Of a DNA stretch of 64,000 nucleotides, positions 1-64,000 are shown piece after piece (within the stretch, counting starts at the first letter, position 1; each line of letters begins with the position of its first letter). The notes under the pieces are model-generated. The model did not search any database. It was not told the origin of the DNA and worked only from the letters and a program-made list of their open reading frames with translations. Origin of the DNA: Dryococelus australis (lineage: Eukaryota; Arthropoda; Insecta; Phasmatodea; Phasmatidae); assembly GCA_029891345.1 (NCBI GenBank), contig CM056993.1:230483265-230547264 (forward strand), written 5' to 3'. A program made the translations under genes and the position numbers.

Positions 1-714
1 TCAGTCGGGTCATCCCAAAATATGTATTTATCGTCTATCTTATTCAGGCGTTCGCCGCTTTTTAGTGCTAGACCATTGAAGAGGTCTGCGAAAATCTCAA
101 TGTTTTGTGCTCTTCGTCCTTATATGCACCAGTCTCTGGATCATTATATTGGTAAAGTGCATGCATGAGTTTGAGCAATATCTTGTATTCCAGCAGGTCA
201 GTTTCTGTAAACTCTCTGGATTCGTTTCAAAATGGAAGTTAGTAATCCTGAGGATTCCATGCATTTCGTAATCGTCAACTTGGATTATCCCACTGGGTAG
301 AAACTCTATCACATCAGCACAGAGAAACCATTTATGAGTGTGCCTATATAAGCCATATGTTGTTTCATTATTATGATATATGTACAATCGTAGGTACCAG
401 TGATCCAGTGCAAGGGTTTAAATATTCTCTTATAACTTAATATTGAGTGTCAAATCCATGCCTGATCCATTGTCCCGATTTGTCTATATGCCATCATAAT
501 TTCGCTTCTTCATAAGCTCAGCAGTATCGCCGATTTTGGTCTTCATGGCTATAGGTGCTCCATCGCTCTCTCTAAACACATCGAGATGACGAGTAGTGGG
601 GTTAAAATTGTCTCCATTTATAAGGTCGTGCGAAATTTTGGGTCTCTTGGCGAGCTAATACTTCGCACGATTAGACTGAATCGTCGGATACTAATCGCTA
701 GCAATGTCCGACAT
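1..714 (-). pseudogene. DPNEL-type conserved viral protein, 3' truncated by window edge
   Basis: Minus-strand remnant homologous to 38609-39452 in element 2. The N-terminal part contains a readable block near 'SHDLINGDNFNPTTRHLDVF'; the middle has 'YHNNETTYGLYRHTHKWFL', matching 'SHNNETTYCIYRYNDKWFL' in element 2. The C-terminal DPNEL motif lies at the very edge (the first bases read backwards give the WDDP... equivalent). The chosen start is the ATG at 714, which begins the region conserved with element 2. There is an in-frame stop shortly after the start and at least two frameshifts, so it is not functional. I recognise the family as a frequent neighbour of the integrase in invertebrate Maverick-type elements but know no function for it. 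Confidence 0.7.
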
Positions 715-756
715 CGCACTGAATAAAAATGGATCCTACTGCTCTCATCTATAGGT

Positions 757-1307
757 TTAATCATGGGTCTCTGACAAAAGACTTTCGAGCTTGTTCAAGT
801 ATTCGCTGCAGGCATTCAATATGTCCCTGCTGTGGTTCTGAAAATAAGTTTTTGTGGCAAGGCGGGAAATCGAGGTAGCGAATGTATGATCTGTGGAAAC
901 TTTCCACCCTTTCAGGTTCTCTTCATTTTGTGCAGATGCCACATTCAATCTGTTGGTAATTTGAATTTGAATAGTCATTATGTGCTTGTTCATTGCAATC
1001 ATATCATGGACGATGTCGGTCTTCACATGTTCCATATTCACCCTGAGCTCACACAGGTAGTTGCAGAAAACATGCTTTGTTTGGTAAACATACTGCGTAA
1101 TTCCGAGATGATGCCATTACCAGTTTCGAGGACGAACTGTTTAGTAGATGTATTCTCAGATCGTTCGGGTTCACCAACATTTCGAATTATTCCTCTACCA
1201 GCATTGGAAGTTCCATCACTTCTTGCTACAAGACCACCTCCATCTTCATTTTTGTCAAGATGCAGTTTAGGACTACTTTCCCCGAATTTCGATATACTGT
1301 AACTCAT
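757..1307 (-). pseudogene. Small helical, possibly coiled-coil viral protein
   Basis: Two overlapping minus-strand frames (757-1041 and 1038-1307) join by one frameshift into a protein of about 180 residues; element 2 has the same gene at 39493-40021. Shared blocks include the start 'MSYSISKFG' and the strongly kept 'FNVASAQNEENLK' (here 'LNVASAQNEENLK'). The C-terminal half is charged, helical in composition and rich in M, I, L, K and E, suggesting a coiled coil; the N-terminal half is Gly/Ser/Arg-rich. The ATG at 1305-1307 was chosen because it is conserved. It sits between the DPNEL gene and the ATPase. I do not recognise a known domain; a structural or DNA-binding virion role is only a guess. 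Confidence 0.6.
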
Positions 1308-1366
1308 TCTCGATGATCTGCAAAGAACTTATCTAAATCATGTCGGTACCTCCCATTATACAGCGA

Positions 1367-1868
1367 TTAGTCCGTAACGATTGGCAAAAATTCATACTTG
1401 TAGTTCCAGCACAAGGTGCACATGCACTTAAAATCCGATAACACCATATTTGTATTTACATGATCTTCATAAATATGCTGGAAATTCATATCTTCCATGT
1501 GAGACGACACCAGAATGTTTGCATTGTCACAGAGCATCTGTTTGTGTATGCCTGAATAAGTCTTGCCAAGGTACACACAGTCCACATTCGCATGCTGCCC
1601 CATGCTAAAGTACTCCTGTATATACTTTTGTTTTTTGGAAGGTAATGTCATCAAAGACAAATATCGAGTTTGGCAATGTTTCACTCGTTGGCATGATGGC
1701 ATTATTATCGTTGCAAGGAAAATAACCCACACCATCAATGGCTTGCAGTACTCATGCCACTTTTGCACTTTTGCAGCAATTTGATGGTCTCACAATGGTT
1801 GACCTCACTGTATTCGGAAATAGGCTTCCAAGTCGTGGTTAGTGGGAGATAGCTTCATCTTGAGCATA
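1367..1868 (-). pseudogene. Viral genome-packaging ATPase (FtsK/A32-like)
   Basis: This family powers packaging of viral DNA into capsids. The minus-strand translation aligns with element 2 (40090-40640). The Walker B segment reads 'SIFVFDDITF', followed by 'QEYFSMGQHANVDCVYLGKT', the typical core after Walker B, and the 'HIYEDHVNTNM' block near the C-terminus. The Walker A loop is destroyed: where element 2 has 'GLSNCGKT' this copy reads 'RPSNCCKS', and about 30 residues after it are deleted. A frameshift precedes the 133-residue open C-terminal part. The start is uncertain, placed at the beginning of homology. The gene faces away from the PLA2 gene, so the two probably shared a divergent promoter region. 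Confidence 0.75.
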
Positions 1869-1934
1869 ATGGATATAGGTAGAGTAACATATTGCTTGAT
1901 AATATGTAGGTTATGACTGCAATGTTGTGATGCA

Positions 1935-2083
1935 CGAGGCGCTGATTGTGGAGCATGTAGTGCAGTTGTGGAGCATTAGGAGCGATTGTGGAGCAATTGT
2001 GGAGCGATTGTGAAACATGTGGAGCGATTGTGGAGCAGATGGAGCAGCTTTGGAGCATGAGGGGCTATTGTGGAGCATGTGGG
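1935..2083. repeat. Imperfect 12-bp tandem repeat (GATTGTGGAGCA)n
   Basis: Degenerate tandem copies of a unit close to GATTGTGGAGCA lie in the divergent intergenic stretch between the ATPase and PLA2 genes. Element 2 has a different low-complexity tract, (GGTGGC)n, at the same place (40707-40811). It could be an N-terminal low-complexity extension of the ATPase or a promoter feature. Confidence 0.8.
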
Positions 2084-2380
2084 GTGTGCATATTATGAGA
2101 TGATTGTATTTGAACAAGACATGTGCTGCAAATTTTAGAATCTCTCTTTAAAGCACCACTCCGACTAAACTGTTGTCACACTTGAAGTTTTTATCCTGCA
2201 GGTAGTTGCTTCATGTCTGTGCAAATTCTGCAAAGCTGTCAATGGTTTACAGCAAAAGTGACAAAGGCAATGCATCATTAACACTTTGCATCATTCCATA
2301 CTTTTACAAGTCTAGAATGACACTGAATCAAAGAAGTATGAAAAGGACATATCTATACTTTTTGCACTCAGTTCACCACA

Positions 2381-2707
2381 ATGTCTCGAAGAGGTAAGAT
2401 AAAGTTCGGAAAAGGTATCACCGTTACACAGTTCTACAATCTACCATTTGAGTTGCACATTCCCGGGTATTGGCTCTTGGGGCTGGGAATGAAACTAGCT
2501 GAAAGGCTGTCATACGGTGACACAGGCAACAACACCCTAGACGAGGCATGCAGTCAGCATGATATTGCTTACTCCCAGCAGCAGGATCTACAAGCATGGC
2601 ACCAGACAAACAAGATACTTGTGCAAAGGCCTGACGAAATAAGAAATTGGTCAGATGCTAGGTTCAGAGAAAAAATAGCCTCATTGGGTGTATTCAAGAA
2701 TGGGTGA
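2381..2707 (+). pseudogene. Parvovirus-like phospholipase A2 domain of a viral virion protein
   Basis: Secreted-type PLA2 domains in virion proteins breach endosomal membranes during entry in parvoviruses. The 108-residue reading frame starts 'MSRRGK', has a calcium-loop region 'IPGYWLLGLG' near residues 26-36 and the active-site helix 'DEACSQHDIAYSQ' near residues 53-65, with the catalytic His-Asp pair and the following Tyr in place. The calcium loop is damaged: element 3 keeps the canonical 'CGPGTK' where this copy has 'LGLGMK'. In elements 2 and 3 this frame runs on into a basic, hydrophobic segment, so the stop at 2705-2707 probably truncates a longer fused protein. Loop damage makes activity doubtful even though this frame is open. 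Confidence 0.8.
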
Positions 2708-3075
2708 TAAGAGCAAGAGAAAGGCACAGGTTAAAATGGAAACAGGTACAAAGAGCAAGAGAATGGCACAAATGAAACAAAAAGTGATGACAAAAGGAAG
2801 AAAAGCATTCAAGACCAAGAAAATAACTACTGGAGGATTTTATATGTCTCTTGCCTGCACTCGGGGCTCTCTGGTGCCTAATCGGAGCCACGAGTGGTAA
2901 TATCCGAGCCATAAACACATCGAACGAACAGAAGCAGTTGTCCGAGGTTCAAAGACACAATGCAAATATGGAATCTATTGCCATGGGTAAAAGTAATAGG
3001 CAAAGCTGTTACTTATGGCGATATCCAATAGAAGGCAGAAGCGTGCAAAAACGACACAATAGGATGATGCAGTAA
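2688..3075 (+). pseudogene. Basic/hydrophobic minor virion protein (adenovirus pX/pVI-like), frameshifted
   Basis: Overlapping plus-strand frames continue the PLA2 gene: a Lys-rich stretch ('MGDKSKRKAQVKMETG'), then 'TTGGF', then in a shifted frame 'ALGALWCLIGATSG', then 'QLSEVQRHNANMESIAMG' and a basic tail. A Lys-rich part followed by a Gly/Ala/Leu hydrophobic segment and a 'QRHN' block is typical of the small core or membrane-active virion proteins encoded beside the protease in Maverick-like elements. At least two frameshifts separate the parts. Elements 2 (to 41633) and 3 carry the same protein. Membrane disruption or DNA condensation is inferred from composition only. Confidence 0.6.
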
Positions 3076-3104
3076 TTTAATCTCTACCGAAACAACTGCT
3101 CACA

Positions 3105-3437
3105 AATGTGGATTAGGAACTGGACTCATGCAAATTGAAAATACAACATTTCAGGCCAGTGTTTATGAGAGATTATTTGCCCGCTAAACCCGAGAGAGAC
3201 GAATGTGCTATAATTAATCTGGACATGAGCGAAGGTTTGGGTACCCACTGGGTAGCTTATGTAAAATGGGGCAAACATGCTAACTACTAAAAGAGTTTCG
3301 GTAATTTACATTCTCCACCTGAGCTGCGATGGTACCTGAAAGGAACGAAACTGACTTACAACTAGAAGGAACACATGTCAAACATGTGGAACTGCGGACA
3401 CTTGTGTCTTCGCTTCTTGGTTGGTTCGTCTAAGTAA
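3105..3437 (+). pseudogene. Adenain-like cysteine protease (C5/Ulp1 fold)
   Basis: This family matures capsid proteins. The translation reads 'FMRDYLP', then 'CAIINLDMSEGLGTHWVAYV' holding the catalytic His, then after a gap 'SFGNLHSPPELRWYL', and finally 'WNCGHLCLRFL' with the catalytic Cys. The Asp-bearing 'YYDSFG' seen in elements 2 and 3 is broken here by a short deletion and a stop ('NY*KSFG'). A second stop lies before the Cys motif. The start is not clear because the ATG used in element 2 is lost. The gene ends at TAA 3435-3437, four bases before the TATA box of the penton-like gene. Confidence 0.75.
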
Positions 3438-3440
3438 CTG

Positions 3441-3447
3441 TATAAAA
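3441..3447 (+). promoter_or_regulatory. TATA box of the penton-like gene, element 1
   Basis: TATAAAA within CTGTATAAAATGGCTATAC lies 31 bp before the ATG at 3478. The same box and flanks occur at the same place in element 2 (41975-41982), and a mutated version is found in element 3, so this is a conserved core promoter rather than chance AT-rich sequence. Confidence 0.6.
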
Positions 3448-3477
3448 TGGCTATACATCGTCATGAAATCATCAGTT

Positions 3478-4154
3478 ATGTCGTTAAAGCTTACACTGAC
3501 GTGCCATAGCTCCGAGCTGTGTGCGATATCCTTTTCGCCACTCGACCTGGAGGAGGAATAGTGCATTGGCCTTGTCGATTTTTAAACCTACAATTCGATA
3601 CTGAACTTCAATGAAAAAACTGCAAGCTATACCACGTAAAAAGTGGTAATATCTCCCACGAGGTAACATTTCCCACAGGCTGTTATGAAATAGACAGCAT
3701 TGTCAAGTACGTTGAAGATTCGCTGTTCCCCAACACAGAATTCGAAATATATGGGAATCCCAATACTCTGAAGAGTGGATTCAGATGCAGCGAATATATC
3801 GACTTTACAAAACTGAATACTATCAGAACGATGCTTGGGTTCGAGCCACACATCTACAAATCTAGCAAAATGCATGAGTCGTCGCGGCCTGTAAACACCT
3901 CGCTGGTTAATGTGATACGAATAAACTGCAATTCGGCCAGTGAAATATATCTCAATGGTAGGTCGAGCAATATGCTGCCAATGGCCACTCCAGGTTTTAA
4001 ACTGGCCGTAGGACTGCAAAGTATCATTTACGTTCCAGCTGTCGCAAAGAGAGCACACGAGGTGCTCGTGGCAGTTGTCTATCAGTACACTGGGTTAGTG
4101 AACTTTTGAAATGAAGAAATCACTCTATTTGAGCATTTGAGAAGATGGGAATAA
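3478..4154 (+). pseudogene. Penton-like minor capsid protein
   Basis: Homologous to the better-kept copies at 42010-42699 and 56878-57552 (minus). Recognisable blocks are 'IGLVDF' near residue 30, 'MLGFEPHIYKSSKMHESSRP', 'YLNGRSSNMLPM' and 'LQSIIYVPAVAKRAHEVLV' before a C-terminal 'EEITLFEHLRRW'. This arrangement matches the second, smaller capsid protein found beside the double-jelly-roll protein in Maverick-like elements, expected to form the pentons as a single jelly roll. The ATG at 3478 was chosen because it aligns with the ATG of element 2 and follows a conserved TATA box. There are several in-frame stops and a frameshift near residue 70. Confidence 0.65.
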
Positions 4155-4285
4155 GTTTTACGACGACCAGAAGCAATAAAATGAAGTGCCATGCAAAACC
4201 TGCAATCCATATGATGCAGATCTCTAACGAGTTAACACATGCTAGCGAGGTTTCTTCTGTGGTATCGGCTTCAAAGTCAATCGTC

Positions 4286-5527
4286 ATACAAGATTTCCTA
4301 AACATCGACGAACCAGATGTTTATGAAGACAATTTAACAAAAGTAGAACTTCACGCATACCAGGCTTTCTTGATCGGACCATACACACTACCATCGAACC
4401 TTCGGATTACCGACTAACACCACACTATCTGTTCTCTCCTTTGCCAGTCACATCAGAAAATGAGGGCGGGGAGGGGGGGAGGCACTGACGAAAGAAAATT
4501 GATCCAACCCTGCATCCATGAACATTTGGAACATTAGTATTCTTCACCTGATCAATCACTTCATGATTTTTCTCAACGGTGTAGAGATGAACCAGTCGCG
4601 AGATGTGGACATAATCTCAACAATCAAAATTACCTTTCGCTCACACCGAATGAGCGATCTTTGGCCGAAATGGCATGCTGAGGAATCGAAGATGACTATA
4701 GTGTTCCTATATACACTGGAGGGAAGTTCGAAGTGTGCATCCCACAGTCCATGCTATTGGAATTTGCCGAAGATTACATATGTATTATCTCCAATTAGAA
4801 ACAGGAACTCGTGCTGCTTCGCCAGTTTATAGTCAATACACTTCCATAAACCATTATGGGTACAGGAAATAACCCGAAGACAGTGGAACTAAAACTACAA
4901 TCTATAGAATGGATGTTGCCTCATGTGCAATTTAGTACTGCTCAACATATCAAGATGCTACAGAATATGGAAGTTGGCCAAAACATCGCTGTGGCTTTCA
5001 GGTCGTGGACTCTTGAGACATCCCCCAGAGTACCAGCAAGCCAAGACATCAACTGGATGGCGAAGTCCAACTTTGCTTCTGAGAAATCGAGGTACATAAT
5101 CATTGGCCTAAAGATCGGAAGACAGCACAATGTGAGAATGAGTCATTCGCAGTTCGATACATGTAAAATAGAAAATGTGAAAATATTTTTTAATAGCGAA
5201 AGCTACCCATACGTTGACATGAACATGAACTTCGAAAATGGACAATACCTGCTGGAATATGAAATGTATGCTCAAACCCAAAATGCTTATTATGCACATG
5301 CTCAGTCCCTGATACTGAGCCCTAACACATTTAAGAATATGGCACCACTCATGGTATTCCATGTGAGTAAACAGGATGAGCATATTACCTCCAATGTAAT
5401 CAACTGCAGGATAGAATTCACTACACATGGAAATATACCTACAAACACGTACGCTTTCTGCCTGATACTTCGTGACCGACAGGTATTGTTCAAGTACCGA
5501 GACAAGACCATCAAAATACTGCCATGA
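4286..5527 (+). pseudogene. Double-jelly-roll major capsid protein
   Basis: The N-terminal block reads 'QDFLNIDEPDVYEDNLTKVE' (the start codon is now ATA where element 2 has ATG). A middle block at about 4560-4640 contains 'FLNGVEMNQSRDVDI', and the open C-terminal half (4856-5527) has 'LQSIEWMLPHVQFS', 'FNSESYPYVDMNM' and the ending 'AFCLILRDRQVLFKYRDKT'. These are hallmarks of the double-jelly-roll capsid proteins abundant in invertebrate genomes. The intact protein would be about 410-455 residues. The copy has frameshifts at about 4415, 4640 and 4850, and a deleted stretch after 4417. It would assemble the icosahedral shell together with the penton-like protein just upstream. Confidence 0.85.
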
Positions 5528-5605
5528 GAACAGTGTAGAATATATATATATATCTGGTCATGCACGATAACTGTTTAGTTGTATTTGAGCATTGCCATCT
5601 TCAAG

Positions 5606-6155
5606 ATGTACTGTAATCGGTATGGTTTCCAGAGTCAAAATCGCTTCGTGCTCAAGGAGATCGCATTGTCCTACGACTACGATGGCAAAATGAGCATATG
5701 CTCCTGCCAACCTCCATACCCCTGGAAACTATTGGACGAGAAGAGCAAGAAGACGAACGACTGGCGAACCAAGTACTACCATGGACTGGGATGGGACGAA
5801 GCAAGTTTCCATACCACCAAGTGTGAAATATGCTGCACGACTTCCTGATGCAGTACCCAAAGGCCTCGATTTACATAGCTGGACCTGAGCAAAAAAATTA
5901 CTGAGTGACTTGTGCAAAAACGATGTTGAAGTCATCGATGTGTAGGCCGAGTACAGATGTCCTTCGCTGTACAGACAGGCGAAACATTTCGACAACCAAC
6001 AGTTGCATGTCTGCGACAGGTCAGAGACTGTCTGGACCTACACATTGCAGAATGTGCAGCTGCTGCACAAATGACGTGTCTCGTCGTTGGACTGGGAATC
6101 GGCTGCCTACAAATAGATATGAAATCACACTGATATTGATTCCGAAGATCAATAA
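5606..6155 (+). pseudogene. HGLEWD-type conserved viral protein of unknown function
   Basis: Reading from the ATG at 5606, the frame gives 'MYCNRYGFQSQNRFVLKE', then 'WKLLDEKSKKTNDWRTKYYH' and 'HGLGWDE'; after frameshifts near 5815 and 5900 it continues 'NDVEVIDV' and 'YTLQNVQLLHK' to a stop at 6153-6155, about 183 codons in all. The same gene is in element 3 (55318-55798, minus). I recognise the H-G-L-x-W-D pattern as a recurrent family next to capsid genes in invertebrate Maverick-like elements; its biochemical role is unknown to me. AATAAA at 6151-6156 overlaps the stop and may be its poly(A) signal. Confidence 0.65.
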
Positions 6156-6174
6156 AAAAAAATGACATGAACAG

Positions 6175-6407
6175 AAACTGAACATTTTTTTTGTGTTATC
6201 TATATTTTATATTGTATAAAATGAACTTTATACCAAATAATGTATTTTTTTCATCAAAAAACCCCCCTGCTTTATATTTAAAAAATAAGTAGTTATATTG
6301 AGAAATAAAACAAAAAAATTAATATGACAATTTATATGACCTTGTCACTATTCGGAACAGGTCGATCGAACTCTTGCAGAGAGAAAATTATCTCTGATGG
6401 CTGAAAC
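6175..6407 (+). repeat. Element-3-type subterminal segment inside element 1
   Basis: The block around 6330-6410, including 'CGAACTCTTGCAGAGAG' and 'AAATTATCTCTGATGGCTGA', aligns with 59390-59480 just inside the right TIR of element 3. It is not what flanks the HGLEWD gene in element 2, so element 1 carries end sequence of the element-3 subfamily internally. Confidence 0.6.
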
Positions 6408-6668
6408 TTGAGTGAAAAGTGAGTGAAGAGATTTGGACAGCTCTTAACAGCGAGTTCTTGAGATCCGATGAGTGTGACTGAAGTGAGTATGGAGCAGCAC
6501 CAAAGTGAAAGGGTGGGGGAAACAGGAGATCCCCGAGAAAACCCGCCGACCAACGGCATCGTACGGCATGGTTCCCACTTGCGAAAATCCGGTGACCCGG
6601 CCGGAGATTAAACCCCGGTTCGTATTGGCTGAAGGCGAGCGGGCTAACAGCTCGACCACAATGGCCCC
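6408..6668 (-). mobile_element. tRNA-derived SINE, family A
   Basis: Read on the minus strand it starts GGGGCCATTGTGGTCGAGC, with a Pol III A-box-like stretch and a decayed B box, a central 'GGGTTTTCTCGGGGATCTCC' block, and the tail 'CTCAAGAACTCGCTGTTAAG'. The same tail ends the copies at 50898-51130 (+), 24224-24306 (+) and 14557-14612 (-). It splits the element-3-type segment from the second DPNEL copy. Confidence 0.75.
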
Positions 6669-6679
6669 CTGAAATATGA

Positions 6680-7294
6680 AACAGTAAGATCAGGACGATG
6701 GGTCAGATGCGGATTTGCCACAAAAGAAGAAAGTATGGCAGAGAGTCCTGAAATCTAATGCTTTGGCTCATGGTACCTACGATTGTACAGGTCTCGCAAT
6801 AATGATACAATGTGTGGAGTATACAGGCATAATGATTAATGGTTCCTCGGTGCTTATGAAATAGAGTTTCTACCAGGTGGAAACATCGAGTTGGCAATTA
6901 CATGGTACATGGAACCCCCGGACTACACGAACTTTTATTTTGCAAGGAGCCCATGGACTTTACAGAATCCGACCTCCTGGAACAAAAGACTTTGCTCTAA
7001 CTCACACACGCACTTTTACAAGATAACGACACAGAGACCGATGTTTATGACTAAGATCACGAGAAAATCTCCATTCTCGCAGATCTCCTCAGCGGCCTAG
7101 AACTGAAAAGCGGCGTAGGTGTGAAGAAGATAGACGACGGCAAGACCATCGACTAGGCATTCTGGGACGGCCCGAACGATCTGGTGGATAGGCTGCAGCT
7201 ACTGCTGGCTTCGCAAAGTGTTGGAAATTACTCTCACACCAACGAGATAGTTTCAGCCATCGAAGAACTTCAGGAGGTGGACTACATAATATGA
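6680..7294 (+). pseudogene. Second, inverted copy of the DPNEL protein gene
   Basis: This stretch is the reverse-oriented counterpart of 38609-39240 in element 2. It contains 'DADLPQKKKV', 'MAITWYMEPPDYTNFYFARS' and, after a frameshift near 7085, 'DLLSGLELKSG', 'WDGPNDLVDRLQLLLASQ' and 'SHTNEIVSAIEELQE', ending at TGA 7292-7294. An in-frame TAG interrupts it just before the DPN motif. Because the first copy lies on the minus strand at 1-714, the element has the gene at both ends in opposite orientations, as if its long TIR once reached this far inward. The stop codon overlaps an ATG (ATGA), the same junction seen between this gene and the integrase in element 2. Confidence 0.7.
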
Positions 7295-7311
7295 GTCGAT
7301 TGGTCATCGCT

Positions 7312-7377
7312 GGCTTCAAGTGGTGGCGTTTCCCTGCCCGCTTCAATTCCTGGGTCGTCGAGGCGGACATCGAGTGA
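7312..7377 (+). pseudogene. 3' tail of integrase (chromodomain-like end)
   Basis: The translation 'FKWWRFPARFNSWVVEADIE' followed by two stops matches the last residues of the integrase in element 2 ('IKWWGFPAHYNSWVAEVDIE'). The rest of the integrase is deleted, so the tail lies 17 bp after the DPNEL stop. Confidence 0.8.
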
Positions 7378-8760
7378 TGAATTCGAAGAAAATTAATAAA
7401 GCTGTAAATTTATTATTTGTACAGTAAATTTTATGTAAACAAGATATGCTTTGTTTTATTTTAAAACACGATTCCACTTTATAAATAGGAATTAAAAAAA
7501 TAAGTTTAAGTATTTTGCAGGAATGGTCAATGTCACCAATCGGTACAGGCCTATATCAGGTGGCATAATCGATACAACATATGTGTGGTGAAAAAAAACT
7601 CTAAAATGGAGAGAGTCGAACTAATGCGCGTAATTGATGGAACGAAAGTGGGTGTCGAAAATGCAACCTATAATTTAAATACAAACACAAATATGGCTGT
7701 CGCCTGGTCATACATAGGTGATGTAAACATATGAAATATAATATGGTTGTCGCATGAAGGTGAGACGTAAACTATAAAACAAATGACAATTAAAAAACAT
7801 GGAGGACTGCACCTAGTAAGATGGCTCCTCCCAACATGGCTGCTTAGAGTAACATATATAAACAAATGATATACGAAAAACAAATATGGCCGCCTCCAGT
7901 AACATATACACAAAGATGGCAGCCTCTAGTAACATATAAACAAATGAACAAAAAACGAATATGGTAGGCTCCAGTAACATATAAATAAATATGGCTGCCT
8001 CCAATAGCATGTAAACAAATGACGAACGAAAAAATCAAGATGGCGGATTGAGTATAGGTGAGGGGAGTGGGGGTGAGGGAGTCAGTCGTCTGCTAGAGTC
8101 GAACAGATGTGAGTAATTGGTTGTGCAAAGGTGGGGAATGGGACCTTCAGAAATGTAAGTTTTTTTTTAAATAATTTGTAAGTTTTAAAAAAATGTTTAA
8201 AATAATTTTTAGTAATTTAATTTTAATTATACATTTTCGGAATCTTTTGCAATGTTTTGCGATTTTTTCGAAATTTTTTGCGAATTTTTAAAATTTTTTT
8301 GGATGTTTGCATTTTCAAGGTCAAAGGTAAAAGATCATCTGCATACAATATGGATGCAAGATAGCTGATGCTTAGGTCTGAGTCCTATTCTCTATAACTT
8401 GTATAAATTTGGCATAGGATATGTCTTTAAGACCAATATGGCCGCCAATGCTCTGTAGGTCCCAAGGAAGCCCCCAAAACTAATTAAATTTTCGAAAATT
8501 GGTTGTTAGGGCATTTTTTTGCACGAGGGGGGCTTCTACCATTTTTGGGGGCTTCTACCTTTTTTTTTAAGGGAGAAAGGGAAATTTTAAGGGAAAAAGT
8601 TACATTTTTAAGGAAAAAGAGACATTTATAGGGTCTTTTGGTCGATTTTAGGGGAAAAAAAAACGGAAGTTTTTAGGGGAAAAAGGGAAACATGGCGGCT
8701 GGGCGCATTCGAATCCGATGCCCGATGCCCTTGCGCCAAAGTCGGCTGAACCGTACTACT
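7378..8760. repeat. Right terminal inverted repeat of element 1
   Basis: Aligns in reverse complement with the left TIR of element 2 (36435-37690): the segment after the integrase stop, the 'TGGTCAATGTCACCAATCGG' block, the minisatellite, the 'GTCAGTCGTCTGCTAGAGTC' block, an AT-rich stretch, and the ACTACT terminus. The outer 450 bp are diverged from element 2. Confidence 0.75.
7690..8035. repeat. TIR minisatellite, 30-45 bp units with 'ATGGC..CCTCCAGTAACATATA'
   Basis: Repeated units around 'GCCTCCAGTAACATATAAAC' with alternating ATGGCTGCC/ATGGCCGCC cores. The same array is in both TIRs of element 2 (about 37225-37410 and 44290-44545), so it belongs to the terminal repeat. Confidence 0.75.
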
Positions 8761-10273
8761 AGTGAGGCACATTTTGAATGCAATACTCATTGCAATCCAT
8801 GCCATAAGTTTATTGTAATTTTATGCGATTTCAACAGTATTACATTTATAGTATTGCGCAATTTCTACTACTTCATTGCCTGGAGGTATTTTTATTGTAA
8901 TTTGTAAATGATATTCGAATTGAATAAATTATTCGCACTGAAAAGAAAGTAATCAGTTATTATTGTCGGAATGTTAATGCATAGGTCTAAACAGATAATT
9001 AAAATTAATTAGAATAATCCTCAGAATAAAATTAAGAAGCAGAAAGGTTTTGTTTCCCTTTTGAGTCCCATGTGCTAACTACGCATAATATAATATGTTA
9101 CAAGCCATGAAAACAAAGTAACGTCGATTCATTTCTACTCTTTATGTCATATTGCCGTTACGTAGTCAGGGTTAATGAGATTCTGAGTATCAAAAGATGA
9201 TCTGCGTATGATAGTGGGGGATCGGAATTTGGAGGTTTTCCCCTTTTCAATGCTTCCGAAACACTAAGTAGCATGTTTCAATTTCTGAAAATAAAAATTT
9301 GAAAATCTTTGAGAAATAATTTAATAAATAAAAAATACATAAACATAAAAACTTTCCAAAAAAATTGCAAGAGAAAATTTTAAAATATGTTCGAAAAATA
9401 CTAATTAGTTAAGAAAAATTGAAAGGTTGTAAAAAATACAATATTTTAAAAAATTTACTTTAAGCAATTTCTGGGATCGACCCTTACTTATTTTCCTTAA
9501 ACTCCGACGAGTACACCATGTACATACTCACCCAACAAAAGCATTTAGTAGTTGACGTTTACTGTTGCTGGTAGGCAAGTGATACGCTGTTGTCCAACTG
9601 TTATATATTCCGATAACTCTCCTCTCCACCAAACCTACGTCAGACTCTGGCGGGACGTAAATATTGGGTTTATGTTATGGCATTTCCTATACCTATAAAA
9701 CAAATCTGGCCTTGAATGAAGGTATGCAAATAGTCCATACTTCGGAGTCGAGTCAGAATGAGCAAGGGTCCAACCCAAAACGTCCTGGGTTTTTTTTTTT
9801 TTTTTTTTTTTTGCAAAATATAAAAAAATGTTAAAATTGTTTCAAACTTTTGAGTTTTTTTTAAATTGTCTATTTAATTTTAATTTTTGGAGAATTTTCG
9901 GAATTTTCTTAAACAGTTATAAATTAATATTATCATAAAAATACTTTCTAGAATTCTTTACTTTGTGGATTCTTTTAACATTTCCCCAACATTTTTAGTT
10001 TGAATGTTATCCAAAGGTTACCCCGAAGTAACGGCCACACACTTCCAGCATGGCTGCCGCGAAAGGTAGCATGCACCTAAAATAATTCTAGTTAGGTGGC
10101 TCCTACCCTAGTCGCATTTAATTTCTGAGTCATATTTGTTTTTTTACCTACTGTCGGAAGGAGTTTATAGATTGGTAGAAAGGATTTTTAAAATGTTTTA
10201 ACTATTAATTCGGTGTGTACACAACACAGTGTTACCATAGGTAGTGTGCGCGATGCAATGTTTTTTCTTCCAG
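8761..10273 (+). other. Intergenic/intronic sequence without recognisable gene
   Basis: AT-rich, with a poly(T) run at about 9789-9812 that may be the reversed tail of a retroposon. No convincing coding segment was seen. It is probably intron of the kinase gene, because the exon starting at 10274 begins in mid-domain and needs upstream exons that are not in the window. Confidence 0.5.
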
Positions 10274-10479
10274 CCACAGAATATTCTGCTCAGCTCTCAT
10301 CACCCAGAAACACTTATCAAGGTGACAGACTTCGGCGTCTCGAAGATGGCTAGCGACATGCAGACAGTCATAGGTACGTTGTTCTTCATTGCGCCGGAAA
10401 TTCTGCGACAGCACTTCCAGCAACGCACGTACACCAATCAAGTAGACGTGTGGAGCTTGGGCGTCATTCTCTTCAACTG
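10274..10479 (+). CDS. chk2: Checkpoint kinase 2 (loki)-like Ser/Thr kinase, exon with catalytic-loop end to helix F
   Basis: Chk2 is the DNA-damage checkpoint kinase acting downstream of ATM in the nucleus. This exon begins after a TTTTTTCTTCCAG acceptor, in phase 0, with 'PQNILLSS', completing the HRDLKPxN catalytic loop started in an upstream exon outside the window. It contains the magnesium-binding 'DFGVSK' near residues 23-28, a T-loop ending in 'IAPEIL', and 'VDVWSLGVILFN'. It ends in TG|GTAAGT, phase 2. The T-loop is odd: most kinases have GTPxYxAPE, but this reads 'GTLFFIAPE'; the two Thr at Chk2 autophosphorylation-type positions are kept. The downstream C-terminus 'HPWFQ|DEDMKK' is a strong Chk2 signature. 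It may be the orthologue or a diverged paralogue. Confidence 0.88.
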
Positions 10480-10921
10480 GTAAGTGCATAACTACGAATA
10501 TATTCTAAGGCCGCGATCTCCCATTCCTACAGCTTTTGAGAGAATTAATTTTTAAACCCAAACGGGAGCCGATATTATAAGATTATTTTACAATTTCGTT
10601 CCAACTTGTTTTTACTATGTAGTCTAATTTTTTCAACGCAAAAAACTGTATAGTTGTAACTAATTATTAAATAAACCAGATTTTCGTTAATTAATTAATT
10701 GGATAAAAATTTAAAGTTTTTGTGTTGAAAAAATTGAATTACATAATAAAAACAATTTGTAACAAAATTGTAAGAGTATTTTACAATATCGGCTCCAGTT
10801 TGGTTTCAAAAAATTAATTCTTGCAAAAGCTGTAGAAATGGGAGATCGTGGCCTTAAACACGTATGCACGATATCAATATTTCACGAAATATTACACAAG
10901 TGTTCACGTGCTTTATGAATA

Positions 10922-11166
10922 CTTTATTTATTTAGTTAGTTATTGATTACAGTGCCCCTGAACAGCGACAAAGTCTCCACAAGGAAACCCTTTAATGACG
11001 AATCGAAGAGGAATCGGCTATGGCTATACTAAATATACACCCCAGAACTCCGCTGGAGTTAGTCCAGAAAACCCCGGAAAACAGAAATCAGAATGACCGG
11101 CGGGGGATCGAACTCACATCCTCTCGAATGCGAGTCGAGTGGCGTGGCAATGCGCCTTCTCGCTAC
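10922..11166 (-). mobile_element. tRNA-derived SINE, family B
   Basis: On the minus strand it reads GTAGCGAGAAGGCGCATTGC with an A-box-like start, a clear B box 'GAGTTCGATCCC', the block 'TTTTCCGGGGTTTTCTGGAC' and a tail of AACTAACTAAATAAAT repeats. This is the layout of arthropod tRNA-derived SINEs with a short repetitive 3' end. Confidence 0.7.
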
Positions 11167-12302
11167 AATCATTTCCGCGATGAAAAATTAATATTTTTTG
11201 GTTCCATTTCGAGTTTCCTTTTTTATTTCTTAACCTGAGTGGGTGGTTATCAACTTTGGTAATTTTATCTCAATTTCGACACATTAAAATTAATCAATAT
11301 TTTAGGCGCTGCAATTTTAGGACGCATACATTCTCATATATCGAGGTGACGAAGCAATATGGTTTTATACACTACGAAGAAACGTTCGCTAAATTTACAA
11401 GAGCTCAAACACACAGTTATTATAATACATGATTAATTTGCACACAATAGCACGTATCGTAAAATTAATGACGCCATAGTGGCCTAAGTACAAGAGAAAG
11501 GCTCAACTCTTCTAACAGCATTTACAACACCGTTGGAGATTAGGCATCAGTGTTTGATCCCTGATGTATTAGGTAACAGTGATCAGCACGGGTTCTGCAT
11601 GATAATTAGTCCACTCTAAGGTCACCTAAATATTTAGCCCAGATCGTTACTAGTTTCAGTTCTGAAACAGATAATTTTTACAAACATATCTTGTAACGAA
11701 CCATGTTTAGTTTGACAGCAGTGCCTAAATAGCCGATGTTTCCAGATCCTTCCATAAGACGTCCACCTCCTTCTTCCAGATACAAATATATGACTTACGC
11801 AGTCAACTCGTATTGCCAGAGTAAACATAGTCTTATCTACAATATTTCTGGAGCCACCAGCTGCACCCAGCAGACCGCTTCTCGCCTACAACATGCGCAA
11901 ACAGCAACGTTTTTTGTTTGTTTGACAAATAATTCTGTGGCAAATAGTTACCATAGTCTTTTATGTTTCACTACACGTAAAGTGCCGCTTCTTAACAACA
12001 CCATGTTTTATGAAACACACCAAATAGTTTATTTATCTACATGTTTATAACAGACTAGAAGTCTGCGTAAATTCCTGCTAAAATTAAATTTTAGTTTTCA
12101 ACATTCAGAAGTAACGATGGTAAAATTTGCTCTAAATTTCTTATACTGTTACAAAGTTTTTGTCATTCCAAGGATTTTATTGTATAGTTTCAGATATTTT
12201 TACAGCGTAAAATAATATTTCCGTTCCTAAAGAAAATCCAAGAAACATTTTCTAGAAATTTAAATCACATATTTAATATAAAGTGACCCGATTTTCATCT
12301 TC

Positions 12303-13118
12303 AGCGCACCTCATCGTGATTGACTTGCTGATTGCCAGCACACCTAATCGAGATTGACTCGCTGATTACCAGCACACCTCATCGTGATTGACTCGCTGAT
12401 TGCGAGCACACCTCATTGTGATTGACTCGCTGATTACCAGCATACCTCATCGTGATTGACTCGCTGATTGCCAGCACACCTCATCGTGATTGACTCGCTG
12501 ATTGCGAGCACACCTCATTGTGATTGACTCGCTGATTACCAGCATACCTCATCGTGATTGACTCGCTGATTGCCAGCACACCTCATCGTGATTGACTCGC
12601 TGATTGCGAGCACACCTCATTGTGATTGACTCGCTGATTACCAGCATACCTCATCGTGATTGACTCGCTGATTGCCAGCACACCTCATCGTGATTGACTC
12701 GCTGATTGCGAGCACACCTCATTGTGATTGACTCGCTGATTACCAGCATACCTCATCGTGATTGACTCGCTGATTGCGAGCACACCTCATTGTGATTGAC
12801 TCGCTGATTACCAGCACACCTCATCGTGATTGACTCGCTGATTGCGAGCACACCTCATTGTGATTGACTCGCTGATTACCAGCATACCTCATTGTGATTG
12901 ACTCGCTGATTGCCAGCACACCTCATCGTGATTGACTCGCTGATTGCGAGCACACCTCATTGTGATTGACTCGCTGATTACCAGCATACCTCATCGTGAT
13001 TGACTCGCTGATTGCCAGCACACCTCATCGTGATTGACTCGCTGATTGCGAGCACACCTCATTGTGATTGACTCGCTGATTACCAGCACACCTCATCGTG
13101 ATTGACTCGCTGATTGCC
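12303..13118. repeat. 34-bp satellite, 24 copies, with a 3-unit higher order
   Basis: Exactly 24 units of 34 bp, consensus beginning AGCACACCTCATCGTGATTG and continuing ACTCGCTGATTGCC. Units differ mainly in the last triplet (GCC, GCG or ACC) and at two internal bases, and the variants mostly cycle GCC-GCG-ACC, giving a 102-bp higher-order repeat. Units 1 and 2 are the most diverged, as expected at an array edge. It lies inside the large kinase intron. Confidence 0.95.
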
Positions 13119-14493
13119 AGCACAACTGTCAAACACGTGCTCAAGCTGCGAGTGGACGTTCCTTTTCGTTTGTTTTCTCAGACCCATAATTTATCAGAAA
13201 TATTCAATTATATTTTCTTAATGACTTCTTTAGAGATGCCTGCATCTGGCACTACGCCACAAAAAACTCTTGAAATGAAATATAACAATTTTACAATTTC
13301 AGTTGAAGCTGTTTTCACGTGTAGCTCATACAATGTCTTCAAAGTTTTCACGATTACACAATTTAAATTAACACATAAAGTCAAACCCAATTTAGCACAC
13401 CCAAAAAGGAAGAGGAATATTTACATAGTGTAAAGGAACTTTTCTGTTCAATACATAAATGAAATAAATTAAAATTAAAACGACATATTCCATACTTAAT
13501 AAAGTAATAAAAATTATTGTATAACAATAATGTATATCTAACTCACTGGGCGGAAGCGTATGAGTAATAGCCACTATTACATCTTATATGCTAATGGTGG
13601 CCAAGGTTATTTGCAAACACTTTTTTTATATCTCAGCTAGCAATCACAGTACAAGACACAAATTATACCATTCACGTATATTTAACTCGAACTGATTATA
13701 GTGCGTGTATTACGTAGTGAATGAAGACAGATTTTTAAAAAGTCACAGGCATATGTCTGTTCTGGATTAGTGAACGAGTAAGGACCTGACAAATACTAAC
13801 ATGCAGAAATCGCTATTATTTCCTGCACGAAAATTTCAATAACGTACATTCGCTACACGTAAACCATAAATTTAAGAAAATAATCTTTTATTGCGAAGGG
13901 TGGATGAAATGTTCTCTTTTCTCTAAAGTATTTTAAAGCATTTAAAAATCACAGGAAAAATTATACTGTGACAGTCGCTGCCTTTCCCAGAAATGCAACC
14001 AAAGAACGGTCTACCATTTAGGCCTACCCTGATATGTTACCAAACCAATATGAAAAACGATGCGATAAAAATTGGTGGAGCCATAAAATTAATTAGACCC
14101 TACATATTTAAATATAAATTTTTGGGGAACTCTGTCCTTAGCTTAAGAGCTGCATTGTATTTTATACTTGAAAAATTTACGAAAGCACTTTAGAATTTTC
14201 CCAATGTTTCTTGAAATTATGTATCATATCCGAAACATAAGTTTGGAATGCACCCCAAATACAAATAACGTAGGTTTAATAATTTCGTAATCTAAAAATC
14301 TATACATTCGTGAAATCAGTAATGAATTTTCTATATTAAACATATTTGTACATACCATTGTTATTTAATCGTATGGTTGAAAACAACATGTACGTGATTA
14401 AAGCACGGCTGTGAACTCAACATACTAATTAAGCGCGAGCATGAATATTTATTATGACTTTACTTTCATGGCAACTCGTTAGTTCTGTGGTAG

Positions 14494-14499
<6 letters not shown>

Positions 14500-14556
<57 letters not shown>
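14500..14556. repeat. (GA)n microsatellite
   Basis: Almost pure GA dinucleotide run of about 57 bp, directly abutting a minus-strand SINE-A tail, so it probably grew from the SINE's 3' end. Confidence 0.95.
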
Positions 14557-14557
<1 letters not shown>

Positions 14558-14612
14558 AAGTGAAGAGATACGGGCGGTTCTTAACAGCGAGGTCTTGAGA
14601 GCACTGTGATAG
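14557..14612 (-). mobile_element. SINE family A tail fragment
   Basis: Contains CTCTCAAGACCTCGCTGTTA on the minus strand, followed by AAGAACCGCCCGTATCTCTT, the conserved 3' tail of SINE family A. The body is missing. Confidence 0.6.
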
Positions 14613-17228
14613 ATTTAGGTATTCAGAGTCTTTGCAACCAGTAAATATTAATATTTACTTCATTACAATAAATTTGAAGGAACTCAGTAATTTCTTATAA
14701 TGCATTGAAATATTGCCGGTACTTAAGTTTATTTTTCAGACTGCAGTCCAGTAACTGGTTCTTGCTTGTGTTAGGTCAAGTTTTCACATACGGTAATTTG
14801 ATTAATTTCTTCACTAAATTTCTTTGGACACGTTTTGTACCAAACTAGTTTGCCTTCTTCGTTTCATACCTACTGGCATACGTGTTAGAAACAATTGCGA
14901 GATGTTGAATAGTTATTCTGGAACTGCCCAAAAACTTAAAAATTTGCTGAAATAATTTATGGTGCTATTTATTTTCTCTGACCACTTCCAGTGCTCTAAC
15001 TCTGCCATTCCCAAAGGCGAGATTTAGTTGATCATCTTCTGTAAAGGCGTCAAAAACAAATATGTTATTGTAAACTTCTTGGCGCAGAGCTGTTGCCATT
15101 CTTACTATGCCAATAAATTTTAATAAAAACTCGAATACATGCTTGAAATATTAGAATAGTGGAAGAAATGCTTGTTAACTAACACTTTATCTTATCCTCA
15201 AATTGTTTGTTTAACTTCTTTTATGTTTTCCGTCAGCTGTCGTACGTCGTCTATTGTATAATACATTTAAACAGTACATGATTTAAAAATAAATCATATT
15301 GGCTCATTTGCTATTAAAGTGTGCCTTCATTCATTGTGTCTTTCAAGGCTCTTCCAGTAGGAATTGTATCAAAAGAGTTCACATGAAAAAAAAAAACGTG
15401 TACTCATGAAGTACGCAATTCATGTTGTTCACTTGGTAAACGTTTCGTATGCGTATATTAAGCATAGTTGAATGCACCAAATGAAAAACACCAAAGTAGC
15501 ATTACTCTAGCAGATTATTCTCTATAATATCTAATGGTAACCATATATTTACATCATGTCTAACTTCTCGACATAAAATATACAAAAATTAGAAAAGGGT
15601 AATATATTGTCATTTATTGAACTTAATAAATACTAATTGAAATATTCTATTAATCGCGAAAATCTAGGACGTATATAGATTTGTCATAATTTGGGGGTGA
15701 AATGTAACTGGCAGATTACTTAATTCTGTCAGTTGGATTCGTAACATCCCAACTTATTTCATACATTTTCTTCTTACCCAAGAATGGAAATGTACCAGTA
15801 CAAATGTTATGAAGATTCCAATTACTGTTTTATACAGTATTAATTAATTAATATTTCATTGGCCAATATCGTAACACATCAACCATGCATCCTATTTTGC
15901 ACATTTTCATCTAAAATGTAGCTAGCACTGTCCACATGCCAGGTAGCCTACTCCTTCAGAAAATACTGTATAAGTATCTCGAAAACTAAGGCTTAAGTTA
16001 CAAACATAAGCTATCCTATTCGATAAATTTGACGTGATGAATGACAACCCATTGTTAAAAAGTAGAAAATTATTCAGCGAAATGAGATTTAATGCAAAAT
16101 GGGCGTGATAACCCAAATTATTTGCTCAAAATAATTCGATGACGGTTACAAGAATTTTACATTGCATGTTCTACAGATACGCTAGAGTTCTTTCTTACTT
16201 TCCATGATAATCGCATTAAGTTTGTGGATTGGTTCTACCTTAAAAGACTCATACGTTATACTTCAGACCATAGATTTAACCATTTAACAATGATACAGTT
16301 TCTATTGCGATCATGACAATCCCGTAGGCATAATTTTTCGATCAGATTAATATCCATCCTTTATAAATATTATACAACGTGTTTTGGAAACACGTGTACA
16401 AACATGGGCACGTGATTCGTGACCGTAAAATAGGAAGAAATATATAGGACACCCATTGTGTATGCAAAGTACTTGGGTTAGAGGAATACAAGTCGGTATA
16501 CGGATCAATTAAACCAAGATCTCGAATAAGAGGAAGGCATGGTATGTCGTTCACATTCCAATCATGTACATAATAGGGGTTGGCACCCTTTGATTGCATG
16601 CAACATTTACACCATGAGGTTAAATTGATTATTGATACCATCGGATGAAGCAGGAAGACGTAATTAGCAAATAAGGCCCCCCCCCCCAAATTAGTTTCAA
16701 CTCTCTAGGACTCACCGTTTGCGGTTGAATCGCAAACGAAGGGTACAGTGGTAGCAAGGCCATGGCTAGGGGGTAGGCAACTATTACTGCACTCGGAGGA
16801 ATACAGCGGGGATTCCCCGCCGAAGAGTATGGCCAGGAACCATCACTCAGTACGCATATTAGAATTAGGAAATGTGCTACAACATAGTTTAGCCGTGTAG
16901 GTAGCAGCTTGTGCAGACAGGGTAGAAACGAAGAACACAGTATGTTGGTTGCACTGGCTAACTCTGACCGTATCTGCGGCAAATACACGTTTGGTACGTC
17001 CAGTGATGATATGTGATGTACAATGCAGTCGGTGTTGCGATACGTTGGGAGTAGTGATGATGGCTTAGCGGTCCCAGTAGCATGACTCTGTACTAATGTG
17101 TATAAACACATGTACATTCCGTGACGTAGCAATACGGCATCGATTCTGAAGGCACTATCTGACATGACAGCACAACACAACAGACCCTGCTATTATTCGA
17201 GATTATGCAGGTGGAGTATCACAACCAA

Positions 17229-17452
17229 TTTCAAAACAAATGTTCGAAATGTGCCTCTCCGATGTCAATACAATAGTTCATATGCTGTATTAGAGACTGG
17301 CGGGTGCATTAAAAAACCTCTGGTGTGTCTCGCACTTGATCGCAGGCAGCCATGACCCTTGCTTACTGGCCCTCTTCAGATGCCACGGGTGTCTTGTACA
17401 CACACGCCTTAAGAAATCCCCACAGCCAGAAATCTAATGGCGTAAGGTTCGG
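17229..17452 (-). pseudogene. IS630/Tc1-type (DUF4817-associated) transposase C-terminal remnant
   Basis: Minus-strand reading gives a decayed 'LTPLDFWLWGFLKACVYKTP' region (the DDE-family 'xPLDFxLWG' motif), then 'ARVMAACDQVRDTPEVF', then 'QHMNYCIDIGEAHFEHLF' and a stop. The order and wording match the end of insect IS630-type transposases whose last residues are HFEHLL. It has at least two stops and a frameshift, and the catalytic core upstream was not found. A longer minus-strand open frame beside it (16629-17180) is not part of this protein. Confidence 0.65.
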
Positions 17453-20292
17453 CTATGTCTTGTAACAAATGTGAAAACATGTTATATTTGTGTGTGTTGT
17501 TAACTGAGCGTGCAGTCTGATGAAGCAGGTAACATGACGGGGCCCAGCTGGCTTGTTAATTGGGTAGCGCACGTGCTGGGTGATGGGTGGAGGAGAGAAA
17601 ACAGTGCCGGGGGCTGAGGAACATACACGATGGTGAGTACCGCGTTGAATATAGTGGCTTGGCGCGGAGGAATCAAGGACTTCTTACCGAACTCTCGTGG
17701 GGGATTGATCGCTGTCTACGGAATGCGCTTTCGGGAGAACGATTTGTGATGAAACAGTAGAGTTGAGAATTTTATTGATTGTCATCCTAAGATTAGGGGT
17801 TGCTGAGAGACGACGCTGCTGGCACTGTGGATGATTTGGCACGTGTAACTTTACATATATTTGGTTAGGAGTGTGAGAGAAGTTATTGGGATGAGTGCCG
17901 TATTATTTGTCTTATAAGGATTCAATGTCTTAATTATTATTTGAGTGTTATAAATTAAATTTCTCTTGTTAACATATTTGTGTTATACACGATACATCAA
18001 GATACACATAATATACGTGATGATGTGTACTGGGCAGACTAACCCTACCGCACATGCAAACATAAAAATAATTACAAGAATAGTAGGATGTGTACGGTGG
18101 TATAGGCTAGGCATGGGATATGTTGAAAGCTATGCACGCTCGCCGCCACAGCATGCATATAGGTTCGCCCTCCTACACAAATAATGTCAACAGTGGGGTA
18201 TGACATATAAGACTAACTGATCATGGGATAAATTGTGTGAAATAAAACCTTGGGCACTTTTTTGTGATTCAAACCATGAACTTACGCCAGCTGTAGCCCC
18301 TGTAAAGTAGTTTCTCAGTAGAGCACACCTGCTAGCTGCACAGTTTTCACCACTCTATACAGTACCAAGCTCAATGTGGATGTGATAGAATTAGTTTTCA
18401 CACTAACTTACCTCTAACCACATAGAATTCTATGTAAAGAAACTTAATTAAGGATCTTAGTGACGGTATTTCTCCAGATTGACGGACTATTTAGACCCGG
18501 TTCAATCCATGCTGGAACCCAGTAGACACACACTCTTAACAAGGTTTACCTGTATGTGTACTGTTTGTACACAAGACTGGATCATTTTCTAGATCACACA
18601 TGTGCTGAAAAGCATACATTGTAAATAAAATAATACAAACCGGGTAGGGTATGACTACAGCTTCTACTGACAGAAAACGCTTGGAAATTCAGTTTAAAAT
18701 GAAAATATTTTATGAAATTTAAGATCCTCGCTTTCCCTTTGACAAGAATTGCAAGAAAAGTGGCAGTTACAGAATCTGAATTAATCTGAAATAACAACAA
18801 AATACTTGTCTTAGGTAGCGGCCATGAATTACGTTAACGCCCTTGTGATTGATAGTTTTTGGATGTAAGGTGTTTATAAAAATCACTGAATTTGCTGAAA
18901 TGTCTGTAGCAAAATAGTTCAAATGAAAGATTATGTCTGATTAGCCCTAGTCAAAACAATGACTCTTACATGGTTACCGTGGTTAACTGTAGGAAAGTAT
19001 TTGATTTTACGAGTAAACAAAATGCCGTCTTATCAATGTTCTGTAAGTAATGGCGGTCGATTCGAACAGTCTCTAGGGAGACTTTATTTAAAATAAATTT
19101 CTTATCTGGGGTTATCTTATTTGTCGAAATTCGGGAAGTTCTTGAAGGTCTCGATGGGAAAGGACAGTGATGGGGTATGTCCCAGGTGTGACGTAGGATC
19201 AAGGTAGGATATGACGTAAGCTTTCTCACTCACGGGCTAACTACCTGAACCAACAAGTGCAAGCTATCTACCTGAAGCTACACGGAGGGAAGGCTCAAAT
19301 CAGGCCTTAATTGATTAAATTAACCTCTCATTTTCTTCAATTGACGTACTTCAGGGAACGAACATGTATTTCCCTATATGTTACCATAAAATCCTAACTC
19401 TACATCCCACTAGGGTTTGCGTTCTACCATCTCCTGGCAGGTTTCCATATGGAGTGGTCTTACAACTAACTAAGTTATTCCTAGTTCTCATGTTCTAAAA
19501 CATTCTGCGACTTCTCAGTCAATCACAAGTCGCGCATTTAAAAACTTGTTTAAAATGCCACTGTGACAGATAAAACGAAGAAAAATTCATAGAGTATGTG
19601 GCTGTAAAACAGATACATAGTATTACTGAAAATAAGAAGTATGATAAACACATATAACACATAAGTGAATTCCTCTTTCAAATGAAAATGAGTAAATATA
19701 TACTGCCGTAAAATAAAAACAAAGCAAAACTTAAATAACGTGTAGAAAATATGCAAAATATTATGTACATTATAATAAATATTCAGTGTAGCTTAAACAC
19801 ATAATAATTGACATGTGTTAACAGTCTGTAAACCGTAGTCATTACAACATTCATGTTAAGCAGCGACTGTGTTTAACCCTGTTACAACTGTGGGAAATAA
19901 GCTGCAGATTTAACCTATTGTTACTGATATGTGTTGGATCATTTCGTTAAAAGGACGGCCTCAGTTAGAGTAAATATTAAAACGATTGTGCAACCAATAC
20001 AACAAAAAAACTCAGTAAATTCAACCACTCAACTCGTGTCACTTTTTTAAAGCACGTATTAGCGACAAACCTGAAGGTCGAGGGGAACATCCACACAAAT
20101 AGTCCCACCGTAACTTTTATTCCGCTCCTATCTCTTTACATAGATACATACCTTTTACCTGGTTTATTTGTTTATTAAAACATTTCTGGTTGGGAGTAGA
20201 TGGATTTGGGGTATTCGAGAACAAGGGCTGGAGACTGAGGCACCGAAGTGCCGTCCGCCCTCTTGGATGACGTCACGAATTTCCCATTTTAT

Positions 20293-20911
20293 GCGGTTTT
20301 CACAGTTGAGCAACACAACGCGGCGCGGTGTGGTGACGAGCTTCAGCCAATCAGAGCTTTGATGCTGGCAACTGGCATCGAGAGATTTGCATGAGCGATG
20401 AACATTGGTCTTGATGCTCTTCGCCAGTGACGGAGAACAAGGAGAATATCATTCCCGTACTTCATAATAAATAAACAGGCGATAAGCTGAGGTAAAGAAC
20501 AAATGAAAATGTAGATAGTAAATTTTAGCAGATATACTAATTGGAGTTAAAATTTATATCGATTTTCCTTACCTTTAGGAAATCAAAAGCATAATGTTTC
20601 CAATGCATGAAGAGTTGTTCAAGATCTAAAATATAATTTCTAATTTTATTATATTCTTATTAAAGAAATGTGTATATCACTTAAAAACAACAATTTTATT
20701 GACTTACTGGCAAAATACTTCACTGACTTTCGTTCGCTTTTAGCATTTCATTGCGAGCTTCCTAACAAGATAACAGATGGCAGCACGGTCCGTGTTGCCG
20801 GCTTCCGGCGACAGAACGTCACTCTATCGTGAACGTGCAAATATCGCTCGTCGCTGGCTGCAAGCGTCGGACGCGATGCGCCGCATCACGCCGCTCTTTT
20901 GTGAAAACCGC
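20293..20911. mobile_element. MITE with GCGGTTTTCACA ends, nested in the inverted-repeat structure
   Basis: Starts GCGGTTTTCACAGTTGAGC and ends in the inverted equivalent (GCGGTTTTCACAAAAGAGC), 619 bp apart. The flanking sequences (…CGAATTTCCCATTTTAT and TTTGCCCTC…) are continuous in the opposite arm of the host repeat, showing that this is an insertion. No coding region was seen. Confidence 0.6.
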
Positions 20912-21282
20912 TTTGCCCTCAAAAATTCCCGTTTTTACCTCAGAATTTCCTTTTTCCCCTTAAAATTTCGAAAAATTTGTGAAAGAAGTGTTAGCTCCTT
21001 AGTATGACTGAGTAATACCAAAAATCAGCCACAATGAGATATCTGAGGATTCAATAAAATGAACTTATTGGAAAACATTTATATTAAATTTAAATATATT
21101 TTTGTAGTTAAAAAATTTAAAGGTGTAATTTTCGAGTGTCATACATTACCATATCCGTCTTCCAAGGCACATACAATTGCCATCTAATTATAATGTAACA
21201 CAACTTAAGGATCACCATATTGGATTTAAGAGGTATGAACCTAACCCCCCTCCACCCCGCAAAATTCAAAACTCAGTACCAT

Positions 21283-21425
21283 CTTGGATAGAGTTAGTAT
21301 TGGATAGAGTTAGTCTTGGGTAGAATCAGTCTTGGGTAGAATCAGTCTTGGGTGGAGTTAGTAGTGGGTAGACTCAAACTTGGGTAGAGTTTGTCAGGTG
21401 TAGAGTCAATATTGGGCGGAATTAG
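21283..21425. repeat. Tandem repeat of TCTTGGGTAGAATCAG-like units
   Basis: About eight imperfect 16-18 bp units around 'TAGTCTTGGGTAGAATCAG'. No coding meaning is seen. Confidence 0.8.
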
Positions 21426-23034
21426 TCTCCTGCGTGCACATGCATTGACTCTGCAGCTGATATATGTGTATGAGGTGTGCTTGGACGAACAGAATATATT
21501 TTTTTTAGCGATTTTGTGGTAATATAATTTAATAAATTTAAAAAAAAACTAATTTTTTTTAACCCTATACCATAACCACCCTGTTATAAACCGACTTCGT
21601 TAAAATTATTATAAAAAAATATTTTCATTTTGTTTAGTTTAGCTAATCACTAGAGTTGTACTTGGTTTTCACATACATCCTTGGAACTAGAAATTATAGT
21701 TGAAAACTGAATTTCATGAGCTTATCCATAAGAGTTGGCAAATTATATTCGCCTACCTATATGCCTGTACATATTCGCTTGCTTACGAGCCGACATATGA
21801 GAAGTACTGTTTGCTGCATAATTGCTTAAAACGATTATGAAAATTTTAATGTGGGCGTAGGCACATATGATTCAGACCCCGATTGAAAATAATGAATTGT
21901 TTTAATACAAGATTTGCTTTTAAAAATATCTTCAAAATGCCAAATACAATGAAATAAACAAAAAAACTCTGAAATACTAGTTTTCGTAAACCATGTGTGC
22001 ATATATTGAAAAGAAACAAAACAAAATGTTTAATATATTGAAAATTTCTATACTTGAACGTAGGGATTGTGGTCTCTTCGATTGGATGTCTAATATACAT
22101 TTAAGCATCGCTCTTTATGGATACCTTTGTAGCTCAACTGATGCTCTGCTCTCACAGCTCAGGGACAGAGTGGCCGACTTGTAGTCTGGGGTCGCGAGTT
22201 ATCAACCCGATTCCTCCGTGGCAGGTTTTCAGCTCGCATGTAGCGCACATGTGTACCGTGAATATGTAAACAAGTCGCTCTACCATGAGATAGTCAAACA
22301 TAACAAACATAAACTGTCAAATGTCACACACGCTATGTCCAATCAGTAAATGTGTCAATAAAGTTAACTTTAAAAAAATGGTCAGAACACCAATCTCCTG
22401 TTCGGGAGGTCATGTGTTGAAATCCCCATATCATTGCGAGAAGTTTTTTTTTTTAATATTAATAGTTGCTATGGGAAAGAGAAAATTTTATACAATTTAA
22501 ATTTTATAAACCAATTTTGTATTAAAAGTAAATTTCATTACATTAGTCTGTATTTAAATGATATAGAAATTTTTCGAACATTAAATAAGATAAATTTAAA
22601 TAAATAAAATAATTTACATTATTTGAAATGCATCGATTCCTAGATGACTGATCGCTTTACGCTTGTTTTGACAAAGCCCGCCAGTAGTTACCTGACCCGC
22701 GAGCGCAGTTGTGGGCAGAGCTGCCTGCAACAAGAAAGCGAAGGGTGGAAGGAGGTGGTCGATGCTTAATGAGACGGTTACGTGTCGAGGGAGTGGTCAT
22801 GGTCGTGTGTTTAGACGATTACATGTCATGGGGGTGGGAGGAGTTCATGGTTGTGTGATGAGAGAAGGCCAATACGGAGAGGGAGGGGGGGGGATCATGG
22901 TAGTGGGATGTGGGGTGTGCGTGTTGGGAAGTATTTTTGAGAATGGGGAGGGATTTGTATTGATACTTTCAATATAATTTCCGACGATGTATGGGGCGGT
23001 GATATATATCGAACAATTTATATATATATATATA

Positions 23035-23625
23035 AGTAGGATTTAGTATGTTTGGGCGCAAGGGCATCGGACATTGGAGCCAGAGCCAATGGAGCCACCA
23101 TCTTGTTACGTCACCGATCGTCATCTTAGATGTCATTGACCTTTCATCCCTGACCGTGTGACCTTTAACCTTGACCTTGGATCTGTGGACCTTTGACCTC
23201 AAAAACACTAACAAACCTTAAACAATTCCAAAAAACCTAAACAAATTCCAAAGAAATTTATTATTAAAAATTATTTTAAAAATTACTAAAAGGATCCACA
23301 GAAATGACCGAGTTTTTTTCGGAAATGCTTACAGGGATCAGTCACTCCAGTGACTGGGATCAGTGACTCCGAGCCAAGTGACTGGGTGACCTTAACCTTT
23401 GACCTTGAATATGCAAAAATCCTAAAGAATCTAAAAAAAAAACCCACAAAAAATCACAAAAAAATATAAATCGACTAAAACTATTTATGGAAAATTTGTT
23501 ACTAAAACTTGTTATTAATTAAAAAACCGTTTAAAAAACTAAAAAAATGTTGAAAAATTAATTTTTGTAAAATGGTATTAATTATTTTTTTTTAATTCAA
23601 AAGGCTTTAACCCCGGCGGCCATAT
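23035..23625 (+). repeat. Loose fragment of a Maverick-like TIR
   Basis: Begins AGTAGGATTTAGTATG and then follows element 2's left TIR (36435-36995) colinearly: 'GAGCCACCATCTTGTTACGT', 'TGACCTTTGACCTCAAAAAC'-type blocks, a CAGTGACT stretch and 'AAAAGGCTTTAACCCCGGCG'. It ends there without any viral gene. Confidence 0.75.
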
Positions 23626-24223
23626 GTATTGAAATTTCATTCGTTCACCAACTGTATGATGCATGCATATATTAGTTTATACATGCAGTATTGAGCAAAA
23701 TATTTCTACACAAATTTTTAGAAATTTGAAAAGAAAAAGGGAAACTCGGGAAAATGTTAGGGTAATTCTAGGAATTTGAAGTGTTTTAAGGGAAAACGGG
23801 AAAAAATTGAGGAAAACGGGAAATTCGTGACGTCGTCCAAGATGGCGGACGGCACCTCTGTGCCTCAGCCCCCAGCCCTTGTCTTCGAATTCCCCAAATC
23901 CATGTACTGCTGGGCTTTGTCTATTGTTGGGATTGTGGCAAACATCGAGACCACATAACCGTAACACGTTACACAATATGTTTCAAACACATGGCGCAAA
24001 GTTACAAAGTTGTTGAAAATAAACAGCGGTGGCCTTCGAATAACCAGTTTAGCCATAAAAACAAATGAACATTGAAACGTGCAAATTTCGCACATCTAAT
24101 ATTTGCAATCACATGCAAACTAAGCGTAACGACAACCCTTTCACTCGCAGCGGATTTCCCTAGATAGGTTTGATAAACACAACTTGTACAAACTTGATGT
24201 TTCCCCCGGCCTTTAATTCAGGC

Positions 24224-24306
24224 GCTGCTCCATACTTACCTCAGTCGCCCTTATCGGCTCTCAAGACCTGGCTGTTAAGAGCAGCCTAAATCTCTTCATG
24301 ACTCAA
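24224..24306 (+). mobile_element. SINE family A 3' fragment
   Basis: Contains GCTGCTCCATACTTACCTCA, then CTCTCAAGACCTGGCTGTTA and AGAGCAGCCTAAATCTCTTC, matching the tail of SINE A at 6408-6668. Confidence 0.6.
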
Positions 24307-26396
24307 GTATTTTTCACAGGAAGAAAAATTAACACTTAATTCAGCAAAACGCAGCAAGCCATTACATATTGCCACTTCATGTTGCTACTTCTGCCAACTT
24401 CCGACTTGTAACTGTTCCGTCATCACATATAAATATATTAAAATACGTATTTTAACATTAAAATCTCGTTTCAGTTTTAAGTTACAAATTAAACTATGAT
24501 TATTTTTGCTGTAATAAGTATGAAATATGCTATAATAAATAACATGTATAATTTACGTTCTACTACTAGCGCTGCGGAACTTTCAGAGAAAGAGAGCGAA
24601 AAGATCAGCCTCGCCTATTCAAGTTACATCCTCGAACAAAAAAAAAAGTCAGGGCTTTACGCACCGTATTTTACGCTTTTATTTGTAACAGTAAAAATGA
24701 AATATGTTTCTGTCAGGGTACCTAAAAATCTAAATATTTCAGAAGTAACGTTTAATTTACAAATAGCATACCAAAAACTAGGTTAGTTATAACCACATTT
24801 TAAAAGTGAACAATTTATTAATAGCCTTTACCAACACAACACTGATCTCGCTGTATTTAATAGGAAATAAATATTACAAGTTATAGGAGGTACTAAGTTA
24901 TAGTTTCATTTAATAAAAAATGTAATACTTTAAAGTGAATCACTGTGTCAAGAGTGGCATAAAAAACAGGTGGCCATATTACTCCTAGGGTGATTTTTGA
25001 AGGGTTTGTTTGAAAAAGTCCGAACAAACCGTGAATGATGGACTACATATAACACGTTCTCTTTTAGAAGTACGACGCACGCCTCGTTAGAGATATCTCT
25101 TGCTCAGGTTGCGTAGCTTGGTAAACGTGCCTGTGCGTACATCATTGCTACATATATGTTTGATTTATAGTCGCCCCCACTGTGAAGGTCTAGTAAAATA
25201 GCACGTATGAAACCTAACGACAACAAATCAGTTTACTAGTTTAGCAAATGCATTAATCAAACTTGACGGTCTCAACTCAGGTTACGAAATGGCCCAGACC
25301 GATTATTGGTGCCCATGAACACAACGCAGTGCATACATACCAAACATTTTGACGAGAATGCATTCATTATATTTCTTTAAGAAATACCAACACTACATTG
25401 TTATTCTTATCATCTATCTTTGTCATTTTGTGCAGAAATCGTGTTTCTGCTGTTTTTATACTAATAATCGATTCCGGGCACGCATACAGGTAAGTCTGAG
25501 AATGTTCCTGTGCCACAGGGGTGGATGGGCTCTTTGTTGACGACTGTACAGGGCATATGGTGTTCACAACTCGTGCGAGATACGCAGTAACGACTTTCTT
25601 TGTTCCTTCATCGGACTGCTTTTTTTTTTTGCCTAAATCACCATCAAAAATAAACATACGTAGGATTTGAGGTTTGAATACTGTTTATTTATGTACGTGA
25701 TTGGAAGTATTACTACAGTGTAACCTAGTTGTAATAAATATATAATGTATTAAGTGAATCAAAGTATTTTATTTATATAAAGGGATAGATCTGTTAAAAA
25801 CCGAAATGTACAAAAACACATTGATCAGTGTTGACCACGCCACTGACAGCTGTACTGGCTATGTGCAAGTCAGTGTTGGGTATACGTGCAGAAGACACAC
25901 TGCTGTGTATAGTCTATTCGCAATGTCACCACACTTTTCGAATCAAACCTTTGAAACATTACACTAGTTATGACTTATTTGGTGGTTTCCTACGTTTATC
26001 ATGTTTCACAAGGGTTTTATACTTGTGTTAACATAAAAGTGTCTTGTTTTTGGTTAAAAATTTTTTTACTTATATTTTATATATAAATTATACTATTTCG
26101 TTTATACTTAATATGACTAAAAACAGTGGGAAATTAGGTCTGTTGTTAATGCCTAGTAAGAAATAGTTCTTATGATAAACACTATTACACTGAGTGCACA
26201 CGAATGTAGTGCGCTGACCCTTTCGTGTAAATTTATAGACTCGGTTAAGCTTTGTTAGCATGAGGTGGAGGGATATCCTGGAAGTAGAAGTTTAGCATGG
26301 CTTCAGAAAAGTTGGAAGTAACCGTGGATGCACTATAGCTCATGTTGAGTGAGTGTAATGGCGTGTTGTCTTCAATGTGACGTGATGTGTCCGCAG

Positions 26397-26580
26397 CCTG
26401 AGCAGCGAGTTTCCGTTCAGAAATCCGGCGGCCACGCTGCTGGGACACTACTCCTTCGACGAGAACCTGGTGTGGGACCAGGTGTCGAGCGACGTCAAGG
26501 ACCTCATCTCGCAGATGCTGCTGCTCGACCCGGAGGAGAGGATAACCGTTCAACAGGCTCTCAGGCATCCTTGGTTCCAG
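26397..26580 (+). CDS. chk2: Chk2-like kinase, exon with C-lobe helices G-I
   Basis: After the GTGTCCGCAG acceptor, the first base completes the Cys codon split by the previous exon, giving '…ILFNC|LSSEFPF'. The exon encodes 61 further residues: 'GHYSFDENLVWDQVSSDVKD', then 'MLLLDPEERITVQQALRHPW' with the conserved subdomain XI Arg, and 'FQ' at a phase-0 donor CAG|GTACCC. Compared with vertebrate Chk2 from memory, the loop between 'FPF' and 'GHYSF' is about eight residues shorter. GC content is much higher than in the flanks, as expected for selected coding sequence. Confidence 0.9.
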
Positions 26581-26585
26581 GTACC

Positions 26586-26703
26586 CGCACCCACACCCAC
26601 ACTCACAGCCACACTAACACCCACACCAACAGCCACACCCACAGCCACACCCACACCCACAGCTACACCCACACCCACAGCCACACCCACACCCACAGCC
26701 GTG
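26586..26703. repeat. (CCCACA/GCCACA)n hexanucleotide repeat right after the exon donor
   Basis: Six-base units CCCACA, GCCACA and variants start five bases after the exon end. Read through in frame they would encode a Pro-Thr-Ala repeat to a stop at about 26764. Confidence 0.95.
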
Positions 26704-26763
26704 CCGTCGCCGGTATTTATTTGCCTACGCCGAAACCTCTGGTATAGTCTATCCACGATTATT

Positions 26764-27162
26764 TGACCACTTTCGAAATCAACCTTAGAAAAACTTCACT
26801 GCCCCTACCTGCATATATTTCAACATGCACGCTGATTGAAAAGCGCCCAGTAAAGTGGTAAAGACAGATGAAAATTAGTCCCATGTCTTAACGTTGAATT
26901 AAAAGTGTTAAATAAACGTTTGTGATTACTAAAATGGGTCTTTTTTACTTTCTGTTGTTTTTATGCATATTAGTGTAAGAACTAGCACATTTGTAAAATA
27001 GTTACTTTCCTAATAATCTTAAGGTTTCATTTGACTGGAGCATGAATAAAGCGATCAGGTCCATGGCAATGCTAATTTTATATAAGGTGGAATAATACTA
27101 AATGGGCATGCATGTAAATCTTAAGCAAGGATTTTAAAAGTCTCAGTTTACCGTCAACTGCC
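26764..27162 (-). mobile_element. MITE family M1 copy in chk2 intron
   Basis: The right end (reverse complement GGCAGTTGACGGTAAACTGA) and the internal 'GGTCCATGGCAATGCTAATT' region match the copies at 48868-49268 and 49673-50078. The outer left end is decayed. Length is close to the 400 bp of the other copies. Confidence 0.65.
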
Positions 27163-28359
27163 TTTATCAGGATTATTGTGGTGCCAGGTGGTCCAGATCA
27201 TGGAAAATCCTGATATAAGAGCGTATCATTAAAATACAGCCAAATTCATACAAACAGATTAAACATTAGTTTTATAGTTAGGCATATGAAAAAAATCCAT
27301 ACGCCTAAAGAATACTAAAAAAAAAATACGGTATGAAAACATAAGTAAAATTAAATGCTCACGACCGTATAACGTAGATTAGGACAATACAGCAAGTAGC
27401 TGTTGACAACGTGACTCTCTGTAACCTCAGCCTGTTGATCTTATTTGTTATTGATCCTCAGTAAGATCCTCGGTGGGGCTATGACCGCAAGATATTGGCA
27501 GTTCGAGACAATCCTACCGTGTAATCCAGACACAATTACGCTCCACTTCTTCGCTAATTCCTGCACTTGTTGCTGCGTAGCGATCTGCGATGTTCACGGA
27601 ATGTGTTTGGTAACAACCACTGTCTGCTCGTTCGCGTATACTACCGCTGCTCGTGGTGAGGCGATCATAACAATGTGCTTCATTATCTGCTTCAAATAAA
27701 CGTAATTATAAGTTCTTGCATGACGTCTTCACGGCTCAGTAAGAACTTTTTAATATCAAGCGCTGAAAATAGCATTTACCCGTAACTGCACATAACTTAA
27801 CGTCATCTTCACACACTGACGTACCTACAGAAATACAGACAGTGAACCGTGAAAGTTATATTTATGGCGAGGCTGAATTCGGCCAACAAACTTTATGTGG
27901 TGATTTGGTTTACAATGCCAGGGGCGGAATATATTTTAACACTTTATCCTAAGATTGAATATTAAGGGAGAGGAAAGGCTTTGAAATATATAATAAAAAT
28001 GGTGATATTGATAAATATTGAAATCTGTTTGGGATAGAAGAGGAAACTTTTTAAGCAATACTGGTTTCGTTGCACATCCAGAGTTCGTGGAATCATTCAC
28101 GTTCATTAATAGAGTAGGGGTGGCGAGATTACTATAGCAAAAAATAATTGAAACCATTAACGATTCTACGTCTATTTCTATGCTTGGATAATCTACGTAT
28201 CTAAATGTACAACTAAAGTTGCGTTAGTGCAACAGTGTCAGGCTAACCGTTCTCGAGCAAATATCTAAGGAAGTTTCGAAAGTGTGGCGCTACCTCCTGC
28301 GCGGGTAGGCAATACGCTCGGTGCATGTGTACTGGCACCCTGGGCTTTGCCTACCCCCA

Positions 28360-28715
28360 GGCAGCTGTGAAACTGAAATAGGAAATCCCATGTTAAGGAA
28401 ATTTCGCTTCAGTGGGTTCATTTTAAAAATAGACGTTTCAAACTAAATTTATCCCTCGCGAATTTTTTAGAGGGTTCCCCAGAGCGGAAATGTTTCCATA
28501 ACAGGTATAGTCTGTTTGCAAGTAAATTTTAAAATTTGCGTTATACAAAATATCAATACTGTCAATCTATATTGAAGAAAATATACGTTCGTAGGGAAAT
28601 TCTCCTAAAAAACTCGTTAACAATACATTTTGTTTAAAACGCCTATCTTTGAAATTAACGCCCTGAGGCGAACTTTTATTAACATGGGATTTCCTATTTA
28701 AATTTCGCAGCTGCC
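28360..28715. mobile_element. MITE-like 356-bp inverted repeat
   Basis: The first 85 bp (GGCAGCTGTGAAACTGAAAT… with AGGAAATCCCATGTTAA) are repeated in reverse complement at the end (GGCAGCTGCGAAATTTAAAT…). There is no coding sequence. It would fold into a long hairpin if transcribed in the intron. Confidence 0.7.
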
Positions 28716-29072
28716 AGTCGGTAGGCAGTGCCTTTCAGGATTTTGCTGCCAGTGGTATGTTGGAAGTGAATCTGAAAAGGCAAAACTTTCAATGTCTGAA
28801 AACGTATTCGTTTTGGCGCAATTAAAAATCAGACCGTTCTCTCTTTAGAAAGGCGTCCTTTTAGGATTATTTAAAAGCTAATGCTAGAGTAGAAGGGATG
28901 CTGGAAAGTACTTTAATGCTAAGAACGCTTTTTTCCCCCAGGATATGATATTTTTAATTTTGTCTGAGGTTTCATCCTTAATGATAGACTGCATAAATGT
29001 GTAATTTGGCTAAAACAATAACTCTAATATTGTAAGTTTTATGTACATAATTTCTTGTTATGGAATTTTCAG

Positions 29073-29192
29073 GATGAAGATATGAAGAAGACCCTGCATT
29101 CTCTTCTATGGGAGCGCGAGTTGGCGGCTTTCAACGAAATGATACATGACGTGATGGAACCTATCACGCAAAAAGATCAAAAGACATTATAA
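29073..29192 (+). CDS. chk2: Chk2-like kinase, last coding exon
   Basis: After TGGAATTTTCAG the frame continues in phase 0: 'DEDMKKTLHSLLWERELAAF' and onward for 39 residues to TAA at 29190-29192. The junction 'HPWFQ|DEDMKK' is the most Chk2-specific feature, since the residues after the kinase domain in known Chk2 proteins are very similar (DEDMKRK). The tail is short and lacks the long Ser/basic C-terminus of vertebrate Chk2. With the two upstream exons the window encodes about 168 residues of the C-lobe and tail; the N-lobe and FHA domain must lie upstream of position 1 or within unseen sequence. Confidence 0.88.
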   Translation, partial: DEDMKKTLHSLLWERELAAFNEMIHDVMEPITQKDQKTL

Positions 29193-29235
29193 TACATCAG
29201 TTGCAGCTGCAAAAATAATTTAAACAAATTTTTAC

Positions 29236-29241
29236 AATAAA
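29236..29241 (+). promoter_or_regulatory. chk2: Poly(A) signal of the chk2-like gene
   Basis: AATAAA 44 bp after the stop codon, followed by GTGT/CTGTGTCG sequence resembling a GU-rich downstream element. Confidence 0.65.
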
Positions 29242-29950
29242 TCTGTGTCGTCTGTGTCGTGATTTTAATTTACGACTCCCGATTTTATACAAACGTATAT
29301 TTATGTTGTGTGTTTTTAAACGAATCTCAATACGTTTAAAAATGAAAATAATAAATAAAACCATTTATAAAAGCATAGCGGTGAAAAATAGCACGGATCA
29401 AGGTCTGTAATGTAAATTATTCTTATCTTTTATATAAGTGAGTGTGTAGAATTTTATGTATTCGGTGAATATTTGGTAGTTGTTTTTTAAATATAGATTT
29501 CATTATGGTCGATAAACGTACTGCCACGCAAGAGAGTTTGAGTGCATGGAATAGGTTGGCGTTTATATTAAATGTGTGTGTGTGTGTTGGGGGGGGGGAT
29601 TTTTTATTAAAAATTTATCAATGTTAATACGATAATATATATTCCCACTATATTGTGTAGAGAAATTTTACTCGTTTTTAAGATCTAACTCTTGTATGAG
29701 ACGGGCAAGATTGGTAGTGATTACCTAAGTCAGGAAATTTCATTCTGTCAGGTTATCTGCACAAAAAATAATAAAAGAAATGCGCTGAGTCTTTGGCGAG
29801 GTAACTTTGTCAAGAAGTGTTTTGTTTGCCTGCGTTATGGCACGTGCTATCCGTGCAACAATTACTTTTACCCACTATAGAAGATAGCAAGACCAAATTG
29901 TTCAGAAAGTAACCCAAAGTCCAACTGCGCTAAATGTCCAGTAAGAAATA

Positions 29951-31377
29951 TACACTAATTTGCAAAAATATTGATCGCCTTGAAGGTGCCGTCGCAAGGT
30001 CAAGTAATTGGGTGCAGGAACAGGACATGGTAGTACGTATGTATACTGACAACATCAAAATATTTTACCACGCCAAGATTGTTTTGCAGGGGACCAACAC
30101 TTGCGGGATGCGTTTAATATGGTGTTGGACCACCTGTAGGAGGGAGATAGGTGGCGATACGGTCTGGCATGGAGGCATACAGGCATCGGTTGTTCTACAG
30201 ACGAAGATGCTGCCACAGTTGGCACTACTGGCCCTCCAAATCCTCCGTAGTTGCCGCTGGCCGAATTTGCTGTCCAGTCTGTTCATAAACGTTTTCGATG
30301 GGCGAGAGATCTGGAGAAGTTGCTGGCTAAGGAAGCATATTGACATCACGAAGGCAGGCCAATAAATACGAGGGCTGTGTGAGGCCGGAATTATCCTGCT
30401 GAAACATGCACCAGTAAGGAGACCGTACATGGTTGCAGAATTTCCTGGACGTATAACCACGCCGTCAGTGTTACTATAATCACCACTAATGGGGTGCAGG
30501 AAAAATAGGAAATGTCGTCTCACACTATGGGAGCTCTGTCTGGGGCGGTGAGCCGCGTTGCAATGAGGCGCGAAGCATGGCGTTGGTCAGGCAGTGTCCG
30601 TTTTCGAACTTGGCGGTCATCTGTATCCAGACAGAACCATGATTCGTCGTCGAACACAACCTGTCGCCAATACGAGAGCTGCCATGCTGCCTGTTCCCGG
30701 CAGGATGTCACACGTGCTAGGTAGTGCTCAGGTCTTGATGGTAGACGTGGTAAGGGACGCCGCGACGACAGACCCCGCTCCGCTAGCCGCCTGGATATAG
30801 TACTGGTGGACATAGGTGTATCCCCAGCTGCCGTGACATGTCCCTGGATGGTGTGAAGCGACGCACGTATAGTGCTTACAGCCTGTCGCACTATGAAGCG
30901 ACCCCCCAGTGCTGATCGTCTGCCGTGGTCGACCCGAACCTTCTCGACGCGTGTGTGAACCCTTCTGTCCCCACTCCGTCCATTACCATCTTACAGGTGT
31001 AAGCAGAAAGGTTCAAGTGGCGAGAAATGCGCTGAAACTTCTAGCCGGCCTCTCGGAGGCCGAAGGTTAAACCTCTCTCAAACTCATTCAGCTAGGAAAA
31101 TGCTTGTCGAATATGCAGTTGGGGCATACTGCGTGTTCGCTGAACTTGGCTCTGTGTCTCACACTACTTTCACTGCTGCATAGGCCTTATTTAGTGTCCT
31201 GTAGCTATGAATGTTGCAGGGACATTTATGCTTCCTAGTAGCACATCCATGCAAGCAAACCACATCAAACGCAGACGGGACACATGTCGGGCTATGGCGA
31301 TAGTGTGTGGCAACCCTCGTCATACACCCGCGCTTCGTTCATGGTTTTTTTTTTTTTTTTTTTTGCAAATTAATGCA
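29951..31377 (-). mobile_element. Tc1-like transposon, decayed, 1.43 kb
   Basis: Bounded by TA dinucleotides (29949-29950 and 31378-31379) with short inverted ends: TACACTAATTTGCAAAAAT on the left and, in reverse complement, TGCATTAATTTGCAAAAAA on the right. The size and the minus-strand transposase relic fit a Tc1-family element. Confidence 0.75.
30060..31130 (-). pseudogene. Tc1-like DDE transposase, broken
   Basis: The open part (30520-30891) has 'STISRRLAERGLSSRRPLPR' (end of the DNA-binding domain) and 'VVFDDESWFCLDTDD' with the first catalytic Asp region. Further along the minus strand, frameshifted, come 'DLSPIENVYEQTGQQI' and an ending in 'GGPTPY', both classic for this family. Multiple frameshifts and stops make it inactive. 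The N-terminal helix-turn-helix, expected at about 30900-31130, is only faintly readable. Confidence 0.8.
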
Positions 31378-33129
31378 TATAGGACAAGTCTATAAATTCT
31401 TGCAAACGCAAGCAAAGAATTAATATATATATTTTTTAGTTTTGTTTACCTTAGTACCAAACTTATGTCTGTTAGTTATCTGAAGATAACTAATGCAAAT
31501 AAAAACTATTAAGTTTTTATTTGCGTTAGTTATACATGTGTTGCAGTGAACACAACAGTGAAAAGTGTTGCAAAACAAGTACGTTGTGTTCTTAGATGGC
31601 TCTTTTTTGGCTTTAGTTGGCGCATTTACGACTAAAACACCCTTTTTGGCAGAAGAGTAATTTTCAGTGAAACATTTTCCTGAAATTTCTATAAGAAGTT
31701 CGGATTTGATAGCATTTGGCAGTTTTAATGTTAAAAAATTTACATTTATCCAACACGAAACTAAATGGGATAATTTTTTCTGAAGGATAAGTCTGTTAAA
31801 AGTAACCTAAAAAAATAACTACAGAGTAATATTGGCTCCACTTGCGAATACAATTGACAATACAGAATGGGGAGGAATTCGACCGACAAACATCATGAGG
31901 AGATTCCTTATGCAGAATTAAGAGGAAATATGTTAGACACTTTATACGTAAATTTAATAAATGCAAAGAGCAATACAAGCCCTTGAAAATCGAGTTTTAA
32001 ACTGTATCTTGAAGTAATTTCGGAAATGAAGAGAATGACAATTAAAATTCTCCCAACATAAATTTATGATAATCGGGATCATAAACCTAAGAGTCAACTT
32101 TTATTAATACCTTCCACCGTAATGAAAATGATAGAGATGGCCACCCTCTTTTTGCATAGCACATTTTTATCCTTGGGATATGTGAATACTTGAAACTGGT
32201 TTATTGAGCATTATGTCCTAATGAACAAAAATAGGCTGTCTTGTTACAACTGTCCAGAATTCACTGTTTTCGTGTAAAACGAACACAAAGCTTCTGCTTC
32301 AGCTATACAGTGCCTAGCACGTAGGCAATACTAGATACATGCATATATGATAGGTTGCTGTACCCACTGCACAGGGACGTTTGCAACACTTACTGTAAAC
32401 AACATGTAATATATTTTACGCACAAAAACTGACAAGGGTGAGTTCGAAAAAAATGTATGTATAATCACTTGGAGCTTACTGAAATACGTTCCACTGTTAT
32501 GCGAGAAGATGCTTTTATTGGCATTAAACGAAGGAAGAGAGTTTTGATTAAAATCGATGTCCACTAATAGATAACTAAGTTATACAGTTATCGATAACCT
32601 GTAACTGTGCATTGGCAAATAAACAGGTAGCTGTATTCATTATATTTATTTTATTATCCACCAATATTGCTGGTTTAAATATTTTTTATTGAAAAAATAA
32701 GGTTGAACTGAGAGCATTATAAAAAAGGCTAAACAGGGTTATCAATATTTATTAAATATTTCCGGATAATCTGAATAACCTGAGAAAAGGTATTTTTAAG
32801 ACGATTTACTAGCTCATTCACATAAGTTACTGGAATATTTCCTGTTATTGTCTACTTCATTAACTTCTTGTACACTGTTCAAAGTGATTAACCTATGCTA
32901 TTAAATGCCTCCAAAGCTTTCAATACATAGATTACAGAAGGAGTCTTCATTGTAGCATAGATCACAAAAGCGTCAACAGGACACTGATCCCAGACTATCT
33001 TATACAGAAATTACGTCAGGTAACCGAGTGGACTGGGTTGTGCATACCTCAAACTCCGCCGCGGGAATACTGTTTAGCGCTTATACATTAGTCAGTTTTA
33101 ATGGTAGGTGGCATATTTGATATATTATC

Positions 33130-33300
33130 TAAGAAACTCTTCATTTTTCCGGGATGAAAAGTACCTTGTGTGCTAATCAAGAATATAATCAACCTCTGCA
33201 CCAAATTTCAACGAAATCCTTCTAGCTGTTACGACGTGATTGAGTAACAAACATACAATCTTTCGCATTTATAACATTATTAAGATTAACATAATTCAAT
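33130..33300 (-). mobile_element. Helitron-like 5' region fragment
   Basis: On the minus strand: 'ATTATAAATGCGAAAG'-like sequence followed by TTGTATGTTTGTTACTCAAT, then a decayed 'GGATTTCGTTGAAATTTGGT' block. This series is common near the 5' ends of non-autonomous insect Helitrons. The exact end was not located. Confidence 0.45.
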
Positions 33301-33471
33301 ATTTTATATATTTATTAATTCTCACCTTTTAATGACTTCAAGAATAAACCTACTAACAATCACGGTAGAGTGAGCCCTTTTGAAAGACCTTACATTTTAA
33401 ATAATTTATATATATATATATATATTTATATATATTATATAAAATCCATTGTGCGGGATTAAACCGCATCA

Positions 33472-33870
33472 TCATTGACAAACCACTGGACCTATTGAGA
33501 CCATATTCACACAATATGTTATTGAGGTGGCGAGTAAGGTTTTTAGTTATGTTTCGTTCCTATAGGTGGCGCTGGAGTGTAACTTCTATATTTATAGGCC
33601 GATTTTGCTCATACTTGCAGGAAATGTTTGTTGATCTAAAAGAGAAAAATGCCAGCGATGCCACGGTTAAACATTGGTCGAGGTACCCGAGACGTAATAG
33701 AGAGGATGCATTGAGAAGGCAAAAATATAACGTGAACACGCGCTGCATAAACTATTGGACCATTCGAGACCATATTCACATCATATGTTATTTAGGTGGC
33801 GAGTAAAGTTCTTTGCAATGTTTCATTACGATAGGCGGTGTTGGAGTCTAACTTATATTTCGATAATAGA
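33472..33870 (+). repeat. Direct duplication of a ~125-bp block
   Basis: The segment with 'GAGACCATATTCACA' and 'AGGTGGCGAGTAA' occurs at 33490-33600 and again, about 80% alike, at 33764-33870, separated by a 160-bp unrelated stretch. It probably belongs to the adjacent Helitron-like element. Confidence 0.6.
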
Positions 33871-33944
33871 AATTATGTATGAATTTCAATTGAAACATTC
33901 ATGCCCAATTTCAATTTTCTATTTCTATTTTACAAATATGTAAA

Positions 33945-33987
33945 CAAATCCTAAAGTCCACGCGAACGAAGTCGCGGTCATAGCTAG
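33945..33987 (+). mobile_element. Helitron-like 3' terminus
   Basis: CACGCGAACGAAGTCGCGGT followed by CATAGCTAG|T: a GC-rich hairpin (CGCGA…TCGCG) about 10 bases before a terminal CTAG followed by T, as expected for Helitron 3' ends inserted between A and T. Confidence 0.6.
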
Positions 33988-34319
33988 TAATCAATAAATA
34001 CATTTTACTTAGCCTTGGACGTTAAATTCCGGGTGCAGTGAATTATACACATTGTGTTTATTACTTACACGGCAATATTTATTAGAACCGGTGGTTAAAA
34101 GATAATTAATGGCTGAAAGGAAAAGTAACCTAGGGCCTCAAAAATTCTCACTTTACCGTGAACAGCCTACACAAAACTGTGCTCAGAAACATGAAATATA
34201 ATGCTTCTACAGTAAAAAATGGTCATTAATGACCCCGACTCTTCTGTTATTACACTAAAACCAATAATTTCTGTATGAGGGATGACGTAGCCTCTCAAAC
34301 AGCTACGACACTTTCTTTA

Positions 34320-34690
34320 TTCGGAGAGTATGGGAAGCAAGCGAGGGACCGCAGCAGCCAGAGCCGTGGAGGCGAAGACAGCGACGTCGCAGTACCCGCG
34401 GAGTAGCGGTGCATTGGCGGAGGGTGTTTAACGACCGGGTGAACTCACAACTCGGGGCTGCTGAAAGGAGGTCCGAGGATTTGCCATTATTTATAGGAAG
34501 GCTTGGCGTTGGCAGGCGCATCGCCTCTCCTCGCCCGGCCCGCCTCGGATCATCGCCGTTACGACAACGATGTGGCGCTCTACGACTCCCGCAGCGTCGG
34601 CCTGCGTGCAACAACGCCACAACTGCACTGCCACGTCACGTCGCGCCGCACCGCATCGCTCCGTCTGGGACGCAGTGTGGCCTATAACCT
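34320..34690. other. GC- and CpG-rich patch
   Basis: About 370 bp of distinctly GC-rich sequence with many CpG dinucleotides inside AT-rich DNA. Both strands have open frames of about 100 codons, but neither shows a recognisable domain, so I do not call a gene. It could be a promoter-like island or the end of an unrecognised transposon. Confidence 0.4.
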
Positions 34691-36428
34691 GGCGAAAGTA
34701 ATGAGTTACTTCGAAGTAACGTTTTGTGATAACTTGTTACAATTTTTTGTAAGGTAACTTGTAACTTAACCAATTTTCTAATTAATTATAACGGCCAAAA
34801 TACACCTTACTGCTACGTTACTTTGCACTTTACAATAGTTTCGTGTTGTTCTATTATCATTTCCTACACAAGTGTCTCTAATTAGCATTGATTTTCAAAG
34901 TGGGGGGAGGTAGGAGGGCATGCCCCCAAGGGAGGCGTGACGTCATGCTAGGGGGGGGGGGGGCGCAGGCGCCGAGCTGTTCACTTGTACAGTCAGTAAA
35001 TAGAATACAAACATTTTTAACCGGACTGTAGTGTAGGTACTTAGAGCTACTTCAAAACGGCAAAATCAATTGTAGTCCCGGGTAGAACATTAAAATTTAA
35101 TGATTAAATAAAACTTTTGAGACTTTTATGAGTTTTTGTTTTACCCTCATAATAATGAAGCTTTGTCTCGAGGGGGGTGGGGGTTGTTTTTTTGCAGAAA
35201 GGAGGCGTGATAAACTAATGCAAACTAAAGTTTGGGAACCCCTGCATGGGAATAGACAAGGGAAGTAGCTATAACTTACTTATGAGCTCTTCTCAACTTG
35301 ACTTATGGTCCTGAATCACAACACACTTGACAATCACTCTTTTACAATAGGAACACTCTTTGTATAAATAACTCTCCACTGATTATGAAAAATGTTATTT
35401 TATTTTGGAACTCTCTTACAATAAGAAGTCGTCAACCCTCAATAGTAAATTATCCTCAAATAAAGCTGCTAATGATGCAATCTAACAATCCTTTCGATAT
35501 CCACAGCTATCCTGATCGGACTCACGAGTGGATATTATACAGGCGGGATTTCAAACCCGCACCGCGGAGATAGCCTCTCAGCATCCCCTCGTGGTGGATC
35601 TTCTCCTCTCGCATTGTCGTCTCTTGTCAGTGGAGCTCGAAGTCGTTCAGTAGCGGCAGCACCCTGAGCCGTCAGTCACCCGGAGTGTGGAGAAGGATAA
35701 AGATGGCCGACAGTCTGGCGACCCCGTTTATATAGTCTGCCCCCCCCCCCCAATTTCCCTCTTCTCGGCGGTGATTGAGTGCCACCCTGCCACTCGTATC
35801 GAAGTTGGCACCCAGAGAAAAACCTCGTTCGCCATAAACATGTCATGTCAGCGAGAATAACTGACTTCATGAGTCACGATCTAAAGAGGCAGGGAGTGCT
35901 CTATTGACTTCGGTTCACATTCCTAGAATTAGTACCGTTACCTGTGCTGCCGTCTGACCTTCCCTCCTCCCCTTTACTATTTATTGCCAGACAACTATGC
36001 ACAATAGTTTATTAGGGAAACTTCATGTTTTAAACGACCCGCTAGACTCCATGGTCCTATGTATTTCCTAGCATCAACTCTCTGAACATTGACTGCTGCC
36101 CGAGTGTGCAGCCAGTTTTATCTCGGACCAGGTGCCACGGGATTGGGTGTTTGTTTCAATGCGGATCTGTTATTTTCTCAGAGTTCACGTGGGCGTGTCT
36201 AATAAACTGTGAGCCAATTGAAAACATAACGCAAACGTACTTGTGTTTGAAGTTTAGCTTGTCCTGAAATGAATTCTCGACATTTTCCAGTCCCTAATAA
36301 TTAGTGCTATTGAAACGCTGAGTAGATACAGAGACTGAAGAAAATTGTTTGTCACTTCCTTAAATTAAATATCATTTATTTCGTGCAATATAAAGTATGT
36401 ACGATGTAAATTTAAAGTAATAGTTTAT

Positions 36429-36434
36429 TATGAG
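36429..36434. repeat. Left target-site duplication TATGAG
   Basis: Identical to 45259-45264 across the element; marks integrase-mediated insertion. Confidence 0.9.
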
Positions 36435-37760
36435 AGTAGTATAGATATGCCGTTTTGGGGGCATCGACGTCTGGCACAGGAGCCAGAGCCGGGGAAGCCA
36501 CCATCTTGTTACATCACCCGACCGCCATCTTGGATTTCATTGACATTTCACCCCCGACCCGCGTGACCTTTGACCTTGATCTTTTGACCTTTGACCTCAA
36601 AAACACTAACATTAAACAATTCCAAAAATTCGAAAGAATTCTAAAAAATCTGAAAAATTTGTTATAAAAATCATTTTAAAAGACATTAAAAGGATCCACA
36701 GAAATGACCCATTTCCCCCATAAATCCTGACAGGGATTAGCGACCCAGGTGCCAGGGATCAGCAAGCCAGACCCAGGTGACCAGGAGAGTGGTATCAGTA
36801 CTTATGACCTTTGACTTTGACCTTTAACAAAATAACGAAATAAAAATCTATTAAAAAATTTAAAAAAAATTACTATTAAAATTCAATTAAAATAGTCAAA
36901 AAAATTTTAAAAAATTATTTTAAAATCCATTTTTTATAATTTTATTTTAAAATCGCTTAATTAAAAAGCCTTTAACCCTGGTGGTCATTTATCCCTTTTT
37001 GCCCTCGAAATTTTCCTTTTCCCCTAAAAATTTTCCTCAAGAAATGTTTTAATTAAAAAATTGTTTAAAAAATTTTAATTAAAAAACTTACATTTACAGA
37101 GGTCTCACCCCGCACCACCAATTACTCAACTCTGTTCGAATCCATCAGACGACTGACTCCATCGCCTCCACTCCCCTCACATATACTCATTCCGCTATTT
37201 TGATTTTTTCATTAATTTGTTTACATGCTACTAGAAACAGCCATATTGGTTTATATGTTACTGGAGGTCGCCATTTTTGTGTATATGTTACTGGAGGTGG
37301 CCGTATTTGTTTTTTCGTACATAATTTGTTTAAATATGTTACTGAAGGTGGCCATATTTGTTTTTATCGTATATCATTTGTTTATGTTACTGGAGGCTCC
37401 CATGTTAGGAGGCAGCCTTCTTTCTAGGTGTAGTCCTCCATGTTTTTTATTGTTGTTTGTTTTATAGTTTCTCTCTCACATTTGTGCGACAACCCGATTA
37501 TGTCACCTGATATAGGTCTGTACCAAATAGTGACATTGACCATTCCTGCAAAGTACTTACATTTATTTATTATTTTCAATTCTTATTTATAAAGTGGGAA
37601 AGGTTTTTTGAAATAAAACATGGCGTATATATTTTTTAAATTTATTGTACACATAATAAATATATACAGGTTTATCAATCTTCTTCGACGTTCACCGCTC
37701 GATGTCCACCTCGGCGACCCAGGAATTGTAGTGGGCAGGGAAACCCCACCACTTGATGTA
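36435..37760. repeat. Left terminal inverted repeat of element 2
   Basis: Contains, outward to inward: the AGTAGTATAG terminus; a 'GTCTGGCACAGGAGCCAGAG' block; repeated 'TGACCTTTGACCT' motifs; an AT-rich core; the 'GTTCGAATCCATCAGACGAC' block; the TIR minisatellite; and finally the last 65-70 bp of the integrase gene, which also reappears at the inner edge of the right arm. The arms differ by many substitutions and small indels. Confidence 0.88.
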
Positions 37761-38612
37761 GGCCCTTCCATTATGCCATTTCAGCACCTTTTCCACCAAA
37801 TACATGTCTGGAAACTTCGTCGGCTGGATCTCCTCGGTTTTGAAACTGCCATGGATGGGTACGTTGTTCAGATCTTCGAAATAGCAGGTCCTATGAGCAT
37901 AGTTATGTGTATGTGGCACACGAAACAGTTCGGGGCTCCAAGTTGCTGCGAACCCTTTATCGAAGACACCTTTCTGTTTGGAGATGCACACCAGGTCACC
38001 GATATTGGCTTTAGGCTTGCGTGAGTCCTTCCTCTTCGGAATAGTATACACAGTCCGAACCAGGGAGTCGTCCTTGACATCCTCGGGCTTCATGCGAGTG
38101 GACGAGTGCACTGCAGAATTATACTCACGTACAAGTTTCGGCAGTAGCTTAAGCCACTTGTAGCTATCATTTGCTGCGAATTGCTTCCACATCTTGCCAT
38201 TCAGAGTCCTGTTAAACATCTCGACAATTTAAGCTTTGAGATTACTGTATGTGGAATAATGATTTATGTTATGTTTCTTCATCAGGGCCTTGAACTTTGC
38301 ATTGTAGAATTCCTTGCCCTGGTCGGTTTCCAAATTGGCTGGGCTGTGTCCATCGCTCAACACATCCACGATGGCCTCAGTGACGTGACGTGCATTCTTC
38401 GACTTGACCAGCCTGGCCCTGGCGAATTTGCTATAGGCATCGATGACTGTCAACATGTATTTGTAGCCTTTGTTGTCTTGAGCATACAGCATCATATCGA
38501 CGAGGTCAGCTTGAAACAGATCATTCGTCCCACAAATTATGACCTTGCGATGGAGGTAGTTGCGCCTGGCAGCTGCATGCAGTTCATTGGCAATACCCAA
38601 TTGATTAATCAT
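37692..38612 (-). pseudogene. Retroviral-type (rve) integrase with chromodomain-like tail
   Basis: Integrases of this type insert the linear element and create the 6-bp duplication. From the ATG at 38612, the 306-codon frame has 'ANELHAAARRNYLHRK', then the DDE core: first Asp in 'DLFQADLVDMM', second Asp in 'LETDQGKEFYN', and the Glu in 'IVEMFNRTLNGKMWK'. The C-terminal part has 'ANIGDLVCISKQKG' (SH3-like integrase domain) and ends 'YIKWWGFPAHYNSWVAEVD', a chromodomain-like module. A single in-frame TAA at 38229-38231, just before the catalytic Glu region, is the only lesion found. The start overlaps the DPNEL stop as ATGA. Best preserved gene of the element. Confidence 0.9.
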
Positions 38613-39452
38613 ATGTAGCCTGCCTCCTTAAGTTCTTCAATGATTGAAACTATCTTTTTGGCGTGGGAGTAATTTCCAAAATTTTGTGATGCAAGCAGTA
38701 GCTGCAGCCTACCGACCAGCTCGTTTGGATCGTCCCAAAACATATAATCAATGCTCTTGCTGTTATCTATCTTCTTCAGACCTTCACCGCTTTTCAGTGC
38801 TAGGCTGCTGAAGAGGTCTGCAAGAATCTCGATATTTTTGTGATCTTCATTCTTATATACACCGGTCTCGAGATCATTGTCTTGGTAAAGTGCATGCATA
38901 AGTTTCAGTAAAGTCTTACATCCCATCAGGCCGGATTCTGTGAAACCCCAGGGGCTCCTTGCGAAATAAATGTTCGTATAGTCTGGGGGTTCCACGTACC
39001 ATGTAATTGCCAACTCGGGTGCTTTCTCCTGGTAGAAACTCTATATCATCAGCACCGAGGAACCATTTATCATTATACCTGTATATGCAGTATGTAGTTT
39101 CATTATTATGAGATGTGTACAATTGTAGGTCCCGTCGAGCTAAAGATTAGATTTCAGTGCTCTCTTCCGTACTTTCTTATTCTGTGGCAAATCCACATCC
39201 GATCCATTATCTTGATCGCACTGTACTTCATTATACTTTTGCTTCTGCAAAGGCTTATCGGTATTGTCGATTCTGGACTTCACAGCTATGGGTGCCCCAT
39301 AGCTCTCCCTGAGTACATCGAGATGATGAGTAACGGGCTTAAAAATTTCTTCATTTGTATGGTCACATAAAATTTTGGCTCTTTGGCGATCAAATATTTT
39401 AATCAGACAGACTGAATAACTCGATGTAGTTTGCTGACAATGTCCGCCAAAA
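38609..39452 (-). pseudogene. DPNEL-type conserved viral protein
   Basis: Minus-strand gene directly upstream of the integrase. N-terminal part: 'HLDVLRESYGAPIAVKS' and a basic 'PQNKKVRKRALKSN'; after a stop and a frameshift near 39120, 'SHNNETTYCIYRYNDKWFLG' and 'GTPRLYE'; then the open C-terminal half with 'FARSPWGFTESGLMG', 'LADLFSSLALKSG', the signature 'DDPNELVGRLQLLLASQ' and 'KKIVSIIEELKEAGYI'. The TGA stop overlaps the integrase ATG (ATGA), a layout kept in element 1. The family recurs beside integrases in invertebrate Maverick-like elements; no catalytic motif is visible and its function is unknown. The start is placed by homology, since no ATG survives there. Confidence 0.75.
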
Positions 39453-39492
39453 TACTGGATAAAAATTCTCAGTCTCGCTCTATGTTATAGGT

Positions 39493-40021
39493 TTAGTCAT
39501 TAGTCTCCTCCAACTTACTTTCGATCTTGTTCAGACATTTGCTGTAATTTTGAATATCTGTTTTTCGTACCGAGTTAGGAAATTATGGTATCGAATGTAT
39601 GTATCATATATATTTCCAGGTTTTTCAGATTCTCTTCATTTTGTGCAGATGCTACATTAAATATGTCGATAATTTGCCTTTGAACACTCGTTACATACTC
39701 TTCCATGGCCACCATATTGTGCACGATCTCCATCTTCACATGCTCCATCTTTGCTCCGAGCTCGGATAGGTAGTTTTGAAAGAATGCGTTTTGTTCAGTC
39801 AACAATCTGCGCAGTTCCTAATTGATGTCATTACCAGTTTCGAGTACGAAATGTTTAGTAGCAGCATCCCCAGAATGTTCGCGTTCACCAACATTTGGAA
39901 TTATTCTTCTACCAACATTACAAGTTCCATCATCCCCTGGTACGAGAAAACCGCCATAGTTTTCTGTATGATGGGGTACCTTGAGGCTACTCTACCCGAA
40001 TTTCGATATGCTGTAACTCAT
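39493..40021 (-). pseudogene. Small helical, possibly coiled-coil viral protein
   Basis: Homologue of 757-1307. From the ATG at 40021 it reads 'MSYSISKFG', a stop, a Gly-rich segment 'GTCNVGRRIIPNVGEREHSG', then the open helical part 'MEHVKMEIVHNMVAMEEYV' and 'FNVASAQNEENLK', ending near TAA 39493-39495. It has three or four in-frame stops. A TATA box (40068-40076, minus) sits 47 bp before the ATG, suggesting separate transcription from the ATPase. Confidence 0.6.
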
Positions 40022-40067
40022 TCTCGACGGCTGGCAATGAGCTGATCGAACCCACACCTGAATCTCC

Positions 40068-40076
40068 CTTTATATA
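40068..40076 (-). promoter_or_regulatory. TATA box of the small helical protein gene, element 2
   Basis: Minus strand TATATAAAG within CCCCTATATAAAGGGAG, 47 bp upstream of the ATG at 40021; element 1 has GTATAATGGG at the equivalent site. Confidence 0.5.
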
Positions 40077-40089
40077 GGGGGCAGTCCTT

Positions 40090-40640
40090 TATGATCGTCA
40101 AAAATCCATATTTGTCTTTCCCACACAAAGCACACATTCATATGAAATCTGATAGTGTCATGTCCGTATTTACATGGTCGTCATAAATGTGATGTAAATT
40201 AGTGTCGTCCATGCGAAACAACACCAACACATAAGCACTATCGCGAAACATCTGTATGGGTATGCGCGAATTAGTCTGGTTGATATACACGCAGTCCCAT
40301 ACTAAAGTATTTTTGAATGTAAGTCTGTTTTTTGCAGGCAATGTTGTCGAAGACAAACATCTAGTTTCGCAGTGCTTCGTTCGGAGGTACGATGGCTTCG
40401 TTATCGCTGCATGAGACATGCCTTTCACGGCCTGCAGTACTCGTGCCAATCGTCGGTATTGCGGTTGCTGGAGTGATTTGGAGTAAAGGTAAATGTTATC
40501 AAACTGGAGACCTTTCTCTTCTTCCAACAGGCTCAGTAGGACGCATGTTTTCCCACAGTTTGATAGTCCTGCGATGATGCACCTGACTGTATTCGGAAAT
40601 AGGCTTCCATGCCACGATTGGTGGGATATATCTTGATCGT
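40090..40640 (-). pseudogene. Viral genome-packaging ATPase (FtsK/A32-like)
   Basis: The minus-strand frame reads 'SLFPNTVRCIIAGLSNCGKT', an intact Walker A (GLSNCGKT), then 'LLEEEKGLQFDNIYLYSKSL' and 'QPQYRRLARVLQAVKGM'. After a frameshift comes the Walker B region 'MFVFDNIAC' (Asn where element 1 has Asp), then 'IYDDHVNTDMTLSDFI' and 'GKDKYGFL'. A deletion removes part of the segment after Walker B. In the family this ATPase translocates DNA into preformed capsids. It is divergently arranged with the PLA2 gene across a GGT-rich tract. Start by homology with element 1. Confidence 0.8.
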
Positions 40641-40706
40641 CAGCATTAATGCATATGGGTAGAGTAACATTTTTCGTGATAATATGTATATTACAACTTC
40701 AATATT

Positions 40707-40811
40707 CTGATGGCGGTGACGGAGGCGGTGGTGGCGGTAGCAGCTGTGGTGGTGGCAGAGGTGGTGGCAGTGGCGGAGGCAGCGGCGGCGGTGGTGGTGG
40801 CGGTGGTGGTG
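40707..40811. repeat. (GGTGGC)n low-complexity tract between ATPase and PLA2 genes
   Basis: Runs of GGCGGT/GGTGGC; on the plus strand it would encode poly-Gly, on the minus strand Pro/Thr/Ala. It replaces the GATTGTGGAGCA array found at the same place in element 1. Confidence 0.9.
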
Positions 40812-40959
40812 GAGAACTAATGCTGAAAATTTTAGAATGTCTCTTTAAAGTATCGCATCGAGAATACATCTTCTAACAGAATTCGCACCAAAATGTCATA
40901 TTGGAATATACGATGCTTCCATACTGTTCCAAGTATAGACTGATACTGAAACGGAAATG

Positions 40960-40967
40960 TATAAAAG
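40960..40967 (+). promoter_or_regulatory. TATA box of the PLA2 gene, element 2
   Basis: TATAAAAG in AATGTATAAAAGGAGCATAT, 44 bp upstream of the ATG at 41004. Element 1 has a mutated TATGAAAAGG at the same distance. Confidence 0.6.
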
Positions 40968-41003
40968 GAGCATATTTATACTTTTCTCACTGAGTTCACC
41001 ACG

Positions 41004-41633
41004 ATGTCTCGAAGAGGTAAATGGGGACATCGATACGCTGATCGTCAATCTACCATTCGAGCTGCACATTTCTTGTTAGAGATTCTGGGGGCCAGGAACC
41101 AAGCTAGCTAAAATATTGTCACACAATGAAACTGGCATAAACGCCCTGGATGATGATTCCCAGCTCAAAGATCCCCAAGCCAGACACTGGGCAGACAAGA
41201 TTCTTGCACAGAAGGTGGGCGAAATAAGAGAATCATCAGATGCTGGGCTCTGCGAAAAAAAATAGCAGCGTGGTGTGTTTCCAACTTGATGAATGCCAAA
41301 GTGAAGATGGGCATGGGTGATAAGAACATAAGGAAAGCACAAGTGAAAATAAAAGCAGTTACAAAAAGAAGAAAAGCCACCAAGTCTAAGGAATTATCTA
41401 CCAGTGGATTTTTTCCATTGCTTTTGTCCGCACTCGCAGCCTCTGGAGGCCTAATCGGAGCAACGTGTGGTATCGCCCGAGACATAAAAGACAGAATACA
41501 AGTATGGAAGCTATCGCCATGGGTAAAAAAAAATTGGGCAAGGCCTCTAACTAAGATCATACCCAGTAGGAGGCGGAAGTGTGCAAAAGCGGCACAGCAG
41601 GAAGAAACCAAAATAAAATCTTTACCGAAATGA
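41004..41633 (+). pseudogene. PLA2-minor virion fusion protein
   Basis: Starts 'MSRRGKWG' after a conserved TATA box. The PLA2 part keeps a calcium-loop-like 'WGPGTKLA' but the stretch that should carry the His-Asp active site is deleted ('NALDDDSQLKD'), so the enzyme is dead. One frame then runs through 'MNAKVKMGMGDKNIRKAQVK', 'STSGFFPLLLSALAASGGLI' and 'GATCGIARDI' to 'KSLPK' and TGA at 41631-41633, showing that PLA2 and the basic/hydrophobic minor protein are one gene of about 210 codons. There is a stop near codon 20 and a one-base shift before the basic part. The TGA overlaps the protease ATG (ATGA, 41630-41633). Confidence 0.75.
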
Positions 41634-41971
41634 GCACTCACGAATGTGGATTTGGAACTATTTGCACGCAAATTTAAAATACCTCATTTCAACACAGTGT
41701 TTATGAGAGATACCTCTAAACCCAACAGAGAAGAATGTGCCGTAATTAATCTGGATATGATAGCAGGGCCCAGCATACACTGGGTAGCCTACGTAAAAAG
41801 GGAAAAGACGCAGACTATTATGATAGTTTTAGGAATTTGCATCCTCCTCCCGAATTGCGAAAGTACCTGAAAAATTGTAATCTAACTTACAATTACGAAA
41901 TGGAGTAGCTGCCTAACATATGGAACTGCAGACATTTGTGCCTTCACTTCCTGGTTCGCTCGTACAAGTAA
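41630..41971 (+). pseudogene. Adenain-like cysteine protease (C5/Ulp1 fold)
   Basis: Begins with ATG overlapping the previous stop. After a frameshift: 'LFARKFKIPHFNTVFMRDT', 'CAVINLDMIAGPSIHWVAYV' with the catalytic His, 'YYDSFRNLHPPPELRKYL' with the Asp, and 'WNCRHLCLHFLVRSYK' with the catalytic Cys (the usual Gly after Cys is Arg here). Two frameshifts and a stop are present. It would cleave virion precursors. It ends at TAA 41969-41971, three bases before the TATA box of the next gene. Confidence 0.8.
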
Positions 41972-41974
41972 TTG

Positions 41975-41982
41975 TATAAAAA
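41975..41982 (+). promoter_or_regulatory. TATA box of the penton-like gene, element 2
   Basis: TATAAAAA in ATTGTATAAAAAGGCTACAC, 28 bp before the ATG at 42010; conserved with 3441-3447. Confidence 0.65.
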
Positions 41983-42009
41983 GGCTACACCGCAAGGAAA
42001 CCATCAGTC

Positions 42010-42699
42010 ATGTTTATAATGCTTATCTTGACGGGTCATAGCTCCAAGCTGCGTGTAGTACATTTTCCGCCACTCGACCTGGTGGGAGAATGGAGCATAG
42101 GCCTTGTCGATTTTCAAACTTACAATGCGATAACCAACATTGATGAAAAAAACTGCACGCTGCACCTCGTAAAAACTGGTAATGTTTCCCATGAAGTTTC
42201 GCTGCCCATTGGCTCTTATGATAAAGGCAATATTGCAAGGTAAATTGAAGATTCGCTGCCACCCGACAAGGAATTCGGACTACAGTGGAATCCCAATACT
42301 CTGAAGAGAGTTATCAGATGAAATGAAGATATAGTCTTTACGAAACCGGACACCATCGGACAGATGCTGGTGTTCGAGCCATGCATCTACGAAGCTGGTA
42401 AAACACATGTGTCGTCATAGCCTGTAAATATTTTGTCAGTCAAAATGATACGAATAACCTGCAATTTGGCGAGTCGCACATACCTTAACAGCAGACCGAA
42501 CAATACACTGCACGAATTTTCGCCTATGGTCCCTCTCTATTATAAACTGGTCATGGCACTGCAAAGCATCATTTATGTTCCGGTCGTAGTGAAGAGAGCA
42601 CACGAGGTGGTCGTGACAGTTGTCGACCAGAGCAAAGAGTTGGTGAATGTTCGAAATGAAGAAATCGCCCTCTGCATGCATTTGAGAAGATGGGTATAA
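42010..42699 (+). pseudogene. Penton-like minor capsid protein
   Basis: From the ATG at 42010: 'LDLVGEWSIGLVDFQTYNAI', 'NIDEKNCTLHLVKTGNVSHE' and, after stops, 'CIYEAGKTH', then 'YLNSRPNNTLHEFSPMVPLY' and 'LQSIIYVPVVVKRAHEVVVT', ending 'LRRWV'. Three in-frame stops (near 42240, 42320 and 42418) break it, with no shift needed in the second half. About 229 codons. The family pairs with the double-jelly-roll protein encoded next and probably forms the vertices. Confidence 0.72.
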
Positions 42700-42831
42700 G
42701 ATTTACACCGACCAGAAGCTATAAAAGAATGTGTCGTGCAAAACCTACCATCAGTACATCACAGGTCTCCAAGGAGTTAACACGTGCTAGCGAGATTATC
42801 CTCTGCAGTCTCGGCTACGAGGTCGATTGCC

Positions 42832-44070
42832 ATGGGAGATTTCCTAAACTATGAAGAGCCAACCATTTTCGAAGACAGCATAACGAAGTTGGAACTTCAT
42901 GCGTAACAGCTGTTCCTGATCGGGCTGTACATACTACCATTGGAGATAGTGGTCCAACACCAAGATATCTGCACTCTTCCTTGCCAGCCTTTCCTGCAAA
43001 TCAGGGAAACTGACGAAAGAAGATGGGACCAATCCAACATCGACGAAAATAATTAGTAATGGAATTCTTCACCTGATTGATCACATCGGCTACTTTCTCA
43101 ATGGTGCCGAGGTGGACCAGTCGCGAGATGTGGGCATACCCTAAATAATCAAAAATCACCTTTCGCTCACGCCGAATGAGCTGCCTGCAGCCAAGGTGGC
43201 AGGCTGGGGAATCGAAGATGGCTACAGTGTTCCCATTTATGTCGAAGGAAGGTTCAAAGTATGTTTTACACTCTCAATGCTATTGGGATTTGCCGAAGAC
43301 TACAAACAAATTATCTTCAATTTGAAGCAGTAGCTGGTAATAATGCCCACCAATACACATTTGGATAACATAGTGGGTATGGGGGAAAACCTGGAAGCAG
43401 TGGAACTGAACCTACAGTCTATAGAATGGATGCTGCCTCATGTGCAGTTGAGCACTGCAGAATGCCTACACATGTTGAAGAATGTGGAAGATGGTAAAAA
43501 CATCGATGCAGCTTTCAGGTCGTGGAGTCTGGAGACATACCCCGGATTGCTGCAAGCCAGCGCATTAACTGGATGGTGAAAACCAGCTTTGCTTCTGAGA
43601 AACCAAGGTACATCGTTGTTGGGTTACAGACCGGAAGACAGCACAATTTAAGAGTGAGCTGTTCACAGTTCGACACATGCCAAATAGAAAATGTCAAAAT
43701 ATTTTTGAATAGCGAAAGCTACCCGTACGTAGACATGAACACGAACTTTGTAAATAGCCAATACCTGCTGGCATATCAGAAGTACTCTCAATTCCAAACT
43801 GCATATTATGGATGCACCCAATCTCCGATATTGAGCCCTGATACGTTCAAGAGTTTGGCCCCGCTCATGGTATTCGATTTGAGTAAACAGGACGAGTATA
43901 TTACCTCTAATGTGATCGACTGCAGGATCGAATTCACTACACATGACAATATTCCTGCCAATACATATGCATTTTGCCTGATACTTCATGACACGCTTGT
44001 ATCTTACAATTGCCGAGACAGAACCATCAAAATACCATCATGTGCGCAGCTGACTCTTCCAACACCATAA
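42832..44070 (+). pseudogene. Double-jelly-roll major capsid protein
   Basis: ATG at 42832 opens 'MGDFLNYEEPTIFEDSITKL'. The middle part has 'FLNGAEVDQSRDVGIP' and 'SMLLGFAEDYKQIIFNLK'; 43343-43579 has 'LQSIEWMLPHVQLS' and 'AAFRSWSLETYP'; the open 3' part from 43522 carries 'FLNSESYPYVDMNTNF', 'YYGCTQSPILSPDTFK' and 'IPANTYAFCLILHD'. Frameshifts near 43020 and 43550 and a few stops interrupt it. This is the clearest capsid marker of the window. The gene ends 20-40 bp before the right TIR, so the HGLEWD gene present downstream in element 1 has been deleted here. Confidence 0.88.
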
Positions 44071-44092
44071 CAGTTTACTCGTCTTCAAGCAT

Positions 44093-45258
44093 CGCCATCT
44101 TCAAGTGGTGGGGTTTCCCGCTACAATTCCTGAGTAGCCGATGCGGACAACGAGCGGTGAACGCAATGAAGATTAATTAACCTGTATATATTTTATTACG
44201 TGTACAATAAATTCTATGTTAAATAATCGGAACGTTGCACAAAGGTGAGAGACAAACTATAAAACAAATGACAGTAAAACACATGGAGGACTGCACTTAG
44301 CAATATGGCTGCCTCCTAATATGGCAGCCTCCAGAAACATATGTAAACACATGATGTACGAAAAAAAAGAAATATGGCCACCTCCAGTAACACGTATAAA
44401 CAAATGATGTACGAAAAAAACAAATATTGCCACCTCCAGGAACATATACACAAACATGGTGGCCTCCAGTAACATAACCACAAAGATGGCGACCTCCAGT
44501 AACATATAAACAAATATGGCTGCCTCTTGTAACATGTAAACAAATGACGAAAATTAAAATCAAGATGGCATAATGAGTATATGTGAGTAGAGTGGAGGAG
44601 AGGGAGTCAGTCGTCTGCTGGATTCGAACAGAGGTGAGTAATTGGGGTTTCGGGGGAGACCTCTGGAAATGTAAGTATTTTAATTAAAATTTTAAAAACA
44701 ATTTTTTAATAAAAAAAAATAACAGAGGGAAAATTTTATGGAAAAAGGTAATTTCAAGGGGGGAAAAGCGATAAATGGCCACTGGGGTTAAAGACTTTTT
44801 AATTAAAAGATTTTTAAAATAAAATTTTATAAAAATAAATTTTAAAACAATTTTTTAAAATTTTAATCGACTTTTGAATTAAATGTTTTAATATAATATT
44901 TTTTATAAATCTTTTAATTGATTTTTAATTTTTTGTGAGTTTTTAAAAATTGTTTGTATTTTTTGGGTCATTTCTGCGGATCCTTTAAAAAATTTTTCAA
45001 AATTTTTTTTAATAATTAAAAATAATTTCTAATAATAAATTTTTTCGGACTTTAAAAAAAAAAATCGAATTTTTTTTTTAGTGTTTTTGAGGTCAAAGGT
45101 GCACAGGGTCAACGTCAAAGGTCACACAGGTTGGGGGGGGGGTGAAAGGACAATGACATCCAAGATGGTGTTCGGGTGACGTGACAAGATGACGGTTACC
45201 CCGGCTCCGGCTCAGGTGCCAGACGCCAATGTCCTCAAACCGGCATATCTATACTACT
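44093..45258. repeat. Right terminal inverted repeat of element 2
   Basis: Reverse complement of 36435-37760, including an integrase tail at 44110-44160 ('FKWWGFP…' then frameshifted). The minisatellite (44290-44545) and the terminal CTATACTACT are clear. Confidence 0.88.
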
Positions 45259-45264
45259 TATGAG
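45259..45264. repeat. Right target-site duplication TATGAG
   Basis: Identical to 36429-36434. Confidence 0.9.
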
Positions 45265-46244
45265 TTATCTAATATTTAATTTAATCAAGGGCATCTTCAT
45301 CTAACACGAGGAGACAACTGAATTAAGAAAATGGCCATAATATGCGCGTGTGTTTGCACATAATAAGGTGGTGTAATTTGCAGACCCAGTAAACTAAATG
45401 GTTATGTAATTCTATTAATGATTCTATATGCCAAATTCTGGCACTATAAATTTAATTTTGAAATATAGTCACATTTGTGTGCTTTAGGAATTATGTTAAT
45501 AAGTTATATTAATTTATAAACACTACAATTTCATAAATAATTTTATTTCAGTTGCCAGAAATTAATATTTCCCGCGTTTTTACCAAATATTTAGAAATTT
45601 ATACTGACATAATCTGAACAGAAATCAACAAAATCACACATTAGCAATAATTACGAACTCAATTCGAACACGGCCAAAGTTTTGAAAATCTGGTAACCTT
45701 TTTATTAGTCAAATCGAACATATTTTCTTTCAAATTGCACAACAATCTTACAAATTTTTTTAGTTGTTACTTTAATTAAAGGATCCAGGTGTATTTACAG
45801 TTAAAACAAATAAGAGGTACATATTAGAAAATTGTAAAATATCTAGGCAACTCTATAATTTTCAGATTTAGCAAACTTTTTAAATTTATGTTTGGCTTTA
45901 ATTCAATAGATGCTCATGCTATAAATTCGTATATTGTGTGATCACTGGTACTATTTTAATTTAAGTAAAAGTAAAAAAACTATAAAACAATTCCATAGTT
46001 TTACAAAACCATACACTCAAGTAATGTGAAGGAGTGGCCATGTCCAGATAAACCCTCAAATAAATATATTCTCCAATGCCCTTTTAAAAGGCCCTATACT
46101 AGTGACAATGTGCTAGCTGCGATAAACTGGATTTTCAAGACAGATCTGCTGAACACCAAGAGCAAATAAGTGGAAGGGGAATATTCAATAATTTATCTCA
46201 GTAAACCACAATTAATGCCAGCAACACTGGTACAGTATCAACTA
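45265..46244. other. AT-rich sequence without gene
   Basis: No coding segment or recognisable repeat seen between element 2 and the Tc1-like relic. Confidence 0.5.
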
Positions 46245-46865
46245 CACGCCTCAAAAAAAGTTTTGCACCCCCTTTGTTTTGTTGGTTCATGAGGGATGTT
46301 AGTTTAGAGAGTTGTTCAATTACAAAATGACATCTGAATGAAAAATGTAACGACCCTTCTTATGTGTACGTGGACTTAATGCACGCAGTCTCGATACAGT
46401 CCGGAAGAGTGCGCTGTTACTGTAACCACTGGATACAACATGTAAAAACAGTGTGTGCCCTGTTCAACTGTATGAAACATGCCTCGATGGGTTATTACCG
46501 CATTTGATCGTACGCGTATAGTGACGTCGCGTCAACAAGACCTCCCTGTGAGGGGAATTGCCCGCCTCGTCGGTGTACACCGTAGTGACGTCGTTTGGTC
46601 ATACAGCTGGTATTGTGTTACACAATGTTGCACATCGTCCTAGAAGTGGTCGTCCGCAGTCAACAAAAGAAGCCACCGACCGTTATGTGCGAAACCTGGC
46701 TCACAGTAACCGAGAATACACTGCAACCAATTTGTGTAACGTCCTCCTGCAGGCAACTGGGAGGGCCGTCTCTATTAAGAAAATGCGACATCGTCTTCAT
46801 AGGGACAACCTACACACAAGAGTTCCTTGGCGAGCACCTGCACGTACACAGATATTTGCTCAATC
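46245..46865 (+). pseudogene. Truncated Tc1-like element, transposase N-terminal part
   Basis: After TA (46243-46244) the terminal repeat CACGCCTCAAAAAAAGTTTT appears. The transposase relic reads 'RQQDLPVRGIARLVGVHRSD' (helix-turn-helix), then 'VAHRPRSGRPQSTKEATDRY' with the GRPR-type hook, and 'RHRLHRDNLHTRVPWRAPAR'. It stops near 46865 with no catalytic domain and no right end; it is a different lineage from the copy at 29951-31377. Confidence 0.75.
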
Positions 46866-48293
46866 TGCAATTCAGACTAACAAATTTAGCGTTATATATT
46901 TTACAAATTCCTTACCAGAAATAAATTCGAAACATGTTTCATGAAAACAATTGCTTACCAGCCTTTATCAACACAGCACTTCCACAGTGATTTTAATCGG
47001 TATTGACATATGAAATTTGTATTACTATAGGCCTATAGTGTTATACACGTTACACATATGCCTATATATATGCATATGTGTGTGTGTGTAAGTTTCATTT
47101 AATCAAAAACACAGCACTTTAATGTTAACGACAATATGAATGGTTTATTGGAAATAGTGTTCTGGTTTGGCGTTTCGAAAGAGATGCAAAAAATAAGAAG
47201 GTTATATAAATTATTGAAATGTAATCTCGGTTTTGCAACATACCTTTTCTTTTGACAGAATGAACTTTTATACAGGAATCGTATTTTAAAAGCCTTTTTG
47301 ATGATGTCATTTCAATTTGTGTGGTTTTAATTGTTTCCTTTTTTGTTCGTTCAGTAGAAATACCTCAACAGATTTATCCACTGAGACGAAACTCGTCTTA
47401 CTATATATTTATATATTTTTAAGTGTACTACTAAAACTGGGAGTTAAGTTTTCTGTATTATGATACTTAAAACATTTATTACTCGTCTTATATTATTGAT
47501 ATTACTACTACTAATTGACTTTACTGTTACACACACCGTTCGTTTATTAAAATATTTTAACATTCAGTATATACAGTGCTACAAGAGTTGTGTGTATTGT
47601 TATGTTATATTAATTATATTATTAGATAAATTATAACAAAATATCAAAACTAAAATATCAAATTATTAAAAAGTAGTTACTTTTGGAAAAAAAAAAAAAA
47701 AAAACATGTGCCTTACTATGTCACTGACTGAATTAATAGTGAGGCAGGAATCTTATATTTAAGAATGGGATTGTGTTTATAACTATTTAGTGGTTTTTAT
47801 AGTTGTGCAGATACCATATTTAGTGGTTTTTCTAGTTGTGCAGATACCATATTTAGTGGTTATTCTAGTTGTGCAGATACCATATTTATTGATGGAATAC
47901 ATATTAGCGCAATTCTTATAAAAGCGTAATTTTTAGCCTTCTTTAACCAACATTTTACCTTTTTCCAATTTTTTTTCTTTTCTTTTTTTTTTTTTTTTTA
48001 CTGAGCTACATTTACAGAAAATTTACTGAAAAATGGAGTTCATTTAGGTTACATTAAAATTAACGCCCAGATACGTTTTTTTTTCGAAAGTAACGAAAAG
48101 TATTTGAAGTTACTTTGTGCACTTATGTAACTTAACTGAAGTTACTCATAAAATATAACTTACCCCAGGACTGTTGTGGCGGATATAGAGAACCTCTTGA
48201 GGGGCAGGACACTGTGCATTGCATGCCCACCGCATTATTACAGTGTTTTCACAGCCGTCTGAGCAATTTTGAATGTCCTGCTTAACATCTATA
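46866..48293. other. AT-rich sequence with simple repeats
   Basis: Contains poly(A) at 47687-47704 and a poly(T)-rich stretch at about 47969-47999; no gene seen. Confidence 0.5.
47786..47884. repeat. 33-bp tandem repeat, 3 copies
   Basis: Unit TTTAGTGGTTTTTCTAGTTG then TGCAGATACCATA, three near-identical copies in a row. Confidence 0.9.
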
Positions 48294-48634
48294 GACTATT
48301 CACGGTAAACCGAGCACATTGGCTGGCTAGTTCTCAGTAAAGTTGGTAACAACAGAAGAAAAGTAGGTCCACGTCTAACGTTGTGTTACGTAAACATTTG
48401 TGGAGATTTTAATGCTTTATTTTGCTTTAAATGCATACTACTAGTATAAGAGTTAACATAATTGTGAACTATTAATTTTCCTAATAATTTCACAATTTCA
48501 CTTGACCGAAGCATGAATGAAATTATCAGGCCCATTTCGATGTTAATTTTACACATAGTGGAAGAATACAGAATTTAATTACAAGTAGATCAAAAGCAGG
48601 GCTTTAAAAAGTGCACAGTTTACTTTAAATAACC
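48294..48634 (+). mobile_element. MITE family M1, diverged copy
   Basis: Starts CTATTCACGGTAAACCGAGC and ends in the inverted equivalent (GGTTATTTAAAGTAAACTGT in reverse complement). The internal 'AGGCCCATTTCGATGTTAAT' block is in inverse order relative to 48868-49268. Confidence 0.55.
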
Positions 48635-48867
48635 TATATTTTTATACACGTCATGTATTATTCTGCCATATGTACAGTTATCATTGACCTAATCACTTTA
48701 TTCATGCGTCCCCAAGTTAACATGTAACATTATCAAAACAGTTAGAAATTTTACCTGATTGCTCTTTTTACACTATACGCCTAGAGCATTTAAGCAACAT
48801 AAAGCATCAGAAATGTTTTACTAAAATTCTATTTTAATGTTAAGACATGCCGTGAACAGTCCGTATA

Positions 48868-49268
48868 GGCTGTTCACGGTAAAATTCGCACTTTTGAAAG
48901 CCCCCCTTAAGATCTAATTGTATGCATCTGGTGTATTCTTCCACCTTATGTAAAATTAACATTGCCATGGGCCTCATCAGTTTATTCATGCATCGGTCAA
49001 GTAAAACTGTGAAATTTTTAGGAAAGTAAATAATATACAAATCTGCTCATTTTCACACTTCGATGCACTAAGAAACAGAAAGCGAAAGAAATAATTTAAG
49101 TTATCGCATATGGTTATCTAACACATTTTATTTGAACTATTTTCCATCCATCGTTACCAATTTTACTAGGCAAGTGTCACTCAGCGTGGCCATTAAAATG
49201 CACGTGTTCGTGGGCAGTAACATTTTCTAATGTTCATTTTAAAAGTGTTCAGTTTATCATGAACAGCC
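48868..49268 (+). mobile_element. MITE family M1, best copy (401 bp)
   Basis: Terminal inverted repeats: GGCTGTTCACGGTAAAATTC at the left and, in reverse complement, GGCTGTTCATGATAAACTGA at the right. Shares 'CATTGCCATGGGCCTCATCA' with other copies. No coding capacity. Confidence 0.75.
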
Positions 49269-49672
49269 TTTACCTGAAAGCACAATTTTAGTGCTACATG
49301 TAAATGTCAGTGCTTAGTGGATAAACTACCAGAAAATTTTTATAATCCTCTTTTTCTATACGAATTATATTAATACTGCTCTATTATAAATGTACTTGTT
49401 TTCAATAATAATCATATTTTTTCATTATATCAACCACCAAAACCTTGGGGGGGGGGGGAAGTTCTGAAGCCCATTTATCCCCCTCCCCCTGGGACGCAGA
49501 TAAAGCAGAATTTCTGGTAAAGTTTGAATCGGTGTCACTGAAATGCCCTCAGCTCACTGTGTCTTGGTGGACTGACCTGCGAACCTGTCAATCCACAGTT
49601 TCCACGCCATCTTCCAGTCGGCTCCGGCCATTCTTTGCGTCGGCGAGGAAGATAGATTTACCTTCGAGTATA

Positions 49673-50078
49673 GGCTGTTCGCGGTAGAATGAGCACTTCC
49701 GAAAGCCCTCCTTAAGATGCATCTTGTGTATTCATCAGCAGAGTGTAATATTAACATTGCAATGGGCCTGATCACGTTATATATGCGTCGGCCAAATGAA
49801 ACTGTGATACTATTATAAAAGCAAATATTCTAATTTTTGTTCATTCGTAATCCTATATGCATTAAGAAAACAGGAAACAAGAGAAATAATTCCACAATCC
49901 ACAAATGTCGATGTAACACTTTTAATTTGACGTTAAGACATGGAACTACTTTCATCCCGTCGTAACCATCTTTACTGGGAGCATGCATGTCACTGTTTCC
50001 GTTGAAATATTCGTAAGTAGGGGCAGTGATATTTATTAAAGATTAATTTCGAAAGTGCCCACTTTATCATGAACAGCT
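49673..50078 (+). mobile_element. MITE family M1, second good copy (406 bp)
   Basis: Left GGCTGTTCGCGGTAGAATGA, right reverse complement AGCTGTTCATGATAAAGTGG; internal blocks match 48868-49268 in the same orientation. Confidence 0.72.
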
Positions 50079-50897
50079 TTTAGGACAGCCGGCTCTGCCT
50101 GGCGCCAGACTTCTCTCATCAACTATAATTGTTGTTTATATTCGGCGCAGGTGGTCCCTTACAATGTATTTTTAACAAATGGGATATGCAGAATGCCAAA
50201 GTTGTCAGCAATAGGTCTAATCGTAACACATATATTCAAATACAACAGTTGGTACTTTGATGCTTCATGAGGCGGGGACACCATACTACCAGGAAAAATT
50301 CGTCGAACTACAAAAAAAAAAAAAAAAAAAAAAGAATCGATAGAAATTACACAAAAATATTTGAAAACTTTTAAACCTTCATTTACTCAAATAAAAGACT
50401 TTCCCGTAAATTTCACAAAACGTTCCTTGAATATCTCCACAAATTTGCCACTAGATATTTGTGTGATTCCGGCATATAAAAAGGGACTACGAGAAATAAA
50501 ATATTTAGTTTTTGTTATGTAGGTGTTTACCAAGGTATAAGAACAAATTTAAAAAAATTCAAAATATTTGGCGTGGCGTGGGATTTGAACTTCAGCCAAA
50601 AATACCGTTAGCAATGACTCTCACTGCTTTACTAGCACAGCCTATGTGGCCAGAAAGTACTTTTCACGTGTCATTTAATAAATGTAAAGCGGGGAACTTT
50701 TTTAATTTCGTAGAATTTTTGAGTTTTTGAAGGGTGGTTAACTGTTTCAAGTGGCTCGTAATAGTGTTTTGGGTTTGAAAAAGTAAATTTAATTGGCAGG
50801 GACGATTGTCTACGTAAATATGTGTAGAACACTTTGTATTTACTCGCCATTGTTCGTTCCCGAAACACATATGGAACTCAGTTACGTTTTATTTCAG

Positions 50898-51130
50898 GGG
50901 AGTGCGGTGGTGTAGTGGTTAGACTACTTACCTCTCACCTAGGCGAACCGGATTCGATTCTCGACGAGGCCACTCCCGGATTTTCGCATGTGGGAATCGT
51001 GTCGACAGGTGCCGCTGGCCGGTGGGAATTTCGGGAAACTCACCACGCTCCACTATCACCTTGTTTCATCCTCATCAGCTCTCAAGACCTCGATGTTAAG
51101 AGCCACCCAAATCTCTCACGCACTCCGTCT
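50898..51130 (+). mobile_element. tRNA-derived SINE, family A
   Basis: Starts GGGGAGTGCGGTGGTGTAGTGGTTAG-like sequence, with an A box (TGGTGTAGTGG), a B box (CGGATTCGATTC), a middle 'GATTTTCGCATGTGGGAATC' and the tail 'TCAGCTCTCAAGACCTCGAT' plus GTTAAGAG. Only the 5' part and tail remain; the central block of the copy at 6408-6668 is shortened. The stretches beside it (50079-50897 and 51131-51523) show no gene. Confidence 0.78.
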
Positions 51131-51529
51131 TGTGTCATTACGAAGTGCGTTTCCTTATATTAACCATATAGTTCCGTAAGAAAGTTCCATGTGTAAGGGA
51201 ATCCTTAACTGTGCACGTAGCTTAACACTTATGGATGATCTGTGCGTGAGCGACAGCAACAGACGAGTTCTAATTTCTATATTCACGGTTCTGCCCTGAC
51301 AGTCTCACATCTCCCTGCACCTTGTAAAATTTATGATGTGTTTTGAGTAGGTGAGAAAGGAAAAATACTTGACTATTTCCTTTTTCATAAGTTGTGAAAG
51401 TAAAGCGAGACTTCGCCTACCAGTAGGCGGTGGCGAAGTGCACTGAAGACATTTCCGCCGAATTTTCAATAATTATGCTCGTGCACCTACATGTGAAGTC
51501 CTGCATAGGAGCGAAGAATAATTAAGGCT

Positions 51530-52940
51530 AGTAGTATAGTTCTCATGTTCTGGGACATGATTCATGAGTAGGATTCGGGATTCGCCCGCCATCTTGGATG
51601 ATGTCACAACCACTATCTTGGATTCCGTGTCCTTCACCTTGACCTTTGTCAGCTGTCTTGTAACATGCCGCCATATTGTTTTGCCTGTTATCTTGTTTCC
51701 AGTCGCCATTTTTTTCCACCTGTCATGTTGTTCACGTCCTCCTTCTAGCTCCAACAGCCATTTTGTTTTCAACCACCATTTTGTTGTCGCTCACAATATT
51801 GTAAATCTTGTTTCTGTCCATCATATTGTTTCCGCCTGTCATCCTGTTTCCACCCACAATCTTGTCTCTGCCTACAAACTTATTCACCAATTACTCAACT
51901 TTGTTTCACCCCGCCATCTTGCTTTCATTTGTCCTTCGTTAAAATACCACCTGCTAGGAGCGTTGGTGTCGCTCTCGCTCGGTCGCTATGTTTCTCCTGG
52001 AGTTGACCGCTAGGAGCAGTGCCATTTAATTATCGCAAATCTAAAAATATCATCTGGAGTAGGGCGGGATCAAACTGCCGAACCTTGGGTCGTCAACATT
52101 GTCGACCCCTTAGACCACTCGGCCACCGAGACAGGTAGGGATATAAGGTTTTAAATGTGGTTTATGCATTGTTACACTCCTCACCCACTCAGAAAATTAT
52201 AAAAAATTGTAAATAATAAAAACTATAATTTTAAAAATCGAGGAAATATAACATTAACTCACACTCACACCACAGCCCCCTACCCCTTTCACTGCCCTCA
52301 CCACAACTCTCCCAATAAAAAAGAATAGAAAGAAATTAATAAAATAAATCTAAAAATCGAGGAACATATAATATAACCCACCCTACACCCCCAAAGTCAC
52401 TTCAACCCTCCGCTTTAATAATAATCGAAATAATAGTTTTAAAAATCGAGGAACATATAATGAAAACCCACCTACACCTCCACAACCCTAACCAACAAAC
52501 ACCTCTGCACCCTATACTCATGCTCCTCTCCCAAAATTAACCATGGGCATAAAGTAACAAATTATTCCTTCACCCATACTAATCAAGTTTATCTGCCTAG
52601 TGGCAACTAAATTACACCTTTAACACATATATCTTTGCCATTATTGGATACTAGATAATATCTGTAACTATTTTTTCAAGCATCAACTGCAAGAGATAAA
52701 TTACTGCCGGAAAGAGTGCTATCGACTTGTATCGAATGGCGACTATACTCCCTGCAAAGTATGCAAATTAATATATTTAATTATTTTGTTTTATTTTGAA
52801 ACATAATTGATTTTAATTTAAATATTTTGTATTAAAATTAAAGTTTTTTAATAAATAAAACATACCATATTAAAAAAATCTAATTTTATTTGCTAATGTA
52901 CGAAATGAAGAAACGCATAAGCACATTTGAAAATTGATCT
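51530..52940. repeat. Left terminal inverted repeat of element 3
   Basis: Matches 59225-60691 in reverse complement: 'TTCTGGGACATGATTCATGA' near the end, many 'CATCTTG'-bearing short repeats, the tRNA-like segment, roughly 100-bp units holding 'AAAAATCGAGGAACATATAA', and an inner AT-rich part. Confidence 0.85.
52064..52135 (-). repeat. tRNA-Ser/Leu-like segment in left TIR of element 3
   Basis: On the minus strand: TCGGTGGCCGAGTGGTCTAA (A box GGCCGAGTGG) and GCAGTTTGATCCCGCCC (B box). The acceptor ends do not pair, so this is a tRNA-derived repeat, not a working tRNA gene. Confidence 0.6.
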
Positions 52941-52993
52941 TTTACACTTTGTTTTGTGTATTGGAAGGCACTGTATCCTTGCGAGTCCTTAGT

Positions 52994-53280
52994 TCAGGGG
53001 TGAATCCAGAAATTTTTTCGGGGAGGAGCTGAATATTTTTCCCCCATTTATTCAGAAAACTAAGTTTTGATGTATATGAGGAAATCATATGTGCAGTTAA
53101 TAACAAGCAGATAAATATAAAGATTCCCATTTTAATATAGGATGTAAAAAATGTGTAATATGGGTAGTAACAAATATATAGATATCTTTATTGACTTTTG
53201 ATGATAGGGTTTAAACAAATGTTACAATTTGGGGGGGGGGGGGTGGCTGCAGCCCCCTCAGCCCCACTGGATACGTCCCT
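52994..53280. mobile_element. MITE with CAGGGGTGAATCCAG ends inside element 3
   Basis: Starts CAGGGGTGAATCCAGAAATT and ends CCACTGGATACGTCCCTTT, inverted relatives, with a G-run of 14 in between. This end type is widespread in animal hAT-like MITEs. The 8-bp flanks CCTTAGTT and TTTTTATT agree at 5 of 8 positions. Confidence 0.5.
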
Positions 53281-54054
53281 TTTTTATTTCCATGGGTGAT
53301 CGGTGTATTGTTTAAAACACTGTTTGCAGACACGAACTTTGTGCCCATGCAGAGTAATCTGTGAGTTAGCCAGTTGTGAAATGTTTTTTATGTAACAATA
53401 ATGTGAAATGTTCTTTATTTCGTCCTTCAGGTTTCTCGATATTAATCACACATGTTGGCACCACTATTCCCCTAGCATTCTCAGAGTACATATTTACGCA
53501 CACACCAAGGTTGTTGTTCTCAAACACCCTCATTTGCGCAGATGAATTGAAAAATCAAGTACTTTAAAATAAATCTTTGCTTTCACCTCGACATAAATTT
53601 TGCCCACACACTGCGGGTGCGATGACTTAACAAATACAGCCAACATTGAACACTTGAAACATTGGTTGTCATAAGTGTGGGGATTGATTATGGCATGTTC
53701 GTGTTTGATAAAGTTTGAAAGGTCAACATATGTCGATAACTTACTGTGGTATTTCCTAATGGGGGAAGGCCACGCAATCAAATAGGGTTTATGCATAAGC
53801 AAAACATGTGAAGCACTCTTACAAGATGTAGCTTTAAATTAATGGCAATGTCATGTCTAATCTCTTTATATAAAACTCAATCAAAATACAATTGACACAA
53901 CTTATACAATCTTTACATTACTTTAAAGTGGGGGAGTTGATTCATATAATTAACACAATTATTATCAGCCATGATACCAGTGTATAATAAAGTCTGTGCA
54001 GTAACTCAAACGATATCACCTTGTTAATGATGTCTAAGGCTGCTTGCAGAAGTC
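53281..54054. other. Element 3 internal sequence without recognised gene
   Basis: AT-rich, several short frames on both strands, none conserved in elements 1 or 2. Confidence 0.45.
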
Positions 54055-54900
54055 TTAGGTGGCAGCTGTCCAGCGGCAGGCCAGCGACAGGCCGTGCTTC
54101 AGTCCTCTGCGCACGCTAAATACTCTGTCCCGGATTGTTACGAATATCTGTATCAATAAAATCTCGCTGCTCGTGGCCTCGTCATGAATACTATCGTGGT
54201 TGGGATGGTTTCCAGCCAAGCGCAGGAGACAGCTTGGTAAATCACAGCGCTGTGGAGGTTTAATCTCTATGTTACATGGCGGAAACCCATTGCACATATT
54301 CATATGCAACCTCAGACCATCCTGCCACTACGTCGACACCCCGCACTTCAAACACATGTACTGTATTTGGGTAGGGCTCTCTATACAGCCATGGTTATCA
54401 TGTCGTTGGATTTTGCTGCTACAAGCTAAGGCATTTTCACAAAAGCGACATTTGCAACTTTGGAATGGTTCAGCAGAGGTGTTTGTCCATACAGTTATTT
54501 CTGGAAGAGATATCGATGGTCCAGTTGGCGATGCAGTTGTCACAGCTGAAGAACTGGATGACACTTTTGCAGTCCACATGTCAAACATCCCCAAAGACCC
54601 TGGAAATTCTGGTAGACACGTAGATGCCTCAGCCGAAGACGTATATTGATATGACTAAAGAGGAAGAAGTCGATGGCACTTCTGGTACCACACACACACA
54701 AAGAAGACGAAAGTGGCATTGGTACCATGCCCAATAGCAGATGACAGTGGTGCTAATGTAGGCAGCCCATCCGAAGAGGTCGATGGCGATGCTACTTTAG
54801 GCATGCTGCTAGAAAAAGTAGATGGCACTGCTGATACCAGTCCCGAAGAAGTCGATGGTACTGCCATAGCTACCATTAGCTCTAGAATTTCTGAATACAT
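54055..54900 (-). pseudogene. Possible Ser/Thr-rich, zinc-finger-like viral protein
   Basis: Three minus-strand frames in series (54655-54900, 54540-54734 / 54328-54594, 54055-54309) look like one gene with frameshifts. The N-terminal part is Ser/Pro/Thr-rich with 'AVPSTSSG'-type repeats. The central part has 'CKCRFCENALACSSKIQRHD' followed by 'NHGC' and 'YMCLKCG', Cys/His spacing suggestive of zinc fingers. The C-terminal part is basic. It has no counterpart in elements 1 or 2 as seen here. A plus-strand Asp/Glu-rich frame at 54713-54937 overlaps it and cannot be excluded as the true one. Function unknown; DNA binding would be a guess. Confidence 0.4.
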
Positions 54901-54939
54901 CGCAGATGCAAAATATGTCGTCGACTGTAAAAGCTAAAT

Positions 54940-55317
54940 GAGGCAATAAACACTTCCTTCGACAAACTGGAGATCCCCCACAAGGTGCCACTATTTATAC
55001 CGATTGCATCCCCCCTTCCTTATATTCTTCCCTCTGCAACTCCATACCCTCTCCCTTCCATCTGACACACTGCCTGGTGTGTCACCTGGCAAAGATCGTA
55101 AACCTGAAATCACGTGTACATTCCCTGGACCATCTGTGCGAATTCAACCTACATCAGCATTGCCCCATGGATTATATAGTCTTTCTTTAAGTCTTATGAA
55201 TAAGGGTAAAACCATAATAATAAAATAGTTGTACACACACAAAATTTGTTTTACATATAAATACATAACTGCCTTAAGACAAAAAGTATTCAGTTTCTGT
55301 TCATGTTTGAAAAAATA
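54940..55317. other. Spacer between zinc-finger-like and HGLEWD genes
   Basis: Pyrimidine-rich and AT-rich; no conserved coding block seen. Confidence 0.45.
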
Positions 55318-55798
55318 ATGTTCTTCGGAACCATCATCATGATGACTTCTTGTCTAGCCCTAGGCGGCAGATTCATGGTCCAAGGACAAGGCACACTATT
55401 TCCACAGCAGCTATGCATTTCTCCATTCGTGTGTCCAGTCAGGTTCTGATCTTTCTCAGTCATGTTGCTGCTGGTCGTCGAAAAGTTTCACCAGCTTGCA
55501 CAACAAAGGTCACCTGTACTCGAACTGCAGGTCGATGATTTCAACTTCGTTTTTACACAAGTCGCTTACCATTTTTTTCTGTTCGGGTCTCGTCATGTAA
55601 GTTAGTCCTCATGGATACTGCATCAGCAAGTCATGCAGCACGTTTCCCACTTGGTGGTACAGAATCTTACCTTCGTCCCACTCCAGTCCGTGATGGTACT
55701 TGGTCAGCCAGTTGTTAGTCTTCTTGCTTTTCTCGTCCAACAGTTTCCTTGAGCACGGTAACACTCTGGTTCGAGAAGTATTGTAGATTACAGTACAT
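55318..55798 (-). pseudogene. HGLEWD-type conserved viral protein
   Basis: Starts at the ATG complementary to 55796-55798, in a start region colinear with element 1 ('MYCNLQYFSNQS', then 'VLKE'). About 60-70 bp are then deleted and the frame resumes with 'KLLDEKSKKTNNWLTKYHHG' and 'HGLEWDEG', 'YHQVGNVLHDLLMQYP', and later 'VEIIDLQFEYR'. At least three stops follow. Same family as 5606-6155, with the H-G-L-E-W-D motif intact here. Function unknown. Confidence 0.65.
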
Positions 55799-56775
55799 CC
55801 TTGGGCTGTGTACATCTGATATGCCAGCAGATACTGACTCTTTTAAAAGTTCGTGTTCATGTCCACCTATGGATAGATTGCACTATTCAAATATATTTCC
55901 ACATATTCTATTTGATATGTGTCGAACTGTGAACAGCTCACTCTCACATTGTGCTGGCTTCCACTCTATAGCCTAATGATGACGTACCTTGGTTTCTTGA
56001 TGGCAAAACTGGACTTAACCATCCAGTTGATGTGCTAGCTTGTGGGCAATCCAGGGTAGGTCTTGAGACTCCACGACCTGAGGGCCACATCAATGTTTTT
56101 GTCACCTTCCACATTCTTGAGCATCTTAAAGCATTCGGTAGTACTCAGCTGAACATGATGCATCATTCCTTCATATACTGTAGCTTCAGTTCCACTGTAT
56201 CTAGGTTTTTTTCCGTACTCATGATAGAATCTGCATGCGTATTTGTTATGAACAGTACCAGTTACTGCTTTGATGCTAATTCGTTTCTAGTCTTCAGCAA
56301 ATCCCAGTAACATCGCAATATGAATGCAGACCTCGAAATTGACCTCAGGATGAACAGGAACACTGTATTAATCTTTTATCCCCCCAGCCTACCATCTTGG
56401 CCACAGACAGCTTGTTAGGCATGAGCGAGAGGTAATCTTTGATCGAGGTCGTTATGCTGAAATCTCTCGTCTGGTGTACCTCGACACCATTGAGCAAATA
56501 TATTATGTGATCGATAAAGTAGAATGTCAGTGCTCGTTATTTTCGTCGATGCCAGATTAGATCCATTTTTTGTCAATGTCCCACTGAATCGTAAGAATGA
56601 CTGACAAGGCAGAGTGCAGATATTTTGGTGTTGGATCACTATCCGAACTTCCGATGGTAACATGCATAATCCGATCAGGGATGGCTGGTATCATGAAATT
56701 CCACTTTCGTGATGCTGTCAACAAATTGTCCAGCTATTGATGTTTATGTAATCTTCCAAGGCGAGCGACCTTGAA
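55799..56775 (-). pseudogene. Double-jelly-roll major capsid protein, C-terminus deleted
   Basis: Minus strand. Recognisable parts: 'SEVRIVIQHQNICTLP' followed by 'QSFLRFSGTLTK', a decayed 'LLGFAED', 'HHVQLSTTECFKMLKNVEG' and 'SWSLKTYPGLP', then 'INWMVKSSFAIKKPRYVII' and 'SQYLLAYQMYTAQG'. The protein breaks off after that point and is joined to the start of the HGLEWD gene, so roughly the last 90 codons are missing. Several frameshifts and stops. The start is by homology with element 2. Confidence 0.75.
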
Positions 56776-56877
56776 ACCAAGACTACAAAGAAAAATATAG
56801 TTGGCACATGGTGTACTGATCACTGGTTCTATGTGGTGCTTTGTTTTATTATGCCTGGTCGCTGTAAATATTATTCC

Positions 56878-57552
56878 CATGTTCTCAAATGCAAGCATAG
56901 TGTTGATTCTTTCATTTCGAAAGTTCACCAACTCTCAGTGCTGGTCGACGATCGTCACTACCACCTCGTGTGCTCTCTTTGCGATGACTGGAATGAAAAT
57001 GATGTTTTGCAGTGCCACAACCAGTTTCGAACCTCGAGGGACTATCGGCGAAAACTTGTGCAGCGCATTGCTTGGCCTACCGTTGAGGTATGTACTGTCC
57101 ACCAAATTGTAGTTAATTTGTATAACATTAACAGGGAAGATGTTTATGGGTCGCGACCATTCGTGAGTTTTGTCGGGTTCATATATGCTGGGCTTGAATC
57201 CCAGTATCGTTCCGATGGAGTCCGGTTTCGTAAAGTCGATATATTCACTGCATCTGATGACACTCTTCAGAGTACAGGAATTTCCACATAGTTCGAATTC
57301 TGTATCGGGAAACAACAAATCATCGATGCACCTTGCTATTTCATCTAGTTCGTAAGAGCCAGTGGGCAATGTTATCGCACGAGAGACATTACTGCTTTTC
57401 ACGAGATACAGCTTGCAGTTTTTTTCATCGATGTTCGGTATCGCATTGTAGGTTTGAAAATCAACCAAACCTATGCACCATTCCCCTTTCAGGTCGAGTG
57501 GAGGAAAGTGTACAGCAGGCATCTATGAAATACGACCCATCAAGGTAAGCAT
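56878..57552 (-). pseudogene. Penton-like minor capsid protein, best-preserved copy
   Basis: A 195-codon uninterrupted stretch (57522-56935) reads 'HFPPLDLKGEWCIGLVDFQT', 'LYLVKSSNVSRAITLPTGSY', 'GFKPSIYEPDKTHEWSRP' and 'LQNIIFIPVIAKRAHEVVVT', then one TGA stop after 'VDQH', after which the frame resumes 'ELVNFRNERIN'. The original ATG is probably at 57552, aligned with 42010 in element 2, with one stop shortly after it. Composition and alternating hydrophobic pattern suit an all-beta jelly roll. This is the copy to use for structural comparison. Confidence 0.75.
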
Positions 57553-57565
57553 TATCGAAACAATT

Positions 57566-57946
57566 AATAGTTCCTGGTACATGAATAGCCATTTTATTAA
57601 ATTACTTGGACGAACGAACAAGGAAGCGAAGTGTCTACAGCTTCATGTTATCAGTATCTGCTCCAACTCGTCGTAGTAGGTCAGTTTGCAATTTTTCAGG
57701 TACTGCTGCAGTTTGGGTGGATGATGCATGTTCCCAAAACTGTCATAGTAGTTAGCAGATTTTCCACATTTCACTTAAGTTACCCAGTGAGTACAGAACC
57801 CGGCTATCATGTCCAGGTTCATTACAGCATATTCGTCACATTTGGCTTTAGGGGGCAAACCATTTCACATGAACACACAGCAAAAATTAGGTATCTTGAA
57901 TTTGCGTGAAATCAGTTGCAAATCTATGTTCGTGAGAGGTAGTTAT
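57566..57946 (-). pseudogene. Adenain-like cysteine protease
   Basis: Minus strand: 'SRKFKIPNFCCVFM', 'MNLDMIAGFCTHWV' with the catalytic His, 'YYDSFGNMHHPPKLQQYL' with the Asp, and a decayed Cys motif 'SCRHF' where others have 'NC(G/R)HLCL'. Two or more stops. It lies between the penton-like gene and the minor virion gene as in the other elements. Confidence 0.7.
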
Positions 57947-58614
57947 GGTAGATATTTTATTATTATCTCTTCCTACTGCATAGCTTTTGCACACTTCCGC
58001 CTCCTACTGGATCTTAGGTAGAGGCCTTGGCCATTTTTTACCCATGGCAATGGCTTCCATATTTGCATTGTGCCTTTGGGCCTCGGAAAACTGATCCAAT
58101 TCGTTCGATGCTGTTTCGATGGCTCGGACAATTATGCTCGTGTCTCCAATTAAGCCCCTGAGGGGCCCAATTGCTGGCAAAAGTAGTGGAAAAATGCACT
58201 GGTAGATGATTTATTGATCTTGCATGCTTTTATTCCCTTATTCATCACTTTTAATTTTACTTGTGCCTTCTGCTTGCTCTTTGTACTCTGCCCATCTTCA
58301 CCTTGGCCTTCATTATATTGGAAACGCCCCACACTTCTATTTTTTCTCTGAGTCCGGTATCTGACGATTTTCTTATCTCGTCGGCCCTGTGTGCGAATAT
58401 ATTGTCAGCCTTGTGGCGTGCTGGTAGATCCTTGTACTGGGAATTGGCAATATATCGTTGTTTACACGATTCGTCCAGCACATTGATGCCTGTGTTGTGA
58501 TGTGAAAACCTTTAGGCTATCTTTGTTCCTGGCCCACAGAACTTGTATCCAGGAATGTACATCTCAAATGATAGATTGTTGATCAGCTATGTTCTTACCA
58601 CTTTGAGGCATCAT
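57947..58614 (-). pseudogene. PLA2-minor virion fusion protein
   Basis: Minus strand from the ATG near 58614. The calcium loop is the best of the three copies ('IPGYKFCGPGTKIA'), but the active site reads 'DESCKQRYIANSQ': the catalytic His and Asp are Arg and Tyr, so it is inactive. The same frame runs on through 'LREKIEVWGVSNIMKAKVKM' into the Lys-rich part, 'SSTSAFFHYF', and after a shift 'RPKGTMQIWKPLPWVKN' and 'KYLP'. This shows the PLA2 and minor virion parts as one gene. A stop after the calcium loop and frameshifts in the second half break it. Confidence 0.72.
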
Positions 58615-58784
58615 GATAAACTAACCAAAAAACTTATAAATTAGCTTCTTTCATACTTTTGCTTCAGTATAATTCTAGACTTGGAATGGTATGGACATAA
58701 AGTGGCAATGATGCGTTTTGTTTGCCGCTTCTGCTGTAAAGCATTTACAGCTTTGCGGAATTTGCACAAACATGATCAAACGAC
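58615..58784 (-). promoter_or_regulatory. Upstream region of the PLA2 gene, element 3
   Basis: Reverse complement aligns with 2196-2380 of element 1 ('TTTATCCTGCAGGT', 'TGTGCAAATTC.GCAAAGCTG', 'CAAGTCTAGAAT'), so the divergent promoter region survives, although the ATPase beyond it is deleted. Confidence 0.6.
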
Positions 58785-59193
58785 CTGCAGGATGAAAACC
58801 GTTCATCCGCTGTGATGCTTTATAGAGACATTGGACCATGTATGCCGTTCCGAAGAGGATGGACTCACTCAAGCTGAAAGCCAAAATTGACGACCTGGTA
58901 TGCATCTCAAAAAGGAAGGCTTCTTCTAAAAGGGTTCACATTGAATTGGAGCCCAGAATTGTTTCGTGTGCAAGGTATACACAATTAGGCTCCGAGGACC
59001 TACTATCTTGAAGATCAGAACAATGTTCCCATCCATGGCAGTGACTACAACAGTAGATCCAGCATACTAAGTTTCCAGATGTGGATTTAGTCGAGAATGT
59101 GCTTAAACGATGTAACATAAGGGTGTACATCAAAGGTGGGGTTTCCCTACCCACTACAATTACTGGATCGCTGTAGTGGACATCAAGAAGTGA
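58785..59193 (+). pseudogene. Integrase, C-terminal fragment
   Basis: Plus-strand relic homologous to the last 130 residues of the element 2 integrase: 'VYAVPKRMDSLKLKAKIDDL', 'VCISKRKAS', 'FTLNWSPELFRVQG', 'YYLEDQNNVPIHGS' and a decayed 'KVGFPYPLQLLD' tail ending near TGA 59191-59193. The DDE catalytic core is missing, joined directly to the PLA2 upstream region. It sits just inside the right TIR, as expected from element 2. Confidence 0.75.
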
Positions 59194-59224
59194 ACTCGCA
59201 GTGGGAGAGGGAGATGTAAATAGA

Positions 59225-60691
59225 CTTTTGTTCAAGGGCTTAAATGTTTCCTCATGTTGTACATTACCAAATAGAATGAGATATTTAAATATGTTATGTT
59301 TTGTTAATTAAAAACCTCCATTTATATAAATCATTGAAATAAAAATTAAGTATGTTAAAAATAAATCAAAATAATTAAACATGTCAATTTACGTACTTTG
59401 CAGGAGTATCATCGCCATTCGGTAGAGGTGGATAGCACTCTTGCAGACAGTAAATTATCTCTGGCAGCTGATGCTTGAAACATAAGTTACAAGCACTATC
59501 TATTGTCCAGTACTGGAAAAATATATGTGTTAACAGTGTAATTTAGGTACAACTAGGCAGATACAATTTATTGGTATGGCTGAAGAGATTATTATTTAAA
59601 TAATGATAAGGTTTAACTAGGGAGTGGAGGGTGGTGGTAGTGCGCAGGTGTGTTTGTCCTTTACGGTTGTGGATGTGTAGGATGGGGTTAAATTATTTGT
59701 TCCTCGATTTTTAGAACTATTTTTTTCGATATTTATTATTGCGAAGTTTAAGCGAGGAGCGAAAGGGGTGTTTGTTGATTAGGGTTGTTTAGGGGGTAGG
59801 GGGGGAATTGGGTGTTACATTATATGCTCCTGGATTTTTAGAATTAGTGTTTTCATTGTTTTCGATTTTTTATTATTGGAATGGTTGCTGAGAGGGAAGG
59901 GAAAAAGGCCGGGGGGGGGGGGGGGTGCTGTGGTGTGAGTGTCAGTTAACATTATATGTTTCTCGATTTTTAAATTATTGTTTTTATTATTTTCGATTTT
60001 TTATAATTTTGTAGGTGGGTGGTTGTGAGGAGTGTAGCAATGCATAAACCACATTTAAAACCTTAATTCCCTACCTGGCTCGGTGGCCGAGTGGTCTAAA
60101 GGGTCCACCATGTTGGTGACCTAATGTCAGGCAGTTTGATCCCACCCTACTACAAATGATATTTTAAGCTGTGCGAATATTAAATGGCAGTGCCCCTAGC
60201 TGTTAACTCCAGAACCAACATGGTTGTTGAGCGAGAGCGACGCCAGCGCCCCAAGCAGGTGGTACTTGAAGGACAAGTGGAAACAGGATGATGGACGAAG
60301 GTGGCACACTCTAGCAGCAATAACCAACACTGCAGGGGTCAGTGGTTCACTCTAGCAGATGGCGAGGGAACTACACTAGATTACATGCAAGATGACAGAC
60401 GAAGGTGACTAATTGGGAAACAAGTTGGCGGACAGAAACAAGATGGCAGCTGGAAATAAGCTGGCAGGTGAAACAAGATAGTGGCCGGAAACAAGATGGC
60501 CTACAAAGGTAAAGGACACAAGATGGTGGAATCCAAGATAGTTACCAGACACAAGATGGCTGACGAAGTTTAAGGTCAATGACACAGGATGGTGGAATCC
60601 AAGATGATGGCTGCGACATTATCCAAGTTGATGGACGAATCCTGAATCTTACTCATGAATCATGTCCCAGAACACAGAAATCTATAATACT
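59225..60691. repeat. Right terminal inverted repeat of element 3
   Basis: Inverted copy of 51530-52940, ending in 'TCATGAATCATGTCCCAGAA' and then CTATAATACT. It includes 'ACAAGATGGC' tandem motifs at about 60420-60600. Confidence 0.85.
60078..60150 (+). repeat. tRNA-Ser/Leu-like segment in right TIR of element 3
   Basis: Mirror copy of 52064-52135: GGCTCGGTGGCCGAGTGGTC and CAGGCAGTTTGATCCCACCC. Confidence 0.6.
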
Positions 60692-60744
60692 AAGATTTGT
60701 ACTTAGGATATTCGCAAACGTTCGACTCGTCTAGAGAGAACATT

Positions 60745-61165
60745 TATAGCCCATTCGCAGTTTCTTTACACTTTTAAAATCTAAATATTGAGCAATCACC
60801 TTACACATGACGTTTTTGGTTCCTTCCTAAATATGTCAAGCATCACAAGTTAACATAAGATTATCTTATTTTTGATTAAATCGAATTTTTATTCATATTT
60901 TTACTATAAATTATAGTATTTATTTTATAGTTAATATGAATATATCGGTGGGAAAATAGGTGTGTTGGTAATACCTAGTAAGAAATAGTTCTTAAGAAAA
61001 TATTATTACGCTAAGTGCGCACGAGTGCGGCGTGTTGTCCCTTTGGTGTAACTTTCTATACTCGTTTAACCTTTGTTTGCATAAGAAGAAGGAGGAATAT
61101 TATGGAAGTATAACTTTAGCAGGGTGCCAGAAAAGTAGGACGTAACGGTGAATGGACTATACATT
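60745..61165 (+). repeat. Diverged duplicate of the chk2 intron stretch before the second exon
   Basis: Colinear with 25905-26340: shared pieces include 'ACCTAGTAAGAAATAGTTCT' (here) versus 'GCCTAGTAAGAAATAGTTCT', 'AGTGCGCACGAGTG' versus 'AGTGCACACGAATG', and 'CAGAAAAGTAGGACGTAACG' versus 'CAGAAAAGTTGGAAGTAACC'. Similarity ends before the exon; no kinase codons follow. It could be a segmental duplication or an unknown interspersed repeat. Confidence 0.65.
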
Positions 61166-61338
61166 AAAATTTTTGCTATGCAAAGAGAGACTGCAGACAA
61201 ATGGCCTCCATGGGTCTTTGTTACAACGAGCTGTGAACAGCCTCGTGCCGAGTCTGTGATTACAAGTTCATTTATGCCCCAGGTTTGGCTCAGACTAGCG
61301 CCGATATGACTTCCTCGCCACAGTAAGCGCTTCTTATA

Positions 61339-62920
61339 CAGGATGTTTTAGTAAAAGCTTGCAAAAATGAATCTGGCAATGGGGGGCGCACTACGGAACA
61401 TTTTAAGATTGGGAATGTGTGGTCTGTGAAGCCAGGGAAGGAAGATATGAGCGTAAACATGTCTAACACGAATGCAGGTCTCCGGATTGGTTATGTGAGT
61501 TACTGACGTTTAGTGTATACACTATTGACAGGAAGTAATCTATAGGACCATCCCATCGACGGATCGGTGTTAAGTATCAGTTCGCACCTCGTAATAGTTG
61601 CTCAAAGTGACGGCCCCCATTCCGATGCAAGCATGACCTCAGCGTTTCAACTAAATCCTCCGTACATTAAGGATGGTAAAACATCTAGAGATGTCCATGA
61701 ATATGTATGTCTCCAGCAGTACCAACTAACTTTTGATATAACCAAATCTGATCGCCAATCTCAAACTTCATCTTGTTACGCGAAAAGAACGACACATTAC
61801 CAAAAACACTAATGACAGCAGTATTGTCCACCTTGCCTTCATAAACTGGGAAAGTCTTCCAACATATGATATATCGAGTATCGACATCAATAATCTCCTT
61901 AGGAGCAGGTTTTTTTTTCGTGCTGCGGCTTTCTGAAGAAACATATTTCCAACAAGCCACTACCTGCCTTAAAGCAGTAATTCCTTGAAGACCAAAACGG
62001 TACAAACATGACAACAAAATTTTTCTTTCTTCTACATCAACAATTTTAACAGTCTACGATCTGTCGTCTTTATTAACATCCTATGAAAACGACATAATTT
62101 TATGTTATACCTTTCTAGGGCAATAGCCCGAACGCGAACGCCTCCACAACATTGTGACGTGTTTTCTCTAATGACACGAAGCTAAGTGAATAAAACTGTA
62201 CCCGGAACCTGCTTATATACTAGCCCAAACCCTTACTCGAAGTACATCGGCACATCCACAGGCATTGTGCCAAATGCTTCTATTTATTTAGGTCCAGGAA
62301 ATGTTGGAATGGACAACAGTGGTAGCAGAAATTATTTGGTTTAAACTTCACTTTCTTTTAATATTGATGCATGTTTTGTATTTTGTTTGTGCATCCGAAA
62401 AGGTAAATAAATGACTGGAGTTAATGTAAACGCATGGTCTGAATTTATTCCCGATATCGGTGGTTACAAAAATATACTCTACTTTTTAAGAGACATGATG
62501 TGGTGCAGTTATATGAGATACACAGACAGAGTGTTAGTTGCTAGCTTTTCCTTTAGTAATGGTTTGAAATTTTACACATGTCTTAGCGTGTTGCTCATAT
62601 GCAAAGAATCATACACGAGGAAGGGGGGAGGGGTCCTAGAAAACATAGGGAAATGGATGACTTGTTTTCATATTGGTAATGCTCGTAGAGAGTGCTATAG
62701 GTATTACAATATTGGTGTGATGCGCATGCTATAAGAAGAGGAGGTCCACAAGCTCCACCACTCCTGCGGCCGGGCTGCATCCCCCCTCCCTCCAATTATC
62801 CCTTTAACCTATATTTTCTTCAGCTGGCCTTGCGGACCTCATGTTCCCAATCTCGAAATGTTCCGTGGTGCGGCCCCCATTTCCAGTTTCGTTTTTGCAA
62901 ACTTTCTCTAAAACATCCAA
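61339..62920 (-). mobile_element. IS630/Tc1-type element shell with ~85-bp inverted ends
   Basis: Flanked by TA on both sides. The left end CAGGATGTTTTAGTAAAAGC and its following 80 bp return inverted at the right (TTGGATGTTTTAGAGAAAGT in reverse complement, then 'TTGCAAAAACGAAACTGG'). At 61586-61645 the minus strand still reads 'CLHRNGGRHFEQLL', the end of an IS630-type transposase. The rest of the transposase is gone and unrelated sequence occupies 61660-62830. Confidence 0.65.
61685..62152 (-). other. Unidentified minus-strand ORF with upstream TATA box
   Basis: A 110-residue frame (61685-62017) reads 'LYRFGLQGITALRQVVACWK', 'KKKPAPKEIIDVDTRYI' and 'MKFEIGDQIWLYQKLV' to a stop. The same frame extends upstream to about 62080 with one TAG. 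A TATATAAGC box lies at 62211-62219 (minus) and an ATG with an Arg-rich start ('MLWRRSRSGYCPRK') at 62152; the two parts are separated by 30 bp bounded by GT and AG, too short for a normal intron. I do not recognise the protein. It may be foreign DNA inserted in the transposon shell. Confidence 0.35.
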
Positions 62921-63171
62921 TATAGTGGCTTGTATAAGGCCTAACTACTAAACGCAAAAATCGGTCAGTGACATTACAACCTGTCATAAATTAATACACC
63001 TACAAAGTAAAGACAATCGTCTGCTTTATGAGGAACGAAGACATCTCACTGTCCTAGACGACCATAAGAAACGCGTCCTACAGTGCGTTACATGAACAGA
63101 AAAAAGTAGCGACGTCAGATAAAATAAAAGCGTCTAGTTAAACAATTATTTCTGTAGCAGTGTATATTTTT

Positions 63172-63505
63172 CACCTCCAGCCTCGCGACATCCATCTCAT
63201 CCTCTCCACCACCCCCCGAAGTGATAGTCCATGGTGAGGACCCACAGATCAGCACGGATATCCTTACCATTGGCCAGACTCGGCACAGGTTTGCAGACCT
63301 CTTCCAGGAAGACACCAAGTCTGGAGGAATCTCTTCTCAGCATCCAGCCTCCAGCTCAAATCTCGAAACAAACCAGAAAAAACCTTCGCCATCACTACCA
63401 GCATCCAGTAGAAAGTACCAGCAACAATACTCAGTAGCTTCCAAAATTGAATATTACTTTGCCCTCTTACTCCTCAGTAGGGTCAAAATAAATAACAGAT
63501 CCTGA
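63172..63505 (+). other. Possible terminal exon or retro-copy
   Basis: A polypyrimidine-like stretch and acceptor (GTATATTTTTCACCTCCAG) precede an open frame beginning 'LATSISSSPPPPEVIVHGED', with 'TDILTIGQTRHRFADLFQED', a Ser/Pro/Gln-rich stretch, and a stop at 63503-63505. GC content and codon regularity exceed the flanks. No domain recognised and no matching donor needed if it is a last exon. The flanks (62921-63171 and 63506-64000) show no gene. Confidence 0.3.
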
Positions 63506-64000
63506 GTGATTCTACACTATCCCAATGTTTGAAAGAAATTGTTTACATCTTACCCTAATAAAATGGCAACATCCTAAAGTCCTAAATGAATATGAAATAC
63601 CATAGCATGAAATGTGCATGAGTACACTTTAATAACTATATGGGGACGAAACACTATAGAGAAAAGAGCATGAATGGGGAACAGCAGCCCCAAGGTCTTC
63701 TAATATTTTCCCTATAAAAACACAAACCTTAATGATGAAGAACAAATGAAATGATAATTACAAAACATAGTCACTATAGTATTACAGTATATACCATTCG
63801 TAAAATAACTCAACTAATAAGTATTCGTTCCTGTCGTTTCAAAAGACCCTCCTCCTACTGGGCGGTACTTAATTTTAATTGAGTAATATGAGCTTTATTA
63901 AAGCTCCCTGGACTGCTTGTATCTTCCAACAAAACAATAACGGATGAGAGAAAATGTTTAAACCGAAATTGACCCATGTACTTTGGCGCCAATTTCGAAG

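What the first reader, a model, noticed from the sequence alone, without database searches (positions are those of the whole stretch)
36429..45264. Complete 8.8-kb Maverick-like element with capsid genes but no DNA polymerase B
The element has exact ends (AGTAGTATAG), long inverted repeats and a perfect 6-bp duplication, so nothing is missing from its outside. Inside are integrase, packaging ATPase, protease, two capsid proteins and PLA2, but no PolB and no room for one. Canonical Polintons encode PolB and are about twice as long. All three copies in the window lack it, so this could be a PolB-less lineage that depends on host or helper replication, as some satellite viruses do, rather than one deletion.
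Basis: partly seen in the sequence, partly recalled or inferred. Interest (0 to 1): 0.88.

Follow-up and report, generated by a model that had tools for sequence, protein, structure and literature searches.

The report
Capsid-bearing Maverick lineage lacking its polymerase
In a large insect-like genome a family of virus-like jumping elements keeps its shell-building and integration genes but has lost its own DNA polymerase, and its tips closely match those of other elements in the same genome that still carry one, which suggests it was copied with borrowed polymerase.

Summary
The 8.8-kb element B (36435-45258) is real: ends AGTAGTATAG, inverted repeats of about 1.2 kb, perfect duplication TATGAG, integrase, ATPase, protease, putative penton and double-jelly-roll capsid genes, and no trace of PolB. 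"All three copies lack PolB" is wrong: copy C is a complete element (51530-60691) with an N-terminal PolB remnant inside its own repeats, behind the capsid gene; copy A is cut by the window edge. In the own genome (3.4 Gb), 8 of 8 sampled capsid loci show no convincing PolB; L044 and L045 repeat B's gene set and its capsid-to-repeat junction. Their capsid genes evolved under purifying selection (pairwise dN/dS 0.36-0.48; control medians 0.85-1.04). So the loss looks older than these copies, and the lineage spread afterwards with working capsids. A PolB-bearing 10.8-kb Maverick lineage in the same genome has almost the same tips (18 of 20 bases), though its proteins are only about 23-50% identical. 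Best reading: a polymerase-dependent, satellite-like Maverick lineage, now fossil. Dependence on that helper is inferred, not shown, and PolB-bearing copies with B's exact repeats were looked for only in a small sample.

The parts
36429..36434 (.). target site duplication TATGAG, left
36435..37756 (+). left terminal inverted repeat of B; its inner end overlaps the 3' end of the integrase gene
37692..38627 (-). integrase: core 38229-38627 (PF00665 1.2e-12) and C-terminal part 37692-38228 with a weak, below-cut-off chromo match
   Evidence: separate open pieces
38609..39484 (-). integrase N-terminal region / unknown pieces, conserved in other copies
39575..39817 (-). coiled-coil-like piece (label by eye), conserved in other copies
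40138..40698 (-). packaging ATPase (Pfam matches below cut-off: ATPase_2, Pox_A32)
   Evidence: homologues at the same place in other copies
41000..41633 (+). PLA2-like gene, degenerate in B (domain recognised in copy A)
41634..41930 (+). cysteine protease (by position and by eye; no Pfam match for the piece)
41980..42854 (+). putative minor capsid (penton) gene, by position and conservation
42950..44070 (+). major capsid protein, double jelly roll, in several pieces
44101..45258 (-). right terminal inverted repeat of B; begins 31 bp after the capsid frame
45259..45264 (.). target site duplication TATGAG, right
51530..60691 (-). copy C: complete related element, ends AGTAGTATAG / AGTATTATAG, flanks AAGGCT / AAGATT (4 of 6 alike)
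53218..53838 (-). PolB N-terminal remnant inside copy C, same strand as its capsid gene (matched span 53218-53778; open frame to 53838)
55281..55748 (-). block behind the capsid gene of C, shared with copy A (5724-6190) and L049; no match in B
1..8340 (+). copy A, left part outside the window; no PolB match in the visible part
23051..23382 (+). lone fragment of a B-type terminal repeat

Best explanation
B belongs to a lineage of insect-type Mavericks that lost its protein-primed polymerase, most simply by a deletion between the capsid gene and the right terminal repeat, before the copies B, L044, L045 and L048 separated. The lineage went on spreading with its own integrase, packaging ATPase, protease and capsid. 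Shown: complete ends and target duplication; no PolB in B; further insertions without PolB; purifying selection on the capsid gene; PolB-bearing Mavericks in the same genome, including a remnant inside copy C; near-identical terminal 18-20 bases between B and a PolB-bearing lineage (lineage 3). Inferred: that the DNA was copied from its ends by a PolB supplied in trans (lineage 3 is the best candidate), packaged in its own capsids, and inserted by its own integrase. The copies read here are broken fossils.
For: No match in B or in 8 of 8 sampled capsid loci with 149 PolB pieces of this genome. With 120 outside PolB proteins, 5 of the 8 have no hit at E<=0.01; L046, L048 and L049 have 1, 2 and 3 weak ones, of which those shown overlap or adjoin capsid, ATPase or protease matches. 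L045 is a second complete ~8.5-kb element with the same gene order and an 81% inverted repeat of ~1.26 kb; L044 has the same gene set; in B, L044 and L045 the capsid match ends 31, 37 and 34 bp from the repeat. Capsid dN/dS 0.36, 0.48 and 0.41 over 388, 396 and 393 codons for B/L044, B/L045 and L044/L045; medians of eight other gene pieces 0.38-0.66, of four pseudo-coding controls 0.85, 1.02, 0.85 and 1.04. Helper candidate: C1:6833726-6844549, 10.8 kb between ends AGTAGTATAGAAATGCCG; in the 4 kb read from its left part PolB fills the first 2.8 kb and a capsid gene follows on the other strand. The end of this kind in L007 matches B in 18 of the first 20 bases, in L003 17 of 20, then both fall to chance. 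Lineage 2, closer to lineage 3 than to B in 6 of 7 gene pieces, matches B's end only over the first 9 bases.
Against: Trans replication is not shown. Shared ends may reflect integrase recognition or a general Maverick end motif ((AGT)2 is common, PMC8097293). For B against L044 and L045 the other pieces are mixed: ATPase 0.42, 0.45, but integrase pieces 0.47-1.03, protease 0.85, 0.88, penton pieces 0.46-0.99, PX 0.50, 1.18; selection after the loss is firm mainly for the capsid gene. One antisense control pair (B/L045, 0.47) is as low as the coding value. Deeper comparisons may include time when ancestors still had PolB. Only 10 kb around each of 8 capsid loci was read. Of 7 listed near-exact end pairs one is 14.5 kb and unread. 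Lineage 3's PolB is itself broken into several frames, and whether both lineages were active at the same time is unknown.
Confidence: 0.55

Rival explanations
1. B-type elements are ordinary non-autonomous deletion derivatives: one PolB-less copy was amplified passively by PolB-bearing relatives and its other genes are passengers.
For: PolB-bearing relatives exist; still shorter derivatives with exact ends exist (3.4 and 3.5 kb); several small gene pieces of B against L044/L045 have dN/dS near 1.
Against: Capsid gene dN/dS 0.36-0.48 between PolB-less copies and the gene set kept in order; no PolB-bearing element with B's whole repeat was seen in the small sample.
Confidence: 0.2
2. Each copy was inserted with PolB and lost it afterwards by separate decay.
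For: Copy C shows a partly deleted PolB inside its repeats; copies are old and broken.
Against: B, L044 and L045 share the same tight capsid-to-repeat junction and gave no PolB hit.
Confidence: 0.08
3. The lineage needs no PolB at all: it moves by its integrase and is copied only by host replication.
For: Integrase retained; nothing tested here separates host from helper replication.
Against: Long inverted repeats and ends like those of a PolB lineage point to end-primed copying.
Confidence: 0.12

Closest known systems
Insect Mavericks, e.g. Sf Maverick 1 and 2 of Spodoptera frugiperda (PMC5803895; passages seen)
   Same: ATPase, integrase with chromodomain, PLA2-type CAP, protease, and a 404-aa ORF7 of the size of the capsid protein here; in Sf Maverick 2 the large PolB ORF follows the row of small ORFs (figure not seen)
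   Different: They carry a ~1160-aa PolB; B has none and its repeat begins right behind the capsid gene
Vertebrate Mavericks (PMC8097293; outline and first part of Results read)
   Same: 6-bp target duplication, (AGT)2 ends, two gene modules
   Different: Intact ones are 12.7-24.6 kb and have PolB
Polinton-like viruses, virophages and Tlr elements (PMC11071308; passages seen)
   Same: PLVs mostly lack the Polinton PolB but have capsid genes
   Different: They encode replacement replication proteins; none was found in B, which keeps the Polinton-type integrase
Satellite viruses with their own capsid (recalled)
   Same: Own capsid, borrowed replication, in the model
   Different: Dependence here is inferred; helper and satellite would both be Mavericks

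Membership tests
[quoted passage not shown]
Polinton/Maverick | retroviral-type integrase | tested here: met
   PF00665 1.2e-12
Polinton/Maverick | packaging ATPase and cysteine protease | tested here: inconclusive
   ATPase matches below cut-off, protease piece without Pfam match; conserved position in other copies
Polinton/Maverick | double-jelly-roll capsid protein | tested here: met
   PF21738 3.9e-48 in B, 1.6e-57 in A
Polinton/Maverick | protein-primed DNA polymerase B | tested here: not met
   no match in B; remnant only in copy C
Non-autonomous deletion derivative | PolB-bearing parent with the same whole repeats | tested here: inconclusive
   few end pairs seen and most not read; lineage 3 shares only the outermost ~29 bp
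Non-autonomous deletion derivative | remaining genes evolve neutrally | tested here: not met
   capsid dN/dS 0.36-0.48; mixed values in small pieces of other genes
Satellite virus | replication depends on a helper | not testable with these tools
   only end similarity to a PolB lineage
Satellite virus | own capsid gene | tested here: met

The most novel reading that the evidence does not exclude
A two-lineage system inside one animal genome: capsid-bearing, polymerase-less Mavericks that kept or acquired the outermost ~20 bases of a PolB-bearing Maverick lineage and were copied by its polymerase, as satellites of other Mavericks, while still being selected to build their own particles.
Probability: 0.35. 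Interest if true: 0.85.

Novelty: new variant of a known kind. Interest (0 to 1): 0.66.

Why it matters
Mavericks are described as self-synthesizing because they carry PolB. A lineage that dropped PolB but kept its capsid under selection would separate particle formation from self-replication in an animal element, would be a satellite-and-helper pair among Mavericks, and offers a test of what the polymerase reads: the ends shared by two lineages that share little else. Of seven literature searches, three were aimed at PolB loss or dependence (listings and abstract starts only) and their listings named no such lineage; the library lacks most subscription papers.

Tried and rejected
PF03175 counts as a census of PolB: rejected, since 54 matches from 91 scored candidates of 6289 missed the PolBs of L040 and of C1:6834700; likewise 126 of 126 capsid matches is a capped list from 18149 candidates.

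L026 (C1:271111830) first looked like a B-type element with PolB: integrase, ATPase, PLA2, protease and penton in B's order (mostly 69-77% DNA identity), then PolB. Not taken as the PolB parent: at L026 ~824 the penton passes straight into a PolB whose relatives sit in lineage 2, so a rearranged junction is more likely; not settled.

The second kind of PolB (16 of 30 fetched loci; endonuclease-VII domain confirmed by Pfam for L019 only) seemed free-standing: L019 has no Maverick gene piece in the 8 kb read on either side. L040 and L056 showed that this kind does occur in Mavericks.

IMG/VR for capsid relatives: 4 and 76 pattern stretches, no confirmed relative. Host name: capsid relatives with names are insects; the American cockroach assembly has 17 chromosomes, 3.23 Gb and N50 188 Mb (PMC12774602, passages), but contig 1 here is 403 Mb, so no name is claimed. 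A zinc-finger-like piece at 54283-54525 in copy C (27% to one near L019's PolB, E 4e-5) may belong to PolB or to an ATPase gene; left open.
Full report
What was checked. AGTAGTATAG occurs 3 times in the window against 0.12 expected; two of these are B's ends, flanked by TATGAG on both sides. Inverted arms run inward to 37756 and 44101 (74-85% with gaps; best ungapped blocks 83-91%, AT-rich ones 72-77%). Stop-to-stop pieces give integrase (PF00665, 1.2e-12), weak ATPase matches below cut-off, and a double-jelly-roll capsid protein (PF21738, 3.9e-48). The PLA2 gene of B is decayed; its domain is recognised in copy A (PF08398, 6.5e-6). Protease and penton labels rest on position, conservation and recall. 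Reading frames are broken: the longest piece used is 190 aa. B is a fossil.

PolB. B gives no match to 120 PolB proteins at E<=0.01 and none to 149 PolB pieces of the same genome at 1e-4. The window as a whole does hold a PolB remnant: 45 hits by 43 of 120 proteins at E<=0.01, all near 53 kb, against none in the reversed window. The best match is to residues 101-253 of P0158, a 1096-aa PolB relative. It lies inside copy C. C proved to be a complete element, 51530-60691, with main repeat blocks of 75-78% identity, ends AGTAGTATAG and AGTATTATAG, and flanks AAGGCT/AAGATT. In C's reading direction the order is integrase fragment, PLA2, protease, penton, capsid, a block shared with copy A and L049, PolB remnant, repeat. 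In Sf Maverick 2 the large PolB ORF likewise follows the small ORFs (PMC5803895, passage).

The own genome. The window lies in a 3.415-Gb assembly of 646 contigs. The end pattern AGTAGTATAGATATGCCG with at most one mismatch has 574 forward and 572 reverse matches, the reversed control none; 70 are exact. In the listing I paired facing ends less than 20 kb apart by hand: exact ends give 3522, 8824 (B), 3429, 10473 and 8054 bp; the listed one-mismatch ends (30 rows, contig 1 up to 55 Mb) give 14541, 10824, 10583, 11580, 576, 7246 and 8859 bp. Of these 30 rows 26 read AAATGCCG, the end of lineage 3 below, so most near-exact ends are probably not B's. A search with B's outer 326 bases gave 40 scored matches of 3158 candidates, B itself included, the nearest other 80% identical: the family is old.

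Other B-type copies. From the 126 capsid loci listed I took about every sixteenth (8 loci, L044-L051, 10 kb each). L045 is complete (inverted repeat 111-1371 / 8587-7342, 81%) with B's gene order. L044 has the same gene set and repeats interrupted on one side. L048 has lost the integrase region. L049 is rearranged and has the extra block behind the capsid gene. L050 shows only penton and capsid. L046, L047 and L051 are more distant. None of the 8 matches the 149 PolB pieces. With the outside proteins 5 of 8 have no hit at E<=0.01; L046 has 1 (0.006, next to its ATPase), L048 2 (best 4.1e-4, both inside its capsid gene), L049 3 (two shown, best 2.9e-4, at its ATPase and between PX and protease). 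In B, L044 and L045 the capsid match ends 31, 37 and 34 bp before the repeat.

Selection. Capsid codons, 341-401 mapped per copy, were compared in all 55 pairs of 11 copies; 12 pairs had no usable dS. B/L044, B/L045 and L044/L045 give dN/dS 0.36, 0.48 and 0.41; pairs of these with L048 0.41-0.47; all usable pairs 0.15-0.49. For eight pieces of other genes the medians are 0.38-0.66, pairs with under 35 codons or dS of 1.2 and more being dropped. For B against L044 and L045 the values are mixed: ATPase 0.42 and 0.45, integrase pieces 0.47-1.03, penton pieces 0.46-0.99, protease 0.85 and 0.88, PX 0.50 and 1.18. Four pseudo-coding controls (two repeat frames, two antisense frames) have medians 0.85 (one pair), 1.02, 0.85 and 1.04, with single pairs from 0.47 to 1.8; the antisense capsid control for B/L045 is 0.47, as low as its coding value, though for B/L044 it is 1.25. 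Since these copies are dead and their last decay is neutral, low values over some 390 capsid codons suggest that the gene was used while the lineage spread, provided that B, L044, L045 and L048 inherited the PolB-less state from one ancestor, as their common layout suggests.

PolB-bearing Mavericks in the same genome. Among 30 fetched PolB loci, 14 share one kind of PolB (62-80% over 48-87 aa to L026) and 16 another, to which L019 with its endonuclease-VII domain belongs. Lineage 2 (L052/L022/L053; L054/L030/L055): PLA2, protease, integrase, BRO-like and matrixin genes, ATPase, PolB of the first kind; ends AGTAGTATAT, target site GTTAAC in the L030 copy. Lineage 3 (L040/L043, L001, L002, L006; C1:6833726-6844549): PolB of the second kind, capsid gene on the other strand (28% over 82 residues to B), ATPase and penton near the right end; 10.8 kb in that copy, of which 4 kb were read. 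Its PolB is broken into several frames. Its end in L007 agrees with B in 18, 9, 5, 3 and 7 of 20 bases in successive blocks (24 of the first 29), in L003 17, 9, 6, 3 and 6. Lineages 2 and 3 are closer to each other than to lineage 1 in 6 of 7 gene pieces, one of them narrowly; an integrase piece goes slightly the other way. Yet lineage 2 shares only the first 9 end bases with B (11 of 20 by eye), and copy C's end agrees with lineage 3 in 13 of 20 and with B in 15 of 20 (by eye). So B's tip fits lineage 3 better than gene relationship predicts. That is expected if B-type elements were copied by lineage 3's polymerase; recognition by integrase, or retention by chance, would also do.

Relatives elsewhere. 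The intact 408-aa capsid frame of L046 finds 184 proteins, 120 listed; named ones are in wasps, an ant, beetles, a leafhopper and an adelgid. One listed capsid protein and one listed PolB lie on contigs of equal length, 14440 bp (P0115, P0183), which hints at, but does not prove, a PolB-bearing relative of this capsid type.

Verdict. A real and complete PolB-less Maverick, one of several insertions of a lineage that lost PolB and appears to have gone on under capsid selection; its relatives had PolB, and a relic of one is in the window. The satellite reading is the best single model, but the helper is inferred.

Noticed in passing
L052:5455-7233 (-): Lineage 2 Maverick with a matrixin metalloprotease (PF00413 6e-17) and a BRO-N gene (PF02498 4e-14) between integrase and ATPase; the 9-kb stretch is 26% GC.
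   Followed up: partly
L026:~824: Penton sequence of a B-like element passes directly into a PolB of the lineage-2 kind; rearrangement or PolB transfer between lineages.
   Followed up: partly
window:36435-37756 and 44101-45258: The two repeat arms of B are only 74-85% identical with gaps, a larger difference than nonsynonymous sites between B and L044 (dN 0.08); the arms may not have been identical at insertion or may mutate faster.
   Followed up: no
window:5724-6190, 55281-55748; L049:8539-9179: A block of about 0.5-0.6 kb behind the capsid gene, found in A, C and L049 among the copies held; possible extra gene.
   Followed up: partly
G000:C1:19460090-19460617: AGTAGTATAG repeated every 37 bases: a tandem array, probably unrelated to element ends.
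   Followed up: no
L011, L013, L016, L017, L020: PolB loci of the second kind, 87-89% identical over most of 4.2 kb, among the most alike PolB copies seen; wider flanks were not read.
   Followed up: no
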